A DNA stretch of 64,000 nt. Origin: Actinocorallia sp. API 0066 (GTDB lineage Bacteria; Actinomycetota; Actinomycetes; Streptosporangiales; Streptosporangiaceae). This document shows positions 1 through 64,000 of the stretch, piece after piece. How positions within the stretch are numbered: position 1 is the stretch's first letter; each line of letters begins with the position of its first letter. A program made the translations under genes and the position numbers. The notes under the pieces are model-generated. The model did no database searches. It worked only from the letters and a program-made list of their open reading frames with translations, and was not told the origin of the DNA. The stretch covers positions 124,001 through 188,000 of the forward strand of contig NZ_JAJLQY010000011.1 of the NCBI RefSeq assembly GCF_020991275.1, in the 5' to 3' direction.

Positions 1-266
1 CTGAGCCTGCCGAAACAGCCGCAGCCCTCGTCCGGGCGGGTCGCGCGCAGCTCGGTGAGCACCCACGTCGCCGCGCACAGCATGCCGGCCGCCGCGAGGC
101 GCGCGACCAGCGTGTCGCTCACCAGCAGGAGCAGCGCCAGCGTGCCCTCGGCGAGCGCGTAGCCGACCGCCGCGCGGTTCTTCGGCGCGTGCAGCTTGCC
201 CCAGCAAGCCAGCAGGAACACCACGACGAGCACGAGGAGCTGCGCCCCGAGGAGATCGTCAGACAT
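1..266 (-). CDS. MauE/DoxX-like redox-associated membrane protein, C-terminus off the left edge
   Basis: Partial gene: about 88 codons are visible and it runs off position 1. The protein starts MSDDLLGAQLLVLVVVFLLA, has hydrophobic stretches at about residues 5-20, 33-50 and 55-70, and carries a CGCFG motif near residue 85. A Cys-Gly-Cys-Phe-Gly motif after the third helix is typical of the MauE family of membrane proteins tied to disulfide formation and thioredoxin-like partners. The ATG lies one base after the TGA of the upstream cysteine-rich gene (TGA-G-ATG), so the two are probably translationally coupled. That pairing suggests, as inference only, that the membrane protein serves the redox state of its cysteine-rich neighbour. 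Confidence 0.6.
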   Translation of the reverse strand, partial: MSDDLLGAQLLVLVVVFLLACWGKLHAPKNRAAVGYALAEGTLALLLLVSDTLVARLAAAGMLCAATWVLTELRATRPDEGCGCFGRL

Positions 267-267
267 C

Positions 268-1206
268 TCACCCCACCACCAGGGTCACGTTGAAACAGCC
301 GACATCCAGGTCTCCCCCGAGATCGACGAAGCTGGCGCGCGTCAGCTCCACCACCCGGCCGCGCGGCGACGTCCCGCACACCACGCACCGGTCACAGAAA
401 CGGGCGGCCGTACAGCCGCACTCGATGACGTCCACCTCGGCGCTGCGTCTTCCGCAGTCGTTGCGCACGCGCAAGGAGGAGCCGAGGGACAGCAGCGGCA
501 GGGACGCGCACGAGGCCGGCGCGTCCGGGCAGCCGCCGGAGTCCCCGTAGGGGTCCAGGGCGGGGTAGGCGGCGCCCCGCCCGTCGCCCGAGAACCAGGT
601 GGCGGTGCCGCGCAGCAGCGTCGACGACGCCGGGCTCGGCACCTCCGCCAGCGGGCCCGCCTGGGCGGTGCCCGGCTTGATCGCGACAGGGCCGCGCTCG
701 GACCGCAGCGCGATCACGTCGAAGAGCTGGCCCGGCTCCAGCCTCGGATGCCGGACCAGGATGAACCCGAAGTTCTCCTTCGGGATCGTGACGTGCGCGC
801 GCGGCCGGTGCGGACCCTGGTCCACCTCGATGTTGTGGGCGCCGCTCGCGCGCTCCCTGGCGACGGAGACGATCACGCCGTTGACGCGCAGGATGTCCAC
901 CCAGACGCGTTCGGCGGCGAGGCCGTCGGGGGTGGGGCGGACCACGGCGTCACGTCCCGGAACAAGTGCCGACAAATCCGCTTTTCCGCCGTGCCATACC
1001 GTGGTGCGGCCCGACATCGGCATGCGGAATTCGTACGCGACCGGCTCACCGCCACCCGCGCGCGCCGGAGCACGCAGGACAAGAAGGTGCGGGCTCGCGT
1101 CGACGATGCGCCCCTCCACGGCGCGCAGCGGCGGCTCGGCGGACGTCAGCAGGCGGCGCGGGGCCGGCCCCAGCACCGCCGTGCGCAGCTCTCGCCGACG
1201 TCCCAT
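268..1206 (-). CDS. Cysteine-rich protein with RlpA-like double-psi beta-barrel
   Basis: 312 residues. The ATG at 1206 is chosen because a near-perfect AAGGAGG sits just upstream; a longer reading frame to 1275 has no such site. The N-terminal half looks like small beta-barrel domains and is not recognised. The C-terminal half resembles the RlpA-like double-psi beta-barrel: GTATWFS, then SLRVRN, then RVVELTRASFVDLGG and LDVGCFNVTLVV. Inserted in it are nine cysteines (around GGCPDAPASC, NDCGRR, ECGC, FCDRCVVCG), many more than usual. No signal peptide is visible, which is odd for a family normally exported to the cell wall. It is followed directly by a MauE-like membrane gene, so a disulfide-dependent surface protein is possible. 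Function unknown. Confidence 0.6.
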   Translation of the reverse strand: MGRRRELRTAVLGPAPRRLLTSAEPPLRAVEGRIVDASPHLLVLRAPARAGGGEPVAYEFRMPMSGRTTVWHGGKADLSALVPGRDAVVRPTPDGLAAERVWVDILRVNGVIVSVARERASGAHNIEVDQGPHRPRAHVTIPKENFGFILVRHPRLEPGQLFDVIALRSERGPVAIKPGTAQAGPLAEVPSPASSTLLRGTATWFSGDGRGAAYPALDPYGDSGGCPDAPASCASLPLLSLGSSLRVRNDCGRRSAEVDVIECGCTAARFCDRCVVCGTSPRGRVVELTRASFVDLGGDLDVGCFNVTLVVG

Positions 1207-2180
1207 GCTCCTCCTTGAGTGTCGTCCTGCTCCACACTTACTAGGTATCAACCACGAGTCGACCATTTTGTCCACAAGTCCCTGTCACGAGGGGAGGGAA
1301 AACCTCAACCCGGTAGGGAAATCCCCCCTCCGAGTGCCCCGAAAGTGACGCTTTCCCGCCACCCGCCACATTCACCCCTCAAACCCCAACCGTCACTCCC
1401 CTACGCTGGCCGGGCACCCCGTCGTCGGAGGCGGCGTCGGCGTGGATGCCGTGCTCGGCGGCGCGCGGATCCACCGTTGGTTGGAGGCGCGCGGCGGTTG
1501 GTCGCAGGCGTTGCGGTCGGCGGCGTGCGTGGATGCCGTGCTCGGTAGTGCGCAGGTCCACCGTTGGTTGGGGGCACGCGGCGGTTGGTCGCAGGCGTTG
1601 CGGTCGGCGGCGTGCGTGGATGCCGTGGTTGGGGGTGCAGGAGGGGTGTCGTGGTTGGGGGCGCGGGAGGAGTGTCGTGGTTGGGGGTGCGCGGGGGTGT
1701 TGGGGGTGGGGGTGGCGGGGCGTGTTGTGGTCGGGGGTGCGCGGCGGCGTTGTGATTGGGGTGTCGGGGGGTCGTGGTCGGGGGCGGCCGGGGGCGTCGA
1801 AGGTCGGGGTGTGCGGGGACTGGGCGTGGGCGTTGTGGTTGGGGGCGTGCGGGGGTGTTGTGGTTGGGCGGTCGGGGGGTTGTGGCCGGGGGCGTCGAGG
1901 TCGGGGTGTGCCGGGGCTGGGCGTGGGCGTTGTGGTTGGAGGTGTGCGGGGATGTTGTGGTTGGGGGCTGTGGTCGGGGGCGGCCGGGGGCGTCGAGGTC
2001 AGGGTGTGCGGGGGCTGGGCGTTGTGGTTGGGGGTGTGGGTGGGTGTTGTGGTTGCGGGTGTGCGGGGGTTGGCCGGGGGCGTTGTGGTGCGCGTCGATA
2101 CGGTGAAGGTTCCGTGTTCGCCCGCACGGGACCGCTAGTCTCGCAACCCCCGAGCCCCCCGCACTCCTTGGAGCCCCACC
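1207..2180. repeat. Repeat-rich, G-rich gap: 87-bp tandem repeats then degenerate G-tract repeats
   Basis: No gene is called in this 970-bp gap. Between about 1442 and 1625 an 87-bp unit (starting GTGGATGCCGTG) is repeated with starts at 1442, 1529 and a partial third at 1616; the period is a multiple of three. From about 1640 to 2095 the top strand is made of degenerate units of the type TGGTTGGGGGCGTGCGGGGG, with dozens of runs of four or more G. The reverse strand is open for 284 codons across this region, but the product is pure Pro/Thr/His/Asn/Arg low complexity and it overlaps the start of the next gene, so it is taken as a by-product of the repeats. The 1207-1300 part should hold the promoter of the leftward cysteine-rich gene. 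Confidence 0.7.
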
Positions 2181-2567
2181 ATGCGCCTGCGCCGGGTCCT
2201 CGCCACCGCCGCGCTGCTTCCGCTGTCCGCCTGCGGCGGCGGCGACACCGACCACGCCACGGCCTGCGACGGCTACAAGACCGCGATCAACACCCTAGGC
2301 ACCACCCAGGTGGGCGTCGACTTCTCCGACCCGTCAACACTCACCGCCCCCTACGGCGACGCCGCCCGCCAGATCCGCTCCATCGCCGATTCGGCCGCCG
2401 ACGAGGGCGTCTCCAAGGTCGGCGACCAGATCGCCACCGCCCTGGACGAGGTAGTCACCACCGCCACGTCGGGCGCCCCCAGCACCGACCGCAAGTCCCT
2501 GGCCGCCAGCGGCCGCCTGGCCGACGCCGTAGCCGCCATGGAACGCGAATGCGGCCCGATCTCCTAA
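2181..2567 (+). CDS. Small putative lipoprotein
   Basis: 128 residues. It starts MRLRRVLATAALLPLSACGGG: a positively charged n-region, a hydrophobic core and a lipobox LSAC, so it should be lipidated on Cys18 and anchored on the outer face of the membrane. The mature part is acidic and helical, with two further cysteines (ATACDGY and MERECGP) that could form a disulfide. It has no recognisable enzymatic motif. Small lipoproteins with a Cys pair at both ends are common in Actinobacteria and mostly uncharacterised. It lies just upstream of tRNA-Ser on the same strand and outside the genomic island. Confidence 0.75.
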   Translation: MRLRRVLATAALLPLSACGGGDTDHATACDGYKTAINTLGTTQVGVDFSDPSTLTAPYGDAARQIRSIADSAADEGVSKVGDQIATALDEVVTTATSGAPSTDRKSLAASGRLADAVAAMERECGPIS

Positions 2568-2624
2568 CGACTTTGCCCCACCCCCCAACCCCCGGTACCC
2601 TGTCACCTGGCCCACCGGGCCACT

Positions 2625-2713
2625 GGAGGTGTCGCCTAGTACGGTCTATGGCGCCGCACTGCTAATGCGGTTTGGGTTCACGCCCATCGCGAGTTCAAAT
2701 CTCGCCACCTCCG
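2625..2713 (+). tRNA. tRNA-Ser(GCT)
   Basis: Class II tRNA of 89 nt. The acceptor stem GGAGGTG (2625-2631) pairs with CACCTCC (2706-2712), with G2713 as discriminator. The anticodon arm is CCGCACTGCTAATGCGG with anticodon GCT. The long variable arm follows and the T arm is CGCGAGTTCAAATCTCG. CCA is not encoded. Its 3' 59 bases are the start of the 64-bp direct repeat that bounds the genomic island, and the gene is kept intact on this side. Confidence 0.95.
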
Positions 2714-2718
2714 CCCCC
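2655..2718. other. attL: 64-bp direct repeat at left end of the genomic island
   Basis: The 3' part of tRNA-Ser(GCT), from the anticodon stem through the 3' end plus CCCCC, is repeated without mismatch at 32246-32309. The bases immediately outside the repeat differ (C versus G before it, G versus A after it), so these are the exact limits. Integration of tyrosine-recombinase elements into the 3' end of tRNA genes is the standard way such repeats form. An integrase fragment begins 77 bp inside. Confidence 0.93.
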
Positions 2719-2722
2719 GACC

Positions 2723-2754
2723 AGGCCCGTTCCCCGATCTCGTGGAACGGGCCT
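2723..2754 (+). terminator. Hairpin just downstream of tRNA-Ser
   Basis: AGGCCCGTTCC (2723-2733) and GGAACGGGCCT (2744-2754) form a perfect 11-bp stem with a 10-base loop. It lies 10 bases after the tRNA and is probably its terminator. It is inside the island, so it was brought by the element; the original host hairpin now lies beyond attR at 32313-32343. Confidence 0.65.
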
Positions 2755-2773
2755 GATCGTGTTCCGGGACCGT

Positions 2774-2797
2774 AGTTGCAGTTTCAGTTGCAGTTCA
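2774..2797. promoter_or_regulatory. Possible integrase arm-type sites near attL
   Basis: Two direct copies of GTTGCAGTT, 12 bp apart, lie at the end of the integrase reading frame. Related copies (GTTGTAGTT and GGTTGCAGTTCAT) occur at 32146-32169 just inside attR. Short direct repeats on both sides of the core are typical of arm sites bound by tyrosine recombinases. That they are used here is inference. Confidence 0.4.
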
Positions 2798-3613
2798 GCT
2801 TTCCTCGGCGCTCCACAGGGCCGTTCCGAGCCGTTCCCCGGCGTCTTGAACCAGTGGTGAGCGAACGACCGTGTAGCGCTCTGTCGTGGTCACCCGAGAG
2901 TGCCCGAGGATCTCCTGAATGACCCGGATATGCACGCCCTGGGCGGCGAGCAGCGACCCGGCCGTATGCCGGACGTCGTGAAGCCTGCCGTCGTGTACAC
3001 CGGCCCGTCGCAGCAGCGCCTTCCACGCCTTCCAGTCTTCGGTTCGATCCAGGGGCCGCCCGTTCCGCTGACTGAAGACCACTCCCCAGTCTTCCCAGCG
3101 GTCCCCGGCCCGTGTTCTCTCCCGCTGCTGCGTCGCGAACTGTTCGCGGAGTTGGGGCAGCAGTTCGGGCGGACAGATGAGGATCGGCTTCTTCCGGCCC
3201 TTCCTCATCCGAAACTGAAGCTCTCCCCCTTGACGCTTCGGGCAGCGGTGAGCGTGTCCGGCGCAGTCCTTGGGGCACGGCCGGGCCAGGCATCGATGGC
3301 TGGGCTTCCGGCAGTCCTTCGGACACTTCGGCTCGTGAACGTGTGTTCGGCATCTTTTCGGGCACTTCGGGCGGTGGAATCGCGCACCGCAGGCGTACGG
3401 GTCGGCGCAGCCGTGCTTCCAGGCGGCTTTCTGAAGCTGGAACCAGGGCCGGATCTCTCCTGTGTCCAGGTCGATGTCCGACCAGCGAAGCCCGATCGCC
3501 TCACCCTGCCGGATGCCGAGCGCGAGCGCTACGGACCAGCGGGCCGCGTTCCGCCGATGCTTCGCCACCTCCAGAATCTTCTGTGCTTCTTCGAGGTCGT
3601 AGGGGTTGGCGAG
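2795..3613 (-). pseudogene. int: Tyrosine integrase, catalytic domain only (5'-truncated)
   Basis: The frame contains a complete phage-integrase catalytic domain: the first Arg in GIRQGEAIGLRW, the box HDVRHTAGSLL, LGHS and the tyrosine in TTERYT. The normal N-terminal SAM-like and core-binding domains (roughly 150-180 residues) are missing. Upstream of about 3613 the same frame continues into unrelated sequence that resembles the end of a radical SAM protein, so the 5' end was lost by recombination. A cysteine-rich insert follows the first motif (repeats of KCPKRC, KCPKDC, PCPKDC, RCPKR), an expanded version of the zinc-knuckle-like loop seen in many actinobacterial integrases. It sits next to attL and reads toward it, as expected of the element's own integrase. 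Without its N-terminus it is unlikely to be active. Confidence 0.75.
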
Positions 3614-3880
3614 GTAGCACTCCCACCCGGCGGGCCGCAGCCCGGTCGGCGCCATGGCGTGTTCGATGATCTCCCTGGCCCGCAGGTAGTACGAGAGGTC
3701 TTCCGCTCCCGGGGCCCGGAGGCCCTGCATGAGAGCGTTGTGGGCCTGGAAGACCTGGAAGTCCTGGAAGTCCTGGAAGTTGGGGAACTCGGTCACGTGC
3801 TCGGCGAGCTCTTCGACGCCCCGCCTGAGATCCTCCAACGGGTCCAGGCCGACGACGTAGGTGTAGGACGTGTCCAGCCC
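3614..3880 (-). pseudogene. Fragment resembling the C-terminus of a radical SAM enzyme
   Basis: About 88 codons in the same frame as the integrase fragment: YTYVVGLDPLEDL, FPNFQ...FQVFQAHN, LRAPGAEDLSYYLRAREIIE, LRPAGWECY. This pattern (a FQVFQAHN strand, a YYLRAR..IE helix and a WE-Y end) matches my recollection of the tail of a family of radical SAM enzymes from natural-product clusters; I cannot verify it. There is no CxxxCxxC cluster because only the end is present. A 9-bp unit (CTGGAAGTC on the top strand, about 3755-3781) is tandemly repeated, giving the odd QDFQDFQ. Joined to the integrase domain at about 3613. Confidence 0.4.
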
Positions 3881-3899
3881 CGCAGTGACGGCACCGTGT

Positions 3900-4525
3900 T
3901 GAGCGGGACGATCACATCCACGGCTGGTGGGAAGGCGTCGTTCCAAGCGCTGGAGACTCTCGCGCTCCTCCTGGTGGCAGGCGAACAGAGCGTCGCTTGG
4001 AGCGGCCCGGAGGCTTCCTCGCCGAAACCCTCGGACGTCGGCCGGTTCTGGGGACTGGGCCCGAACGCCAAGTACCGCGAGTTCCTCCCGCAGCTGCCCT
4101 TCCACTTCCAGCCCCATCCCCTGGGGGAAGACGACCCGCTGGTCGTCCCGCAGCTGGCGGGCCTCACCATGGGCCCGTCGTGGACAGAGCGGAGCGAGCT
4201 GCTGGAGGACTTGGCCGTCTTCACCCGGCTCACGCTCGCCCAGGGAACCCGGGTGTTCCTCATGGGCGGGTGCCTCACCTTGGGAGTGCTCGGCGCGGCC
4301 AAGTGCTTTCTGGCCGGCGGACGCGGCAGCGAGAACATCGCGTACATCTCCGACCAGGTCGGCGATCAGGACTTCGTCCTCGTCACCGAGGCGCGCCGCG
4401 TCGGCGGCATCGCCGACATGGCCGATCTCACCGCGACCAAACCCCTGCTGCTCCTCTCACGCGACCCGGGCGGCGACTTCAGCGTCATCACCGACAACAC
4501 CCGGCGCTACCGGGGAATCCGGTGA
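3900..4525 (+). pseudogene. 5'-truncated gene of unknown function
   Basis: The rightward frame is open far upstream because it runs antisense to the integrase, but codon usage and sensible protein sequence begin only at about 3900 (LETLALLLVAGEQSVAW, then FLPQLPFHFQPHPLGEDDPL, GTRVFLMGGCLTLGVLG, ending NTRRYRGIR). No start codon with a ribosome site is seen at that junction. I do not recognise the family. Its TGA overlaps the GTG of the following glycosyltransferase (GTGA), so the two were once translationally coupled in an operon. Confidence 0.45.
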
Positions 4526-5140
4526 ACGAACTCGTCCGGACCTACGTCGTCAACCTGCGCCGCCGCCCAGACCGCAGACAGCACATGGAGGCGACCATTC
4601 CGGACATCCTGCGCGCCACCTACACCTCGGACTGGTCCGGGCCGTACGACGGGCGTCAGCTGAGCTTGGAAGGACTCGAACGGGCCGGATACCGGCTCTT
4701 CCCCTGGAAGATCGAATCCGACAATCCGTGGTGGGGTCGGCCCCTGAAGTTCGGCGAGATCGCTTGCACGCTCGCGCATCTCGCCTGCTGGCAGGACGCT
4801 GACGGACACCCGGAGCCGTACGTATTGATCCTGGAAGACGACGCCACCTTCGCCGGCGACTTCGTACCCCGGTTCCAAAATCTTCTCGAGGGTCTGGAAG
4901 ACCTGCCCTTCGATCTGCTGTACCTCGGCCGGTTCCCCCTGGAGCCGGATCAGTCGGTGAAAGACGGCGTCGTGTCGCCCGGGTACAGCCACTGCACCTT
5001 CGGCTACCTACTGAGCCGACCGGGACTCGACAAGGTGCTGTCCGCGCGCCTCGACCAGGCCGTCGTGCCCGTCGATGAGTTCCTGCCCTCGCGCTCTACA
5101 TCGACCATCCCCGAGCCGACCTCTCCGACGACCCTCGCCC
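4522..5140 (+). pseudogene. Glycosyltransferase family 25 fragment with frameshift
   Basis: Starts GTG with VNELVRTYVVNLRRRPDRR, the typical opening of family 25 (LPS biosynthesis type) glycosyltransferases, and keeps EIACTLAHLACW, the VLILEDDA motif (DxD-like) and FDLLYLG. Near 5085-5092 the frame breaks: the expected continuation EFLP-ALYIDHPRADLSDD is found in the next frame (LALYIDHPRADLSDD). At about 5140 the sequence ends abruptly against an oppositely oriented acyltransferase fragment. So it has both a frameshift and a missing 3' end and should be inactive. Confidence 0.6.
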
Positions 5141-5562
5141 CATACCCGACCACCGAATCCGAGTCGATCACCGGCGGTGCCTCGTCCACCTCCCACCAGT
5201 CCTCATGCGGCCTGGTGCACTCGTGGACCAGATCCCCCATGACCGTCGACCGGTCGCCGATCACGGTGCCGTCGCAGACGAAGCCGGCCACACGGGCGTC
5301 TTCGCCGATCGTGACCCGGTCGCAGACGTAGGCGCCGTACACCAATACGCACCCGGTCCTCGATCACGACGTCGTCGGCGACGCGAACGCCTTCATAGAG
5401 GATCACGTGGTGGAAGAGAAGGCATCGGTCGCCGATCGTCATGCCCTTCGGTGGCCCGGCCTCACCATCTCGGAGCCGCGCTTCCTTAGGGCAGGCGAAG
5501 ACATTGTTGGCTCCGAGGAAGGTGCCTTCACCCACGTGGACCGGGCCGAACGGCATCTCCAC
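5140..5562 (-). pseudogene. Hexapeptide-repeat acyltransferase, frameshifted and 3'-truncated
   Basis: Left-handed beta-helix acyltransferase. The GTG at 5562 gives VEMPFGPVHVGEGTFLGANN, then MTIGDRCLLFHHVILYEGVRV and VVIEDRVRIG; the reading then moves to another frame at about 5343 and continues VYGAYVCDRVTIGEDARVAG, FVCDGTVIGD and VVGYGARVVGEV. The repeated (I/V)G(D/E) turns are characteristic. Members acetylate sugars or sugar nucleotides. The gene starts two bases after the stop of the hydrolase fragment, so they were one operon. The 3' end is lost at the junction near 5140. Confidence 0.6.
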
Positions 5563-5564
5563 GG

Positions 5565-5780
5565 CTACGCTCCCGACAACCAGTCGACCGTCATCTTGAT
5601 CGCCTCGTCCTCCCGCTCCCGAGAGTCGAAGCCGTGATCAGACCCTTCAATCGTGTGGAGCGCCGTTCCGGGACGTTCCTTGGCCGCACGCGCGGCGATC
5701 TCGTAGGACACATATGAATCGCGGTCCCCGTGAACCACCAGGGCGGGCACGTTGCTGGCAGCGAACGCTTCGGTCGGACG
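5565..5780 (-). pseudogene. Alpha/beta hydrolase, C-terminal fragment
   Basis: About 70 codons: PALVVHGDRDSYVSYEIA, then a helix, then GSDHGFDSRE and a final amphipathic helix ending VDWLSGA. The HGDRD strand-turn carrying the acid residue and the catalytic-His loop (SDHGF) are the last third of a dienelactone-hydrolase type fold. The nucleophile elbow is absent, since the frame is lost to the right of about 5780 where an oppositely oriented reading frame begins. Confidence 0.5.
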
Positions 5781-6094
5781 ACCTCGACCCCGACGACGAC
5801 ATCCCCTTCAGCATCGAACGCATCCATCGCCTCTACGACTTCCTGGAACCCGGCGACGAAATCGCCGACACCGACGGCCGCACCTGGCACTTTCAAGGCC
5901 CCTGGGACTGGCACTCATTCGACCAGAGTGGCCCTCACTACCCCGTCTGGCCCTTGACGCTGCTGACCCGCCAAGGACACCCCGACGACCTCGCCGCCGA
6001 AACCGTTCGCCGCGCCACGGCAAACGGCTCACACCAACAGCAAATCGAACTCTGGACCAAGCTCACCCAGGCACAACCGGCCCCCACCGGCTAA
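5780..6094 (+). pseudogene. 5'-truncated hypothetical protein
   Basis: Coding-like sequence from about 5780 (DDLDPDDDIPFSIERIHRLY, FLEPGDEIADTDGRTWHFQG, PHYPVWPLTLLTRQG, ending TKLTQAQPAPTG). An ATG occurs at 5714, but the first 20 codons from it are antisense to the hydrolase fragment, so the true 5' end seems lost. The WHFQGPW and YPVWPL segments look like a small globular protein. I do not recognise the family. Confidence 0.4.
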
Positions 6095-6140
6095 CCGACG
6101 TCGAGAAGGCCCGCAACGGCCCGATCCCATCACGACAGAG

Positions 6141-6178
6141 CGAATACGGCACAGATGGATACGACAGGGCACCAGTAA
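6141..6178. repeat. 38-bp imperfect direct repeat, left copy
   Basis: The 38 bases here (beginning CGAATAC, containing TGGATACG and ending GCACCAGTAA) match 20471-20508 at 32 of 38 positions, in the same orientation. The pair brackets the whole CRISPR-Cas block and the remnants after it. The right copy lies just upstream of a leftward mobilisation-type gene, so an oriT-related or module-boundary sequence is possible. The rest of 6095-6311 shows nothing recognisable. Confidence 0.6.
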
Positions 6179-6311
6179 CAGATGCCGAAAGGGGCACGAA
6201 CAGCGCGTATGGCCGTCGACGGTACCTCACTCGACACACCTACTTGGCGCCCGAGTTTCGCGAGGCAGCCGCAGCTGACAGCGCGGTGGTAAACGCCGCC
6301 AGGTAGCAGAG

Positions 6312-8598
6312 CGGTTAACCCCCACCTACGCGGGGCTGACGCCGCGACCGAGGCGTTCGAACTGTTGCCGTTCGGTTGACCCCCGCCTGCACGGGGCTGA
6401 CTACTGGCAGCGCGACGGCCAGGGCCGGGTCTCCGGTTGACCCCCGCCTGCGCGGGGCTGACGTCGGTGGGGATGGCGGTCTGGCCTTTGAGGGCGGTTG
6501 ACCCCCGCCTGCGCGGGGCTGACCTCGCCCTCACCATCGAGCCCGACGCCATCACCGGTTGACCCCCGCCTGCGCGGGGCTGACCTCGCCCTCACCATCG
6601 AGCCCGACGCCATCACCGGTTGACCCCCGCCTGCGCGGGGCTGACGACAAAACCGTCTACGTGGTGTGGCCCTACGCCGGTTGACCCCCGCCTGCGCGGG
6701 GCTGACGCGGGTGGCCTGGGCCCGGTCAGCGTACAGCGCGGTTGACCCCCGCCTGCGCGGGGCTGACATCCAAGGTCCCGGCCGGAACCACCGTCACACA
6801 CGGTTGACCCCCGCCTGCGCGGGGCTGACTAGCCGTCCTCAACCTGCCCAACCTCGGTGATCGGTTGACCCCCGCCTGCGCGGGGCTGACGTACTGCTGG
6901 ATCAGCGCGACGAGCGCCGCGACGGTTGACCCCCGCCTGCGCGGGGCTGACCCGCGACCTGCTCGACCGTGCGGACCGCATCACGGTTGACCCTCGCCTG
7001 CGCGGGGCTGACCCCGCCGCCGAGCAGCCCAGTGCCGGCAATGATGGTTGACCCCCGCCTGCGCGGGGCTGACGTGACCGGCCCCTACGGACGCCGCCCC
7101 CGCCACGGTTGACCCTCGCCTGCGCGGGGCTGACGCTGGGGCGTTCGCCAGGGCCTCCGCGAGGCCCGGTTGACCCCCGCCTGCGCGGGGCTGACTCCCT
7201 ACGCGCCACCCGAGGGGAACCCATGAGCGGTTGACCCCCGCCTGCGCGGGGCTGACTGGCGGAACGCGGCCGGGCAGGTGGTCAGCAGCGGTTGACCCCC
7301 GCCTGCGCGGGGCTGACCTGCTCTTGCGCATCAGGATGTAAGCGGTCACCGGTTGACCCCCGCCTGCGCGGGGCTGACCCCAACTGCGCGGTGGAGCCGC
7401 TGATGAACTGCGGTTGACCCCCGCCTGCGCGGGGCTGACTCGGCGTAGGCAGGGGCGCAGCGAGCGACACGCGGTTGACCCCCGCCTGCGCGGGGCTGAC
7501 GGTGAAGAAGGCGGCGGCGCGCGGATGAGTAGCGGTTGACCCCCGCCTGCGCGGGGCTGACGCCTCGCGCTCGCGCTCCGCTCGGGTCTGGTTCGGTTGA
7601 CCCCCGCCTGCGCGGGGCTGACGGCATGGTCGGGCCGACGCTGATGCGTTCCTGCGGTTGACCCCCGCCTGCGCGGGGCTGACCTCATGGGACTCTCCTT
7701 TCCTCGCCCCCCGGCCGGTTGACCCCCGCCTGCGCGGGGCTGACCCCTCGACCCCGATGGAGTCGCCCCGCTGCATCGGTTGACCCCCGCCTGCGCGGGG
7801 CTGACCCTCACCCCGCCCCGACCCGCCTGGGCCGGGGCGGTTGACCCCCGCCTGCGCGGGGCTGACCTGGTCGACGTGACCATCGGCAAGGGCACCAACG
7901 GTTGACCCCCGCCTGCGCGGGGCTGACCAGACCCGGCTCGCCATGAAGAGTGATCCACTCGGTTGACCCCCGCCTGCGCGGGGCTGACATCCAGGGGATG
8001 GCCAAGTCCACCTACGGCGGCGGTTGACCCCCGCCTGCGCGGGGCTGACTGGCACCCCTGTTCACCGAACGGCAGATCTCCCGGTTGACCCCCGCCTGCG
8101 CGGGGCTGACGGGGAGGGGGCGTTGGTGAAGTCATCCCAGACCGGTTGACCCCCGCCTGCGCGGGGCTGACATCCGGGAGATCCCCGACTGGGAGCCGCC
8201 GTGCGGTTGACCCCCGCCTGCGCGGGGCTGACCTCGCGGCCCGTCTCGCGGGACACGGGGCGGACGGTTGACCCCCGCCTGCGCGGGGCTGACGGGAACT
8301 GGGAGGAGACCCCCTACGGGGTCTCCGGTTGACCCCCGCCTGCGCGGGGCTGACGACTGGACTCCCACCACACACGTCGTCGCCCACGGTTGACCCCCGC
8401 CTGCGCGGGGCTGACGGAGGCGGCGGCGGCGTTGGTGCCGCGGCGGTCGGTTGACCCCCGCCTGCGCGGGGCTGACGACATGATCCCGCCGACCAGCCCC
8501 TCGACCACCGGTTGACCCCCGCCTGCGCGGGGCTGACGACCCACATCCGGTAGACAGGTATGCCGACGGCGGTTGACCCCCGCCTGCGCGGGGCTGAC
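6312..8598 (-). CRISPR. Type I-E CRISPR array, 38 repeats and 37 spacers
   Basis: 29-bp repeats spaced 61 bp apart; on the reverse strand each begins GTCAGCCCCGCGC and ends GGGGGTCAACCG, with the CCCCGC/GCGGGG stem of type I-E repeats. Repeats start at 6312, 6373 and every 61 bp to 6739, then at 6801 and every 61 bp to 8570; spacers are 32 bp except one of 33 (6768-6800). The repeat at the 6312 end has three substitutions and the next has one, marking the old, trailer end. The new end and transcription start are therefore at the right, beside cas2, and the array reads leftward like the cas genes. Single variants occur at 6984 and 7106 (CCCTCG) and 7045 (T in place of the usual first C on the top strand). 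Spacers at 6524-6555 and 6585-6616 are identical. Confidence 0.98.
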
Positions 8599-8614
8599 GC
8601 TTTGTGAGCTGGGG

Positions 8615-8968
8615 CTATTCGGGGGCGTTATCGATTTGAGATGGGGGGAAGGGTTCGGGGGTGGTGGGGGCTGGGTCGGGTTCTTGGGGGCTGAGGGAGA
8701 TGAGGGTTAGGCCGTCGAAGTCGATGGGGGTGCGGCGGCGGGTGCCGGCGGTTTGGAGGGTGTAGCCTTGTTCGGTGGGGGCGGGGTGGATGAGGACGGC
8801 GGCGCCGTCTTCGAGGGTGGCGGAGAGGGTGGTCCAGAGTTCGGTGCGGACTCGGGCTGAGAGGGTGCCTACGTAGAGGCCGGGCATGGGTTCGGTCATC
8901 CAGCGGGTGAGGGCTCCGCGTAGATGTTGGGGGATCGCGGTGGTGGCGATGACGGTCAGGGTGGCCAA
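8615..8968 (-). CDS. cas2: CRISPR-associated endonuclease Cas2 (type I-E)
   Basis: 117 residues. It starts on a TTG one base after the cas1 stop: LATLTVIATTAIPQHLRGAL aligns well with the N-terminus of E. coli Cas2 (VVVTENVPPRLRG), which supports this start. It keeps the signature GLYVGTLSARVR, TELW, and RRTPIDFDGLTLISL. Cas2 dimers bridge two Cas1 dimers in the spacer-integration complex. The last 25 residues (from SPQEPDPAP to IDNAPE) form a Pro-rich tail beyond the fold. The stop codon lies only 16 bp from the first CRISPR repeat, so the leader needed for adaptation must overlap this tail-coding segment, or be missing. Confidence 0.93.
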   Translation of the reverse strand: MATLTVIATTAIPQHLRGALTRWMTEPMPGLYVGTLSARVRTELWTTLSATLEDGAAVLIHPAPTEQGYTLQTAGTRRRTPIDFDGLTLISLSPQEPDPAPTTPEPFPPSQIDNAPE

Positions 8969-8969
8969 C

Positions 8970-9938
8970 TCAGAACTCCCAGGGGTCGTAGTTCTTGCCG
9001 CCGGGGAGGAGGCCGTGGTCGGGGTCCCAGAGGTTGACGAGTTCTTCGGAGGCTTCCTCGGCGTCGTCTTGGCGGGTGCCGTCGTCTGGGGAGAGGAGAG
9101 TCTGGATGTCGGCGACGATGCGGGGGAACAGGCGGAACAGGCGGAGGCCGTCGCGGAAGGAGCGGCGGGCCTGGGCGTCGGGGGCGGGGGAATCGTGGAG
9201 GGAGAAGGCGAGGGGGAGGGTGAGTTCGGCCTTGTAGAGGTCGGCTATGTCGTAGACGAACGAGTGCGACGTGCCGGAATGGACGAAGCCGAGGCCCGGG
9301 GTGCAGCCGATCGCGTTGATCGCGGCGTGGACGATGCCGTAGAGACAGGTGTTCGCGGCCGACAGTGCCCGGTTGACGGGGTCCTGGCCGTCCCAGTCGG
9401 ACGGGTCGTAGGAACGTTTGAACGCCCGGACGCCGTGCTGTTGGGCGAGGATCCGGTAGAGAGCCTTCATTCGCTGGCCTTCGAGGCCGCGCAGTTGGGC
9501 GATGGTCGCGCCAGCCGGTGCCGTCTCGCCGAAACGCCGGAGGTACATGCGCCGGGCCACCGCGGCGCGCTCGGTGTCGTCGCACCAGGAGCGTGCCTGG
9601 AGTTCGAGCCAGCGGGTCGGCAGGGAGTCCGGGACCTTCGCGGCGTAGGTGCGGACGCCGCCGCTTCCGGTGCACACGACCGTGGTCCCGTGCCTGGCGA
9701 GGGTGGACAACGCCCGCGTGGTGATCGACACGCCCGGCCCGAGCAGCAGGCAACCGAGTGCGGCCGTGGGCAGGGCGATCCGCTGGACTCCGTCGCCGGA
9801 CTGGATGATCGCCTTCACGCCGGTCTCGTCCTGGACGATGCGGGCGATGTCGATGTACAGGAACGACACCGAGTCGCCGATGCGCGGCAGCATGGCCGCG
9901 GTGGGTGCGGCCAGGCGTGCGCGGGCGGTTCCGCTCAT
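8970..9938 (-). CDS. cas1: CRISPR-associated integrase Cas1 (type I-E)
   Basis: 322 residues. Cas1 carries out the transesterification that joins new spacers to the leader-end repeat. Visible features: N-terminal beta domain (DSVSFLYIDIARIVQDETGV), then the alpha-helical domain with the metal-binding Glu in RGLEGQRMKALYR, the His in GFVHSGTSHSFVYD and the Asp in YDIADLYKAE. The length is usual for Cas1e. The ATG overlaps the cas6e stop (ATGA), placing it in the same leftward operon. The C-terminal part has an acidic tail (DDAEEASEELVNLWDPD) typical of the family. All three metal ligands are present, so adaptation should be possible. Confidence 0.96.
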   Translation of the reverse strand: MSGTARARLAAPTAAMLPRIGDSVSFLYIDIARIVQDETGVKAIIQSGDGVQRIALPTAALGCLLLGPGVSITTRALSTLARHGTTVVCTGSGGVRTYAAKVPDSLPTRWLELQARSWCDDTERAAVARRMYLRRFGETAPAGATIAQLRGLEGQRMKALYRILAQQHGVRAFKRSYDPSDWDGQDPVNRALSAANTCLYGIVHAAINAIGCTPGLGFVHSGTSHSFVYDIADLYKAELTLPLAFSLHDSPAPDAQARRSFRDGLRLFRLFPRIVADIQTLLSPDDGTRQDDAEEASEELVNLWDPDHGLLPGGKNYDPWEF

Positions 9939-10576
9939 GCGGGCGCGAGGGTCAGGAGCCCGCAGCCGTAGGACTTTCCGCGTCCGATACCGGCGCGCAG
10001 CCGGGTGGTGAGCGCCGTGGCGTCCGAGATGGTGGCGAGGCCGTCGAAGCGGGTGCGCGCGTGGACGACCCGATTGCGGTCGCGCCGCGTCCCGGACGCC
10101 TGGTCGAGGGAAACGCTCTCCAGGGTGTGCAGGACCAGGCCGCTGGACTCGGCCTGACGCTGCCACCAGGCGTCGGCGTCGGCACCGTGCAGCGGAACCA
10201 CCTCCTTGGGCTTGCCCGCCGTGGTGTTCACGCCGAGCTTGCGGGTGGCGTTCGCGATGATCCGGTAGCGCACACGGCGTCCCGGAACCAGCGCGTCGAT
10301 CAGCGGGGTGAGCGCCTTGCTGCGCACCGTCCCGTACGTGTCCGGCAGTGCCCCGGCCGTCGGCTCCAGGACGCTCTGGACGAGCACGGCGACCCCGCTC
10401 CGCGTCTCCTCGATCCGGAACAGGACGCCCGCGTCGTGCCGCGCCTGCTGACCGAGCCCGGACGGAAAGAGCGTCATGACCCGCTGGTGCAGGCGCACGG
10501 TGTCGCCCAGATCCCGGATGACGTCCCGCGAACCGGGGTTGAGGCTGAGCTGGGTGATCCACAGAGGTGAGGTCAT
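9935..10576 (-). CDS. cas6e: Type I-E pre-crRNA endonuclease Cas6e
   Basis: 213 residues. Cas6e cuts the precursor transcript in each repeat below the stem-loop and stays on the 3' handle of the crRNA in Cascade. Visible: the N-terminal ferredoxin-like strand (LWITQLSLNP), the probable catalytic His in VRLHQRVMTLFP, the second RRM half with YRIIANATRKL, and the glycine-rich loop GIGRGKSYGCGLLTL near the C-terminus. The repeat stem CCCCGC/GCGGGG is the expected kind of substrate. The start overlaps the cas5e stop by 4 bp. Confidence 0.95.
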   Translation of the reverse strand: MTSPLWITQLSLNPGSRDVIRDLGDTVRLHQRVMTLFPSGLGQQARHDAGVLFRIEETRSGVAVLVQSVLEPTAGALPDTYGTVRSKALTPLIDALVPGRRVRYRIIANATRKLGVNTTAGKPKEVVPLHGADADAWWQRQAESSGLVLHTLESVSLDQASGTRRDRNRVVHARTRFDGLATISDATALTTRLRAGIGRGKSYGCGLLTLAPA

Positions 10577-11370
10577 GCGGCGTCCATGGAGAAGTGGGAG
10601 ATGAGTCGTTCGAGGAAGTCGGGACCGGGCGAGGTGTGGAGATCGCCGTCCAGGTCGGCGACCAGGCGGTAGACCCGCCAGGGTCGGTAGACCCGGCGGT
10701 CGGAGGCGAAGGAGACCGGGTCGGAGCGGGACTCGGCGAACGGCACGTCGCCGCGTCCGCCGGACTGTCCCTCGGGCCAGAACGGGGCGGTGAACGGGAC
10801 GCCGCCGATGAACTCGACCGTCGTGCCGCCGAACGGTCTCCGCGCGAGCGGCAGCCGGAGCAGTTCGCGCGCGGGCTCAGGGCCGTCGGTCAGGGCCAGG
10901 AACAACGGCGCGTCCGGGGGGCATGAGCGTCTCCCCAGGAAGAGCGGCCATCGCGGACACCGCACGGCCTGACCGCACGCCGCGACGGTTTCCGGAGGCC
11001 CCTCGACGAGCACGGTGAAGGCCGCGTCCTGCCGGTAGTACCGCTCGGAGACGACGGTCGCGGTCTCGGCGCTACGCCGCTTCCCCTCCGCGGTGATGAC
11101 CGTCAGTTCACGCGGCATCCCGCCGCCGACCGTCTGGAAGTCCCGCAGGAAGGTTCCCGGACGGTCGACGCGGATCGTGAAGGTCAGCTCGCGGAGATCG
11201 TCCGTCCGCTGGTCGCGGGTGCGGCCCAGCGCGCAGGCGAGCAGGCCGATCAGCCCGGACCGGGTGGGGTATCGGGAACTGTCCCGCAGGTTGGCCGGGA
11301 CGTCCCCGGTGCCCCAGGACTGGAGGGGCCCGCTCAGGTGTAGGAGCAGCCCGGACGGCGTGCCGGTCAT
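10573..11370 (-). CDS. cas5e: Cascade subunit Cas5e (CasD)
   Basis: 265 residues. Cas5e caps the 5' handle of the crRNA in Cascade. The family signatures are clear: LLLHLSGPLQSWGTGD at the start, SSRYPTRSGLIGLLACALG, and TFLRDFQTVGGG. The middle carries KRRSAETATVVSERYYRQDA, and the C-terminal half holds the usual VYRPWRVYRLVADLDGD-like strand. Start and stop overlap the neighbouring cas genes by 4 bp on each side (ATGA), so it is translated as part of one mRNA. Confidence 0.95.
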   Translation of the reverse strand: MTGTPSGLLLHLSGPLQSWGTGDVPANLRDSSRYPTRSGLIGLLACALGRTRDQRTDDLRELTFTIRVDRPGTFLRDFQTVGGGMPRELTVITAEGKRRSAETATVVSERYYRQDAAFTVLVEGPPETVAACGQAVRCPRWPLFLGRRSCPPDAPLFLALTDGPEPARELLRLPLARRPFGGTTVEFIGGVPFTAPFWPEGQSGGRGDVPFAESRSDPVSFASDRRVYRPWRVYRLVADLDGDLHTSPGPDFLERLISHFSMDAA

Positions 11371-12545
11371 GCCGGGCTCTCCGGCAGTGCGGCCTCCAAC
11401 GCCCCGCCGATCAGGGCTTCGAACGAGTCGGCGGCGGTGCCGAGGGCCGAGACGTCGATCTTGGAGAAGGTCGCGTGGGCGGCGTGGACCAGTCCGTTCC
11501 CGCCGAGGAGACGTTCGGCGGCGGCGGCATAGGCGTTCAGGGCGGCGACGGACGGCTCGGCGTGCCCCCCGCCACGGTCGGGTGAGACGGGCTGCTCGAA
11601 CGCGGCGGAATACGACAACGGACGATCCTGACGGACTGTGATGTGCGCGAGGTGCGGGATCGTGTGGGGAGCCGTCGAACGTTTCTTGGCCTGCGGGAGC
11701 GAGAACAACGCGGCACGCAGGAGGGCGGAGGCCAGGGCACGGGTGTCGTACGGCTGCTCGCCGAGGTTGTGGTGCAGTTCCCGAACGTCGAGGACGACGT
11801 ACCGGTACAGAACTCCGGCCGAGTGTTCGGCGTGCCCCATGTGGGCGCTTCCGGTGGCGTCACGCCAGGTCTCGCTGACATCGTCCACTGCGCTGAAGTA
11901 GTCGATCTCGACGTTCGTCTCGTGAGTGGTGAAGGCGTGGGCGACCTGGACGGCTCCGTCGACCTTGGCGTCGTCCACCTGGGCGAGCATCCGGCCGAAC
12001 AGGCTGATGACACCGTTGCGGCTGCGCAGGATGTCGTCCACCTCCCTGGTCGGGACGGCGCTGTCCTTCGCCTGGGGCTTGGCGGGCAGTTCCTTGGCCG
12101 CCGCGATCTCGGCCTCGTATTTGACGGCGAGGTCGGCCAGCTCACCGATGGCGAGGTCAGGCACGTAGATCATCGCCGCGGTGCTCCACTCGCTCTTCTG
12201 CGCGGAATCGCCCTTGGACGGCTTCGGGACCTCGGCTCCGACGCTGCTCGCCACCGCGATGTGCCGCGCGGCCCTGACCGCCAGCTCCGGAGACCAGGAG
12301 TGGGCCTCCCTGAGCCGGCCGGCGACGCACTCGACCAGGCGGCGGGTGCGCAGGGCCGACTCGCCGAGTTCCTGCTGGAGGTGGAGGCGCATGGCGCGCT
12401 TCCAGCTCTGGCTGCTGACCCGGGTCCGGGTCCTGCCGCCCCACTCGACGGTCTTCACCGAGTTCGTGTCGTCGCGGTTGAGCGTGGAGAACGGGATGGG
12501 CTGGATGATGTGGAGTTCCACGAAGGAACCGTTGCTCGCGTTCAT
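11367..12545 (-). CDS. cas7e: Cascade backbone subunit Cas7e (CasC/Cse4)
   Basis: 392 residues. Six copies of Cas7e form the Cascade filament on the crRNA. Diagnostic segments: FVELHIIQPIPFSTLNRDDTN at the N-terminus (family opening, RNA-binding palm), GGRTRTRVSSQSWKRAMR, the insert FGRMLAQVDDAKVDGAVQ, ETNVEIDYFSAVDD and GVLYRYVVLDV. Start ATG at 12545; the stop overlaps cas5e. It is slightly longer than the E. coli protein (363 aa), as is usual for actinobacterial versions. Confidence 0.96.
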   Translation of the reverse strand: MNASNGSFVELHIIQPIPFSTLNRDDTNSVKTVEWGGRTRTRVSSQSWKRAMRLHLQQELGESALRTRRLVECVAGRLREAHSWSPELAVRAARHIAVASSVGAEVPKPSKGDSAQKSEWSTAAMIYVPDLAIGELADLAVKYEAEIAAAKELPAKPQAKDSAVPTREVDDILRSRNGVISLFGRMLAQVDDAKVDGAVQVAHAFTTHETNVEIDYFSAVDDVSETWRDATGSAHMGHAEHSAGVLYRYVVLDVRELHHNLGEQPYDTRALASALLRAALFSLPQAKKRSTAPHTIPHLAHITVRQDRPLSYSAAFEQPVSPDRGGGHAEPSVAALNAYAAAAERLLGGNGLVHAAHATFSKIDVSALGTAADSFEALIGGALEAALPESPA

Positions 12546-12568
12546 GGGGGTCCTCGGAGTCGTTGTGC

Positions 12569-13153
12569 TCAGTCGTTCGGGTGGTCGATCTGGTCGGCGG
12601 TGCGCGCGGCCTCGCGCTCGGCCTTGAACCGGGTGCGGTAGTAGCCCTGGAGCCAGCGGCGCGCTGTTTCCTCACGGCCTTGGTCCCAGGTGCGCAGGTC
12701 GAGCAGGAGCTGCGGCCAGTCGACGGTTCCGGGGCGGGTGCTGATGTACAGGGCGGCCGGCGGAAGGTGGCGGTACAGGCCGCGCTCGTTCTGCCGGGTC
12801 AACAACGTGAGGCGGCTTTCGGCGGACGTCTCCCGGAGGTCTCCTCGGGCCACGGCCTCCGCCAGGCACACGCCGAAGTTCCGTGAGGCGCCTTTCGGCG
12901 GGAGTCCACGGGCCTGCGGGGGCAACGAAGCGATGATCGAGGCGATCGTGTAGTACGCCTGCTGGAACGCCGTCCGACGCTCGGGCACCAAGCCCGCGAT
13001 CACCCGGTGCATGCGGGGACTCTGGGCGAGTGGTCGGCCCAGGCCGCTGCGCAGAGCCGCCCGTCTGCCCGGGTCGTCGCAGGCGTCGTAGACCTTTTTC
13101 ACGAAGTCGTACGTCTCGTCGTAGCGGGTGGGGGGAGGTGATGTCTCGGTCAT
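12569..13153 (-). CDS. cse2: Cascade small subunit Cse2 (CasB)
   Basis: 194 residues from the ATG at 13153, chosen because CAGCAGGAT lies just upstream and because the longer frame to 13240 would overlap cse1. Cse2 dimers contact the displaced DNA strand in the R-loop. Features: all-helical, DPGRRAALRSGLGRPLAQSP near the N-terminus (family signature LRRG.....P), then FQQAYYTIASIIASLPPQ, ESRLTLLTRQNERGLYRHLP and RWLQGYYRTRFKAE. Gap of 28 bp from cse1 and 23 bp to cas7e. Confidence 0.93.
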   Translation of the reverse strand: MTETSPPPTRYDETYDFVKKVYDACDDPGRRAALRSGLGRPLAQSPRMHRVIAGLVPERRTAFQQAYYTIASIIASLPPQARGLPPKGASRNFGVCLAEAVARGDLRETSAESRLTLLTRQNERGLYRHLPPAALYISTRPGTVDWPQLLLDLRTWDQGREETARRWLQGYYRTRFKAEREAARTADQIDHPND

Positions 13154-13181
13154 CGCATCCTGCTGGGATCGGGTGGTGTGG

Positions 13182-14693
13182 TCATGGGGTGGCCGGTTTC
13201 TTTCGGCGGCCTCCGTGAAGTTCGAGGCGGGCCCGCTCAATGGCCCGCGCCGCCCGAGGACCCGTCACGTAGCCGGACGTCACGGTGTTGAAGGTGTCCT
13301 CGGCGATACGGAAGAAGGCGCTCCAGGGGGCGGCGAGGTCGTCTTCGGCCAGGCGTTTCCAGAAGAGATCCTCGGCGCGCGGCCAGTAGATCGCGGCCGC
13401 CTGCTCCTGCCAGGCGCACGGGCCGACCTTCTTGTCGAGCGCCCAGGCCCAGGCCGCCTTCACCGCGAACTCCAACCGCTGGCCGTACATCTCCCCGGCG
13501 GCCCGAAGATCGCCGAGTGCGCGGGCGGTGTTGGGGTCGTCCTCGCTGATCTGATGGATCGGGATCGGCGTGCGGGACGCGACGAACTGGACGTCCTTCG
13601 TCTTGCCGTCCTGCTCGAACCCCAGGGCCCGGATGTGAAAGATGCCGAGGTCATCTGTGTAATCGAAGACCTTGGGACGTTTTACCTCGGTCGCCACACG
13701 ATCCAGGACGAGGAGACCGTCGAGGTCCCGCCAGAGCGCACGACCACCGTCAGCCGGTCTGGCGTAGACGTTTCCCTGCTTGCTGGTTTGGTGGATCACA
13801 TAGGGGTCAGCGGTGTTCGGTGTCTTCTGCCTGCGGCCCCAGGTGATGCACGCGTCGACAACGTGATCGCCGGTGGCATCGGGAAAGAGGAGAAGGGCGT
13901 GCTGCCAGCCGCCCGTCCACCGGGAGCAGGGGCCTGTGGGGGCGGGGGCCGGAGACAGCGGGTCGTGGAGTTCATCCACTTCCCATGGGCAGAGATCATT
14001 CTCCCGGGAGACATGGGCTTCGGGCGGGACCAGGCCCGCGAGCAGGGTCTCCAGGAGCGTGCGGCCCTCCGGGTGGTAGGAAAGACTCGAACGCAGAGGC
14101 CCTGCTGAGACGTCGGCCTTGGACTCGCCACCATGGGAGCGGGTCGCGCACCGTCCTGACGGGCCGTAGTACAGCCACATCAAGATGTGCGAGAACGCTT
14201 CCGCCGAGTCCACCGGCACCGGTGAGTCGTCCCAGTGATGACCGAACCAGACCGGGTTGTTACCCGCAGGACGTCCGATGACGAGCTTGTTCACTCCCGC
14301 CCGTTTCGGACACTCCTCGGCAAGCCGGGGATCTTGAAGAAACGGGCGCTCGGAGAACAGGTCGAACATGCCGGGGAACCGGTCGAAGTACTCCCTGACC
14401 CGGTTCGCGTCGATCCCCTTCTCCAGGATCTCGGCACGCCGGTCATGCCACTCATCATCGTCCGATGCCTCATCGAGTCCAGTGACCCGCGCGATCAACG
14501 CATACAGCAGGCGCAGGAGCCCGGACAGCGCCGGTGGAGGACCGAAGAGCAACGCCTCGATCTCGTGCGCCCGAACGAGCAGGTCTTCGAGGCCGACCCT
14601 GTCGGCCCGGACGTTCGTCGGAGGCGTGGTCCCGTGAACCCAGCGGATGGCTGCCCATGGCCTGGTCCTCAAATCAAAGCTGGGTCTCGACAC
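13182..14693 (-). CDS. cas8e: Cascade large subunit Cse1 (Cas8e/CasA)
   Basis: 503 residues from a GTG at 14693. That start gives the canonical opening VSRPSFDLRTRPWAAIRW, and an AAGGGGGG lies about nine bases upstream; an ATG at 14765 would overlap cas3 by 92 bp. Cse1 recognises the PAM and recruits Cas3. Visible: AEILEKGIDANRVREYFDRF, FDLFSERPFLQDP (typical 'F.L....PFLQ' segment), NNPVWFGHHWDD, ILMWLYYGPSGRC, and the C-terminal four-helix bundle. The start overlaps the end of cas3 by 20 bp. Confidence 0.93.
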   Translation of the reverse strand: MSRPSFDLRTRPWAAIRWVHGTTPPTNVRADRVGLEDLLVRAHEIEALLFGPPPALSGLLRLLYALIARVTGLDEASDDDEWHDRRAEILEKGIDANRVREYFDRFPGMFDLFSERPFLQDPRLAEECPKRAGVNKLVIGRPAGNNPVWFGHHWDDSPVPVDSAEAFSHILMWLYYGPSGRCATRSHGGESKADVSAGPLRSSLSYHPEGRTLLETLLAGLVPPEAHVSRENDLCPWEVDELHDPLSPAPAPTGPCSRWTGGWQHALLLFPDATGDHVVDACITWGRRQKTPNTADPYVIHQTSKQGNVYARPADGGRALWRDLDGLLVLDRVATEVKRPKVFDYTDDLGIFHIRALGFEQDGKTKDVQFVASRTPIPIHQISEDDPNTARALGDLRAAGEMYGQRLEFAVKAAWAWALDKKVGPCAWQEQAAAIYWPRAEDLFWKRLAEDDLAAPWSAFFRIAEDTFNTVTSGYVTGPRAARAIERARLELHGGRRKKPATP

Positions 14694-17598
14694 CTGCCGT
14701 GACCCCCCTTCTTCGGTCGCGATAGGCTGACAACCCCTGGTCAGCCGGCTCCGGGTGACATTCATGGCTCTCGTTTGTCAGTCCCCGCGCGGGCGGGGGT
14801 GAGCCGACTCCGTCCTTGAAGACGAAAATTCCTACGTCTGGCCGGATGCGGACGGCTCCGGGCTGGAGGCGTCCGGTCCACTCGCCCGTGGGTGAGCGCC
14901 GCATCGGGAGCAGGGTCCACCCGGCGAGGACCGAGTTCTTCTCCCAGGCGGGAGGGAGCTTCATCAGCTCCGCGCCCGCTCCGGTCCAGCGCGCGGGGAC
15001 GGGGACCATGTGAAGGGCTATGGTGCGTGCCTGGTCTCGGCTGATCTTCTGTCCGCCGTTCAGGCCCGGGGCGGGGAGCTCGCCCGCTTCGTCCAGCGTC
15101 CAGCGGCCGGAGTCCTGTTCGTAGACGCACACGAGGCGAGCGGAATCGGCGTCCAGGCGAGTGGTGATCAGATCTTCGTCGACTCCGGCCATCGGGGTGG
15201 TCAGCACGCTCAGATTCCGGGCCGTTCTGGATGATGGGCCCGGGATCGCCACGAGTTCGCTGAGCTGCTGTTGGGCGGCGTCGGAGGCGAGGCGTTCGCC
15301 GTCCGCACGGGCGAGCCGGCGTTCCGCCTCCTTCAGAAGGTCGTGGGCCCGCGCGAAGTCAGCGGCGTAGACATCGTCCACGAGGGACTGCACGTCACTC
15401 GGGATGCCGATCGGGGAGTTCGACCGTTCGCGCAGCAGGATGCTCGTCCGCCGCAACAACGACTCCGCATAGACTTTGCCCCAGGCGTCCGGGACCTCGA
15501 AGGAGCCGTTGGCGTCCACGGGATCGAGGACGACCACACGGGGATCACGGCTGAGCCAGCGCGGCCTGAGCGCCTCGTGCGGGTCGCCGCCCGGGTTCTG
15601 ATGGCGGCGGCATCGTCCGGAGCGCTGAAGAAGGAACGCCAGCGGCGCGAGATCGCTGATGATCAGGTCGAAGTCGAGGTCGAGGGACTGTTCGACGATC
15701 TGGGTCGCGACGAGGACCGTCCTCGGGCGGGTGCCCGTCTTCCCGAAGTCCCGCTCACAGGAGTCGGTGACGGCGGCTCGGTCCTTCGCGCGGAACCGGG
15801 AGTGCAGGAGCCGCAGGCCGGGTGCCTCGCCTCCGGAGGCTTCGAGCTCAGAGAACCAGTCCGCGAGAGCGTCATAGGTCTCCTTCGCCTCAGCGACCGT
15901 CGTGCAGCAGACGAGGACACAACCCTCCGGTCCCTCGGTCAACGGACGGAGCAGTTCCTTGATGACCGAGATCCGGTGTTCGGGATGCGCGGTGTCACGC
16001 CCACGGCGCACGGCGCGGACGGGGAACTCGATGACGCGCTCCCGTTCGCTGGCCACCGCGACCGGCTCACTGACCTTTCCGTTCTCGGCGCTCACGAACA
16101 GCCAGCCCGGGTACACGGGAGAGAAGGCGTCGGACAGATCATGTCCGCATCCGCGTAGGTACGCCTCAACGAGCGAGCGGGCCGTCGTCCCGGTCAGGGT
16201 CGCCGAGAGGACGACGACGGGAGCGCCCAGTGCCCCCATCCATTCGAGGAACCGAAGTAGCAGCGCGTGCATCCAGGCGTCGAAGGAGTGCGCCTCGTCG
16301 ATCACGAGAACCTTGCCTGACAACGCCATGAGCCGCAGGACGTTGAACTTCACCGGCAGCACTGCGACGAGGGCCTGGTCGATCGTCAGCGTGCTCAGCG
16401 GGGCGAGGAGCGGACGTTTGCCCGTGTACAACCAGCCGGTCGCCTCGGGTCCGCTCACGACGCCGGGGGCATCAACGGCCGAAGCCGCCGCGTCGGCGGC
16501 CGCGTCGTGGGAGAGCCAGGCCATGCTGTGGGCCTTCGTCAGCGCGGGCGCACCGACAAACGCCGTGCGGAGGAAGGCGCGCACCCTCCTGTGCATGGCG
16601 TCGGTGGTCGCCATGGTCGGCAGGCAGAACCCGAGACCGGTCGCACGGCTGGACCGGGCCATGACCCCAGCCGCGTAGAGCGCGGCCTCGGTCTTGCCGT
16701 CCCCGGGAGGTGCGGTGACGAGCAGCATCCCGGGACCGTTGACGAGCGACGGCAGCCTCTCAACGAGGGAACGTTGAAGCGTGTTCGGCTCGAACCCGAA
16801 CAGGTCGGCGAACGGGAGGTCGCGGAACTCCGCCGTGCCGAGACCCGCTTCGGAGATGAGCCTGGGCGCGTCAGCGAGCGAACGTTCCCAATGCTCCCGG
16901 ACCTGCTCTTCGGTAGCGCTCCATCCCGGCCCGGGCAGACGCGGCTCGATGAAGGTCGTCTGGCTCACCAGCCAGTCCGCCACAACGATCACGCCGAGCG
17001 CGAGGACGACCAGAGCCGGCGGCAGATGCTCGTCAAGTCCTTCCTCGGCACCGGTCAGCCCCCGCAGCAACTCCGCGTGCCTGCGACGCTCGTCCTCCCA
17101 CTTTCCGGCGCCGACTCCCGTCCGTCCGCTCGGGTTCGCCCATTCCCGCCGCGAAACAGCGGCGCAGAACCTTCCGTGGTGGCCCCCGAGCATCTGCGCG
17201 ACCTGATGTCCCACGTCTTTCCTGGCGCTGTCGCCCGCCGCGTAACCGAGTTCCCGCAGAATCTGGACGAGCCCCCAGTGCGTCACCTCCTGGTGGCCGA
17301 GCGACGGCACCGCCCGGTCCTCCCCGTACTCAGGCGACGCGTCGACCAGTTTCTTGTAGAGCTCCGGAACCTTCACCTGAAAAGAAGGGGATATTTTGCC
17401 AACATCATGCAGTCCAGCCCAGAACGAGACATAACTACGCCATTTGGCCAAACTGCCATCTTTGTCTACTACATCCCAAAGCTTCCCGGCCGTGGCAGCA
17501 GCGTCCATGAGGTGGCAGACAACGGGATACTCCGAGGTCAGACCCTTGTGCTTACCCCACAGTCGAGCATCCACCCCGCCCCTCTCACCGAGACCCAT
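14674..17598 (-). CDS. cas3: CRISPR-associated helicase-nuclease Cas3 (HD + DExH)
   Basis: 974 residues from the ATG at 17598 (GGGAG five bases upstream; an ATG at 17610 has poorer spacing). Cas3 is recruited by Cascade to nick, unwind and degrade target DNA. Domain order: an HD nuclease with a His in VVCHLMDAA, the HD pair in GLHDVGKISPSFQ (about residue 64) and GGHHGRF; then a superfamily 2 helicase with Walker A PPGDGKTEAALY (about 298), DEAH in VIDEAHSFD (about 433), motif III SATLTG, VATQIVEQSLDLDFD, and QRSGRCRRH (motif VI). It is the first gene of the leftward cas operon. All key residues appear intact. Confidence 0.97.
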   Translation of the reverse strand: MGLGERGGVDARLWGKHKGLTSEYPVVCHLMDAAATAGKLWDVVDKDGSLAKWRSYVSFWAGLHDVGKISPSFQVKVPELYKKLVDASPEYGEDRAVPSLGHQEVTHWGLVQILRELGYAAGDSARKDVGHQVAQMLGGHHGRFCAAVSRREWANPSGRTGVGAGKWEDERRRHAELLRGLTGAEEGLDEHLPPALVVLALGVIVVADWLVSQTTFIEPRLPGPGWSATEEQVREHWERSLADAPRLISEAGLGTAEFRDLPFADLFGFEPNTLQRSLVERLPSLVNGPGMLLVTAPPGDGKTEAALYAAGVMARSSRATGLGFCLPTMATTDAMHRRVRAFLRTAFVGAPALTKAHSMAWLSHDAAADAAASAVDAPGVVSGPEATGWLYTGKRPLLAPLSTLTIDQALVAVLPVKFNVLRLMALSGKVLVIDEAHSFDAWMHALLLRFLEWMGALGAPVVVLSATLTGTTARSLVEAYLRGCGHDLSDAFSPVYPGWLFVSAENGKVSEPVAVASERERVIEFPVRAVRRGRDTAHPEHRISVIKELLRPLTEGPEGCVLVCCTTVAEAKETYDALADWFSELEASGGEAPGLRLLHSRFRAKDRAAVTDSCERDFGKTGTRPRTVLVATQIVEQSLDLDFDLIISDLAPLAFLLQRSGRCRRHQNPGGDPHEALRPRWLSRDPRVVVLDPVDANGSFEVPDAWGKVYAESLLRRTSILLRERSNSPIGIPSDVQSLVDDVYAADFARAHDLLKEAERRLARADGERLASDAAQQQLSELVAIPGPSSRTARNLSVLTTPMAGVDEDLITTRLDADSARLVCVYEQDSGRWTLDEAGELPAPGLNGGQKISRDQARTIALHMVPVPARWTGAGAELMKLPPAWEKNSVLAGWTLLPMRRSPTGEWTGRLQPGAVRIRPDVGIFVFKDGVGSPPPARGLTNESHECHPEPADQGLSAYRDRRRGVTAGVETQL

Positions 17599-18037
17599 GC
17601 ACGCTCCCATCTCCCGTCCGCGTCAACTTCACGCCACTGAAGCACACAGCTCCGACAAAACGAGATGACGACATCAAGCCATGCGGCCGCCCAACCCGCA
17701 TGACACCCCAAATACCGCCCGGTCATCTTGAACGCACCGCGAGCGGATCGCCCACCCGCCCCCGCCGGAGGGGATCAAGAAGGTGGCGGGTAGGCGAGTC
17801 TGAGGCGTTTAAGGGCGTGTTCGAGGCTGACCGACATGACGTAGGGGCCCTGAGCGCGGTTCGTGCGTCGAGGTGGGTGATGCGGCTCCTACCGTCGCCA
17901 TCCGTGACACCAAGAACCGGACCGGCCCGACCCTCGGCTTCACTCGACGCCAGTTCGGTGCCCTGGTTGGACAGATCAAGGGCGGCGAACTGGGTTCCTG
18001 AGGAGCCCACACCGCCACTCAGACGTCGTCTCCACCT
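17599..18037. other. Gap upstream of cas3: promoter region and gene debris
   Basis: This 439-bp stretch must hold the promoter of the leftward cas operon (17599-17720), though no clear -35/-10 pair stands out. It also carries a DUF397 fragment (annotated separately). On the reverse strand a short coding-like tail (MSVSLEHALKRLRLAYPPPS, ending at about 17775) looks like the last residues of some larger protein, which I could not identify. Confidence 0.4.
17839..18001 (+). pseudogene. DUF397 protein fragment (5'-truncated)
   Basis: After an in-frame stop the frame reads GPERGSCVEVGDAAPTVAIR, DTKNRTGPTLGFTRRQFGAL and ends VGQIKGGELGS. This is the second half of a DUF397 protein: SCVEV, then the VAIRDTK strand, then a helix ending in the last residues of the family. 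The usual N-terminal WRKSS(Y/F)SG is missing. DUF397 proteins are small actinobacterial proteins normally paired with an XRE regulator; no such regulator is adjacent here, so this is probably a left-over of a lost pair. Confidence 0.55.
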
Positions 18038-18562
18038 TCACGGGTTGAGCGGCGTCTTTTCTACGTGGGACGACCGGTGCCAGACGTCGAGGTCGCGGGC
18101 CAGGTGCGCACGGCGCAAGCCATGCGACCGCAGGTGGCGACGGTCCGCGGCGGTGTCGTACATGAGCTGAACGTGGAAGTAGTTCACATGTTCCAGCACC
18201 GCGAACAGTCCGAACGCCATGCCCGGCCAGCTACCGGCACCCGGATCGGTGACTGCCCTCCAGGCGATGAACAACAACCCGACGCCAAGCAATGGAACGT
18301 TCGCCGCACGGGCGACCGAGAACGCCCCGGCGCCGGGCAGGGGCGCACAGCCTGTCGCGAGCTGCTGGAGCTTGGCCCACCAATATCCAGCCCCCTCCAC
18401 GAGCACAAGCACGAACAACCCGAAACCCGCCAGGTTCGCCGACGTTACCGGCCAGCCGACGACACCGAACCAGATCCAGGCCTGCAAGGGAACGTTGAGC
18501 AACTCCAGCCAGGCCAACGACCGCAGCCGACGACGAACCCGCGAGCCCGAACGATGATCCAT
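18038..18562 (-). CDS. Membrane protein of unknown function
   Basis: 174 residues from the ATG at 18562. About four hydrophobic segments: LAWLELLNVPLQAWIWFGVV, LAGFGLFVLVLVEGAGYWW, VPLLGVGLLFIAW and the amphipathic AFGLFAVLEHVNYFHVQL. The C-terminus is basic with several Arg and His (ADRRHLRSHGLRRAHLARD), so it is probably cytoplasmic. No convincing ribosome site precedes the start. I do not recognise a family with a known function. It sits 19 bp downstream of a small membrane-peptide frame on the same strand, and both lie between the cas genes and mobilisation remnants. Confidence 0.55.
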   Translation of the reverse strand: MDHRSGSRVRRRLRSLAWLELLNVPLQAWIWFGVVGWPVTSANLAGFGLFVLVLVEGAGYWWAKLQQLATGCAPLPGAGAFSVARAANVPLLGVGLLFIAWRAVTDPGAGSWPGMAFGLFAVLEHVNYFHVQLMYDTAADRRHLRSHGLRRAHLARDLDVWHRSSHVEKTPLNP

Positions 18563-18581
18563 ACGAGGATTGTCCCAGCCC

Positions 18582-18731
18582 TCAGGCCCATAAGCCCCGC
18601 AGCGCCCACCCCCAGATACCGGCGCACCGCCGCCAGTAGCCGATCCACAGGCCATAGCCGATGGCGAGTCCCACGGCACCGGCCAGGACGGACACGAGGC
18701 CCCTCCCTGCGATCTTCAGCAGCTTCAGCAC
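18582..18731 (-). CDS. Small membrane peptide, possibly chimeric
   Basis: 49 codons from a GTG at 18731 with a strong GAGGGAGG seven bases upstream. It reads VLKLLKIAGRGLVSVLAGAV then GLAIGYGLWIGYW, one clear transmembrane segment, then RRCAGIWGWALRGLWA. The last part is read out of frame through a 47-bp stretch (about 18592-18641) that is nearly identical to the middle of the mobilisation-type gene at 20.1 kb, so the 3' end may be a recombination product. The good ribosome site argues for expression. Real status uncertain. Confidence 0.35.
   Translation of the reverse strand: MLKLLKIAGRGLVSVLAGAVGLAIGYGLWIGYWRRCAGIWGWALRGLWA
18592..18641 (-). pseudogene. Fragment of a MobC-like gene
   Basis: About 47 bases match 20162-20220, inside the MobC-like gene, with about three or four differences (AAGCCCCGCAGCGC, then CCAGATACCGGCGCACCGCC). 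In the matching frame it encodes LLAAVRRYLGVGAAGL against ELAAVRRYLEVCAAGL in the full gene. This is a remnant of a second copy, fused into the neighbouring small frame. Confidence 0.5.
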
Positions 18732-19494
18732 GGAGCCTCCCTCGCCTATCCGTCGCCGAGAAGCCAACCGTGGTACCGAAGACCATGGTTCTGTCGTTTT
18801 CGAACGGAGACCGGCCGGATCCGGCCAGGGATCGTGTCCCGATCGCCCGGAGAGGGTGTGGCGAAGTTTAGGGCGGCTCCACCTGCGGGAACGTGGTCGA
18901 TCATGTAGTACTCGCGGGCCCGGGGCTCTCCGGGAAGCTGCGCGGTCCAGAGAGCCGCTCAGGTCCACGACCTGGCCTTGAGCATCTTCCGCTGCTTTCG
19001 GGCCGATGCCGATGGCCTCGGACTTCTCGTCGTCGAGATTAGGCCCCGCTGCCGTCGTCCAGGTCGAAAAAGGGGTCCGAGCCAGTCCGGATCCCTCGCG
19101 GCGACCCAGCGAGTTTGGCACGTGACGGAGCCCGGCTTCTACCGGGCGATCGGAGGAAGAAGAAGGGAGGTGATGGATTCAGCCAACGCCTCCAGGCACT
19201 CGACTTCCCCACCATCGCCACCCGCACCTCAGCATTCCGGCAACTCGTCCTCCAAGCCCCCGTCCCCCCTCGCTACCAGCACCCAGCACGCCAGCGCCGC
19301 CGACGGCACCTGGACTCGCTGCCGCCGCTGGCCCCGATGGGCTCGCGAGGACATCCGGTCGGGCCGCACGGCGGCGCCAGCACGGACGACGAACAAGTTC
19401 CCGCCAAGCAGGTGGATGACCGCCGCGATCCCGGCGAGAACCGCCGGTGAAGCAATAGCCTGGAGATGCTCAGAATGCGAAGGGGAGCAGGTCA
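18732..19494. other. 760-bp gap with a decayed integrase-like piece
   Basis: No intact gene. On the top strand at about 19185-19330 the sequence TIATRTSAFRQLVLQAPVPP, followed in a shifted frame by QHASAADGTWTRC, resembles the C-terminal end of a family of XerD-like recombinases common in Streptomyces elements; it is frameshifted. On the reverse strand 19229-19480 a hydrophobic stretch (SPAVLAGIAAVIHLLGG) is open, but it has no good start. The rest (18732-19180) shows nothing recognisable. Confidence 0.35.
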
Positions 19495-19983
19495 GTGACG
19501 TCAGCCGAAGAAGCGGCTCCGGCACCGGACATGGCCGCCGCCTGGTTCACACTCGGCCGCCTCCGGCTCGAACGAGCGCCCTGGTGGGCCGCCCAATGGC
19601 TGACCGAAGGCCACGACGGGCCCGCAATGCTCGCACTCGCCTGCCTGGATGGCACCGACCACGGCGAGATCCGTGATCTTCTTCCCCGGGCTCTGGCGGA
19701 GATGAACACCACGACGCCGACCGTCTTCGACGCCGCCGTGCTCGTCTTCGACGACATGGCACGCCGGCACCTGGCAGGCGAGCGCGACGAACGCTGGGTC
19801 ATCCGACGCGTTGACGAGGTCCTGCTCAGCACGGACTACCCGGCAACGATCATCGATCTGCCACTGGGAGAGCTCTACAGCTACGCGGACTACTGGGATG
19901 AGCCCTGGGGCCCATCGGAAGACGAACGCAGACACATCGTCCACGACCGCTGCACGCGACAGCTCCAGAGACCGCCAGATTGA
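19495..19983 (+). CDS. Hypothetical protein
   Basis: 162 residues from the GTG at 19495; GGGGAG lies seven bases upstream, which decides the start. The protein is acidic and probably soluble: AWFTLGRLRLERAPWWAAQW, LACLDGTDHGEIRDLLPRAL, FDDMARRHLAGERDERWVIR, ELYSYADYWDEPWGPSEDER. Its N-terminal pattern looks like a helical repeat hairpin. No family with a known function is recognised. It lies between the mobilisation-type gene and the remnants that follow the CRISPR-Cas block. Confidence 0.55.
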   Translation: MTSAEEAAPAPDMAAAWFTLGRLRLERAPWWAAQWLTEGHDGPAMLALACLDGTDHGEIRDLLPRALAEMNTTTPTVFDAAVLVFDDMARRHLAGERDERWVIRRVDEVLLSTDYPATIIDLPLGELYSYADYWDEPWGPSEDERRHIVHDRCTRQLQRPPD

Positions 19984-20049
19984 TAGGCAGGCTGGACCCC
20001 ACTCGGCGCCCCTGAAGCGACACCACACCCGCCGAGTTCACGAACAGGC

Positions 20050-20451
20050 TTACCAATCCTCCTCGCGGGCCAATAGAGCCTCGACCTCATCCAGCACCCC
20101 CGCCAGCCGCACCACGGCCTCTTCCACCATGGCCGCCACCCGAGACTCACCACCACCCGCAAGCCCCGCAGCGCACACCTCCAGATACCGGCGCACCGCC
20201 GCCAGTTCCTCCACCACAGCCCGCCGATCCACCCCCGACAGCGCCTCAGCCGCAGCCACCTCCAACGCCACGGTGGCCAGCAAGTTCGGCGCCGACAAGC
20301 CCTCGCGCGCCGCCGCCGCCGAGATCGCCGCGAACTCCTCATCACTGAACCGCAGACCCACCGCGTTCTTCCGGCCCCGACCATCCGCCGCCGAACCGCC
20401 GCCCCGCCTCCTCCCGATCAACACCAGCAGCGCACCAGGCCAGCAACCCAA
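20050..20451 (-). CDS. MobC-like relaxosome accessory protein
   Basis: Up to 133 residues; the start is uncertain, since neither the ATG at 20451 nor the internal alternatives has a strong ribosome site. The informative part is KNAVGLRFSDEEFAAISAAA, a ribbon-helix-helix type N-terminus, followed by helices EVAAAEALSGVDRRAVVEEL, AAVRRYLEVCAAGL and AGVLDEVEALLAREEDW. This layout matches small MobC-type proteins encoded beside relaxases in actinobacterial mobile elements, where they bind near the origin of transfer. No relaxase is present in the island, so it is probably a remnant of a lost mobilisation module. Confidence 0.5.
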   Translation of the reverse strand: MGCWPGALLVLIGRRRGGGSAADGRGRKNAVGLRFSDEEFAAISAAAAREGLSAPNLLATVALEVAAAEALSGVDRRAVVEELAAVRRYLEVCAAGLAGGGESRVAAMVEEAVVRLAGVLDEVEALLAREEDW

Positions 20452-20470
20452 CCGACACCCAAATCACTCA

Positions 20471-20508
20471 CGAATACAACAAAGTTGGATACGGCAGCGC
20501 ACCAGTAA
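20471..20508. repeat. 38-bp imperfect direct repeat, right copy
   Basis: Matches 6141-6178 at 32 of 38 positions, same orientation. It is about 20 bp upstream of the first codon of the leftward MobC-like gene, where an origin of transfer would be expected. The remaining 20509-20787 stretch should contain the promoter of the rightward HerA operon; no clear promoter was identified. Confidence 0.6.
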
Positions 20509-20787
20509 GGGCGCAGGGAGATCCCACATAAGGAACAAATCGGCCTGAAAGGCAAGCGGATCGTGGCTGTCGTGGGCGGACACAGCGGATCGCGTCACTG
20601 CGCCCCTGGCCACAGCATCGCCTGAGGGTGTGCAAACGCACCTTGCCCGCCTCGCCAAGGTGGTGATAGGCCCAATACCGTGTCGTCGGTGCACTGTCCG
20701 ATCTGAGATGAAACAGCTGATCATCGGGTTTGATGTCTGTAGGCTGTGTGAGGCGGAGTTCTGCTGGTGCCTCTTGAGAGGGCGAGA

Positions 20788-22857
20788 ATGACAGAGTTCA
20801 TCCCCGGGGTCGGTGCTGGGTCCTTGCTACGGTCGGAGCTGCTCGCCGATGGGAGGTCGACCCGCGTCGGTGCAATCCATCAGATCGACTACGGTCAGGC
20901 GGTCGTTCTGACCCACGATCGCTGGAAGTTCGATGCCGGGGGTATCCCGCAGTTCTCGTTCTTGCTGGCCACCGCACAGGACGTAGACGACCCTCGGCTG
21001 GACGATGATGAGGTGCTGCTACTACGTGTCGAGGGGACAGCGCCACTGGCGCTTGAGCGTGACCTACACGCCGTGCGTGAAGAGTCGCTGCGTACAGCCC
21101 TTTCGAACAACCAAGACCCATCACCATCTGTCGTACTTGATGCGGAGCTTGACCCATTCACCAAGAACAGGGTGTCATTTACCGGCGTTCGATGCAAGAT
21201 TCTCGGCACATTCTATGAGGATGACGTCGACGGGGAGAAGGTGCTGGAATTCGGCGCTGACGTGGATAACTTCTACGCCACGTCAACTTATCGAGTCCTG
21301 AAGCCTATCGGTGGTGGTCTAGCAACGATCGCTTCCTACCTCAAGCCGACCGGGCGCCCGGTCGAACGCGTGCGCATCGGAGCGGTTCGATACTCAGCTA
21401 CGAGACGGCGCGCCAAGACCTCCAAGCAAGCAGACGCTTCCGTTGAAGTCAATATCCGCGACTTCATCGGCAATAAGACCGCCCTGCTCGGAATGACCCG
21501 GATGGGTAAGTCTAATACCGCAAAGATCATCATTGCGCGCACATTCGTCGTATCCGAGCAGCAGCGCGCCGCGGGCGGAAGCGCCATAGGTCAATTGATA
21601 TTTGACCCCCAGGGCGAATATGCAAATCCAAACACGCAAGACGGAACTGAGATTGCGGCGATTGGTGCTAGTCACGTTAGCATTTTCAAGTTCGGCGCCG
21701 ACGGATCGCAGGCGCATGTGAAGCCGCTTAATATCAACTTCTTTTCTGAACAGCAGATTGACGCTGTTCAGAGCTTGATCTCCGATACGCTAAGCAGCGA
21801 CGAAGCTGGCTACGTCAAAGACTTCGCGGGTACATCCTACGCAGACGTCCCAGGCGATCGTTCAGCGACCACGCAGGCACAGCGCGCTCGAATGGTGCTT
21901 TATGGCGCATTGATGCGCGCCGGATTCGCAGTGCCGACAGGATTCCGTGCGTTCATCAACATAAGCAGTGCGTTCCAGCGGAAGATAGAGAACGGCATCA
22001 CTGGGGCGACCGCAGTAGCCGGACTTGGCCGCAATCCGTTTACTCAGGCCGGAAATAGTGCGAACTATGTCACCGTCGCGGCCGAGGACATCGGGGTCGT
22101 CGTTGACACGATCGTGAAGATGTCCGAAGCGAGAGACAGCGACGCGACAAATTTTACAAAGGACGTCCGCTGGAAGAGCGTCGAGCCGATCTTTACGACG
22201 ATTAGTGGACGGCGCAACGTCCGAGGTTGGCGAAATCTGAACCCGCTGCGCCCGTTTCATAGCCCTCTAACGAGGAACGATCCTGCGATCGAGATCTATG
22301 AGGAGTTGCTCCAAGGACGCATCGTCATCGTCGACCTGCATGTCGGCGCGGAGGCAGTGACCAAAGCACTGAGTGAGTCGATCACGCGTCGGCTGCTGTC
22401 GAGGCAAACGGAGGTTTTTACGTCAGGGCAAGAGCCTCCGCATATTCAGGTGATGCTTGAAGAAGCGCATAATTTGTTTTCGTCCGATAGGTACAAGAAC
22501 GACTCCGATGTATGGATTAAGCTCGCGAAAGAGGCCAGCAAGCTCAACCTTGGCATGACGTATGCGACTCAGGAGGTCTCTGGAGTAGCGCATCAGGTAA
22601 AGGCGAACACTGCCAACTGGGTTGTCGCGCATCTAAATAATACGACCGAAGTGCGTGAATTGGCCAAATTCTATGACTTCGGATCTTTCTCGGACGCCAT
22701 CATCGCTTCCGAGGACCGAGGGTATGTGCGCCTCAAGACCCTTTCATCGCCGTACATCGTTCCTGTCCAGGTTGACCGATACGACATCGCCCTCGTGAAT
22801 GAGGCGCGAGCCGCGGCTGGCGATGGGCCGTTGATGCTGAACGGTATGGTGCCCTGA
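20788..22857 (+). CDS. herA: HerA-family DNA translocase ATPase
   Basis: 689 residues from the ATG at 20788 (GAGAGGG six bases upstream; a GTG at 20767 is weaker). HerA proteins form hexameric rings that pump DNA and work with the NurA nuclease. Visible: an N-terminal HAS-barrel-like region (GAIHQIDYGQAVVL), Walker A GMTRMGKSNTAK (about residue 238), FDPQGEYANP, and Walker B IQVMLEEAHNLF (about 557), then TYATQEVSGV (sensor-like). Low-GC codons are frequent (AAATTTTAC, CATAATTTG), unlike the flanking genes, so it was acquired separately. Its TGA overlaps the ATG of the next gene, a NurA-type nuclease, which fixes the partnership. Confidence 0.9.
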   Translation: MTEFIPGVGAGSLLRSELLADGRSTRVGAIHQIDYGQAVVLTHDRWKFDAGGIPQFSFLLATAQDVDDPRLDDDEVLLLRVEGTAPLALERDLHAVREESLRTALSNNQDPSPSVVLDAELDPFTKNRVSFTGVRCKILGTFYEDDVDGEKVLEFGADVDNFYATSTYRVLKPIGGGLATIASYLKPTGRPVERVRIGAVRYSATRRRAKTSKQADASVEVNIRDFIGNKTALLGMTRMGKSNTAKIIIARTFVVSEQQRAAGGSAIGQLIFDPQGEYANPNTQDGTEIAAIGASHVSIFKFGADGSQAHVKPLNINFFSEQQIDAVQSLISDTLSSDEAGYVKDFAGTSYADVPGDRSATTQAQRARMVLYGALMRAGFAVPTGFRAFINISSAFQRKIENGITGATAVAGLGRNPFTQAGNSANYVTVAAEDIGVVVDTIVKMSEARDSDATNFTKDVRWKSVEPIFTTISGRRNVRGWRNLNPLRPFHSPLTRNDPAIEIYEELLQGRIVIVDLHVGAEAVTKALSESITRRLLSRQTEVFTSGQEPPHIQVMLEEAHNLFSSDRYKNDSDVWIKLAKEASKLNLGMTYATQEVSGVAHQVKANTANWVVAHLNNTTEVRELAKFYDFGSFSDAIIASEDRGYVRLKTLSSPYIVPVQVDRYDIALVNEARAAAGDGPLMLNGMVP

Positions 22858-24257
22858 TGCCGTACGAGACCATCGGGGGTGCGTACGAGCTCGCTTCACG
22901 GCTGGGTCATTCAGCCGCAGCCATCAAGGCCATAGCCGACCAACGGACCTTCTATGTTCCGGCAGAGCCGCTTCAGGACGTGGAAATGATCCGTGAGCGG
23001 ATTAGGCCGCGGACAGACTTCGCCGTTCCGCCTGCGGCAGATCGGCTTAGCGCAGCGTTGGCGATCGATGGTTCACACGTGGTCGAACAGGTGCGAGACG
23101 GGCTGCCTTCGGTCATGTACGGATTCGCCCAGGCTGCTGCCGCCTATGTAGACCTCGATGTTCTTGAATCACAGCGAGCAGAGAGGTTCGTCGACCCGTA
23201 CGCGATCGAACGTGCGATCAACACCGCTCTCGTGACGCTCGATCTGCCAGTCGCTGGTGCGTACACGCGTCCTGGCGTCGACATCGTGACCTCGTGGCGA
23301 GAGTCAATAGACCTCCTGTTCCGCCAGAAGAAGATCGATGTCAACCGCTTGGATCAGCCGTTGCTTGACCTGCTCTTCCTTCTCCACGGTGGTCCCGGTC
23401 TGCCAGCAGTTACTGTGCCAGTCAATTGCCCGAGCACGGATTGTAGTAAGGACGTGCCCGTCCCGCCGGCAGGCGCCGATTGCTCCGTGTGCGGCGAGCA
23501 CCTCTTTCCTACTGACGTGCTTCGTATCCATGAAGAGGTCGGCGAAGAGGGTGCGAATCAGTCTGCTCTCGGACGCCTGATGTCTGTGATTGAGCTGCTG
23601 GTCCTGGTCGGGTTGTCCACGCTGCTGTGGGAGCAGTCACGCCAGAGAGCCCTGCGTACAACGCTGTTCATCGTCGATGGCCCCCTCGCAGTGTTCGGAA
23701 CGCCGGCGAAGCTACGAGGACGAGCGCTCGACTACTTCCAGGCTATGGGCAGTACCACTCCTGCGGTCGCCCCGTATGTTTGTGGGATTGAGAAGTCTGG
23801 GGTATTGGTCGACTATGCGCGCCAGCTAGCGCGTCACGACCTTCTTAGCCCTGGCGACCTTTTGGTATGTGATGAGCAAATCATCTCTCGTGTTGTCAAC
23901 GCCAACAACGCTCGCGCCTACGGCAAGGAAACCTACTGGGGTCGTAAATTCGTGTACCGTGCGCTCGATGGACGGGTCGTCGTTCCAACGGTTCCACCAC
24001 CGACTGGCGCGCCATACGATGCTAACGGCGGCAAAGCGGACCCTCGCGACTATCCAACACTATCGGCAATTCTCGATGTAATCGATCGCACAGGCTCATC
24101 GATGTACGTCGATGGCATCATCCCGGTCGCGGCCGCACATGGCAGGGCAGCGTTTCCGATCGGAGTTGGCACCGACGTGCTTCGCCTGGTGGCTACCAAG
24201 CGGCTAGGCCTCGACTCTCCTGGACAGCAACCGAATCAGGTACGGTCTACCCCATGA
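22857..24257 (+). CDS. nurA: NurA-domain nuclease with zinc-finger insert
   Basis: 466 residues, starting on the ATG that overlaps the herA stop. The NurA fold is indicated by a first acidic strand LAIDGSHVVEQV (metal-binding Asp), a second TTLFIVDGPLAVFG, then VCGIEKSGVLVDYA and GKETYWGRKFVYR near the end. NurA is a 5'-3' exonuclease and endonuclease acting with HerA. About residues 190-215 hold four cysteines (CPSTDC and CSVC) that can bind zinc, an insert I do not know from archaeal NurA. The TGA overlaps the ATG of the methyltransferase gene (ATGA), so the three are one translational unit. Confidence 0.8.
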   Translation: MPYETIGGAYELASRLGHSAAAIKAIADQRTFYVPAEPLQDVEMIRERIRPRTDFAVPPAADRLSAALAIDGSHVVEQVRDGLPSVMYGFAQAAAAYVDLDVLESQRAERFVDPYAIERAINTALVTLDLPVAGAYTRPGVDIVTSWRESIDLLFRQKKIDVNRLDQPLLDLLFLLHGGPGLPAVTVPVNCPSTDCSKDVPVPPAGADCSVCGEHLFPTDVLRIHEEVGEEGANQSALGRLMSVIELLVLVGLSTLLWEQSRQRALRTTLFIVDGPLAVFGTPAKLRGRALDYFQAMGSTTPAVAPYVCGIEKSGVLVDYARQLARHDLLSPGDLLVCDEQIISRVVNANNARAYGKETYWGRKFVYRALDGRVVVPTVPPPTGAPYDANGGKADPRDYPTLSAILDVIDRTGSSMYVDGIIPVAAAHGRAAFPIGVGTDVLRLVATKRLGLDSPGQQPNQVRSTP

Positions 24258-25459
24258 TACAAAGTGCTGAGGTGGCGACGGCTGGTCCTGCGCGTGCCAT
24301 CCATGAGACTACGCCTACCATCCCGACACATATTCATGAGAACGCCAGGCAACTCGTCTCTCCACTCGGTGCAATCGAGCATCCCCTTGCATCCGGCAGA
24401 TTTCAGTCGCCGCTTAGGTATCCAGGGGCGAAGTCCTCTCTCGCCCCAGTAATTGCCCGAATCTTGGATTCCGCGAAGAAATCGCGTGCTGTCCCAGAGA
24501 TCAACCTACTCGTTGAGCCGTTCGCTGGCGGGGCATCAGCTTCTTTGCGCCTCGTCGGCCAAGGGATTGTTGATCGGGTATTGCTCGCCGATGTTGATCC
24601 GCTCGTGACTGCTTTTTGGCAAGTCGCGGCTGCCGACACAGAAGTTTTTATTGACCGAATGCATGATGAGTGGGCCAGATACGTGAGACCAGGCGGTGCG
24701 ACTGGTGTTGAGCGATGGGACTATTGGCGCTCCTGGACGCCTGCTCGGAACGCGAAACCCTCCACGGTTCGACTTGGCTTGGCGATGCAATGCCTATTTC
24801 TTAATCGGACTACATTCTCGGGCATCCTGCACGGGAAGGCTGGACCGATTGGTGGACGTCAGCAGAAGAGTCCATACGGGATTGGATGCCGGTGGAACCC
24901 AGAATCAATTGATGGGCGACTCCGATATGTTGGCCATCTGTATAGGACCGGTCGGATAGTTGATGTATGGCATAAGGACTGGAAGCAAACCCTTGTTGAT
25001 GTGCCCGAGTACTATCCGCAGTTGATTCCGTCTCGCGTCGTTGCCTACCTTGACCCTCCGTACCTAGAGAAGGCGTCCCATCTATACCGCACTTCTTTCG
25101 ATCCGAGCGGCGGCTATGGCGGTGATGGTCTAGGCAAGTCGAGGCCAAACGACTACATGCTTCATATGCAGCTATCCACTTATCTGCGTACCAAAGCCCA
25201 ATTTCGCTGGCTTCTCAGCTACGATAATAACCCGCTACTGACAAGTGATCCGTGGCTGTATGCGCATTCTCGCATGACACCAAGCACCGAAGACCGTGAA
25301 ATGCTCGGTGTAAGCTCCTGGACGCTTAGCAAGCGCCTGGTGAAGACGCGCTACACAGCTAGCGGCAAGACAGGTAAGCGCGATGCAGATGAGCTCCTCA
25401 TTACAACGCTTCCACCTTCTACGGTCCCGACAGATAGCCAGCTACGTGTCCTGACCTAG
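24254..25459 (+). CDS. DNA adenine methyltransferase, D12/Dam class
   Basis: 401 residues. It methylates adenine N6 in DNA. Motifs: PLRYPGAKSSLAPVI (the D12 opening, cofactor binding), LLVEPFAGGASASLRL (motif I), the target-recognition middle (CLFLNRTTFSGILHGKAG), and VAYLDPPYLEKASHLY with the catalytic DPPY. It is longer at the N-terminus by about 50 residues than typical Dam. Being coupled to herA and nurA, it most likely marks self DNA while HerA-NurA attacks unmarked DNA; that role is inference. No conventional restriction endonuclease gene is found nearby. Confidence 0.88.
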   Translation: MIQSAEVATAGPARAIHETTPTIPTHIHENARQLVSPLGAIEHPLASGRFQSPLRYPGAKSSLAPVIARILDSAKKSRAVPEINLLVEPFAGGASASLRLVGQGIVDRVLLADVDPLVTAFWQVAAADTEVFIDRMHDEWARYVRPGGATGVERWDYWRSWTPARNAKPSTVRLGLAMQCLFLNRTTFSGILHGKAGPIGGRQQKSPYGIGCRWNPESIDGRLRYVGHLYRTGRIVDVWHKDWKQTLVDVPEYYPQLIPSRVVAYLDPPYLEKASHLYRTSFDPSGGYGGDGLGKSRPNDYMLHMQLSTYLRTKAQFRWLLSYDNNPLLTSDPWLYAHSRMTPSTEDREMLGVSSWTLSKRLVKTRYTASGKTGKRDADELLITTLPPSTVPTDSQLRVLT

Positions 25460-25502
25460 TGGCTCGTCTGCCAACGTTGCTGGGGGTTTGATCTAGGCGG
25501 GT

Positions 25503-26545
25503 GTGCTCGGCAGCCTTGTCTCAGGCTCGTTCTGGGAGGGGGTCGTGGGGCGTAGACCCGAGGTGTTCGTGCGGGCGTTGTCGATGGAGGAGGGCCGCCG
25601 GTTGCAGTGGATCACCAGGACGGCGAAGGACCCGGTGAAACTGCGGCGGGCGATCGTCGTGCTGATGTCCGCTCAAGGCCAGCGGGCCTCCGCCATCAAG
25701 TCGTTGATGCAGGTCAGTGACGACTACGTCCGGTCAGTGGTGCATGCATTCAATGAGCGGGGGTTCGACGCGTTGGACCCAAAATGGAGCGGGGGTCGGC
25801 CGAGGAGGATCGGTGAGTGGGTGCGTGAGCGCATCTGCCTGATCGCCCGGACGACCCCCGCCGAATGGGGAATCACCGGCTTTTGACCTGGAGCCTGGCC
25901 AAGCTCGCCGCCCACGTGGAGAACGTCGGCCTCGTCACCTCGCTGAGCCGCACGCATCTGGCCCGGATCCTGAAGGCCGGCGGGGTGTCGTGGCAGACCA
26001 CCACGACGTGGAAGAGCTCGAACGATCCGGACTTCATCGCCAAGATGCACGCCGTTCTGGCCCTCTACGACGCCCCGCCGCAGGGCGGGCGGGTGATCTG
26101 CGTGGACGAGTTCGGGCCCCTCAATCTGATGCCCCGCAAGGGCAAAACCTGGCGGCCGAGGGCGCATCGGGCCCGGGTGCGCGCCACGTTCAACCGCAAC
26201 GACGGCGTCCGGCACATGCTCGGCGCCCTCGACCTGGCGACCGGCCGCCTCCACTACCGGATCCGGCACCGCAAACGGTGGCAGGAGTTCCTGTCCTTCC
26301 TCAAGAGCCTGCGCGCACGATGGCCCGGCCAGCGCCTGCACGCCATCTGCGATAACTACTCGCCGCACAAACACCCCCACGTCAGGGCGTGGGCCGCTGA
26401 CAACGACGTCGACCTGGTGTTCCTGCCGACCTACGGCTCCTGGCTGAACTGGATCGAATCCGAGTTCGCCGCCCTGCGCCACTTCGCACTCAACGGCACC
26501 GACCACCACAGCCACACCGAGCAGAACACCACGATCGTTCCCTGA
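25503..26545 (+). pseudogene. IS630-family transposase, frameshifted and 3'-truncated
   Basis: Two overlapping frames make one transposase. The first (25503-25886) has the helix-turn-helix part MEEGRRLQWITRTAKDPVKL ... GRPRRIGEWVRERI and ends ITGF-stop. The second (from about 25880) continues LLTWSLAKLAAHV, then the DDE domain with VICVDEFGPLNL, ICDNYSPHKHPHV and LNWIESEFAALRHFAL. The junction CTTTTGA could be a programmed -1 slip, as in many IS630 elements, or decay. The protein ends early at EQNTTIVP, lacking the usual 50-60 residue end (RYIRWRN...). It separates the methyltransferase from the ParB-like gene. Terminal inverted repeats were not found by eye. Confidence 0.75.
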
Positions 26546-26725
26546 AAGCAGAGTCGGGACAGCTCGGACCAGGTCCCAGGCGAGCCCGTCGCTCAGGCGC
26601 GACAGCTGGTCTCCAGGGCAGCCCAAACAACATCACGGAAGATCGAGCCTAATCCAGTCGCAGGTTTGAGCTTCTCACGTTACTGTTATTCGGCAACAGG
26701 GTGGTGCTGACCTCAGGAGGACCTC

Positions 26726-28255
26726 ATGGCGGATCGGCCGTTGCATGAGAGGCCACGGGAAATTGCTGTGTCAAAGCTCCTTCTTGACCAGAGTAATCCC
26801 CGCCTGGGCGCCGTTCAGCCGAACCAGAGGTCGACCGAGATCGAATTGGCGAAGCTGCTTGACAACCAGCTCTTTGAGCTAGCCAATGACGTTGTGAAAT
26901 TCGGTATGGATCCGAGTGTTCTACTGATTGCAGTTCCCGCTGAGGGATCGCCGGGAAAGTATCGAATTCTCGAAGGTAATCGCCGTCTTCTGACGGTCAA
27001 GGCCCTTACGAAGCCGAAGATTCTCGCTGAGGCGTTGGCGCCAGCCCGCTATAAGCGACTCGTAAACCTTTCAGAGCGATTCCATGTAGACCCTATTCGA
27101 CGGCTGCGCTGTATCGTGTTTGAACTGGAAGAAGACGCCGACCACTGGATCGAGCTGCGTCACACCGGCGAAAATGGTGGCGCCGGCCTCGTTGGCTGGG
27201 ACTCCAATGAAAAGGCTCGATGGAAGAGCCGGCGTGGGGGCCTGGCCAAGCGCACGCCTGCTGGTCAGGTGATCGACTTTGTCGATCACTTTTGCCCGCC
27301 GAATAGCGGTGATGCCAGAAGAATATTCTCAACCGTTCAGCGAATCGTATCGTCGGTGCATGTGCGAAAGCACTTGGGAATCCACACGAAGTCCGGCGTT
27401 GTGTACTCATATTTCCCTGCCACGGAAGTGCTCAAGAGCCTTTCGAAAGTGGTCATAGACCTGCGTACCGGGGTCATTAAGGTCACCGACGTTTATCATG
27501 CTACTCAGCGTGATTCCTATATCAACGGGTTCGGTCGGGACGATCTTCCGAATCCTGAAACTAGGCTCGATGAACCGGTGATCCTCGTCGATCTGATTGT
27601 TACTTCAGCTCCTTCCTCGGATTATAGAGCGGAGGAGGAAGGTCACGCGAGTGACGAGCACGGTGTTCCCATCCCTCGAAGCGAAGCTGCTCCAGAGGCG
27701 GCCGATCCTGCTGATGCGGGCGCTGCATCCGTCGCTACAATGTCAGCAGATGCTACTCCGGGGGTAACGCTTGCTCCGCCCACTGGTGCATCGAGAAGTA
27801 GGGTGAAGGTCAGGGGTGATAGGACGACGCTCATCCCCGCTGCGTGTGCTCTGTGGATTCCGCAGGCTCGAATTAACGCGATCTATAACGAGCTTTGCAG
27901 AATCAGCGTGGACAACTTTAGTAATGCGTGCGGCGTGAGTCTCAGGGTCTTTGTTGAGCTGACTGTCGACCATCACATATCCCTCAATGGCATCATGTCG
28001 GAGAGTGAGCGTAACAGCTCACCTTTGGCGAAGAGGATGAAGAAGCTCGCGGAGTTCTTGCGAGCGGCTGGACATATTGATATGCAGTTGGAGAGGGCAA
28101 TTATTAAAATCGCCGATGGTGTCGGGATGTTCAGCGCCTCGACGACCACGTTCAATCAGTACGTCCATAACGGCTACGTCTTCCCGCATCCGAGCGAGCT
28201 CAGGCTTGCCTGGGATGAGCTCGAACCATTCATGTTGGCGTTGTGGAAGAAGTAG
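26726..28255 (+). CDS. ParB/sulfiredoxin-like domain protein
   Basis: 509 residues; AGGAGG five bases before the ATG. The N-terminal domain is ParB/Srx-like: EIAVSKLLLDQSNPRL (first strand), FGMDPSVLLIAV and the box YRILEGNRRLLTVKAL, which corresponds to the ParB GxRR motif. The middle contains GRDDLPNPETRL, then a disordered Ala/Pro/Glu linker (about residues 300-365), then a helical C-terminal domain (IPQARINAIYNELCRISVDN, RVFVELTVDHHIS). ParB-like proteins with this layout occur in defence loci as DNA-binding or nuclease/NTPase factors. It is on the same strand as the herA operon but behind the IS630 remnant, so it may be a fourth member. Confidence 0.75.
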   Translation: MADRPLHERPREIAVSKLLLDQSNPRLGAVQPNQRSTEIELAKLLDNQLFELANDVVKFGMDPSVLLIAVPAEGSPGKYRILEGNRRLLTVKALTKPKILAEALAPARYKRLVNLSERFHVDPIRRLRCIVFELEEDADHWIELRHTGENGGAGLVGWDSNEKARWKSRRGGLAKRTPAGQVIDFVDHFCPPNSGDARRIFSTVQRIVSSVHVRKHLGIHTKSGVVYSYFPATEVLKSLSKVVIDLRTGVIKVTDVYHATQRDSYINGFGRDDLPNPETRLDEPVILVDLIVTSAPSSDYRAEEEGHASDEHGVPIPRSEAAPEAADPADAGAASVATMSADATPGVTLAPPTGASRSRVKVRGDRTTLIPAACALWIPQARINAIYNELCRISVDNFSNACGVSLRVFVELTVDHHISLNGIMSESERNSSPLAKRMKKLAEFLRAAGHIDMQLERAIIKIADGVGMFSASTTTFNQYVHNGYVFPHPSELRLAWDELEPFMLALWKK

Positions 28256-28755
28256 TAGTTATCCCGGATTGTAAATCTGACGAGATTGCGGCCGAATCCG
28301 ATATTCTGGGCAGTTTGCTAGAATCTCTGGCTTTGCTTGGCGTCGGACTGTTTCGCTGAGACGGAGGCGAGGAGGTCGCCGCGGCGAAGCTGACTCAGCA
28401 GCAGAGGCAGGCTCGGGCGCTCGCGCTGGCACGGCGGGAGGCACTCGACTGGGAGGAGATGGATCGATGCACCTGAGAGCAGCTTGATCTCTGGAAACGT
28501 GGAGGCGAAGTACCTCCCGGGTGAAAGCCTGAGGCTAACCGGCTGGCCGAGACACCGTCGGGGATCAGCCACGCGTCGGCCGCAGTGAGGACAGAGAAGG
28601 GGTTCGTCGGCTGAAAGCTTGCTGGTCGCATTCCGCACGTCATAGGCATGGGCCACCACGACGTCGGCGTTGAGGTTGGAGGCCAGCCCGTCGCCTCGAT
28701 GACCGACGCCAGCGTCGCTCCGTTTTGTCGGTAGTGCCCGCCATACTTAGAGACG
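28256..28755. other. 500-bp gap with possible coding debris
   Basis: No intact gene. On the reverse strand, LSADEPLLCPHCGRRVADPR (about 28540-28610) reads like part of a zinc-ribbon protein, and upstream in another frame KYGGHYRQNGATLASVIEAT (about 28680-28750) looks coding-like; the two would need a frameshift. The promoter of the following two-gene unit must also lie here. Confidence 0.3.
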
Positions 28756-29433
28756 GTGCGTTGGCGGAACAGGATAGCCGATCGGCTTCTCGCGGGCGTG
28801 CTCGCCAAAGAGCTGCATGATCGGAGCAAGTTGAACGACGACCTGGAATCGGAGCCCAGCCGTGATCCGTACCTGCTCGCGCAGGTACGTGAAGCGTTTG
28901 GGAGAGTCGTTTACAGCCACAAGACACATGAGAAGCAGGCTGACATCTGCTTTGGGAAGCATCGATGGCAGCAGAGAGTCCTCATCGCCCTCACGGCGAT
29001 TAGCTCTGGCACCTTCTTGGCAGCAGTGATCGGCTTGCTCGGCCGCGGTGTACCGACCAACCTCGTGACCTCGTTCATTGCGCTCCTGGTGAGCTGGATG
29101 AGCCTCGGTGCGAGGACTTTCAAGTTCGAGGAGGAGTCCGAGGCTCACCGCGGTATAGCTTCTCAGCTGTGGGATGTCAGGGAGTCCTACATCTCTCTCA
29201 TCGCCGACCTGATGTCCGGCGCCATGTCAGATGCCGATGGTCGAGAGCGCCGCGACGAGCTCCAGCAGGCCACGCTCGACGCTTACGCCGGAGCACCCCG
29301 AACAAGTCGGAAAGCATACGAGCGGGCCAGCGAGGGACTACAGCGCGACGAAGAGATGACGTTCACCTCCCGTGAGATCGATCTCTTCCTCCCCGAGACG
29401 CTCAGGCCCGGCGCCGGCGAGGGCCGATCATGA
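28756..29433 (+). CDS. SLATT-domain membrane protein, probable CBASS effector
   Basis: 225 residues from a GTG. A helical N-terminus (KELHDRSKLNDDLESE) is followed by SHKTHEKQADICFGKHRWQQ, two transmembrane segments (VLIALTAISSGTFLAAVIGLL and VTSFIALLVSWMSLGA) and a helical C-terminus with AHRGIASQLWDVRESYISLI. This is the SLATT layout: two membrane helices plus a conserved C-terminal helix, predicted to form pores when a nucleotide signal is sensed. The stop overlaps the ATG of the CD-NTase gene (ATGA), the usual arrangement for a two-gene CBASS with membrane effector. Confidence 0.85.
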   Translation: MRWRNRIADRLLAGVLAKELHDRSKLNDDLESEPSRDPYLLAQVREAFGRVVYSHKTHEKQADICFGKHRWQQRVLIALTAISSGTFLAAVIGLLGRGVPTNLVTSFIALLVSWMSLGARTFKFEEESEAHRGIASQLWDVRESYISLIADLMSGAMSDADGRERRDELQQATLDAYAGAPRTSRKAYERASEGLQRDEEMTFTSREIDLFLPETLRPGAGEGRS

Positions 29434-30722
29434 AGACCTCGGAGATCTTTGACGCTTTGCTCGACAGTCTTAAGGTCGGCGACGCCGCAGCAGCGGTCGC
29501 CACCCGCAGGGACGAGATCGCCAAGGCGCTGAACAAGGACTTTCGCTCAAAGGTCGGCTGCACCGACTACAGGCTCATGGTGGGCTCATTCGGTCGCCAC
29601 ACCGCTATCAAGGGCGTGTCCGACCTAGATATGATCTTCGTCCTGCCTCCCGGGATCCGCTCCGCATACAGCAGTGAGACGGGTCCGCGACGGGTGCTCG
29701 AGCGCGTCCGGGACGCCCTCAAATCCCGGTATCCGCACACCGACATTCGCATTGACCAGTGCGTCGTGCGGGTGCAATTCACCAGCAACGCCTTCAAGTT
29801 CGAGATCCAGCCAGCGTTCGAGAACAGCGACGGCAGCTTCGACTACCCCGACACGGTAGCCAAGGGTTGGAAGGTAACCAAACCGCGCAAAGAGATCAAA
29901 GCGACCAAGGAGTGCAACGACCGCACCTCGACGAACATGCGTCACTTGGCGCGAATGGTACGGGCGTGGAAGAACTCGAACGGAGTGAACATCGGCGGCC
30001 TCCTCATCGATACGCTGGTATACCGGTTCTTCGCGCAGACCGATGAGTATGACTCGGCTGGGACCGGTTCGTTCGGCTCCTTGGCCCGTGACTTCTTCGA
30101 GTTTCTCAAGGACGAGCCCAACAAGGACTATTATCTCGCCCTGGGCAGCAGCCAACGTGTGACGGTGAAGGCGCGCTTCCAGCCGAAAGCCAAGAAGGCG
30201 TATAGCCGGTGCTTCGAGGCGATTGCGGATGAGGGCACGGCCGCCGCGAATAAGAAGTGGCGCGAAGTCTTCGGGACGCCTGTTCCGCTGGCCGTCACCG
30301 AAGCGTCCAAGGCGTTCACGAACACCGAGCAGTTCATTGAGGACCGGTATCCAGTCGACATCATGGAGTCGGTCACCATCGACTGCGAGGTGACGCAGAA
30401 CGGTTGGAGACCGACCCAGCTGCGCGAGATGCTGTGCACCGGGGCACCGCTCAGGTCAGATAGGAAGCTGAAGTTCATCGTCACCGAGTGCAGCGTTCCA
30501 CAGCCTTACGAACTGAAGTGGAAGGTGCTCAACCGCGGTCCAGAGGCTGAGCGCCGGAACATGATCCGCGGCCAGATCGTCGACTCGAACAAGCCGAACG
30601 CCCGGGCGGAACACTCCGATTTCAGAGGCGAGCACGTCGTGGAGTGTTACGTCGTCAAGGATGGTGTAGTCGTCGCCCGGGATCGCATCGACGTGCCGAT
30701 CAGCGGTACTAGCGGCACATAG
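29430..30722 (+). CDS. CD-NTase (SMODS) with C-terminal AGS-C sensor domain
   Basis: 430 residues. The nucleotidyltransferase core is GSFGRHTAIKGVSDLDMIFV (the GS motif and the metal-binding DxD), followed by FEIQPAFENSDGSFDYPD with the third acidic/strand element. The C-terminal domain (SVPQPYELKWKVLNRGPEAE, RRNMIRGQIVD, HVVECYVVKDGVVVARD) matches the adenylyl/guanylyl-and-SMODS C-terminal sensor (AGS-C). Such enzymes make cyclic oligonucleotides on phage infection; the fused AGS-C domain and the SLATT partner suggest a short CBASS in which sensing may be in the synthase. The exact nucleotide cannot be told. No ubiquitin-like or HORMA accessory genes are present. Confidence 0.88.
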   Translation: MKTSEIFDALLDSLKVGDAAAAVATRRDEIAKALNKDFRSKVGCTDYRLMVGSFGRHTAIKGVSDLDMIFVLPPGIRSAYSSETGPRRVLERVRDALKSRYPHTDIRIDQCVVRVQFTSNAFKFEIQPAFENSDGSFDYPDTVAKGWKVTKPRKEIKATKECNDRTSTNMRHLARMVRAWKNSNGVNIGGLLIDTLVYRFFAQTDEYDSAGTGSFGSLARDFFEFLKDEPNKDYYLALGSSQRVTVKARFQPKAKKAYSRCFEAIADEGTAAANKKWREVFGTPVPLAVTEASKAFTNTEQFIEDRYPVDIMESVTIDCEVTQNGWRPTQLREMLCTGAPLRSDRKLKFIVTECSVPQPYELKWKVLNRGPEAERRNMIRGQIVDSNKPNARAEHSDFRGEHVVECYVVKDGVVVARDRIDVPISGTSGT

Positions 30723-31215
30723 CACTCGCCCCTCCTTGGCCGTCGATGACCCGCTCTCACCCGCAGTCCGCGTATGGGTCAAAGCTGGCCTGCATGGTAG
30801 CGCTGGGGCCTCGCTACCTGGTCGAGCCAAATTTGTGTGCCGTATTCGGCTCGACTGGTGGTCGAGTAGTGGTTGGAGTCGCGATCAAGCTGGTATGACC
30901 GAGTTCTGCCCTGGTCGGGGGTGTACAGGTGGTGGTGATCGGGTTGGCTGTACATCTGTCGGGATGGCTGGCGCTCTACAGCCAGAAGCCCGACTGCGGC
31001 ATCCGCCCAACGACGAGGCCGCCGTCCGCCGGAAAAGCGAGACTCCTGCAATTCCGTTAGAGCTGAACGTTGCTGGGGCGCGCCCTCGGTCTCCAGCCTC
31101 GAAAGGGATCGTTCGCTGGGTTTCTACCTGTCTGGGGTCGTTGGTCGCCAGTCCATCGGCTTCGTGATCGGCTGCTCGGAATTGGGAGTAGGTCCGCACC
31201 AGTGAGCCTTTTCCA
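30723..31215. other. Gap after the CBASS unit
   Basis: 490 bp without a convincing gene on either strand. Frames are open but have no ribosome sites and no recognisable protein. It separates the CD-NTase gene from the tail of the decayed IS5-type transposase. Confidence 0.5.
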
Positions 31216-31990
31216 TCATGTGTGAGCTGAGGCTTCGCGGTTCTGAAGGACGCTGATGGCCTTGGCGAGGTGGCCGGCGCGGAAGGGGCAGCGGCGGAGC
31301 TTGGTGAGGATTCTCCAGGACTTGAGTTGCGTGTTCGCGTGTTCGTCGGGTCCACGGAGCTTGGTGTGAGCATGGTTGGCCTGTTTCTGCGAAGCGGGCT
31401 TGTTCTTGTCCTTGTACGGGGTCGAGATCGCTGGGTCGGCTCCGACGTAGCCCTTGTCGGCCAGGACGATCAGCCCGCACGCGGCGAGCGCCCTGATGAT
31501 GCCCCAGTTCCGGGCCGCCTTCAGGTCGTGGATCGAACCCGGCACCGCACCGGACACCCATACGATCTGACCGTCCGGACCTGCGATAACCTGCAAGTTC
31601 ACGCCGGGCGTCTTGTGCTTCCCCTGAGAAGAATGGCCGATCAGCTCGCATCCGGTCGATCGCGATGAGCGTCCCGTCCGGGATCAGATGACCCAGCCCG
31701 TCCCGCCGCGCACGGGCGAGGGTCTGTCCGAGCTTCGGCGAACGCGCCGACAGCCACCCCACGACCTCGTTCACCTACCGCCAAGCGGTCGTCGTCCCCA
31801 CCCCGAAACCCGACCCGAGCTGCGCGAACGTCTCTCCCTTCTTCAAGTACGCGAGCGTCATCAACGTCTGCTGCCCCGCCGCGAGAACACGACCCTTGCT
31901 GCCCAGTTTCACCCGTTCCCGACGCACCAGCCCGGTCAGGTAGTTCAGGGTCGAACGCGACAACGGCAGCGAACAACGATAGAAAAGCAC
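31216..31990 (-). pseudogene. IS5-family transposase, inactivated
   Basis: From a GTG at 31990: VLFYRCSLPLSRSTLNYLTG, then KLGSKGRVLAAGQQTLMTLA and FAQLGSGFGVGTTTAWR. An in-frame TAG at 31772-31774 replaces the expected Tyr codon, after which NEVVGWLSARSPKL and PDGTLIAIDRM continue in frame. At about 31621-31624 an extra base (GGGG) shifts the frame, and the DDE domain resumes as NLQVIAGPDGQIVWVSGAVP, LADKGYVGADP and ANTQLKSWRIL. Two lesions, so inactive; it lies about 250 bp inside attR. The first 320 bases beyond the tail hold nothing else. Confidence 0.8.
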
Positions 31991-32145
31991 GCGAAGCCTC
32001 TGGTGGGGGTGAGGCGGAGGTAAGAGTCCACCCCTCCTACCAGCGGCTTCTTCACTTCCCGGCCGCGCCACACCACCCGCGACCATGCCGTGATCATCAG
32101 CCTCGAAGAGACTGATGAAAAAGGCTCAGTGCCGACGGATGGCCG

Positions 32146-32169
32146 GTTGTAGTTCTGGTTGCAGTTCAT
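32146..32169. promoter_or_regulatory. Possible integrase arm-type sites near attR
   Basis: GTTGTAGTT (32146-32154) and GGTTGCAGTTCAT (32157-32169) resemble the GTTGCAGTT pair at 2774-2797 beside attL. Both sets lie about 60-80 bp inside the att repeats. The functional link is inferred from position and likeness only. The remainder of 31991-32245 is featureless. Confidence 0.4.
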
Positions 32170-32245
32170 GGGTGTTCGGCGCGGTCCACGAGGGTGTAGC
32201 GGGGCAGGTCAGGATGGGTGTGGATCTTCTTGGACGGGGCTGGTG

Positions 32246-32309
32246 CGCACTGCTAATGCGGTTTGGGTTCACGCCCATCGCGAGTTCAAATCTCGCCACC
32301 TCCGCCCCC
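32246..32309. other. attR: 64-bp direct repeat at right end of the genomic island
   Basis: Identical to 2655-2718. It contains only the 3' part of tRNA-Ser(GCT), with no acceptor 5' strand or D arm upstream, so it is not a second tRNA gene. The unit between the two repeat starts is 29,591 bp. Confidence 0.93.
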
Positions 32310-32312
32310 ACC

Positions 32313-32343
32313 AGGGAGTTCGTCCAGACTGGACGGGCTCCCT
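32313..32343 (+). terminator. Original tRNA-Ser terminator hairpin beyond attR
   Basis: AGGGAGTTCGTCC pairs with GGACGGGCTCCCT (two G-T pairs) around a five-base loop. It follows attR by 3 bp, at the place where the tRNA terminator would be before integration of the island. Confidence 0.6.
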
Positions 32344-32428
32344 GTGTCGTTCCGGCGGCTGTTCCGTCGCTTTGCTGTCAGATTGTTTGTACTGCCGCTC
32401 GCCCGGTGGTGCTTTCGGAGGTCCCTTG

Positions 32429-32578
32429 ATGGCTGTCGTCGCCAAGGTCACCGTCGCTGGGGAGTTCACGCAGCCTGCACTCGGCTCCGGTGATGGCGGC
32501 TACGACGAGTTGTTCGACCAGCTCGGCGGGGTGGGGTGGGGTGGCGGGCCCGGTACTGAGGTGGTGGGGCAGCTGTAG
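32429..32578 (+). CDS. Small hypothetical protein
   Basis: 49 residues. GGAGG lies seven bases before the ATG. The peptide reads MAVVAKVTVAGEFTQPALGS, GDGGYDELFDQLGG and ends GTEVVGQL. It is acidic and glycine-rich with no membrane segment. No family is recognised. Evidence is only the good ribosome site and sensible composition. Confidence 0.4.
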   Translation: MAVVAKVTVAGEFTQPALGSGDGGYDELFDQLGGVGWGGGPGTEVVGQL

Positions 32579-32832
32579 GGCGTCGGACTGATCGATCTGT
32601 GGAGATGGTGACCTGTCTCGGGCTAGAAGCGCGCCTCTGGCAGGGTTCGAACCGCATGCCATCCGGAATCCACAGGATGCGCACGGCCAATTGCAGGATG
32701 TCGGTGCAGAAATATGGAAACCTGTTTCACGACTTCGGTTTCGATTTTATAAATCATTCTACTGAATGGTAGGTATTGGCCTGTGGCGTTGGTGGTCTCT
32801 ATGCTGAGTCGGAGTGGTGGATCTTTGCATAG
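32579..32832. other. AT-rich intergenic region upstream of the GTPase gene
   Basis: 254 bp without a gene. Around 32735-32775 it becomes strikingly AT-rich for this genome (TTTTATAAATCATTCTACTG), a probable promoter region for the rightward GTPase gene or a sign of foreign DNA. Confidence 0.45.
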
Positions 32833-34110
32833 GTGGCGACAGTGTCTGAGCGGTCAGAAGAGTTCAACGGTATCGACCGGGTTCTGGCGAACCTCCTGCG
32901 GTCGGTGGATAACCTGCCAAGCGCGGTGCGCGCCGCCGCAGAGGCACCAGTCGAGCAACTGCTCAGGATCGTCAAGGACCGGCGCCATCCGCGCATCATG
33001 ATGTTCGGACGTCGCGGGGCGGGAAAATCTACGCTTTTCAATGCAATCTTTAGTGCGCCACTACGTGAACTCGGCGCCTACGAGGCGCAGACGGGCAGTA
33101 GCGTGTGGCGTGAGTACTCCTTTCAGGGCCGGACTGTCGAATTGATCGACACCCGCGGCGTCCAAGAAGGGTCCAAGCCGGTTGAGGAGGACTCTGAAAA
33201 TAATGCCCTCGACTCTGTCCTCGCAGCCGTCGAGGAGCGCTGTCCGGACGTGATCCTTTTTCTGGTGAAAGCCAAGGATGTGGACTCCGCCATCGACGGC
33301 GATCTCGAAGCGCTGGCAAAAGTCCATCAGGCGGCGCTCAAGCAGCATCGTGTCCTGGACCCAGATGCCACCGTGCGGATCATTCCGGTCCTGACACAGT
33401 GCGACGATCTCGATCCCAGTGATATTCGGGACATGAGTGCCGAGGACCCTGAGAAGATCCAGAACGTCAGGGGTGCTGTTGGCGTCCTGGCCCGCCACCT
33501 GAGGGGAAACGCCTACCTCAGGGAGTACATGACGCCACGGCCCATTCCCACGGTGGCTACCGTCTACTTTGACGGCGATGGCAAGGTCAACCCCCGCCGG
33601 GACTACCGGTGGAACATCGAAATGCTCGCCGTGGAGATCCAGGAGGTCATTCCGGATGCCGCGCGCTTGGAGTATGTTCGAGCCGCCCAGTTTCGACAGG
33701 TCCAACTCGACTTCTCCCGAAAAATGATCGTAATCTTCGCCGCTATCTGTGGAGCTGTCGGGGTGCAACCGATTCCGGTCGCAGATCTGCCTGTGATCAC
33801 TGGACTGCAGGTGACCATGGTCTTGGTCATCGCCCATATCGCTGGACGGGAAATATCCCGGAAGATGGCACAGGATTTCTTTATGGGTCTGGGCCTGAAC
33901 GTTGGGGCCGGCTTCGTCTTTAGAGAAGTGGCGCGCGCACTGGCGAAGTTCCTACCGGTCGCCGGCAATGTGGTCTCCGGTGCCGTCGCGGCGGCGGGTA
34001 CGAAGGCTGTTGGCGAGGCGGCCATCCGCTACTACATCGACAAGCGCCCGATGAACGAGGTGCAACAGAACCTTAAGAGCGACATGAAGAAACTGGGGGA
34101 CGACTCCTGA
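32833..34110 (+). CDS. P-loop GTPase with DUF697-like membrane-associated C-terminus
   Basis: 425 residues from a GTG. GTPase motifs: G1 MMFGRRGAGKSTLFNAIF, G3 LIDTRG, G4 LTQCDD. After the G domain comes a helical part with hydrophobic segments (IVIFAAICGAVGVQPIPVAD, LPVITGLQVTMVLVIAHIA, then ALAKFLPVAGNVVSGAVAAA and AVGEAAIRYYID), the layout of DUF697-linked GTPases of the YcjX/Era-like group. Members are thought to act at membranes, some in stress or defence. Codon usage is less GC-rich than in the genes to the right. It lies just outside attR and could belong to a separate acquired segment. Confidence 0.7.
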   Translation: MATVSERSEEFNGIDRVLANLLRSVDNLPSAVRAAAEAPVEQLLRIVKDRRHPRIMMFGRRGAGKSTLFNAIFSAPLRELGAYEAQTGSSVWREYSFQGRTVELIDTRGVQEGSKPVEEDSENNALDSVLAAVEERCPDVILFLVKAKDVDSAIDGDLEALAKVHQAALKQHRVLDPDATVRIIPVLTQCDDLDPSDIRDMSAEDPEKIQNVRGAVGVLARHLRGNAYLREYMTPRPIPTVATVYFDGDGKVNPRRDYRWNIEMLAVEIQEVIPDAARLEYVRAAQFRQVQLDFSRKMIVIFAAICGAVGVQPIPVADLPVITGLQVTMVLVIAHIAGREISRKMAQDFFMGLGLNVGAGFVFREVARALAKFLPVAGNVVSGAVAAAGTKAVGEAAIRYYIDKRPMNEVQQNLKSDMKKLGDDS

Positions 34111-34338
34111 CCAGTGCCGCTTCGTCAGTGCCGGCCGTCTGGGCGCCAATAAGCGGCCTCGTAACCGTCCGTAGCGGCTCCTGTGATCGCGATTCGCCGA
34201 TAGTAGCCGGGCGGCACCCGGCTCGGCTGCGGCGTCTCGTAGCTTGCGGGCTTCGAAGTCCTCTGGATGTTGCGGTGGGGGTGGGGGTGGGGCGCTAGGC
34301 TGCCGGGATCCCTCGGAAAACCTCCTTTGGAGTTAGGT
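34111..34338. other. Intergenic region upstream of the L,D-transpeptidase gene
   Basis: 228 bp. It contains GTGGGGGTGGGGGTGGGGCG (34276-34295), a G-rich run able to form a quadruplex, followed by the probable promoter and leader of the L,D-transpeptidase gene. No gene is seen. Confidence 0.4.
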
Positions 34339-35286
34339 ATGTGGCGAAACGTTCTGGCTGGTTTGGGTGGCTTGGTGATGGTGGCGGGGTTTGGGGTTGG
34401 GGAGGGGGTGGCGGCGGAGCCTGGGCCTGGGGGGGAAGGAGGGGGGAGGGCGGCGGTGAAGAGGTTGTTTGTGGATGATGTGACGCCGAGGGCGGGGGAG
34501 AAGGTGGGGACGGGGATGGTGGTGATGGTGCGGTTTAGTCAGGGGATTCGGAATCGGAAGAAGGTGGAGAGGGCGCTGACGGTTACGTCGGACAAGTCGA
34601 CGGTGGGGGCTTGGTTCTGGACTAAGAGTGCGGGTGGGAAGCCGTTGGCGATTTTTCGGCCTAAGACGGCGTGGAAGCCTAATCAGAGGGTGACTGTCAC
34701 GGCGGAGCTGAAGGGGTTGAAGGGGGCCGGGCCGAACCTTGTCGGGTCGAAGAATCTGAAGCACACGTTCCGGATCGGGGACGACCATGTCGTCAGGATC
34801 GCGGCGAAGAAGTTCCGGGCCAAGGCGTACCGGAACGGGAAACTCGTGCGGACGTGGCCGGTGAGCATGGGGTCGGGCGGCGAGGTGCGTAACGGTGTGG
34901 ACGTGCTCATCACGACCAGTGGCGTCCACCTAGTGATGGCGCATAGCAAGTTGGAGCGCATGATCTCCCCCGGTAAGGAGGAGGGCGACCCCGGCTACTA
35001 CGACGAGATGATCCCGTGGGCGACCCGGATCAGCGGGTCGGGCGAGTACATCCACCAGAACATGAGCGACCCGGCCTGCCTCGGCCGTCGTAACTGCTCG
35101 CACGGCTGTGTCCGCTCGCCCGGCAAGGACGCCAAGTGGTTCATGAACTGGTCGTACCGGGGCGACCGGGTCATCATCACCGGCACCAAGCGCAAGCTCG
35201 CGTGGAACAACGGGTGGGGGTTCCACCAGATCCCGTGGAAGAAGTGGGTCGCGGGCGGGGCGCTCGGCACGCCGGTTCACACCTGA
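34339..35286 (+). CDS. L,D-transpeptidase (Ig-like domain + YkuD catalytic domain)
   Basis: 315 residues; the ATG at 34339 follows GGAG by eight bases. A signal peptide (MWRNVLAGLGGLVMVAGFGV ... AAEPG) exports it. An Ig-like domain (VDDVTPRAGEKVGTGMVVMV) is followed by the YkuD domain: DDHVVRIAAKKFRAKAYRNG, GEYIHQNMS and the catalytic NCSHGCVRS with Cys. It makes 3-3 cross-links in peptidoglycan. The C-terminal GWGFHQIPWKKW is usual for actinobacterial Ldt proteins. The first 130 codons end almost always in G (GGG, GTG, GCG) while the rest prefer C, a marked switch in one gene. It overlaps the convergent MFS gene by 10 bp. Confidence 0.93.
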   Translation: MWRNVLAGLGGLVMVAGFGVGEGVAAEPGPGGEGGGRAAVKRLFVDDVTPRAGEKVGTGMVVMVRFSQGIRNRKKVERALTVTSDKSTVGAWFWTKSAGGKPLAIFRPKTAWKPNQRVTVTAELKGLKGAGPNLVGSKNLKHTFRIGDDHVVRIAAKKFRAKAYRNGKLVRTWPVSMGSGGEVRNGVDVLITTSGVHLVMAHSKLERMISPGKEEGDPGYYDEMIPWATRISGSGEYIHQNMSDPACLGRRNCSHGCVRSPGKDAKWFMNWSYRGDRVIITGTKRKLAWNNGWGFHQIPWKKWVAGGALGTPVHT

Positions 35287-36482
35287 GCGAGCGCCCGCTC
35301 GGGGACGGCGGGGCGGCCCCGGCGCGGCGTCACCGCGACGGCGAGGCAGACCAGCGCGGCGGCGAGCGCGGCGGCCACCTCGCGGGTGCCGAGCGCGGCC
35401 ACCGCGTAGCCGCCCGCCAGCGCCCCCAGCGGCGCGCACACGCCGCAGAGCAGCACCGACACCCCGGTGACCCGGCCGAGCAGCCGGCGCGGCGTGCGGG
35501 CGCAGCGGTGCGTGGCGAGCGCGACGTTCAGGACCGAGCCGAGCAGTCCGACGCCCGCCCACGCCGCCATCCCCGCGGCGGGCACGTGCGCGACGGCGAC
35601 GAGCAGCACCAGCGCCGCCCACCCCCACGCGCAGACGGCGGGCACCGCGGCGGCCGGTAGCAGACGCGTGCAGCGTGGCGCGACAAGGGCGCCCGCAGCC
35701 CCGCCAACGCCGGAGGCAGCCATGAGGAGGCCGATGGACAGAGGCGGGACGCCCTGCTCGTCGGCCATGACAACGAGCAGGATCAGGAGCCCTTGGAAGA
35801 GCGCGTTGGTCACCGCGCACAGGGCTACCGCGCACCTTTGGAAGGCGTCCTGCCACAGGAACCTCACGCCGTCCAGGAGGCTGCCCTGTGCTTCGCGGGC
35901 GGCGTGCGCGCGCGGGGCGAGCGGCCGCAGCAGCAGGAGGGTGACGACGGAGACGGCGGCGGCCAGGGCGTCGGCCAGATAAGGGACCGCACGTCCCAGG
36001 CCGTAGGCGAATCCGCCCAGGGGACGTCCCATGAGCAGCGCGACGTGGATGCGTGCCTCGTTGTGCGCTACCGCCGTCGCAAGGCTCTCCGTCGGGACGA
36101 CCCGGGGAAGGGACGTCTGCTCCGCGACCGTGTGGAACGCCGACAGGGTGCCGTCGAGAGCGGCGACGACAAGGAGCGTCCAGAAGGGAGGCGTCCCGGA
36201 CGTCAGGAGAGCCCAGGCGGCGCCTGCGGCGAGGAGGAGCCGGGCCGACTGGCTGCCGAGCATGATCCGGCGCTGGTCGTACCTGTCGGCGAGGCGTCCG
36301 GCGGGCAGGTGGGCGAGCAGGTGGGGGAGGGCGGCGCAGGCGGCGGCCCACCCTGCGGCGGCGGGCGATCCCGTCAGGCCGAGCGCGAGGAGCGGCAGCG
36401 CCGTCGTGGTGCCCGTCCGGCCGAGCCCGGAGGCCGCGGAACCGGCCCAGAGCAGTGCGAAGTCACGGCGCCACGCGCTCAC
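35277..36482 (-). CDS. MFS transporter (MFS_3/EntS-like exporter)
   Basis: 401 residues from a GTG at 36482. About twelve hydrophobic helices; the opening MSAWRRDFALLWAGSAASGL and the loop GRLADRYDQRRIMLGSQSAR (motif A-like G..ADR.....) are typical of the EntS-like drug/siderophore exporter group. SLLDGVRFLWQDAFQR is the usual central cytoplasmic loop. Substrate unknown. No regulator or biosynthetic gene is adjacent on this strand; it faces the L,D-transpeptidase gene tail to tail with a 10-bp overlap. Confidence 0.88.
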   Translation of the reverse strand: MSAWRRDFALLWAGSAASGLGRTGTTTALPLLALGLTGSPAAAGWAAACAALPHLLAHLPAGRLADRYDQRRIMLGSQSARLLLAAGAAWALLTSGTPPFWTLLVVAALDGTLSAFHTVAEQTSLPRVVPTESLATAVAHNEARIHVALLMGRPLGGFAYGLGRAVPYLADALAAAVSVVTLLLLRPLAPRAHAAREAQGSLLDGVRFLWQDAFQRCAVALCAVTNALFQGLLILLVVMADEQGVPPLSIGLLMAASGVGGAAGALVAPRCTRLLPAAAVPAVCAWGWAALVLLVAVAHVPAAGMAAWAGVGLLGSVLNVALATHRCARTPRRLLGRVTGVSVLLCGVCAPLGALAGGYAVAALGTREVAAALAAALVCLAVAVTPRRGRPAVPERALAQV

Positions 36483-36648
36483 CCCGGTGTGTGCCCTCCT
36501 GAGATCCCCGCGGCCGGGACGCGCACCGCCGCGTCACGCCGACGGGGCCCGGCCGCCGGACGGCCGTCGCGGGCGGTCCGGTGCGAGCAGCCTACTGGAA
36601 CTCCCCGTGACGGTCCGGTGACCGAACATGTTGCCCGGAGTCAACCCG

Positions 36649-38583
36649 TCAGACGTCGCCGCGGAGCCGATCGGCCGTCGCGCGTAGGTGATCGGGCAAG
36701 GGCGGGTCGGTGGCTTGCGTGGCGCGCGCGGCGAGCCTGGCGGCGGCGGCCGGGTGGCCCGTGAGGTCCTCGACGCGGGCGGCGCGTAGGAGGACGAGGC
36801 TGCTGTCACAGGTGTCGGGTGCTGCCGTCTCCAGTGCCGCGCGGGCCTCTCCCCCGCGATCCAGGACGGCGAGTGCGAGCGCGCGCGCTGCCCGAGCGGA
36901 GGCACGCGGCCTCGGGAGCCGGTCGAGGTCGCGGAGCGCGGACGCGGCGGAGGCGGGGTCGCCGAGGTCGGCGAGGATCTCGCCGCGGGTGCCGAGCGCC
37001 TCCGTCGTCTCACCGTCGAGCGCGAGCACCCCGCTGAGCACGGCGAGCGCCGACGTGGGCCGACCGGCGAGCCAGAGGGCGCGGCCGAGGCCGGTCTGGA
37101 TGGCCGGGTCGTGCGGGACGCGGTCGGCGGCGGCGTGCAGGTCGGCGACCGCGCGCGCGGGGCTCTCACCCGCGCCCAGGTGCAGGCGGCCGATAGCGGC
37201 GAGCAGCCTCCCGACGGTGGTGGTGTCGCCGAGAGCCTCTGACGCGAGGGCGGCCTCCCGGTAGTGCGCGATAGCGGCTTCGGCGTGACGGACCAGATAA
37301 GCGATGTTGCCGAGGAGCGTCTCGGCGTCGGCGTGGACGCGCAGCGCGTCGGGCCCCTCGTAGGCGCGTGCCGTGTCGGCGTGCGCCCGTGCCTGCGCGT
37401 GGTCTCCCCTGCGTAGCGCCCGGTGCGCCTCCTCCAGTCGCTCTTGCGGGGTCAGCCTTACGGCCTCCGCAGGCCGGGCCGTGCGTACGGGTTTGACGAG
37501 CCTCGGATGGGCGAGGCGATAGAAACGCGACCCGTCACGGTGGCGGTGGGCGCGCAGTAGGTGGCGGTCCACGAGATCGGCGAGGACGGCCGTGGGCATC
37601 CCCGCCGTCTTGGGGCTCTCCTCGTAGACGACGCGGGCGCCTCCGGCGCGGGGCGCGAACACGTCGCGGAACCAGCCGGTGAGCTCCTCGGGCGTCAGCC
37701 GGTGCGCGGCGGCGACCCTGGCCAGGGTGCCCGCCACGTGGGAGGTGAGCGCCCTGGCTACGGCGGGGCCGGGTTCGTCGGGAGGCTCGCGTCCGTCACC
37801 GAGCAGTCGGAGGCAGACGGCCTGTAGCAGGGCGGGCTCCACGAGGCCGCCGGGGGAGTCGCGGCGCGCGTCGCACAGCTCGGCGGCGAGACGGCCGGGC
37901 AGCCCCGTGGGCGCGCCGGGGCCGAGCGGGCCGCGCACCGCCTCGGCCGCCGCCGCCCGGTCCAGCGGGCCGAGCGCCATCCGTCCCGGCTCGTCGAGAC
38001 GGCGCGCGAACTCCAGCGCCTCGGGCAGGTGGTCGTCCCTGACGACGAGGAGCAGCCGCAGGTCGGCCCGGTCGGCGAGCGCCTCGGCGAACTCGTCGAG
38101 GAACGCGACACGGGCCGCCTCGTCCGCCGAGGCCGCCGCGAAGAGCCCCTCGGCCTGGTCGACGGCGAGATGGACGGCGGCGGGCGCGCCGAACCTGTCC
38201 GGCCTGCTCAGCCCCGCGAGGAACCCGGCGAGCGAGCGGCCCGCGACCCGCGTCGGCGCTGTCTCGGGCTGCCACGAGCACAGCACGGCGAAACCGAACG
38301 GATTCTGCCCCGGCACCGCCGCCATCGGCAGCGTAAGCCGGTGGCCCGGTAGCGCGGGCGGTAGGACCGGGTGCCCCGCGTCGCGCAGCGCCGGAATGGC
38401 ACCGGCCCGCAGCAAGGACGTCTTTCCGGTGCCGGATTCACCGTGCAGAATCGTCACCCGGCACCGGTGCCAGAATTCGGCCAGCTCCCGGACCTCCGGC
38501 GCGCGGCCGAAATACAGCGCCCGTTCCCGGGCACTGAACGGACGGTTTCCCGGAAACGGCGCGAGGCCGTGCGGATACGCCAT
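36649..38583 (-). CDS. nSTAND1 NTPase with C-terminal TPR repeats
   Basis: 644 residues from the ATG at 38583. The N-terminus reads APFPGNRPFSARERALYFGR, the typical pre-P-loop opening of novel STAND (nSTAND1) NTPases; Walker A is ILHGESGTGKTSLLRAG and the Walker B-like strand is VHLAVDQAEGLF. RLYRLAHPRLVKP-like winged-helix sequence (RFYRLAHPRLVKPV) follows, then from about residue 385 helix pairs of TPR type (ALRRGDHAQARAHADTARAY, AAIAHYREAALASEALGD). STAND proteins are signal-switched NTPases. It is 42 bp downstream of the precursor-like peptide gene on the same strand, so it probably belongs to the RiPP cluster. Confidence 0.82.
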   Translation of the reverse strand: MAYPHGLAPFPGNRPFSARERALYFGRAPEVRELAEFWHRCRVTILHGESGTGKTSLLRAGAIPALRDAGHPVLPPALPGHRLTLPMAAVPGQNPFGFAVLCSWQPETAPTRVAGRSLAGFLAGLSRPDRFGAPAAVHLAVDQAEGLFAAASADEAARVAFLDEFAEALADRADLRLLLVVRDDHLPEALEFARRLDEPGRMALGPLDRAAAAEAVRGPLGPGAPTGLPGRLAAELCDARRDSPGGLVEPALLQAVCLRLLGDGREPPDEPGPAVARALTSHVAGTLARVAAAHRLTPEELTGWFRDVFAPRAGGARVVYEESPKTAGMPTAVLADLVDRHLLRAHRHRDGSRFYRLAHPRLVKPVRTARPAEAVRLTPQERLEEAHRALRRGDHAQARAHADTARAYEGPDALRVHADAETLLGNIAYLVRHAEAAIAHYREAALASEALGDTTTVGRLLAAIGRLHLGAGESPARAVADLHAAADRVPHDPAIQTGLGRALWLAGRPTSALAVLSGVLALDGETTEALGTRGEILADLGDPASAASALRDLDRLPRPRASARAARALALAVLDRGGEARAALETAAPDTCDSSLVLLRAARVEDLTGHPAAAARLAARATQATDPPLPDHLRATADRLRGDV

Positions 38584-38625
38584 CGGCCTCATCCGGCCAG
38601 CCACGCGCGGGGCGTGCGACGCCGT

Positions 38626-38802
38626 TCAGCGGGACGGCGGAAGCGCGGCGTTGAACGCGGCGACGACGTCGCCCGCGTCCCCCTCGCAGGGGTCGAGGAT
38701 CTCGCTGAGCACGTGCCACAACGTGGTGCGGTCGAGGGAGTCGAGATCGTCGAGGGACAGTCCGGAAACGTCGACGAGATCACTGTGACCGTGATGCTCC
38801 AT
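38626..38802 (-). CDS. Precursor-like peptide of an FxSxx-COOH type RiPP system
   Basis: 58 residues from the ATG at 38802, with GGGGAG six bases upstream. MEHHGHSDLVDVSGLSLDDL, DSLDRTTLWHVLSEILDP, CEGDAGDVVAAF, NAALPPSR. The acidic leader with an LVDVSGLSLDDL helix and the DVVAAFN end closely resemble FxSxx-COOH precursors, in which the last five residues are F-x-S-x-x. Here the corresponding core is F50-N51-A52-A53-L54, Ser is replaced by Ala, and PPSR is added at the end. It is encoded next to all other parts of such a system (STAND/TPR proteins, HExxH hydroxylase, FxsB radical SAM). That it is the substrate is inference from context and likeness. Confidence 0.65.
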   Translation of the reverse strand: MEHHGHSDLVDVSGLSLDDLDSLDRTTLWHVLSEILDPCEGDAGDVVAAFNAALPPSR

Positions 38803-38994
38803 GTGCTCTCCCCATCGCGCGGTCAGCGGTCGCGTCAATCTTCGCACGCGGGTGAACGGCTTTCCAGATCGGCGGTGAAAAGATCATCGACTGATTCGTG
38901 TCACCCGCCGCATTACCCGGCAACGGAAACTTCGGTCCATTCCGCGCGCGGGTTAGCATGGCGCCGGACACCGTCCCCGGACGCGGAGTTTTCG
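38803..38994. promoter_or_regulatory. Divergent promoter region of the RiPP cluster
   Basis: 192 bp between the leftward peptide gene and the rightward NB-ARC/TPR gene. Both promoters should be here. It is less GC-rich than its surroundings (for example TTTCCAGATCGGCGGTGAAA around 38860). No clear consensus boxes or operators were identified. Confidence 0.4.
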
Positions 38995-41532
38995 ATGACG
39001 AAATCCCGTTCCCCCGCACGTTCCGCCGCGGTGCCGCTCGGCCCGGTGCCCGCCGTCTGGGGCAAGGTGCCGCCCCGGAACAAGAACTTCACCGGCCGCG
39101 CCGCGCTGCTGACCCGCCTGCGCGAACGGATCTCCGGCCAGGTGACGGCGGTCGTCCCGCACGCCCTGCACGGGCTCGGCGGCGTAGGCAAGACCCAGGT
39201 GGCCGTCGAGTACGCCTACCGCTACCGGGGCGAATACGACCTTGTCTGGTGGATTCCCGCCGACCAGCCCGCCCTCGTGCGCTCCAGCCTGGCCGGGCTC
39301 GCGCCGTCCCTAGGGCTGCCGCCCGTTACGGCGACCGGTATCGAGGACGCCGCTAACGCCGTCCTGGATGCCTTGCGGAGGGGTGAGCCCTACGCGCGGT
39401 GGCTTCTGGTGTTCGACAACGCCGACCAGCCGGAGGACCTCAAGGAGGTGCTCCCGCATGGCCCCGGACACGTGCTCATCACCTCGCGTAACCATCGCTG
39501 GGAGGGCGTCGTGGACACCGTCGCGGTAGACGTGTTCACCCGGCAGGAGAGCCTTGAGTTCCTCGCGAAGCGGGTGCCCAGGGCCGTCCGGGACACCGAC
39601 GCCTACCGGCTCGCGGACGAACTCGGCGACCTGCCGCTCGCCCTGGAGCAGGCGGGGGCGCTGCAAGCAGAGACGGGTATGCCGGTCGCCCAGTATCTGG
39701 AGCTTCTTACCGAGCGCACCGCCCATCTGCTGTCGGAAGGCAAGCCTTCGGAGTACCCGGTGTCGATGACGGCGGCGTGGGGCCTGTCGGTGACGTCGCT
39801 GAGCGGCACCATGCCCGAGGCCATCGACCTGCTGCGCTGCTGCGCCTTCTTCGGGCCCGAGCCCATCCCCCGCGACGTGTTCAGCCAGCCGCACGCCGAC
39901 CTCGGGCCGCGCCTCGCCGCGCTGCTGCGCGACCCGATCCGGCTCAGCCGCGCCGTAGGCGAACTCGGCCGCTACGCCCTCGCCAAGATCGACGCGTCAG
40001 CCCGGACGATCCAGGTGCACCGGCTGATCCAGGCGCTCGTCCGCGAGGAACTCGACCCCGACGAGCAGCGCCGGATCAGGCACGAGGTACACCTCCTGCT
40101 CGCACGGGCCGCCCCCGGAGCGCCCGACGACCGTACCCACTGGCCCGCCTACTTCGATCTCCTCGGTCACATCCAGCCGTCCGCGATAGCCGAGAGCGGG
40201 GAGGCCGACGTAAGAGGACTCGCGCTCGACGTCGTCAGGTACCTGTACGCGTCGGGCAGCTACGCGTCCGCAAGGCTGTTCGCGGAGGGGTTCATCACGA
40301 GGTGGACGCGAGACGGGGCGCCGGACGACCTCGACGTCCTGAAGGCGCGCAGGCAGCTCGGGAACATCCTCAGGGAACTGGGCCGCTACCAGGAGGCGTA
40401 CGACCTCAACCAGGAGACGCTCAGGCTGCACCGAGGCCGCGCCGAGCCCGACGAGCAGGAGGTGCTGCGGCTCGTCAACACGATCGGCGCCGACCTGCGG
40501 GCGCGGGGCGACTTCAGGGCGGCCCGCGACCACGACCACGACTCCCGCACCCGGCACGAGGCCGTCATCGGGCCCGACGAGCCGCACACGCTGCGCGTCA
40601 TCAACAGCCTCGCCTTGGATTACGGGCTAATCAGCGACTACCAGCAGTCCAAGAACCTCCACGAGGAGGGATACCTCCGGATGCGGGTGCTGGGCCGTCG
40701 GGCGGGGGCGGTGGACGTGCTCGCGCCGTGGAGCGGGCTGGCCCGAGCCGTCCGGCTGTGCGGGGACTACGCCGAGGCGTGCGACGTAGGGGAGGAGGCG
40801 TACCACTACGGCGTCGGAGAACTCGGCGCGGACCACCCGTGGACGCTGCGCACAGGCAAGGACTTGTCCATCGCCTGGCGTCGGGTCGGCGAGGGGGAGC
40901 GCGCGCTGGAGCTGGCCCTGGACATCCACGGCCGTTATGTCCGCCTCTACGGGCTGACGCACCCTGACACGCTCGCTTCCGCGATGTGCCTCGCCAACGT
41001 CAGACGCACCCTCGGGGAGCTCGACGAGGCGCTGGAGCTGGCTTCCGACACCGTCGTGCGGTACCCGAACGTCTACGGGCCCGAGCACCCCTACAACCAC
41101 GGGTGCGCGGGCAACCTCGCGATCCTGCGGCGGGTGATGGACGCGCCTGAAGAAGCGCGCGCGCTGAACGAGGACGCCCTTGCGGGCCTGGAAGCCAAGC
41201 TGGGCCGCGACCACCACTATCCGCTGACCGTCGCCGCGAACCTCGCCAGCGACTACGCGGCCCTCGACCGGCTCGACGACGCCGTCAGCCTCGGCACCGA
41301 CACGCTCGACCGGCTCAGCCGGGTCCTGGGTGAACGGCACCCGATGACCCTCTCCTGCGCCGCGAACCTCTCCACCGATCTCCTCCGGCTCGGCGACACC
41401 CCCGCCGCCGAATCCCTCTTCACCCAGACGCTCGACGCCTACGCCGCCACCCTGGGGCCCGAACACCCCGACGCCGTCGTCGCGCGCTCCCGCCGCCACC
41501 TGGACTCCGACTTCGACCCCCCGCCCATCTGA
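38995..41532 (+). CDS. FxSxx-COOH system NB-ARC/tetratricopeptide repeat protein
   Basis: 845 residues from the ATG at 38995 (GGAG eight bases upstream). The opening VWGKVPPRNKNFTGRAALLT with HALHGLGGVGKTQVAVEYAY (Walker A) is characteristic of the TPR/NB-ARC protein that accompanies FxSxx-COOH peptides; LLVFDNADQPEDL is Walker B and ITSRNHRW the sensor. From about residue 390 onward there are many TPR hairpins (LGRYQEAYDLNQETLRLHRG, LGPEHPDAVVARSRR). It ends FDPPPI. Its exact job in the pathway is unknown; STAND/TPR partners are thought to be regulatory or scaffolding. It is divergent from the peptide gene. Confidence 0.88.
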   Translation: MTKSRSPARSAAVPLGPVPAVWGKVPPRNKNFTGRAALLTRLRERISGQVTAVVPHALHGLGGVGKTQVAVEYAYRYRGEYDLVWWIPADQPALVRSSLAGLAPSLGLPPVTATGIEDAANAVLDALRRGEPYARWLLVFDNADQPEDLKEVLPHGPGHVLITSRNHRWEGVVDTVAVDVFTRQESLEFLAKRVPRAVRDTDAYRLADELGDLPLALEQAGALQAETGMPVAQYLELLTERTAHLLSEGKPSEYPVSMTAAWGLSVTSLSGTMPEAIDLLRCCAFFGPEPIPRDVFSQPHADLGPRLAALLRDPIRLSRAVGELGRYALAKIDASARTIQVHRLIQALVREELDPDEQRRIRHEVHLLLARAAPGAPDDRTHWPAYFDLLGHIQPSAIAESGEADVRGLALDVVRYLYASGSYASARLFAEGFITRWTRDGAPDDLDVLKARRQLGNILRELGRYQEAYDLNQETLRLHRGRAEPDEQEVLRLVNTIGADLRARGDFRAARDHDHDSRTRHEAVIGPDEPHTLRVINSLALDYGLISDYQQSKNLHEEGYLRMRVLGRRAGAVDVLAPWSGLARAVRLCGDYAEACDVGEEAYHYGVGELGADHPWTLRTGKDLSIAWRRVGEGERALELALDIHGRYVRLYGLTHPDTLASAMCLANVRRTLGELDEALELASDTVVRYPNVYGPEHPYNHGCAGNLAILRRVMDAPEEARALNEDALAGLEAKLGRDHHYPLTVAANLASDYAALDRLDDAVSLGTDTLDRLSRVLGERHPMTLSCAANLSTDLLRLGDTPAAESLFTQTLDAYAATLGPEHPDAVVARSRRHLDSDFDPPPI

Positions 41533-41630
41533 TCCACAAGCGACGGCTACGCCTGTGCCGGACTCCGGGCCATCTCGTCGGCGAGGACGAGGTGCGGGAG
41601 TAAGGGCCGTTGTTGGGGGCGGTGTGCGGG

Positions 41631-42902
41631 TCAGGGGAGGGGGTCGGCTAGCCAGCGGGTGAGGGTCGCGGTCATTTCGGTGACGAAGGTGTGGCCGTGG
41701 GGTGTGAGGGATGGGCTGGTGACGAGGGTAAGTGCTGAGGCGTGTGTGGCTGTGCGCCACCGGGCGAAGTGCTCGGCGGCGTGCGGCGTGCCGGTCTCGC
41801 GGCGCCAGAAGCCCGCGACGGCCAGGTGCGCGTAGGTGCCGTGCAGCAGAGCGAGCAGGGGGCGCGGGTCGTCGCGCCACGGGGCTTGGTAGCGGGTGCC
41901 GTCGTCGGGGGCGGTCAGCGGGAGGTGGTCGAGGATGGCGTTGAGCTTGGTGTGCTGGGCCTCGTGGACGAGGGTCTCGGCGAGGGCGTACGCGTCGGCG
42001 GGCGGCGAGAGCCCGATGAGTCCCGGCGCGTGGCGGGGTGTGCCGCTCGTCGCGCGCCCGTCCGGCGCGTTGAGCGGTGTCACCACCCGCAGCAGCACCC
42101 GGATCTCCTCGGCCGCCGTCCAGTGCCGCCGCCGCAGGATCCCCCACGCCTCCCCCAACAACGCCTCCCACTCCCGCACCTCCGCCGCCGACAACCGCCC
42201 CTCCCGCAGATCCGCCCCCGGCATCCGATCCGGATCCCCCTCATCCACCCAGAACCCCACCCCTCCCTCCCCGCCCACCAAAACCCTCCGCACCCCCTCC
42301 TCAACCTCCCCCAACACCCGCCCCACCAGGACCTTGCCCGCCCGAACCTCCCCCACCCCGGCCCCCACCCGAACCTCCATCTCCCCCCACCCCTCTCCCC
42401 CGCCTGTCCGCCCTGGTTGGCCGGATGTTCGGGGTGGTGGGGAGGGGTGGGGTTGGGTCAGGGGGAGGTGGGTGAGGGAGGGGAGGGTCAGGGCGGGGAG
42501 GGTGGGGAGGGGGAAGTGGGCTGGGCGGTGGGTGAGGAGGGCGGTGGTGGTGGCGAGGGTGATGAGGAGGGTGGCGGCGGGGGTGGGGGAGCCGGTGGTG
42601 GCGGCGGTGCGCAGGTGGCGGCGGGCGGCGGGGCCCACGGAGGGGTACTGGACTACTCGGTCGAAGACGGCGGGGGCGGTGCGTTGGACGTCGGCCAGGA
42701 GCGTCCAGGCGGCGCGGGCGGCCGGGGCGGCGGGGCTTGACGGGTCGGCGAGGGCGGCGTCCAGGAGGCCGCGGAGCAGGAGGAGGCGTCGGGCGGACTG
42801 GCCCGCGCGCAGGAGACGGGCGGCGGAAGCGCCGCCGGAGCCCGCGGCCAGGGCGCGGAACACCTCCACGGGGAGGGGGGTCGGGCGCGGCGGGGAGGTC
42901 AT
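41631..42902 (-). CDS. HExxH-type peptide hydroxylase of the RiPP cluster
   Basis: 423 residues from the ATG at 42902. The key motif is ETLVHEAQHTKLNAILDHLP (HEAQH), the HExxH box of the domain found next to FxsB-type radical SAM enzymes; this family has been described as alpha-ketoglutarate-dependent peptide beta-hydroxylases. The N-terminal part (VEVFRALAAGSGG, SARRLLLLRGLLDAALAD) matches the family opening. In the middle a low-complexity linker (PHPSPPPRTSG, then GGGEGWGEMEVRVGAGVGE) coincides with an abrupt switch from C-rich to G-rich third positions at about 42410. It is 184 bp downstream of the radical SAM gene on the same strand. Confidence 0.82.
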   Translation of the reverse strand: MTSPPRPTPLPVEVFRALAAGSGGASAARLLRAGQSARRLLLLRGLLDAALADPSSPAAPAARAAWTLLADVQRTAPAVFDRVVQYPSVGPAARRHLRTAATTGSPTPAATLLITLATTTALLTHRPAHFPLPTLPALTLPSLTHLPLTQPHPSPPPRTSGQPGRTGGGEGWGEMEVRVGAGVGEVRAGKVLVGRVLGEVEEGVRRVLVGGEGGVGFWVDEGDPDRMPGADLREGRLSAAEVREWEALLGEAWGILRRRHWTAAEEIRVLLRVVTPLNAPDGRATSGTPRHAPGLIGLSPPADAYALAETLVHEAQHTKLNAILDHLPLTAPDDGTRYQAPWRDDPRPLLALLHGTYAHLAVAGFWRRETGTPHAAEHFARWRTATHASALTLVTSPSLTPHGHTFVTEMTATLTRWLADPLP

Positions 42903-43086
42903 CGGCCTGCCTGGTGCGGTCGGCGCCGTGTCCGCGCCGGAGCCGGACGGAGGACGGCCGAGGCGGTGGCGCGGTCTGACGCTGCCGGTGGTCGGGTTGT
43001 GGAGCCGCCGGTGCGGCGGGAGCGCGGTGGTCGACCGGGGGTCGCGGCACCGGCGGGGGCGGATGGCCGGGCCTTGGCGGGTGCGG

Positions 43087-44292
43087 CTAGGGCGGGGAGC
43101 GGAGGGTGGTGAGGGAGGTGGTGAGGGTTTGGTGGGTGTGGGTGATGAGGCGGTAGAGGTCGGGGCAGTAGACGGACGGGTTGTGGAAGCCGGTGCCGGA
43201 GCGGTGGCGGTGCGGGTAGAGCCCGGCGCCGCAGACGCGGTGCAGGTCGCAGGACAGGCAGGCGGGGGAGAGGGCGCGGGCGCCGATCTGGCGGGCGGCG
43301 ACACCCGGCACGAGCAGGGCGTCGTCGAACGAGTCGCGGGCCAGGTGCAGGGGCGTGCGGCTGGCGCCGTCGAACGCGGACTTCAGGCTGTCCACCTGCT
43401 CGATGCGGCCGTTCGTCTCGACCACGACGACGGCGACGGGCGACAGGCCGATCGTCTCGCTGCGGGAGGGGCGGCCCAGCAGCAGGTGCAGGATCTCGCC
43501 GAACAGCCGGATCCGCGTCTCCCGGACGGGCGCGCCGTACCAGCGGTCGAAGACCTTGACGAGCCAGTCCCCGTAGGGCGTGGACAGGTCCGGCGGGCGG
43601 CCGGGCGGCGGAAGGTCCCAGGTGCCGTGCGGAAGGAGGAAGTCGATCTCGGGCGGGCCGTGCGCGAGCAGCGCCTCGTAGGTGACGACCGGGTCGTTGG
43701 CCAGGTCGATGGTGGCGAGCAGGCCGCCGAACAACGGCCGGTAGCGCGGCGACGTGAGCAGGTCGAGGCCGCGCAGCACGTCGGCGTGGCTGCCGCCGCC
43801 GTCGCGGCGCGTCCGGTGCCTGTCGTGCGCCCACGCGTCCCCGTCGAGGCTGACGCCGACGCGCACGTCGAGCGCGGCGAACAGGTCGAGGAAGACGGGG
43901 TCGAGCAGCGTCCCGTTCGTCTGGACCTGGACGGCGACCCTGGTGTCCGGCAGCGCCGCGCGCAGCGCCGTCACGGTGTGCCGCAGGTGCTCGACCCCGG
44001 CGAGCAGCGGTTCGCCGCCGTGCAGCACGACGGTGAGGGCGGGGAGCCGGTGCGCGTGGGCGTGCTCGGCGATCCGGGAGACGGCGAGGTCCACCGTGGT
44101 CCGCGCCATGCGCCGGGGCTGGGTCTTCCACCCCTGGTCGGGGGATTCGTACATGTAGCAGTAGTCGCAGGCCAGGTTGCACCGGCTGTGGATCTTGAGC
44201 ACGAACTCGCGGAAGGGGGTGGGCCGCCACCCGCTCTCCAGCAGCGCCTGGACGTCGAGGCGCGAGGGCCACTCACCGCCGTGGACGGCCAC
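43087..44292 (-). CDS. fxsB: FxsB-family radical SAM/SPASM peptide-modifying enzyme
   Basis: 401 residues from a GTG at 44292 with GGGGGAG nine bases upstream (a TTG at 44301 is too close to it). The radical SAM cluster motif is HSRCNLACDYCYMYE (CxxxCxxC), followed by VVLHGGEPLL and VQTNGTLLD, both SAM-binding elements. The C-terminal SPASM-like region has CLSCDLHRVCGAGLYPHR and YCPDLYRLI, cysteines for an auxiliary cluster. FxsB enzymes belong to the group that links an aromatic side chain to a residue two positions later, forming three-residue cyclophanes. The likely substrate is the peptide at 38626-38802. Confidence 0.9.
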   Translation of the reverse strand: MAVHGGEWPSRLDVQALLESGWRPTPFREFVLKIHSRCNLACDYCYMYESPDQGWKTQPRRMARTTVDLAVSRIAEHAHAHRLPALTVVLHGGEPLLAGVEHLRHTVTALRAALPDTRVAVQVQTNGTLLDPVFLDLFAALDVRVGVSLDGDAWAHDRHRTRRDGGGSHADVLRGLDLLTSPRYRPLFGGLLATIDLANDPVVTYEALLAHGPPEIDFLLPHGTWDLPPPGRPPDLSTPYGDWLVKVFDRWYGAPVRETRIRLFGEILHLLLGRPSRSETIGLSPVAVVVVETNGRIEQVDSLKSAFDGASRTPLHLARDSFDDALLVPGVAARQIGARALSPACLSCDLHRVCGAGLYPHRHRSGTGFHNPSVYCPDLYRLITHTHQTLTTSLTTLRSPP

Positions 44293-44368
44293 GCTGATCA
44301 ACTCCCCCGGCGAGCGGGCGCGATATCCGGTTTCTTGGGATATGTCGCCGTCGTCCGGGTGTTGAAAC

Positions 44369-44926
44369 TCAGGTGTCCGGCAGTTGCCAGGGCGCGCACG
44401 GCGCGAGCCCGCGCGCCTCCTCGGCGGTGATCGCCCAGCGTTCGTGGTCGCGCCAGACGCCGTCGATCATGATGAACGCGGGCGAGAACCCCTCGCGGCG
44501 GAGGCCGACGCGTGCGGCGAGCCGCAGCGAGCGGGTGTTCTCGGGCTGGATGTCGGCTTCGAGCCGGTGCAGCCCGAGCCTGGTGAACCCGTAGTGGAGG
44601 GCCAGGCACAACCCCTCGGTGAGGTATCCGTGGCCCGTGGTGGGCGCGAAGCCCGCGTAGCCCAGGATGGCGCGCTCGTACCCGCCGCGGGTGATGCCGC
44701 TGATCGTCACCAGGCCGACGATCGTGTCCTCCTCGGCGTGCCGGACGGCAAGGCCGATGGTGCCCTCCTCGTCGAGCCGGGCGAGGTAGTCCAGGTAGGC
44801 CGGGGCGGTGCGCGGCATGTAGACCCACGAGCCGTGCAGGGTGATGCTGAGGCGCGCGAGCCGGGCGACCTCCGCCGCGTCGGCGGAGCGCAGCCGCCGT
44901 AGGACGACCCGGTACATGGGGGGCAT
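44369..44926 (-). CDS. GNAT N-acetyltransferase (RimJ/RimL-like)
   Basis: 185 residues; either of two ATGs (44926 or 44917) could be the start, without a clear ribosome site. Features of the GNAT fold: LRRLRSADAAEVARLARLSI, GLAVRHAEEDTIVGLVTISG, AILGYAGFAPTTGHGYLTEG (acetyl-CoA loop) and LHRLEADIQPENTRSLRLAA, typical of the RimJ/RimL group that acetylates protein N-termini or small amines. Substrate unknown. It is separated by 76 bp from the radical SAM gene and could be read in the same direction, but nothing else ties it to the RiPP cluster. Confidence 0.85.
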   Translation of the reverse strand: MPPMYRVVLRRLRSADAAEVARLARLSITLHGSWVYMPRTAPAYLDYLARLDEEGTIGLAVRHAEEDTIVGLVTISGITRGGYERAILGYAGFAPTTGHGYLTEGLCLALHYGFTRLGLHRLEADIQPENTRSLRLAARVGLRREGFSPAFIMIDGVWRDHERWAITAEEARGLAPCAPWQLPDT

Positions 44927-44980
44927 TCGACCAATCCCACACCTTCGGTGTCCAGGGGTACATCCCGGTAACGTGGAGGG

Positions 44981-45562
44981 GTGGCCGAACGACCGGCGCC
45001 CGGCTGGGTGGTGGCGGGCCCGCCGGGCGCGGGCAAGTCCACGGTGTCCGCGCTCCTGCTGTCGCTGCTCGACCCGGTGCCCGCCCTGCTGGACAAGGAC
45101 ACCCTGTTCGGGCCGTTCGTCCGGGCGACGCTCGCGGCCGCCGGAAGGCCGCGCGGCGAACGCGAGGGCCCCTGGTACGACGCGCACGTGAAGCCGCACG
45201 AGTACGAGGCGCTGACGGCCGCCGCCCGCGAGATCCGCGGCCACGGCTGCCCGGTGCTGCTCAGCGGCCCGTTCACCGCGCGGATCCACGACGCCGACGC
45301 CTGGTACGCCTGGCAGGCGGCGCTCGGCGGCGCGCCCGTCCGGCTCGTGTGGATCCGCACCGACGGCGGCACGCTCCGCGCCCGGCTGGAAGGCCGCGGC
45401 CTGCCCCGCGACGAGGGAAAACTCGCCGACTTCCCGGCCTTCCTCGCCCGGATGCGCCCCGGCGTGCCCCCGCCCGTCCCCCACCTCACCGTCGACAACC
45501 GCCTCCCCGTCACCCGCACCGCCCTACGCGCCCAACTAGCCGAAGCCCTCCAAACCCCCTGA
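44981..45562 (+). CDS. AAA-type P-loop kinase
   Basis: 193 residues from a GTG at 44981. Walker A is [20 protein letters not shown], and [18 protein letters not shown] follows with the acid residue of a small-molecule or nucleotide kinase of the Zeta-toxin/chloramphenicol-kinase type. [20 protein letters not shown] provides the lid arginines. The substrate cannot be inferred. The last 30 codons are extremely C-rich on the coding strand. Confidence 0.75.
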
Positions 45563-45622
45563 CCAACCCCCGACCCCGCCGGGCCTCCCCGAAGCCGTGC
45601 CTACCGCTCCGGGAGGTGGGGG

Positions 45623-46486
45623 TTAGAAGAGGGTGAGGTCGTTGGGGTTGTTGTCCAGGGGGAGGGGGGTGGGGAGGGGCGGGAGGTTGGGGAGGAGGGC
45701 GCGGACTTCGGTGTGGAAGGCGCGGGCCAGGGAGGGGGCTTCGGTGTTGCCCGGGGTGTGGAGGAAGAAGGTGGGGGAGCGGCCTTCACGGAGCCAGGAG
45801 GCGATGGTGTGGACCCAGGGTCGCCAGCCCTTGATGGTGGCTTCGGGGGAGTCTCGGCCCAGGTAGCGGACGATGGGGAGGGGGGTGAGGGCGCGGGTGC
45901 GGCGGGGCATGCGGGGTTTGCGGGTCCAGGCTTCGCGCTCGGGGTCGGTGGTGGGTGGGGAGGCGAAGAGGACGGTGGTGTCGAAGGGGATCCACTCGGC
46001 GGAGGCGGCGGCCAGGGTGCGCTCCAGGAGGGACTCGGCGCGGGTGTCGGCGAAGAAGGCGGCGTGGCGGACCTCGACGGCGTAGCGGTATCCGGCCGGT
46101 AGGCGGCGGAGGAAAGCCGCCAGACCGCCTACGTCGGACGGGCCGAAGGAGCCGGGGAGCTGGATCCACAGGGTGCCCGCGCGGCTTCCGAGAGGCTCGA
46201 TCGCGTGGAAGAAAGCGGCAAGCTCGGCTTCCGCGCCGGTAAGGCGGCGCTCGTGGGTGACGGTTCTCGGCAGCTTCAAAGGGAACCGGAAATCCGGCGG
46301 CGTCTGGGCGGCCCAGGAGGCTGCCGTCTCCCGGCTCGGCGTCGCGTAGAAGGTGGTGTTGCCTTCCACGGCGTTGCACCAACTGGCGTAAGCGGCGAGA
46401 CGTTCTCCGGCCGGGAGCCTTTCGGAGTAGTAGGTGCCGCGCCAGGTGGCATGGGTCCACATCGGACATCCCACATGGAGTCGCAT
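45623..46486 (-). CDS. DUF72 (YecE-like) protein
   Basis: 287 residues. The family is recognised by MRLHVGCPMWTHATWRGTYY, the segment FYATPSRETAASWAAQTPPD, FRFPLKLPRTVTHERRL and RYAVEVRHAAFFAD. DUF72 proteins have a TIM-barrel fold; their biochemical role is not established. The length is usual. The 3' third is extremely C-rich on the coding strand (PNLPPLPTPLPLDNNPND), mirroring the convergent gene on its left. No operon partner on this strand. Confidence 0.85.
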   Translation of the reverse strand: MRLHVGCPMWTHATWRGTYYSERLPAGERLAAYASWCNAVEGNTTFYATPSRETAASWAAQTPPDFRFPLKLPRTVTHERRLTGAEAELAAFFHAIEPLGSRAGTLWIQLPGSFGPSDVGGLAAFLRRLPAGYRYAVEVRHAAFFADTRAESLLERTLAAASAEWIPFDTTVLFASPPTTDPEREAWTRKPRMPRRTRALTPLPIVRYLGRDSPEATIKGWRPWVHTIASWLREGRSPTFFLHTPGNTEAPSLARAFHTEVRALLPNLPPLPTPLPLDNNPNDLTLF

Positions 46487-46540
46487 CCCCCGAAGCTACC
46501 GAAGCCGCCCTCATGTAGCCCGCCCCCCGGCTCACCTCGT

Positions 46541-48166
46541 TCAGTCCATGTGGGGGTAGCGGTGGTCGGTGGGTGGGGCGAAGGTCTCCTTGATGGTGCG
46601 GGTGGACGTCCAGCGGAGCAGGTTCTGGGCGGAGCCCGCCTTGTCGTTGGTGCCGGAGGCGCGGCCGCCGCCGAACGGCTGCTGCCCGACGACGGCGCCG
46701 GTCGGCTTGTCGTTGACGTAGAAGTTCCCGGCGGCGAACCGCAGCGCCGAGGTGGCGTGCGCGATGGCCGCCCTGTCGCGCGCGATGACGGCCCCGGTGA
46801 GCCCGTAGGGGCTGGCCTTCTCCATCTGCGCGAGCATGGCGTCGTAATCGGCGTCCTCGTACACGTGGACGGCCAGGACGGGCCCGAAGTACTCGTCCCT
46901 GAAGATCTCGTGGGTGGGGTCGTCGCTGACGAGCACGGTAGGACGGACGAAGTAGCCGACCGAGTCGTCGTACGTCCCGCCCACGGCGACCCGCACGGCG
47001 GGGTCCTGCGCGGCCCGGTCGAGCACGCCCTTGAGCCTGGCGAAGGACCGGGCGTCGATGACGGCGCCCATGAAGTTCGACAGGTCACGGACGTCGCCCA
47101 TGGTGAGGCCCGAGACGGTCGAGAGGAACGCGTCGGAGATCCGCGCCCACAGGGAGCGCGGCAGATAGGCGCGGGACGCGGCCGAGCACTTCTGCCCCTG
47201 GTACTCGAACGCGCCGCGCACGAGCGCCGTGACGAGCACCGCCGGGTCGGCCGAAGGGTGCGCGACGATGAAGTCCTTGCCTCCGGTCTCGCCGACGAGC
47301 CGAGGATAGGTCGCGTAGGTGTCGAGGTTCTCTCCGACCGTCCGCCACAGGTGCTTGAAGGTGGCGGTGGAGCCGGTGAAGTGGATGCCCGCGAGGTCGG
47401 GCGACGTAAGCGCGACGTCGGAGACGGCGATCCCGTCTCCGGTCACCATGTTGATGACGCCAGGCGGCAGACCCGCTTCTTCCAGCAGCCGCATCGTCTC
47501 GTAGGCGGCGAACTGCTGGGTGGGCGACGGCTTCCACACGACCGTGTTGCCCATAAGCGCGGGCGCGGTGGGCAGGTTCGCCGCGATGGCTGTGAAGTTG
47601 AACGGCGTGACGGCGTAGACGAACCCTTCGAGCGGCCGGTATTCGGCGCGGTTCCACACGCCGGGGCCGGAGATCGGCTGGTCGGCGAGGATCCGCCGCG
47701 CGAAGTGGACGTTGAAGCGCCAGAAGTCGGCGAGTTCGCAGGGCGCGTCGATCTCGGCCTGCTGGGCGGTCTTGGACTGGCCGAGCATGGTGGCGGCGGC
47801 GATCCGTTCGCGCCAGGGGCCGGACAGGAGGTCGGCGGCGCGGAGCAGGATCGCGGCGCGGTCGTCGAAGGAGAGGGCGCGCCATGCGGGGGCCGCGGCG
47901 CGGGCCGCCTCGACGGCGTCGCTGGCGTCGGAGTGGTCGGCGTTGGCGGTGGTGCCGAGCACCTCGCGGTGGCTGTGCGGCTGGACGACGGGGATGGGCG
48001 CGCCCTTGGCCATCCGGTGGACGCCGCCGATGACGCTGGGCAGTTCGGCGCCGCCGCCGGACAGCGCGGCGAGCGCGGCTTCCAGGCGGGCCCGTTCGGG
48101 GCTTCCGGGCGCGTACGCGTGTACCGGCTCGTTGACCGGCGCGGGCACAGAGGTGATGGCTTCCAT
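46541..48166 (-). CDS. pruA: 1-pyrroline-5-carboxylate dehydrogenase
   Basis: 541 residues; GGAG seven bases before the ATG at 48166. It oxidises glutamate-gamma-semialdehyde to glutamate with NAD+, the second step of proline breakdown. Aldehyde dehydrogenase motifs: YAVTPFNFTAIAANLPTAPA, NTVVWKPSPTQQ, FTGSTATFKHLW, the catalytic Glu in LVGETGGKDFIV, the catalytic Cys in YQGQKCSAASRAY, and RDEYFGPVLAVHVYED. Length and the C-terminal RYPHMD match the short monofunctional class of Actinobacteria. No proline dehydrogenase gene is adjacent. Confidence 0.94.
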   Translation of the reverse strand: MEAITSVPAPVNEPVHAYAPGSPERARLEAALAALSGGGAELPSVIGGVHRMAKGAPIPVVQPHSHREVLGTTANADHSDASDAVEAARAAAPAWRALSFDDRAAILLRAADLLSGPWRERIAAATMLGQSKTAQQAEIDAPCELADFWRFNVHFARRILADQPISGPGVWNRAEYRPLEGFVYAVTPFNFTAIAANLPTAPALMGNTVVWKPSPTQQFAAYETMRLLEEAGLPPGVINMVTGDGIAVSDVALTSPDLAGIHFTGSTATFKHLWRTVGENLDTYATYPRLVGETGGKDFIVAHPSADPAVLVTALVRGAFEYQGQKCSAASRAYLPRSLWARISDAFLSTVSGLTMGDVRDLSNFMGAVIDARSFARLKGVLDRAAQDPAVRVAVGGTYDDSVGYFVRPTVLVSDDPTHEIFRDEYFGPVLAVHVYEDADYDAMLAQMEKASPYGLTGAVIARDRAAIAHATSALRFAAGNFYVNDKPTGAVVGQQPFGGGRASGTNDKAGSAQNLLRWTSTRTIKETFAPPTDHRYPHMD

Positions 48167-48391
48167 GGGTGTCTCCGCCTCCGGGGGTGCGTGGTCTGTG
48201 CCTTCGACGCTAGGAGCGCCCGGCGGCCCGCGCCATCGACAGGTGTCACGACTCCCCGAGCCGTCCTTCATACATCTGTACGGACGCCGAAAGCCGAGCG
48301 CCCCGAGAGATAAGATCCCTTTGTCGGGTTTGCTGGGGCTACGGGCCCTGGCCGTCCGTCGTGGACTGGTGCCTGGACCCGGCCGCGCGGT

Positions 48392-48859
48392 TCACTTCTT
48401 GAGCAGCAGCGCGATCAGCGCGCCGATGACGCCGAGCGCGACCGCGCCCCACGCCCAGGCGGCCCCCGTCCGGTGCCACGGCCGCGCCTCGTCGAGGCTG
48501 TAGCGGCCGGGGCCGGTGAAGGCGAGGCCCGTCGCGGCCGCCGCGATCAGCAGCGGCGTCTCGTAGCCGCCGTAGAAGCCCTGCTTCCAGGTGCTGAAGG
48601 CGGCGGTCAGCATGACGCCGATGACCATCGCGGTGGCGAGCGGCCACAGCAGGCCGAACGCGAGCAGCAGGCCGCCGACGAACTCCGAGAGGCCGCCGAC
48701 GACGGCCCAGAACGATCCGGGTTCGTACCCCAGCATCTGGAAGAACCGTGACGTCCCGGTCAGACCGGTGCCGTTGAACCACCCGAAGAGCTTCTGCGCG
48801 CCGTGTGAGGCGAGGACCAGTCCGAAGACCAGCCGCAGGAACAGCAATCCCCCATCCAT
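48392..48859 (-). CDS. DoxX family membrane protein
   Basis: 155 residues from the ATG at 48859. Four transmembrane segments: LLFLRLVFGLVLASHGAQKL (with the family's FG....HG.QKLFG), FWAVVGGLSEFVGGLLLAFG, LATAMVIGVMLTAAFS and the C-terminal GAVALGVIGALIALLL. DoxX proteins are linked to oxidative stress and thiol metabolism in some Actinobacteria; the role here is unknown. Separate from its neighbours. Confidence 0.88.
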   Translation of the reverse strand: MDGGLLFLRLVFGLVLASHGAQKLFGWFNGTGLTGTSRFFQMLGYEPGSFWAVVGGLSEFVGGLLLAFGLLWPLATAMVIGVMLTAAFSTWKQGFYGGYETPLLIAAAATGLAFTGPGRYSLDEARPWHRTGAAWAWGAVALGVIGALIALLLKK

Positions 48860-48920
48860 GCGGCTCAACGTAACGGTACGGCTGCGGAGAGGCACGCTTG
48901 ACGCCCTGACCTGGGCGAAC

Positions 48921-50168
48921 TCAGCCCTCCGAAGCCCTGAGCGCGATGTCGGCGCGGTGCTGCGAGGCGCGCAGCGTGATCTTCGAGACCGCCTCGTAGG
49001 CCGCCGCCCGCGCCGCCTTGAGGTCCGGCCCGGTGCCGACGACGGACAGGACGCGGCCGCCGTCGCTGTACAGCACGCCCTCGTCGTTCAGCGCGGTGCC
49101 CGCGTGCAGCACATACGCGTCCGGGACCGCATTGGCCTCTTCCAGCCCCTCGATCGCGTCGCCCCGCACCGGGGACTCGGGGTACCCCTCGGCGGCCACC
49201 ACGACCGTCACAGCCGCGCCGGGACGCCACTCCAGCCTGGTGGCCGGGGTCAGGTTGCCGACGGCGCACGACTGGAGCAGGGTGCCAAGCGGGCTGGCCA
49301 GCCGGTCCAGCACGACCTGGGTCTCGGGGTCGCCGAAGCGCGCGTTGAACTCGACGACCCGCACGCCCCGCGACGTCAGCGCGAGGCCCGCGTACAGGAC
49401 GCCGACGTACGGGCTGTTGCGGCGGCGCAGCTCGTCCACGGTCGGCTGGACGACGGTGCGCATCACCTCGTCGACGAGCGTGTCGGGGATCCAGGGCAGC
49501 GGGGTGTACGCGCCCATGCCGCCGGTGTTGGGACCCTCGTCGCCGTCGTAGGCGCGCTTGAAGTCCTGCGCCGGGATCAGCGGGACCGCGTGCTCGCCGT
49601 CGCTCAGCGCGAACAGCGACACCTCGGGCCCGTCCAGGTACTCCTCGATGACGACGCGCGCGCAGCCCGCCGCGTGCGCCACCGCCTCCGCGCGGTCCAG
49701 CGTGACGACGACGCCCTTGCCCGCGGCGAGGCCGTCGTCCTTCACCACGTACGGGGGGCCGAAGGCGTCGAGCGCGTGCGCGACCTGCGCGGCGTCGTCG
49801 CAGACGAACGCGCGCGCGGTGGGCACGCCCGCCGCTTCCATGATCTCCTTGGCGAACGCCTTGGAGCCCTCGATACGCGCGGGGCCCGCGTCGGGGCCGA
49901 AGCAGGGGATGCCCTCGCGCCGCACCGCGTCGCCGACGCCCGCGACGAGCGGGGCCTCGGGGCCGATGACGACGAGGTTCACCCGCAGCCGCACCGCGAG
50001 TTCGGTGACCGCGAGGGGGTCGGTCGGGTCCAGGTGGTGGTTCTCGGCGAGTACCGCGGTACCCGGGTTGCCGGGCGCGCAGTAGAGCGCGCTCACCGAG
50101 GGGTCTTGGGCCAGGGAGCGGACCAGGGCGTGCTCACGGCCGCCGGATCCGAGAACTAGGACGCGCAC
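48921..50168 (-). CDS. purD: Phosphoribosylamine-glycine ligase
   Basis: 415 residues from a GTG at 50168, giving VRVLVLGSGGREHALVRSLA, the canonical opening. Purine biosynthesis, second step: joins glycine to phosphoribosylamine using ATP. ATP-grasp elements: PCFGPDAGPARIEGSKAFAK, YVVKDDGLAAGKGVVVTLD, VVIEEYLDGPEVSLFALSDG, NTGGMGAYTPLPWI, and VVEFNARFGDPETQVVLDRL. Length usual. Confidence 0.96.
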   Translation of the reverse strand: MRVLVLGSGGREHALVRSLAQDPSVSALYCAPGNPGTAVLAENHHLDPTDPLAVTELAVRLRVNLVVIGPEAPLVAGVGDAVRREGIPCFGPDAGPARIEGSKAFAKEIMEAAGVPTARAFVCDDAAQVAHALDAFGPPYVVKDDGLAAGKGVVVTLDRAEAVAHAAGCARVVIEEYLDGPEVSLFALSDGEHAVPLIPAQDFKRAYDGDEGPNTGGMGAYTPLPWIPDTLVDEVMRTVVQPTVDELRRRNSPYVGVLYAGLALTSRGVRVVEFNARFGDPETQVVLDRLASPLGTLLQSCAVGNLTPATRLEWRPGAAVTVVVAAEGYPESPVRGDAIEGLEEANAVPDAYVLHAGTALNDEGVLYSDGGRVLSVVGTGPDLKAARAAAYEAVSKITLRASQHRADIALRASEG

Positions 50169-50484
50169 GTTGCCCGAGCCTATCGGCAACGGCGTGTGAA
50201 CCTTGACGATGCCCCGGGCGTCCGAAGTGTCGGGTGCTAATCTGGCCTGGGCTTTGGGTCTTGTCCTCGCGTCTGGGAGGCACGAAGAGGGAAGGGGGTG
50301 TGGCTGACGATGGTCACGGGCGATCCTTGCAGTACCGGCGAAACGCCTCATCATCCACGTTCCACCTCTTCTCGGGGACCGGTCACGCCTGTGCGCTCCC
50401 CCGTCTGACGGACGTCACGCGGGGTTGGCAGCGCCTTTCTTCGCGCCGGGTCCCCTGATCCCTGGCGTGAAGGAGATTCCGGTC
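50169..50484. promoter_or_regulatory. Divergent intergenic region purD / corA
   Basis: 316 bp holding the purD promoter (left) and a long corA leader (right). The leader has short GC-rich inverted segments but I could not fold a known magnesium riboswitch (no M-box signature) by eye. No gene is called. Confidence 0.4.
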
Positions 50485-51573
50485 ATGGCCATGACCAAGG
50501 TGCGTCCCGGTCTGTCCCTGTTCAACCGTGCTTCGAAGGCGCTGCCGCATGATCCGGTGTGCCGTGACAGCGCGGTCATCGACTGGGCCGTCTACATCGA
50601 CGGGCAGCGGGTGGTGACCGAGAGTGTCGCGGACGCGGTGCGGCTCGTCCGGGACGGCGAGCTTTTTGTCCCGACCGACACGGATTCGCCCGGCTTCGTG
50701 TGGGTGGGTCTGCACGACCCCGACTCCGCCGAGCTGGAGAAGCTCGCGGTGCTGCTCGAACTGCCCGCGCTGGCCGTCGAGGACGCCATCAAGGCGCACC
50801 AGCGGCCCAAGCTGGAGAGGTACGACGACCTCCAGTTCTTTGTGCTCAAGACCGTCGGCTACGTCGCCCAGGAGGACGGCGTGGACGCGGTCGAGACGGG
50901 CGAGATCATGATCTTCTGCGGGCCGGACTTCGTCGTCACGGTGCGGCACGGGGCGCACGGCGAGCTGGCCTCGGTGCGGCGGCGGCTGGAGGCCGACCCG
51001 GAGCGGCTCGCGCTCGGCCCGGCCAGCGTGCTGCACGCGGTGGCCGACCGGGTGGTGGACGAGTACCTGCAGGTCGCCGAGGGCATCCAGCAGGACGTGG
51101 ACGAGGTGGAGGAGTCGGTCTTCTCCCCCAGCCGCACCAACGACACCAACCGCATCTACCACCTCAAGCGCGAGACGATCCAGCTCAAGCGGGCTGTCGG
51201 GCCGCTGGCCGGGCCGTTGCGCACGCTGTGCACCCGCCGGATGATCCCGCACGACATCCGCGAGTACCTGCGCGACGTCGAGGACCACCTGGCCCGGGTG
51301 CGCGAGCAGGTGGACGCCTGCGACGAGCTGCTCAACCCGATCCTGCAGGCGCACATGACCCAGGTGACGGTCGGCGACAACCAGGACATGCGGAAGATCT
51401 CGGCGTGGGGCGCGATCCTCATGCTCCCCACCGCGATCGCCGGGATCTACGGCATGAACTTCGAACACATGCCCGAACGCGACTGGACGTACTCTTACCC
51501 GGTAGTGATATCCGTCATCGCCGTCGGCTGCCTGCTGCTCTACCGGGGGTTCCGCCGCAACGGCTGGTTGTGA
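50485..51573 (+). CDS. corA: CorA-type magnesium/cobalt channel
   Basis: 362 residues from the ATG at 50485 (AAGGAG nine bases upstream). A large cytoplasmic alpha/beta domain (SPGFVWVGLHDPDSAELEKL, ALAVEDAIKAHQRPKLERYD) is followed by the long stalk helix and two C-terminal membrane helices. The selectivity motif is IYGMNFEHMPE, and the final helix is VVISVIAVGCLLLYRGFRRN. Mg2+ uptake, also Co2+. Length and order are usual. Confidence 0.94.
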   Translation: MAMTKVRPGLSLFNRASKALPHDPVCRDSAVIDWAVYIDGQRVVTESVADAVRLVRDGELFVPTDTDSPGFVWVGLHDPDSAELEKLAVLLELPALAVEDAIKAHQRPKLERYDDLQFFVLKTVGYVAQEDGVDAVETGEIMIFCGPDFVVTVRHGAHGELASVRRRLEADPERLALGPASVLHAVADRVVDEYLQVAEGIQQDVDEVEESVFSPSRTNDTNRIYHLKRETIQLKRAVGPLAGPLRTLCTRRMIPHDIREYLRDVEDHLARVREQVDACDELLNPILQAHMTQVTVGDNQDMRKISAWGAILMLPTAIAGIYGMNFEHMPERDWTYSYPVVISVIAVGCLLLYRGFRRNGWL

Positions 51574-51585
51574 TCCGGGGGTGCG

Positions 51586-52479
51586 GTGATCACCGTCACG
51601 GGGCTGAACGTCCATCCGCTCAAGAGCGGCTCTGCCACGGCGCTGCCCGTCGCCGAACTGCTCGACACGGGGCTGCGGCACGACCGCGAGTTCATGCTGG
51701 TGGACGCCGAAGGCAGGTTCCTGTCCCAGCGCAAGCACCCTTCGATGGCGTTGCTGCGGACGTCCTACGACGGGCTCGAACTGGAGGTCAACGACTTCCA
51801 CCACAAGGCCGTCGGGCCCGAGGACGGCCCGGGGGCGGCCGCTCCCGACGAAGTCGGGGTCGCGAAGCGGCCGCCCTCCGGGCCCATCGAACACGGCCCT
51901 GTGGTCGAGGTGACGGTGCACGGCAAACCGTGCCAGGGCGTCGACCAGGGCGAGGAGGCCGCCCGGTTCTTCAGCGGCTTCCTCGGCTTCCCCGTCCGCC
52001 TTGTGCGGTTCACAGGAGAACGGGCTACCAAGCTCGGAGGCGGCCGGGTCGCCTACGAGGACGGCTACCCGCTGCTCGTCATCGGTGAGGAGTCCCTCGC
52101 CGATCTCAACGCGCGGTTGCCCGAGCCCGTCCCGATGGCGAGGTTCCGGCCGAACATCGTGCTCTCCGGGCTCGGCCCCTTCGGCGAGGACTCGGTGCGC
52201 CGGATCAGGATCGGCGCCGTCGAGATCGAGTTCGTCAAGCCGTGCGGCCGGTGCGTCATGACCACGGTGGACCAGGACACCGGCGTCAAGGGCAGGGAGC
52301 CGCTCGCCACGCTCGCCCGCTACCGGACGGTGACGTTCGACGGAGAGCGCGTCATCGCCTTCGGCCAGAACGGCATCCCCAGGGCGACCGGCACCCTGCA
52401 CGTCGGCCAGCCGGTGGAAGTCGTGGAGTACTCAGGCTTACGGGCGGTAAGTGGGCCTGGCGACGAGGATTGCCGATAG
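51586..52479 (+). CDS. MOSC domain protein
   Basis: 297 residues from a GTG 12 bp after corA. The N-terminal beta-barrel opens ITVTGLNVHPLKSGSATALP, with LLDTGLRHDREFMLVDAEGR; the MOSC domain contains FRPNIVLSGLGPFGEDS and the conserved Cys region VKPCGRCVMTTVDQDTG. MOSC proteins bind molybdenum cofactor and act in N-hydroxylated substrate reduction or sulfur transfer. Substrate not known. Likely co-transcribed with corA only by closeness. Confidence 0.9.
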   Translation: MITVTGLNVHPLKSGSATALPVAELLDTGLRHDREFMLVDAEGRFLSQRKHPSMALLRTSYDGLELEVNDFHHKAVGPEDGPGAAAPDEVGVAKRPPSGPIEHGPVVEVTVHGKPCQGVDQGEEAARFFSGFLGFPVRLVRFTGERATKLGGGRVAYEDGYPLLVIGEESLADLNARLPEPVPMARFRPNIVLSGLGPFGEDSVRRIRIGAVEIEFVKPCGRCVMTTVDQDTGVKGREPLATLARYRTVTFDGERVIAFGQNGIPRATGTLHVGQPVEVVEYSGLRAVSGPGDEDCR

Positions 52480-52489
52480 GTTCTTCGGC

Positions 52490-53176
52490 ATGTCGTCGGT
52501 GCACCGGGTCGCTCTCACGGTCGATCTCGTCGTGCTCACCGTGCGCGAACAGCGCCTGTGCGCGCTGACCTGGCTGCGCGACCACGAGCCCTACCGGGGC
52601 CGCTGGTGCCTGCCCGGCGGGTTCATCCAGCTCGACGAGGACCTGCCCGGCGCCGCGGCCCGCCTCATGGACGAGAAGGCGGGCCTGGCGGACGTCAGGA
52701 TCCACCTGGAGCAACTGGCCACCTTCGGCTACCCGGACCGGGACCCGCGCCAGCGCGTCGTCAGCGTGACGTACCTGGGGCTCGCGCCCAACCTGCCCGC
52801 CTCCTCCCGCGCCCAGGTGACCTGGAAGCCCGTCGACATCCTCCTCACCCTTGAGGAGAACGCCTTCGACCACCGGCGGATCCTGCGCGAGGGCGTCGAG
52901 CGGGCCCGCTCCAAGCTGGAGTACACCTCGCTCGCCGCCGCGTTCTGCCCGCGCGAGTTCACCGTCGCGGAGCTGCGCCGCGTCTACGAGATCGTCTGGG
53001 GCACCCCGCTGGACCCGCGGAACTTCCACCGCAAGGTCACCGGCGCCGAGGGCTTCCTCGTGCCCACGGGCGCCACCACGACCCGCGACGGCGGCAGGCC
53101 CGCGCAGCTGTTCCGGCGCGGCCCGGCCGAGCAGCTCCACCCGCCGATGCTCCGCCCGGTCGGCGCGCTCGGCTGA
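52490..53176 (+). CDS. NUDIX hydrolase with C-terminal winged helix (NrtR-like)
   Basis: 228 residues from the ATG at 52490. The NUDIX region is RGRWCLPGGFIQLDEDLPGA and AARLMDEKAGL, a Nudix box in which the usual REL..E is RLMDEKAG. The C-terminal part (LEYTSLAAAFCPREFTVAEL, RRVYEIVWGTPLDPRNFHRK) is a winged helix as in NrtR-type ADP-ribose-sensing repressors. It may regulate NAD or sugar metabolism by binding a nucleotide sugar, or be a hydrolase. No NAD genes lie next to it, so the target is unknown. Confidence 0.82.
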   Translation: MSSVHRVALTVDLVVLTVREQRLCALTWLRDHEPYRGRWCLPGGFIQLDEDLPGAAARLMDEKAGLADVRIHLEQLATFGYPDRDPRQRVVSVTYLGLAPNLPASSRAQVTWKPVDILLTLEENAFDHRRILREGVERARSKLEYTSLAAAFCPREFTVAELRRVYEIVWGTPLDPRNFHRKVTGAEGFLVPTGATTTRDGGRPAQLFRRGPAEQLHPPMLRPVGALG

Positions 53177-53221
53177 CGGGAATACAGTGGGAACATCCCC
53201 AGTAGCAGGAGGTTTCCGGCG

Positions 53222-54292
53222 ATGAGCCCGCGGTTCCGTTCCGTCCTCGACCGCTTCCAGGCGTACAAGCCGGGGAAGACAGCGGTGTCCCCGGACGGCC
53301 GCTCCTACAAGCTCTCGTCGAACGAGTCGCCCTACGGGCCGCTGCCTTCGGTGCTGACGGCGATCGCGGACGCCGCCGCCATGGTCAACCGCTACCCGGA
53401 CAACTCCTGCGCCGCGCTGATCGCCGCGATAGCCGCCCGCCACGGGGTGCCGGAGGACGACGTCGCCGTGGGCAACGGCTCCGTTGTCGTCGCCGCGCAC
53501 CTGTTCGAGGCGGTGAGCGAGCCGGGCGCCGAGGTCGTCTACGCGTGGCGGTCGTTCGAGGCGTACCCGCTGCTCGCCGACCTGGCCGGGGCGACGTCCG
53601 TGCGGGTGCCGCTCCGGCCGGACGAGACGCACGACCTCGACGCGATGCTCGCCGCGATCACCCAGCACACCCGGATGGTGATCGTCTGCAACCCGAACAA
53701 CCCGACCGGCGAGGTCGTCCGGCGCGACGAGCTCGTCGCGTTCCTGGACGCGGTGCCGCAGGACGTCCTTGTTGTGCTGGACGAGGCGTACCGGGAGTAC
53801 CTGCGCGACGAGGACGTGCCGGACGGGCTCGACCTGTACCGCGACCGGCCCAACGTCGCCGTCCTCCGTACCTTCTCGAAGGCTTACGGGCTCGCGGGGC
53901 TGCGCGTAGGGTTCGTCGTCGCCCATCCGGTGATCGCGGAGGCCGTCCGGAAGGTCTACCTACCGTTCAGCGTGAGCAGCATCGCCCAGCGGGCCGCCGT
54001 CGCCGCGCTCGGCGCTGAGGACGAGCTGCTCACGCGGGTCGAGGAGACGGTGAAGGAGCGCGAGCGGGTCACCCACGCGCTGCGCGACGCGGGCTGGACG
54101 GTCGTCCCCTCCCAGGGGAACTTCGTGTGGCTCCGCCTGGGCGGGCACACCCTCGACTTCGCCGCCGCCTGCGAGCAGGCGGGCGTCAGCGTGCGGCCCT
54201 TCCCCGGCGAGGGCGCGCGGATCTCGATCGGCTCGGCCGAGGAGAACGACGCGCTCCTGGCCGTCGCGCGCGCCTACCCTCACCGCGGCTGA
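53222..54292 (+). CDS. Histidinol-phosphate/aromatic aminotransferase (HisC-like)
   Basis: 356 residues; AGGAGG seven bases upstream of the ATG. PLP-dependent fold type I. Motifs: [47 protein letters not shown], the PLP lysine in [15 protein letters not shown], and the final Arg in [15 protein letters not shown]. Stand-alone copies outside the his operon in Actinobacteria are usually aromatic aminotransferases (Pat), so phenylalanine/tyrosine synthesis is likely. The stop overlaps the end of the convergent regulator gene by 13 bp. Confidence 0.9.
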
Positions 54293-55134
54293 CGTTCGCC
54301 GTCCGGGCTCAGGTTCTGCGGGCCGACGACCCGGAGCAGCGCGAGCGCCTCGTGCGCGGGGGTGCCGGGCGCCGCGGTGTACAGCACGACCCGCTGGTCC
54401 AGGTCCGGGACCTCCAGCGTGTCGCAGTGCAGGTCGATCTCGCCGACGACGGGATGCCGGATCGTCTTGGCGTACGTCCTGGGCACCTCGACGCCGTGCT
54501 CGTCCCACAGGTCGGTGAAGTCCGGGTTCGTCCGGAGTTCGGCGATGAGCCGGGTGACGCCGGGATCGTGCGGATACCTGGCGAGCGCGCCGCGCAGGTC
54601 GTTGACGCAGACCCGGGCGAAGTCACGCTGCGCGGGCGTCAGGTCGGCCAGCCGCACGCCCGGCGTCTGGAACATCGACCGGCACACGTTGCGGCGTTCC
54701 GCGGGCAGCCTGGACAGGCCGAGGAGCAGGTCGGCCATGGTGTTGTAGGCGAGCAGGTCGTACTTGGCGTCGTGCACGAACGCCGGGGTGTCGTCGAGCC
54801 GGTCCAGCAGCCGCAGAACGCCCTGCGGCACCCGCTGCGGCGCCCGCCGGGGCGGCTCGGGCGCGTCGCCCGCGAGCCGGAACAGGTGGGTGCGCTCGGC
54901 GTCGCTCAGCCGCAGCGCGCGGGCCAGCGCGGTGAGCACCTGCCGTGACGGCCGGGGCCCGCGCGCCTGCTCCAGCCGGACGTAGTAGTCGACCGAGATC
55001 CCGGCGAGCGCCGCCACCTCCTCGCGGCGCAGGCCCGGCGTGCGGCGGCGCGGCCCCGGCTCGATCCCGGCGTCGCGCGGCGCCGTCCGCTCGCGGCGGG
55101 AGCGTAGGAAGGCGGCGAGGCTCTTCTGGTCCAC
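54280..55134 (-). CDS. XRE-family regulator with MmyB-like ligand domain
   Basis: 284 residues. The N-terminal helix-turn-helix is [20 protein letters not shown] with [20 protein letters not shown]; the C-terminal MmyB-like domain has [40 protein letters not shown] and [17 protein letters not shown]. This family commonly represses an adjacent, divergently transcribed short-chain dehydrogenase, which is exactly the arrangement here. Ligand unknown. Confidence 0.92.
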
Positions 55135-55246
55135 CCTCCAAGCATCGCCTACGGAACCCCCGCCTGTGCCGCCTCAGGGTGGTACCGCCGGTCCCTGGAT
55201 GAGGCGGGCTCTGCAAGGCGGGGCGTCGGCTCGGTGTACTCGACCC
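55135..55246. promoter_or_regulatory. Divergent promoter region between XRE regulator and SDR
   Basis: 112 bp between the two divergent genes, the expected site of autoregulation and of control of the dehydrogenase gene. No palindrome was convincing by eye. Confidence 0.45.
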
Positions 55247-55990
55247 ATGACGAACAAGACAGCCCTGATCACCGGGGCCAACAGGGGGCTGGGCTTCGAG
55301 GCGGCGCGGCAGCTCGGCGCGCTCGGGTTCACCGTGCTGGTGGGCGCGCGTGCTCCGGAACGCGGCGAGGAGGCCGTCGCGAGGCTGGCGGACGAGGGCT
55401 TCGACGCCCGGTACGTCCCGCTGGACGTCGCCGACGACGCCTCGGTGACGGCCGCCGCCGCGCTCGTCGCGCGCGAGTACGGCAGCCTCGACGTGCTCAT
55501 CAACAACGCGGGGGTCGTCGCGCCCCCCGACGCCCCGATGGACCGCCACCTGCCGAGCCAGACCTCCGTCGACACCGTGCGCCGCACCTACGAGACCAAC
55601 GTGTTCGGGCCGATCCGGACGATCCAGGCGTTCCTCCCGCTGCTGCGCGCGGCGCCCGCCGCCCGGATCGTCAACGTCTCCAGCGGCCTCGGCTCCCTGG
55701 CCTTCGGCGCCGACTTCGACCACGAGTACGCCGCCCTGAACTTCCTGCCTTACAACTCGTCCAAGACGGCGCTGAACGGGGTCACCGTGGCGTTCGCCAA
55801 GGAGCTCCGTGACAGCCCGATCAAGGTGAACTCCGCGGATCCCGGCTACTGCGCGACCGACCTGAACGCGCATACCGGCGTCCGCAAGGCGTCCGAGGGG
55901 GCCGCCGACATCGTCAGGCTCGCCCTGCTGGGGGCTGAGGCGCCGACGGGCGGGTTCTTCGGCGAGGACGGGGAAGCGCTGCCCTGGTAG
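55247..55990 (+). CDS. Short-chain dehydrogenase/reductase
   Basis: 247 residues from the ATG at 55247. Classical SDR motifs: cofactor-binding TALITGANRGLGFEAARQLG, VLINNAGVV, the active-site Ser in RIVNVSSGLGSLAF and the YxxxK pair in LPYNSSKTALNGV. The residue after the first strand (VGARAPERG) has an Arg that favours NADPH. Substrate unknown. Placed opposite an MmyB-type regulator that probably controls it. Confidence 0.92.
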   Translation: MTNKTALITGANRGLGFEAARQLGALGFTVLVGARAPERGEEAVARLADEGFDARYVPLDVADDASVTAAAALVAREYGSLDVLINNAGVVAPPDAPMDRHLPSQTSVDTVRRTYETNVFGPIRTIQAFLPLLRAAPAARIVNVSSGLGSLAFGADFDHEYAALNFLPYNSSKTALNGVTVAFAKELRDSPIKVNSADPGYCATDLNAHTGVRKASEGAADIVRLALLGAEAPTGGFFGEDGEALPW

Positions 55991-55993
55991 GGG

Positions 55994-56854
55994 TCAGGGG
56001 CGGCAGAGGTACTCGAACGTGGCGGACGACTTGTTCTTCTCGGGGGAGTCGAGCTCGAACGTCGCGGTGAGCTGCTTACGGCCCTCACCTGAGACCGTCC
56101 ACTGGAGTGGTGCCTCAAAGCGGGTCTGGTCGGCGAGGATCGTCGCCTTGTGGAAGTCGCCCGGTGTGCCGTCGCTCTGGACCCAGCGGTAGGTGAGGAT
56201 GCCCGGTTCGCCGTTGAGCTGGACCGTCGCGGTGATCTTGACGGTGCGGGAGAGCCTGTCGGGGTCGCAGCGCTGCTCGCCGCCCGGCGCGGCGATCTCC
56301 ACGCCGGAGACGGCGAGGGGCTCCGCCGGGGAGTCACGGAAGGCGAGCCACGCGAGCAGGCCGCCGATGACGACCATGGAAGCGGCCACGCTCAGGAACG
56401 GGGCGACCCTTGCGTTGCCCCTGCGGTGCCGTGCCGGAACCGACTCCGGGTTCCACATGCGCGGCACCGTGGGGCCCGCGCCGAACCGCACCCTGATGTC
56501 GTCGCCGGGCGCCTGGGTCGCCGCGCCGGAGACGGGGCTCTCGCCCGTCGTCCCGGGCGCCGCCGGACGGGTGCCCGTCGGGCCGAACTCGCGGCGGGTG
56601 ACGGTCGGATCCAGGCTCGTCGTGCCCGCCGCGTCCGTCCTGGTCCGGGTCGGATCCTCCGGACGGGCCGTCGCCCTGCCCCAGTCCAACTGGGTGACGT
56701 CGGGGGGCCCGTCGCCCGCCGGGGGCTCCGGCTTGCGGCGGCGGCCCGGCCTCGACGGCCTCCCGCCCGCGCGGGGCGGCACACCGCGCGAACCGGCCGG
56801 GGGCGTGCCGTCGCCGGGACGCGGTGGAACGGGGGGCTCGACGGGGCCGGTCAT
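55994..56854 (-). CDS. Single-pass membrane protein paired with the Ser/Thr kinase
   Basis: 286 residues; its ATG overlaps the kinase stop (ATGA). The first 130 residues are cytoplasmic, Pro/Arg/Thr-rich and disordered (with many T and S sites a kinase could modify); one membrane helix follows (VAPFLSVAASMVVIGGLLAW); the outside domain is a small beta-sandwich (RTVKITATVQLNGEPGILTY, RWVQSDGTPGDFH, RKQLTATFELDS) with a Cys near each end (QRCDPD and YLC). The coupling suggests a sensor or substrate of the kinase; inference only. Confidence 0.7.
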   Translation of the reverse strand: MTGPVEPPVPPRPGDGTPPAGSRGVPPRAGGRPSRPGRRRKPEPPAGDGPPDVTQLDWGRATARPEDPTRTRTDAAGTTSLDPTVTRREFGPTGTRPAAPGTTGESPVSGAATQAPGDDIRVRFGAGPTVPRMWNPESVPARHRRGNARVAPFLSVAASMVVIGGLLAWLAFRDSPAEPLAVSGVEIAAPGGEQRCDPDRLSRTVKITATVQLNGEPGILTYRWVQSDGTPGDFHKATILADQTRFEAPLQWTVSGEGRKQLTATFELDSPEKNKSSATFEYLCRP

Positions 56855-58623
56855 CGCACGCAGGGCGCCTTGACGGTGGCGCTGGCCACGCTGACGCCGT
56901 CCGCGCTCGCCGTGGCGGAGCCGGTGCCGCAGTTCGCGAGCGGCCGGGTGTAGACCCGCGTGGTCGGCCCGGTGACGTTCGGGACCACGATGACGGCGCT
57001 GGTCTGGCCGTCCACCAGCAGCCGCAGCGTGACCGCGGTGCTGCCGGACGTCCCGGTGACCCCGGTGACGCCGACCGTCACGACCATGGTGGAGCCGCTG
57101 GCCCGCGCGGTGACGCGCAGCCCGGAGACGGCGACCGGGACCGGCGGCGCGGCCTGGGTCGTCACCGTCGGGGTCGGGGCCTGCGGCGCGTCGGGCTTGT
57201 CGTCGTCGGCGTCGGGCGTGGCCGGGCTGGACGGTGTCGGGTCGGGCTCGGCCGGCTCGGTGGGCTCCGGCTCGGCCGGATCGGTCGGGGTCCCGGTCGG
57301 GTCGGGGGTCGCCGTCGGGTCGGTCGGCTCCGGCTCGGGCGCGTCCGTCTCGGTCGGGGTCGGGCCCGACGGCGACGGCGTGGGGGTCCCGGTGGGGGAC
57401 GCCGGGTCGGAGATCGGGTCCGCCGTCACCACGATGACGGGGCCGGGGCGCGGCCCGCTGCCCGGCGTCGCCGAGGGGGACGGCACGGGGCCGCCGCCGG
57501 CCTGCGCGGCCGGCGAGTCGGGCGTCGCCTGCGCGGCGTGCGGCTGCACCGCCTGGTGGTTCGCCGAGTTGTTCAGCACCATGACGGCGCCGCTCAGCAG
57601 CGTGAACGAGGCGACCGCACCGGCTGTCACGGCGGCCAGGCCGAGCCGCTTGCTCGGCCGGTAGGGCGCCGACTCCAGTACGGCGGGGACGCGTCCGGGG
57701 CCGTCGAGCATGGTGGTGGCGGCGTCCGAGGGCGCCGCGTAATCCGACGGGCGGCTTACCGGGAACAGTAGGGCGAGCGCGAGAGCGCGCGTCTTCAGGT
57801 GGGCGCGGCCCTTGTCCTCCCAGCCCGGCCCGTAGGCGGCGCCCGCCGTCATCTCCAGCTCCAGCAGGAACGCGAACGCGCTCTGCGGGCGCTCCTGGAC
57901 GTCCTTGGCGAGCCCGGCCGCGATGAGCGGGCGCAGCCCCTCGGGCACGTCCTCGACCGGCACGGGCTGCTCGCGGTGCGCCACGGCGAGCGCGGGCAGC
58001 GTGGCCGCCTGGTAGGGGCGGCGCCCGGTGAGGCACTCGTAGGCGACGGCGGTGGCCGCGTACACGTCGGCGGCTGCCGTGACGGGGTTGCCGTTCCACT
58101 GCTCGGGCGGCATGTAAGCCGGGGTGCCCGCCGCCGCGATGTCCTCGCCCGCCCGCACGGCGATGCCGAAGTCGGACAGGAAGCTGGTGCCCTGGCCGTC
58201 CACGAGGACGTTGCCGGGCTTGTAGTCGCGGTGCACGATCCCGGAGGCGTGCGCGCTGGCCAGGCCGAGCAGCGAGCCCTTGAGGACGGTCAGCGCCGCC
58301 TCGGGCGTGGTCGGGCCCGCGTCGGCCAGGATGTGCGCGAGGCTCACCCCGTCGACGAGCTCCATGACGATCGCGGCGCTGGTGGACGTCTCGACGTACT
58401 CGAAGAACTGGACGAGATGCGGGTCCTCCAGCTCCGACAGGAGCTGCGCCTCGTCGCGGAAGCGCAGCACGAACTCGGGGTCCATGGCCAGTTCGGGGGA
58501 CAGGTACTTGATGGCGACCTCGATGGAGGTCTCCTCGTGTACGGCCATCACCACACGCCCGGACGCCCCCGCGCCGAGCTCTCGGATATGCCGGTAACCC
58601 GGTACCGTCCAGGTCCTGTCCAA
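56851..58623 (-). CDS. Membrane Ser/Thr protein kinase with extracellular domain
   Basis: 590 residues from a TTG at 58623, preceded by GGAAGG seven bases upstream; this gives LDRTWTVPGYRHIRELGAGA, the usual opening, instead of a GTG at 58644. Kinase motifs: GAGASGRVVMA, the Lys in VAIKYLSPE, HRDYKPGNVLVDG, SDFGIA and GTPAYMPPEQW. After about residue 330 comes a membrane helix (LAAVTAGAVASFTLLSGAVM), a 150-residue Pro/Thr/Glu/Asp-rich linker and an outer beta domain (VAVSGLRVTARASGSTMVVT ... VKAPCVR). No PASTA repeats. It is co-transcribed with the regulator upstream and the membrane partner downstream. Confidence 0.92.
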   Translation of the reverse strand: MDRTWTVPGYRHIRELGAGASGRVVMAVHEETSIEVAIKYLSPELAMDPEFVLRFRDEAQLLSELEDPHLVQFFEYVETSTSAAIVMELVDGVSLAHILADAGPTTPEAALTVLKGSLLGLASAHASGIVHRDYKPGNVLVDGQGTSFLSDFGIAVRAGEDIAAAGTPAYMPPEQWNGNPVTAAADVYAATAVAYECLTGRRPYQAATLPALAVAHREQPVPVEDVPEGLRPLIAAGLAKDVQERPQSAFAFLLELEMTAGAAYGPGWEDKGRAHLKTRALALALLFPVSRPSDYAAPSDAATTMLDGPGRVPAVLESAPYRPSKRLGLAAVTAGAVASFTLLSGAVMVLNNSANHQAVQPHAAQATPDSPAAQAGGGPVPSPSATPGSGPRPGPVIVVTADPISDPASPTGTPTPSPSGPTPTETDAPEPEPTDPTATPDPTGTPTDPAEPEPTEPAEPDPTPSSPATPDADDDKPDAPQAPTPTVTTQAAPPVPVAVSGLRVTARASGSTMVVTVGVTGVTGTSGSTAVTLRLLVDGQTSAVIVVPNVTGPTTRVYTRPLANCGTGSATASADGVSVASATVKAPCVR

Positions 58624-58701
58624 CGTCAGTCCTTCCAGCCACACCTCAACACGTGCTACGACGCGTGTAGTCGTTCACTGGTTGGGGGGAGTTTAGCTTT
58701 T

Positions 58702-60048
58702 TCATGGGCCGCCGCCGGCTTTCACCGAACCCAACTTCTCCACGATGAGGCGGTAGAGCTGCCTCGGCCTACCCGGCTGTGGGGTGCGGTTGGGCGGAAG
58801 CGGCCAGGCCAGGCCCTCTTCCACGAGGGTGCGCAGCAGCCGCCGGGCAGTGCGCGAAGTCACACCGAGCATCTTTCCGGCGTTCTCGGCGTCGACGATG
58901 AGCGGGGCGCCCGTCTCGACCTGCTCGCCGAGCTTGTCGGCGAGCCTGGCGAGGATCTCCAGGCCCTTCGGCTTGACCGGCGGGGCGCCGCGCGGCGGGG
59001 TGCGCGGCGCGGGCACCAGCGCCCTGCCGTCGCGGTCCAGCGCGAAGCCCTGGGCGCGCTGGGACGTCTGGGAGCGGGACAGCGCGGCCCGCGCGTGCGT
59101 CTCGGCCTCCTGCGCGGTGCGGCCCATGCCGATGCCGACCTCGACGACGAGCCCGAGCTCCTCGCGGACGCGCTCGACGAACGGCGGCGTCCGGAACCCC
59201 TCGGTGCCGGTGGCGACCGAGCCGCGGGTGGCCGTGACGAGGTAGCTGTGGTCGTCCAGCGGCCAGACGGCCGCGTTCATCCGGTGCGCCTCCTGGAGCA
59301 GCACCCGGTGCAGCGCGAGCTTCAGCTCCTCGCGCCAGTAGCGCGGGGTGACGCGCCGGGGCGACTCGCGCAGCGTCGGCACGTCCACGAGGACGACGAC
59401 GAGCTGTGACTCTTCGAGCCGGTGGTGCGCGCCGAGCAGCGCGGCGGTCTGCAACGAGCTGCGGATGGCCGCGCCCGTAGGCCGGATGCGCAGCGTCGGG
59501 ACGCCCGCGAGTTCCATCCGCTCGGCCGTCGCGTGCACGCAGGTGAGCGCCACGCTGGTGACGCCGCGCCGCCACAGCCGCTCGTGGAAGGCCGCGAGGG
59601 TGCCAGGACCGGCGACCTCCTCGCGCAGGTGCACCTGGTCGACCTGGAGGCCGATCTCCGAGTACGCCTCCTCGACTTCGCCTCGGGCGAGCACGTCGAT
59701 GCTCACCTTGGCCGGGTCGAACCGCTCGTCCAGCGCGGCGCGCAGCAGCGCCCCCTGGAGGGCCGCGCCGTTCAGCGGCACGTAGGTGGCCGGCATCGTC
59801 AGGACTCCGGCCTTGCGGGCGAAGTCGTACGGGACGGGGCTGGCGAACAGGCACACGTCAACGCCCGCGCCGAGCCGCATCACCTTGTCGGCCGCCTCCT
59901 GTTCGTCGCGGTAAGCCGCGGCGACGAGGCGGCTCGGCACGGGGGTAGGCCCGTGCCCCATCAGCATGACCCGTTCGACGAGGTCGTGCGGACCGACGAC
60001 TCCGATCGTCAGATCCGGCGCCACCGTCCCCGTCCGTGGTCCTGTCAT
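58702..60048 (-). CDS. Transcriptional regulator with C-terminal winged helix
   Basis: 448 residues from the ATG at 60048 (GGGGCG seven bases upstream; an ATG at 60096 would add 16 residues). The N-terminal part (LTIGVVGPHDLVERVMLMGH) looks like a periplasmic-binding-type or PrpR-like sensor domain; the middle (FVERVREELGLVVEVGIGMG, RTAQEAETHARAALSRS) resembles the GGDEF-like domain seen in CdaR-type regulators; the C-terminus (ENAGKMLGVTSRTARRLLRT, LVEEGLAWPLPPNRT) is a winged helix. Ligand and targets unknown. It precedes the kinase by 78 bp on the same strand. Confidence 0.72.
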   Translation of the reverse strand: MTGPRTGTVAPDLTIGVVGPHDLVERVMLMGHGPTPVPSRLVAAAYRDEQEAADKVMRLGAGVDVCLFASPVPYDFARKAGVLTMPATYVPLNGAALQGALLRAALDERFDPAKVSIDVLARGEVEEAYSEIGLQVDQVHLREEVAGPGTLAAFHERLWRRGVTSVALTCVHATAERMELAGVPTLRIRPTGAAIRSSLQTAALLGAHHRLEESQLVVVLVDVPTLRESPRRVTPRYWREELKLALHRVLLQEAHRMNAAVWPLDDHSYLVTATRGSVATGTEGFRTPPFVERVREELGLVVEVGIGMGRTAQEAETHARAALSRSQTSQRAQGFALDRDGRALVPAPRTPPRGAPPVKPKGLEILARLADKLGEQVETGAPLIVDAENAGKMLGVTSRTARRLLRTLVEEGLAWPLPPNRTPQPGRPRQLYRLIVEKLGSVKAGGGP

Positions 60049-60096
60049 GGCTTTCGCCCCTGCCTTCCGGCCGCCCACGTTGCCCGTATGTCCCAT

Positions 60097-60423
60097 TGCC
60101 CGCCGTGCTCGCCCGCACCTTCGGGTCCACCATCACAACGTGCGGATCGCCCCTCCGCGCGCCGATGTGACTCTCTGACGCGAAACCGAATCAAGAGTGC
60201 GGCGAAAAAGTAACCTATAGACAGGGGTGGACAGAAAATCCTTACCGGATGGTCAGGTTCCGGTCAGCACCACCAGCCCATGAACACGCACCCTAAAGGG
60301 CGGATCATGGGCTGGGAAGGGCTTTATGGAAGGTGTGCGCTCTAGGGAAGGTGTCCGAATCTGGCCGCTCAACGGCAAATGTGGCGCATTACCCAGTTCG
60401 CGGAGAAGGGCAGGTAAGGGGCG
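60097..60423. other. Intergenic region murA-type gene / regulator with hairpin
   Basis: 327 bp without a gene. CAGCCCATGA (60274-60283) and TCATGGGCTG (60305-60314) form a perfect 10-bp stem that can act as the terminator of the leftward MurA-type gene. The promoter of the regulator/kinase operon must lie around 60100-60260; TATAGACAGGGG lies there but no clear pair of boxes is seen. Confidence 0.5.
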
Positions 60424-61692
60424 TCAGTCGGTTTCGCGAATGACGTCGGCGCCCAGCGCGTTCAGCCGCTCCGCGAAGTTGGAGTGGCCACGGTCGATGT
60501 AGTACGCCGAGCTGATCTCGGTCTCACCCTCGGCGGCGAGGCCCGCGAGCACCAGCGCCGCGCCCGAGCGCAGGTCGTGCGCGACGGTCCGGGCACCGCG
60601 CAGCGGCGTGCGCCCGTAGACCTTGGCCCGCTGGCTGCCCGCCACCTCGATGGACGCGCCCATCCGGATCAGCTCCTCGGCCAACTGGAACCGGCTGTCG
60701 AAGATCCGCTCGTAGATGTAGGACTCGCCCTCGGCCTGGCTCGCAAGCGCCATGATCGGAGACTGGAGGTCGGTGGCGAAGCCCGGGTACTCGTCGGTGA
60801 TGATGTTGATCGGCCGCAGCGGCCGCTCCCGGCGCACCTGGAGCACCGCGCCCTGCTGGCTGAACTCGACGCCCATCTGCTCCAGCTTGTCCACCGCGAC
60901 GCCCAGGTGCTCCAGCTCGGCGCCGACGAGGTTGACCTCGCCGCCGGTGATCGCGCACGCCATGACGAGCACGCCCGCGTCGATCCGGTCCGGCATGACG
61001 GTGTGCTCGACGGCCGTCAGCTCGTCCACACCGTGCACCCGGATGAAACCGGTGCCGCCGCCCTCGATCCGCGCGCCCATCCGCTGCAGGAAGTCGACGT
61101 TGTCCAGGACCTCCGGCTCCAGCGCGCAGTTCTTGATGAGCGTCGTGCCGTTGGCAAGGGCCCCGGCCATGACGAGGTTCTCGGTGCCGGTGTGCGACGG
61201 CGTGTCGCAGTACAGCGTGCCCGCCTGGAGCTGGCCGACCTTCACGTGGATGTTGGTCTCGTGCTCGGTGACCGTCGCGCCCATGCGCTTGAAGCCGTTG
61301 TAGTGGAAGTCGAGGTTCCGGCTGCCCAGGTTGCAGCCGCCGACGCCCTCGATGACCGCCTCGCCGAGCCGGTGCAGCAGCGCCGGGACGAACAGGAACG
61401 AACCACGGAACCGGGCCGCGATGTCCGCCGGGAGCACCGGGCTCGACAGCTGCGACGCGTCGATGACCAGGGTCCGCTCGGCCTCGTGCAGCTCCGCCTT
61501 GGCCCCGACGGCCTCGGCGAGCTCCACCGCGCGCCGCACGTCCTCGATGATCGGGACGTTCCGCAGCACGGTGCGGCCCTTGGCGGCCATGAGCGCGGCG
61601 CCGATCATCGGGAGGGCGGAGTTCTTCGCGCCCTGGATGAAGACGGTGCCTTGAAGCTGCCCGCCCCCGCGTACTCGGTAGGTAACGCTCAT
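60424..61692 (-). CDS. murA: UDP-GlcNAc 1-carboxyvinyltransferase family enzyme (MurA)
   Basis: 422 residues from the ATG at 61692. It transfers enolpyruvate to UDP-N-acetylglucosamine, the first committed step of peptidoglycan synthesis. Visible: GQLQGTVFIQGAKNSALPMI, FRGSFLFVPALLHRLGEAVI, the catalytic loop GVGGCNLGSRNLDFHYNGFK with Cys (the residue attacked by fosfomycin), and NIITDEYPGFATDLQ. The segments around the active site differ from standard MurA (GGCNLGSR instead of GGCAIGAR), so it may be a second, divergent copy; whether the genome holds another murA cannot be seen here. Confidence 0.85.
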   Translation of the reverse strand: MSVTYRVRGGGQLQGTVFIQGAKNSALPMIGAALMAAKGRTVLRNVPIIEDVRRAVELAEAVGAKAELHEAERTLVIDASQLSSPVLPADIAARFRGSFLFVPALLHRLGEAVIEGVGGCNLGSRNLDFHYNGFKRMGATVTEHETNIHVKVGQLQAGTLYCDTPSHTGTENLVMAGALANGTTLIKNCALEPEVLDNVDFLQRMGARIEGGGTGFIRVHGVDELTAVEHTVMPDRIDAGVLVMACAITGGEVNLVGAELEHLGVAVDKLEQMGVEFSQQGAVLQVRRERPLRPINIITDEYPGFATDLQSPIMALASQAEGESYIYERIFDSRFQLAEELIRMGASIEVAGSQRAKVYGRTPLRGARTVAHDLRSGAALVLAGLAAEGETEISSAYYIDRGHSNFAERLNALGADVIRETD

Positions 61693-61840
61693 TACCGGGT
61701 GGTCCCTTTCCCCTAGACACACGCGGCCCCAGTATCGCACCGGGCCCCGGATGCGCTGACCGTTCCATCCCTGGTCCCGCGCTCTCGTTCCGCTTTACTG
61801 AGACTGCTCCGGACCCGTCAAGGTTCGGATGGTTCGTCCC

Positions 61841-62587
61841 CTACCCCAGGACGCGTTCCGTCTGCGCCACCGCGTCCCTCGCGAGCCGTTCGGCCTCGGC
61901 CCTCGTCGCCTTGGGCCCGTACACCGACACGGTGCCCAGGTAACCGGGGGAGGTGAAGACGACGAACCACATGTTCACCTTGACGTCACCGCTCATCGTG
62001 ACCAGGCCGACGGTCCGCGAACCCTCGCCGACGAGGTGCCGGTCGGGGGTCTGCTCGACCACCTGGTGGGTGGACCACTGGCCGCCGACGCGTGCCTTGA
62101 ACGTCCGGCACAGCTTGGGGACGCGCCGCCCGACCTCGCGCTCGGCGACCTGCGGCGGCACCGCGACGAGGGTCTGGGTGATCGTCTCGCCGGTGGCCCG
62201 CGCCCAGGTGCTGAGCGCGGCCGGGGCGGCGGCCAGCTCGCCCGCGTCGGCGAGCGCCCTGGTCGCGTCCGCGCACTCGGGCTTGTCGAGCTTGACCTGG
62301 CTCTGCAGCTGGGTGAAGTTCCGGACGGCCTTGAGCATGCCGTAGGGGCCCGCGTCGGGCTCGCCCGCCCGGACGTAGTGGGGGATGTCCGCGAGGAGCG
62401 CCTGGCGGAGCTGGTCGGCCGTGAAGGTGGTCGCGCCGGGCGGCGGGGTGTGGATCGGCGGCGGCACGTCGTCGTCGCCCGAGCCGGAACAGCCGCCGAG
62501 GACCGTCCCGGCGGCGACGGCCAGGGCCAGCGCCCGGAACTGCGGCCCGCCGGACGTAAGGGGAGGGAACAGACGCAGGAGCCGCAT
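61841..62587 (-). CDS. Putative lipoprotein
   Basis: 248 residues from the ATG at 62587. Signal sequence ending in a lipobox (ALALAVAAGTVLGGCSGSG), so it should be a membrane-anchored lipoprotein. The mature part has FTADQLRQALLADIPHYVRA, two Cys (PECADAT and PKLCRTF) and a C-terminal alpha/beta part (NMWFVVFTSPGYLGTVSVYG). It resembles sensor-domain lipoproteins of Actinobacteria (PknH-sensor-like), but the match is only by eye. It is divergent from another lipoprotein gene with 94 bp between. Confidence 0.68.
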   Translation of the reverse strand: MRLLRLFPPLTSGGPQFRALALAVAAGTVLGGCSGSGDDDVPPPIHTPPPGATTFTADQLRQALLADIPHYVRAGEPDAGPYGMLKAVRNFTQLQSQVKLDKPECADATRALADAGELAAAPAALSTWARATGETITQTLVAVPPQVAEREVGRRVPKLCRTFKARVGGQWSTHQVVEQTPDRHLVGEGSRTVGLVTMSGDVKVNMWFVVFTSPGYLGTVSVYGPKATRAEAERLARDAVAQTERVLG

Positions 62588-62681
62588 GGAAGCCGACGAT
62601 ACTGCCCGGCCCGTCGGTGATCTTCGCGCCACCACGGGGTAGGCCGAGATCGAACTGTGCGAGTCTCGGGGGGAAATGAGC

Positions 62682-63254
62682 ATGGTCGGTAAGCTTCTGG
62701 CGGTATCCGCCTTGACGGTCTCACTCACCGCCTGCGGCGGCGGCGGTCAGGAGACCGCGGAAAGGGCGACCGACGTCGTCGCGACCGTCACCGGGGCGGC
62801 GGGTACGCCGACCGGTACGCCCGGCACGACCGCCGCAGCGGCCTGCCCGACGGCGGCGACGAAGAAGTTCGCCAAGACGCGCTTCGTCGCCGACATGGGC
62901 CTCGCCTTCGGCGCGTTCAACCAGTGGATCCTGAAGCCGTACAAGGCGGGCGGCTTCAACGAGGGCGCCGAGAAGCGCAAGAGCGCGATCGCCAAGGCCG
63001 TCGCCGCAGGGGCGTTCTCGCTGAACCGGCTGAACGCCGGCCGCAAGATGATCAACGCGGACCCGACGCTGTGCAAGTCGCTGAAGGCGCCCGTCGAGGC
63101 GCTGTGGGCGACGGCCAGCGCGGCGATCGACAAGCTCAAGACCGGGGACACCTCGGGGATCACCGACGCGAGCTCCGCGCTGGAGGGCCTGCGGCAGGAC
63201 GCCGAGCAGGACGGCCTCACCATCAAGGACCGCCAGCCGCCGTCCGGGTTCTGA
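62682..63254 (+). CDS. Putative lipoprotein
   Basis: 190 residues from the second ATG (62682); GGGGGG lies about eight bases upstream of it and only two from the first ATG (62676). The lipobox is VSLTACGGGG. A Thr/Gly/Pro-rich linker (about residues 30-50) leads to a helical domain with two Cys (AACPTAA, TLCKSLK) and FNQWILKPYKAGGFNEGAEK. Function unknown. The helical end (SSALEGLRQDAEQDGLTIKD) is similar in style to the small lipoprotein at 2181-2567, but no clear homology is asserted. Confidence 0.75.
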   Translation: MVGKLLAVSALTVSLTACGGGGQETAERATDVVATVTGAAGTPTGTPGTTAAAACPTAATKKFAKTRFVADMGLAFGAFNQWILKPYKAGGFNEGAEKRKSAIAKAVAAGAFSLNRLNAGRKMINADPTLCKSLKAPVEALWATASAAIDKLKTGDTSGITDASSALEGLRQDAEQDGLTIKDRQPPSGF

Positions 63255-63272
63255 CGGGGCTGACGGTCCATG

Positions 63273-63298
63273 AGAGCGGGGGCCTCGGCTCCCGCTCT
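63273..63298. terminator. Bidirectional hairpin between convergent genes
   Basis: AGAGCGGG (63273-63280) and CCCGCTCT (63291-63298) form a perfect 8-bp stem around a 10-base loop. It lies between the 3' ends of the lipoprotein and PlsC-type genes and overlaps the PlsC stop codon. Confidence 0.6.
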
Positions 63299-63983
63299 AC
63301 TTGCTCTGGTGGTCGTTGTACTCGGGCACGTACTCCTGCCCGGTCAGCTTCTGGATGGCCTGGACGATCTCGTCGGCGATCTCCCTGCGGGCCCGTCCCT
63401 TGGGCACCGGGCTGCCCGCGTACCCGTCGAACTCCAGCGGCTCCCCGATCCGGACGGTGACGCGCTTGCCGATCCGGGGGAACCGGGTGCCGTAGGGCTG
63501 GAGCTCGTCGGTGCCGATGAGCCCGACCGGCAGCACTTTCGCGCCGGTCGCCAGCACGAGCCAGCCCGCGCCGGTGCGGCCCCGGTACAGCCGCCCGTCC
63601 ACCGAACGGGTGCCCTCCGGGTAGATCGCGAGCACGTTGCCGCCGTTCACGACCTCCGCGGACTGCTCCAGCGAGCCGAGCGCCGACGCGCCGTCACCGC
63701 GGGCGACCGGGACCATGCCCATGGAGGTGAAGAACCAGCGGCTGAGCCTGCCCTTGACCCCCGTGCCCTCGAAGTACTCGGCCTTCGCCAGGAAGACGAC
63801 CTTGAGGGGGAGCAGGGCCACGGGGATGACGTAGCTGTCGATGAAGGACTGATGGTTGGCTGCCACGATGAGGGGACCCGACCCGGGGATGTTCTCCTTC
63901 CCCTCCACCCTGAGGTGGAACAGGACGCGGAAAGCGGTCGGCACGACCAGTCTCATGAAGCGATAGAGCAACAGGTCTCCCAA
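63297..63983 (-). CDS. 1-acyl-glycerol-3-phosphate acyltransferase family (PlsC-like)
   Basis: At least 228 residues. A TTG at 63983 could start it, with GGGAG only two bases away, but the frame stays open to the window edge, so the true start may be outside. The catalytic box is ANHQSFIDSYVIP (HxxxxD), followed by FLAKAEYFEG, VPVARGDGASALGSLEQSAE and the substrate box AIYPEGTRSVDGRLYRGRTG. It transfers a fatty acyl chain to lysophosphatidic acid or a related lysolipid at the membrane. The ORF ends in a TAG within a terminator hairpin. Confidence 0.88.
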   Translation of the reverse strand: MGDLLLYRFMRLVVPTAFRVLFHLRVEGKENIPGSGPLIVAANHQSFIDSYVIPVALLPLKVVFLAKAEYFEGTGVKGRLSRWFFTSMGMVPVARGDGASALGSLEQSAEVVNGGNVLAIYPEGTRSVDGRLYRGRTGAGWLVLATGAKVLPVGLIGTDELQPYGTRFPRIGKRVTVRIGEPLEFDGYAGSPVPKGRARREIADEIVQAIQKLTGQEYVPEYNDHQSK

Positions 63984-64000
63984 GGCTCCCGATGACCCGA

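Follow-up and report, generated by a model that had tools for sequence, protein, structure and literature searches.

In the window, the 64,000-nucleotide stretch of Actinocorallia sp. API 0066 DNA that was analysed, three intact open reading frames follow one another on the plus strand. The first, herA (20788..22857), encodes a hexameric-type HerA/FtsK DNA-pumping ATPase of 689 aa (Pfam DUF87, 2.3e-10), the second (22857..24257) a NurA-like nuclease of 466 aa with a conserved Cys4 zinc-ribbon insert, and the third (24254..25459) a D12-class N6-adenine DNA methylase of 401 aa (Pfam MethyltransfD12, 2.9e-12), the putative modification arm. The start of herA was placed at the ATG that follows GAGAGGGCGAGA at 20788, the mechanically called ORF beginning at 20767. 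An earlier reading made from the letters alone (the sequence-only reading) had claimed overlaps of 1-4 bp between herA, nurA and a dam-type gene. These were confirmed, since herA and nurA share one base in TGATG and nurA and the methylase gene share four bases in ATGA, and both kinds of join were seen again in many relatives of the cassette. The operon is real and intact. The foreign composition and defence context that had been proposed for it were also found: the local GC content is 0.58-0.62 compared with about 0.70 in the surroundings, the GC3 of the cassette is 0.55-0.65, and the window also holds type I-E cas genes and CBASS genes.

The motifs of the HerA motor are intact, with the Walker A sequence GMTRMGKS at 235 and EEAHNLF at 558. 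In a profile search against the PDB its nearest solved relative was TdpA (8wet_A, E 6.4e-32), the runner-up being a solved HerA at 2.8e-15, and it scored far under the curated cut-offs of the NCBIfam anti-phage HerA models. For the NurA-like protein the sequence libraries gave no match above the cut-off, and PADLOC 2.0 gave none at E up to 1. Despite the silence of the sequence libraries, a false NurA call was ruled out by the fold. TdpB was the top Foldseek match in the PDB for the AlphaFold2 model (pLDDT 64; E 5.5e-9), and the model was compared with TdpB at a Z of 19.4 over 289 residues and with archaeal NurA at 11-13 (Sulfolobus NurA 13.3), while unrelated rows reached about 9.4 and below. 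The predicted structure thus has the NurA fold, as the sequence-only reading had assumed, and TdpB is its nearest solved relative. Residues D71, E246, D274 and K313 are kept in 69-70 of 70 aligned sequences, and C191, C196, C209 and C212 of the insert (residues 191-212, at 23427..23492 on the plus strand) are invariant in all 70, so that the Cys4 insert noticed earlier is real. It lies outside the sequence match between NurA and TdpB, and to judge from this unaligned stretch TdpB may be free of it. The low E-values of NurA with zinc-finger chains stem solely from the insert.

The methylase likewise has intact motifs (FAGG at 90, DPPY at 267). Its linkage to the pair is general: a same-strand methylase adjoins HerA-NurA in 58 of the 62 testable loci from other genomes, that is, those not interrupted by a contig end, and the co-occurrence on which the proposed cassette depended was thereby found. 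These 58 methylases belong to at least three families, namely two D12 types (D12a, 29 loci; D12b, 2 loci) and PF01555 (types of this family in 27 loci). The pair stands without an adjoining methylase in three Nostocales loci (L076, L081 and L093) and on one plasmid (L113). In actinobacterial relatives the D12 family of the window was located downstream of NurA in 27 cases and upstream of HerA in 2. The motor-nuclease-methylase cassette recurs across bacteria and some archaea, with the pair constant and the methylase exchanged. It is accessory, being present in 3 of 59 near relatives; one of the two congeners carries a NurA that is 34% identical and the other none, and 8 of 395 other genomes of the phylum carry NurA. 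Genes flanking HerA-NurA include AbiEii, type I/III/IV restriction, Cas3 and a CBASS cyclase, whereas the listed matches of a control set look like protein kinases. One temperate phage, of Vibrio, encodes HerA-NurA plus a D12 methylase next to the integrase. Viral contigs yielded two matches when scanned with the NurA alignment and none with the single NurA protein or the single ParB-like protein.

These data bear on the relation to repair. The HerA-NurA pairs of archaea and Deinococcus, which have the same two folds, have been studied in end resection (PMC9960219), and the genes of the window could be such a pair, standing by chance beside an epigenetic methylase. This explanation is highly improbable in view of the patchy, accessory distribution, with most genomes of the same family devoid of the cassette, the low GC content and island location, a NurA nearer to TdpB than to repair NurA, and the methylase in 58 of 62 loci. 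The archaeal and Deinococcus pairs are more distant than TdpAB and have been studied as pairs of the repair type, with no methylase noted in the literature examined.

The histories of the three genes differ. Calculated on all rows minus four (near-duplicate, broken or long-branched), the distance correlation r was 0.987 for HerA and NurA and 0.47 for HerA and the methylase. Groups A and E are 0.36 identical in HerA, 0.32 in NurA and 0.65 in the methylase, while groups A and B are 0.79, 0.76 and 0.52 identical, respectively. AU tests rejected the swapped topologies with p of 2.6e-8 and 6e-45, values that are descriptive because the groups were picked after the identities had been seen. The exchanged segment comprises almost the whole methylase gene. 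HerA and NurA evolve as a single unit, and within the clade of the window whole methylase genes moved between distant HerA-NurA backbones; Streptomyces cyaneofuscatus (L062) and Micromonospora humi (L042) are examples of relatives whose methylases were exchanged. The constant 1:1 operon linkage would also fit a methylase that is a recognition subunit of the HerA-NurA machine, in the manner of BREX or type I enzymes, rather than a marker alone, and swapping the methylase would then swap the specificity. Methylases 65% identical on HerA backbones only about 36% identical, and unrelated methylase families on the same kind of pair, argue against a fixed protein interface and make such a complex very improbable.

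Downstream of the operon lies an IS630-type transposase gene, probably a remnant, in two overlapping frames on the plus strand (25503..26545; frames 25503-25886 and 25865-26545; HTH_32/HTH_29 and DDE_3). Its GC3 is 0.92, terminal inverted repeats were looked for and none were found, and the element is outside the cassette. Behind it on the same strand, as had been described, follows the ParB-like gene (26726..28255, plus strand, 509 aa). Its product matches PADLOC PDLC04008 at 7.7e-182 over the whole profile and is PD-Lambda-5_A, with a weak match to the ParB/Noc/SbnI/Srx-type fold. PD-Lambda-5 (PMC9519451) is a two-gene system, A followed directly by B, without HerA or NurA; its B component, also a D12 methylase, is akin to that of the cassette, and loci L028-L031 show this order, with PD-Lambda-5_A and its own methylase B directly downstream. 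In the window PD-Lambda-5_A is followed by CBASS genes instead of the B methylase, and a search of the genome for PD-Lambda-5_B returned as the only B-like protein the cassette methylase, upstream and behind the IS. That methylase has PD-Lambda-5_B as its best PADLOC match (3.9e-47).

An intact PD-Lambda-5_A lacking its own methylase, in a genome whose sole PD-Lambda-5_B-like protein is encoded in the cassette, could form one four-gene system with it, reading or acting on the sites that the methylase of the cassette has marked. We regard this as very improbable. PD-Lambda-5_A was present at 0 of the 76 HerA-NurA loci examined, the carriers of NurA (8) and of PD-Lambda-5_A (8) among the 395 other genomes of the phylum do not overlap, a genuine PD-Lambda-5_B partner has a much better score (1.9e-116) and follows A immediately, and the IS630 element separates the two genes here. 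Membership of the ParB-like gene in the cassette, which the sequence-only reading had raised as one of two possibilities, is ruled out on the locus counts and the separate carriers; the gene is PD-Lambda-5_A of a separate known system, here without its usual methylase partner.

The sequence-only reading knew of no described system that unites a HerA, a NurA and a methylase, which held only in part. The cassette has no model in PADLOC 2.0 and is widespread and apparently unnamed, but similar parts are joined in TdpABC and in the tdtA operon of ICETh1. TdpABC is a phosphorothioate restriction system in which the self mark is made by TdpC and TdpAB is hindered by sulfur modification of the DNA. 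Its TdpA and TdpB from Thermus (structures 8WET, 8WFD and 8Y1K) are the nearest solved relatives of HerA and NurA and, according to the PDB titles, likewise represent a HerA-type/NurA-type pair coupled to a DNA-modification gene. The cassette differs in its self-mark gene, a D12 adenine methylase in place of TdpC, and probably in the Cys4 insert; the operon was examined and contains neither the phosphorothioation enzyme TdpC nor any further gene. SIR2-HerA and DUF4297-HerA also combine a HerA motor with an effector partner; here the partner has the NurA fold and a methylase is added, and no SIR2 or DUF4297 Pfam matches were found among the window genes scanned. Type II restriction-modification consists of a methylase and a cognate site-specific endonuclease; the cassette holds a methylase together with NurA, a nuclease of the RNase H fold, and a motor.

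The ICETh1 operon of Thermus thermophilus HB27 comprises the type IIG enzyme Tth111II, a NurA-like protein, the HerA/FtsK ATPase TdtA and a PF01555 methylase, and TdtA and NurA are required for DNA donation (PMC5365140), while loss of the methylase has a minor effect on it (PMC7767461). The main rival to a defence reading is accordingly a DNA-donation machine, in which the HerA/FtsK pump and NurA would process and export host DNA from cell to cell with the methylase as an accessory. Besides its donation function, ICETh1 differs from the cassette in operon composition by its methylase family, its gene order and the type IIG enzyme, which is absent from the window operon and was not recognised beside the pair in relatives. 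None of the 25 Pfam families most frequent in the flanks is a conjugation family, defence genes are abundant in the flanks, and a dispensable methylase would leave its near-universal linkage and its exchange unexplained. Donation is on balance unlikely.

The reading that we favour, and hold to be reasonably probable, is a complete three-gene restriction-modification-like defence cassette composed of a TdpAB-like motor-nuclease and an interchangeable methylation self mark; it would probably be directed against viruses. HerA, as a TdpA-like hexamer, and NurA, as a TdpB-like dimer, would act as a single motor-nuclease, drawing in duplex DNA and breaking down both of its strands. Degradation of both strands of duplex DNA is known for Tko HerA-NurA (PMC12977600). 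The D12 methylase would place N6-methyladenine on host DNA, which would thereby be spared, and methylation may interfere with loading, with translocation or with the cut itself, in the way that sulfur hinders TdpAB. Different methylase families could supply the mark to the same kind of HerA-NurA pair. Because the methylase families differ across relatives and whole methylases have moved between distant backbones, self-recognition most likely occurs via the DNA mark and not via a tightly co-evolved methylase-motor complex. While the gene set with its motifs and fold, its recurrence and patchy distribution, the joint evolution of HerA and NurA, the methylase exchange and the defence-rich surroundings are observed, degradation of unmethylated DNA, the suggested manner of methylation sensing, phage or plasmid DNA as the target, and a function for NurA's zinc ribbon are inferred. 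The proposal of the earlier reading, that self DNA is marked by the methylase and unmarked DNA destroyed by HerA-NurA, gains support by analogy from the nearest relatives TdpA and TdpB. Points that count against it are the pair without methylase at L076, L081, L093 and L113, the service of the ICETh1 HerA/FtsK-NurA-methylase operon in DNA donation, and the end dependence of known HerA-NurA as opposed to protection by methylation at scattered sites. To our knowledge, HerA-NurA is end-dependent in the known cases.

A broader version can be put forward tentatively, and is rather doubtful. TdpAB-like motor-nucleases might constitute a widespread, as yet nameless class with a freely exchangeable self mark (phosphorothioate in Thermus, D12 adenine or PF01555 methylation elsewhere), the effector sensing 'modified or not' instead of a single motif. 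PD-Lambda-5_A, orphaned in the window, may also rely on the cassette methylase, so that one mark would guard two effectors.

HerA-NurA is best known from DNA repair. If the favoured reading is true, a processive pump-and-degrade machine of this kind replaces the site-specific enzyme in restriction-modification, and one kind of motor-nuclease works with unrelated marking enzymes. It would also open a direct route to asking how motors sense modified DNA, because similar backbones with two different methylases exist in nature. Many HerA-NurA genes annotated as repair genes, including those of Helicobacter, Clostridia and archaea, would then be reclassified as defence.

The cassette was found to consist of three intact frames on the + strand, herA (20788-22857), nurA (22857-24257) and a D12 methylase gene (24254-25459), with a TGATG overlap at the herA/nurA junction and an ATGA overlap at the nurA/methylase junction, as described in the sequence-only reading. 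HerA retains intact Walker motifs, NurA its acidic and lysine residues and the methylase its FAGG and DPPY motifs. GC content is low (0.58-0.62 for the cassette stretch vs about 0.70 in the surroundings), and the location in an island with CRISPR-Cas and CBASS was confirmed. Type I-E genes for Cas1e, Cas5e, Cas7e, Cas11e, Cas8e and Cas3e (8970-17610, - strand) flank the cassette on one side, and a CBASS operon (28756-30722) encoding a two-TM SLATT_4 effector followed by a SMODS and AGS_C cyclase (PDLC00796, 3e-178) lies on the other, directly after the ParB-like gene (26726-28255, + strand).

HerA was matched by DUF87, and with a profile built from eight relatives its nearest solved structure was TdpA of the Thermus phosphorothioate system TdpABC (E 6.4e-32), the next HerA structure following far behind (2.8e-15). 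For NurA, nothing above the cut-off was obtained in Pfam, NCBIfam or PADLOC. Structure prediction, named beforehand as a possible refutation, recovered the NurA fold: in a Foldseek search with an AlphaFold2 model of modest quality (pLDDT 64) TdpB ranked first (5.5e-9), followed by NurA of Deinococcus, Sulfolobus, Thermococcus and Pyrococcus. With VIA-align the model reached a Z score of 19.4 over 289 residues against TdpB, 10-13 against most NurA structures and about 9.4 against unrelated RNase H folds. E246, D274 and K313 are each present in all 70 aligned NurA sequences and D71 in 69 of them; D49 of Tko NurA, essential for cutting (PMC12977600), would be placed in the corresponding first motif. 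Because C191, C196, C209 and C212 are also kept in 70/70 sequences, the previously noted Cys4 insert has, judged from the alignment, been stably maintained in this branch of NurA.

To survey how often the gene set recurs, 84,980 species genomes were scanned with a NurA profile, and 74 loci were returned; the scan used a motif of this NurA branch, and the counts describe the branch rather than all NurA proteins. HerA is encoded directly upstream of NurA in 65 loci, three of which are cut by a contig end. The expected co-occurrence was observed, since a same-strand DNA methylase gene adjoins the pair in 58 of the 62 others. Methylases of the window's D12 type occur in 29 loci, all from Actinomycetota, and are encoded behind NurA in 27 of them and ahead of HerA in two. 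Another D12 type occurs in two loci, and PF01555 methylases upstream of HerA in 27 loci from Bacillota, Chloroflexota, Campylobacterota, Actinomycetota, archaea and others. Among the four exceptions, a Helicobacter locus (L098) contains an upstream frame that, with its EPSCGN and NPPF motifs, resembles a further kind of methylase; in three Nostocales loci a small helix-turn-helix gene is all that accompanies the pair. In the Nostocales loci L076, L081, L093 and L113 an 82-aa HTH gene precedes HerA-NurA without a methylase, and in L076 a DncV-like cyclase and a SAVED gene follow. Versions were also found on a halophilic archaeal plasmid, two IMG/VR contigs and a temperate Vibrio phage, in which the trio adjoins the integrase. 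Broken HerA-NurA copies were seen in Methanosarcina (L101, HerA interrupted by an opposite-strand gene) and Helicobacter suis (L103, several breaks). In L096 (5596-6978), where HerA is gone, a single frame fuses a PF01555-type methylase end to the C-terminal part of NurA; it is what a deletion has left of a methylase-HerA-NurA cassette. In an actinobacterial MAG (L015, 9766-12315) methylase-HerA-NurA is followed by PD-Lambda-1 and PDC-S48 homologues.

The ParB-like protein was identified as PD-Lambda-5_A (7.7e-182), with a weak ParB/Noc/Srx-like match of its N-terminal fold. PD-Lambda-5 was discovered experimentally among the defence systems of E. coli prophages and has been described as RM plus abortive infection in compacted form (PMC9519451). 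The suggestion that this gene belongs to the cassette did not hold: PD-Lambda-5_A was found at 0 of 76 HerA-NurA loci, and among 396 genomes of the phylum the eight other NurA carriers and eight other PD-Lambda-5_A carriers do not overlap. PD-Lambda-5_A is an island neighbour of the cassette. In four other genomes its gene is directly followed by its own D12 methylase gene; as this usual methylase is missing from the window's genome, PD-Lambda-5_A may be a stranded half-system or may rely on the methylase of the cassette. A 587-aa frame in L032 (6449-8212), whose C-terminal half is a D12 methylase and which adjoins PD-Lambda-5_A-like matches, is possibly a fused PD-Lambda-5. The D12 methylase convergent to HerA-NurA in Vibrio phage PQ189371 (L114, 1309-5750) scores best as PD-Lambda-5_B type, and thus this methylase class is common to PD-Lambda-5 and HerA-NurA cassettes.

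The claim that no described system joins these parts was upheld only in part. TdpABC, whose TdpA and TdpB are the nearest solved relatives of the window's HerA and NurA, reportedly degrades DNA without phosphorothioate. The parts of the cassette are known, and TdpABC is one system in which HerA-NurA is already known to be coupled to a modification gene. The trio itself has been described in one mobile element, ICETh1, for another function. As a restriction-modification class, methylase-linked HerA-NurA cassettes were found neither in PADLOC 2.0 nor in the open-access journal literature searched. Thermococcus HerA-NurA cuts both duplex strands exonucleolytically (PMC12977600). In the proposed mechanism, the HerA-NurA machine would degrade DNA without the cassette's methyl mark. 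Our favoured guess is that a mark at scattered sites would hinder loading or translocation of this end-dependent machine, as sulfur is said to do in TdpAB.

The strongest rival function would be DNA donation as in ICETh1, where donation requires both TdtA (HerA/FtsK) and a NurA-like nuclease, while the methylase of the same operon is nearly dispensable (PMC5365140, PMC7767461); by published description the operon resembles the cassette, although its methylase is PF01555 and that of the window D12. Against donation stand the flanks of the relatives' cassettes. Among the matches listed for the 110 nearest flanking genes (E up to 1e-15; first 25 families) were AbiEii (3), type IV restriction (2), type I/III restriction, Cas3e, a CBASS cyclase and several PADLOC candidate families, whereas the first 25 families listed for a control set of equal size, 110 genes in ten other stretches of five genomes, comprised only two proteins, which matched PD-T4-6 and other kinase families and look like ordinary kinases. 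The cassette is accessory: NurA is present in 3/59 close relatives, and of two congeners one carries a 34% identical NurA and the other none. Flanking-gene content and accessory spread favour defence.

Within the D12 clade, distances of HerA correlate with those of NurA at 0.987 and with those of the methylase at 0.47. Group A, to which the window's cassette belongs, is 79% (HerA) and 76% (NurA) identical to group B, but only 52% in the methylase; for group E the values are 36%, 32% and 65%, and the methylase of A is nearer to E over almost the entire gene length. The HerA+NurA tree groups A with B, the methylase tree A with most of E. In AU tests, A+B was rejected on the methylase data (p 2.6e-8) and A+E on the HerA+NurA data (6e-45), p values that are descriptive because the groups were chosen after the identities had been seen. 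On the simplest reading, HerA and NurA work as a single machine, and the methylase is an exchangeable unit that acts through DNA.
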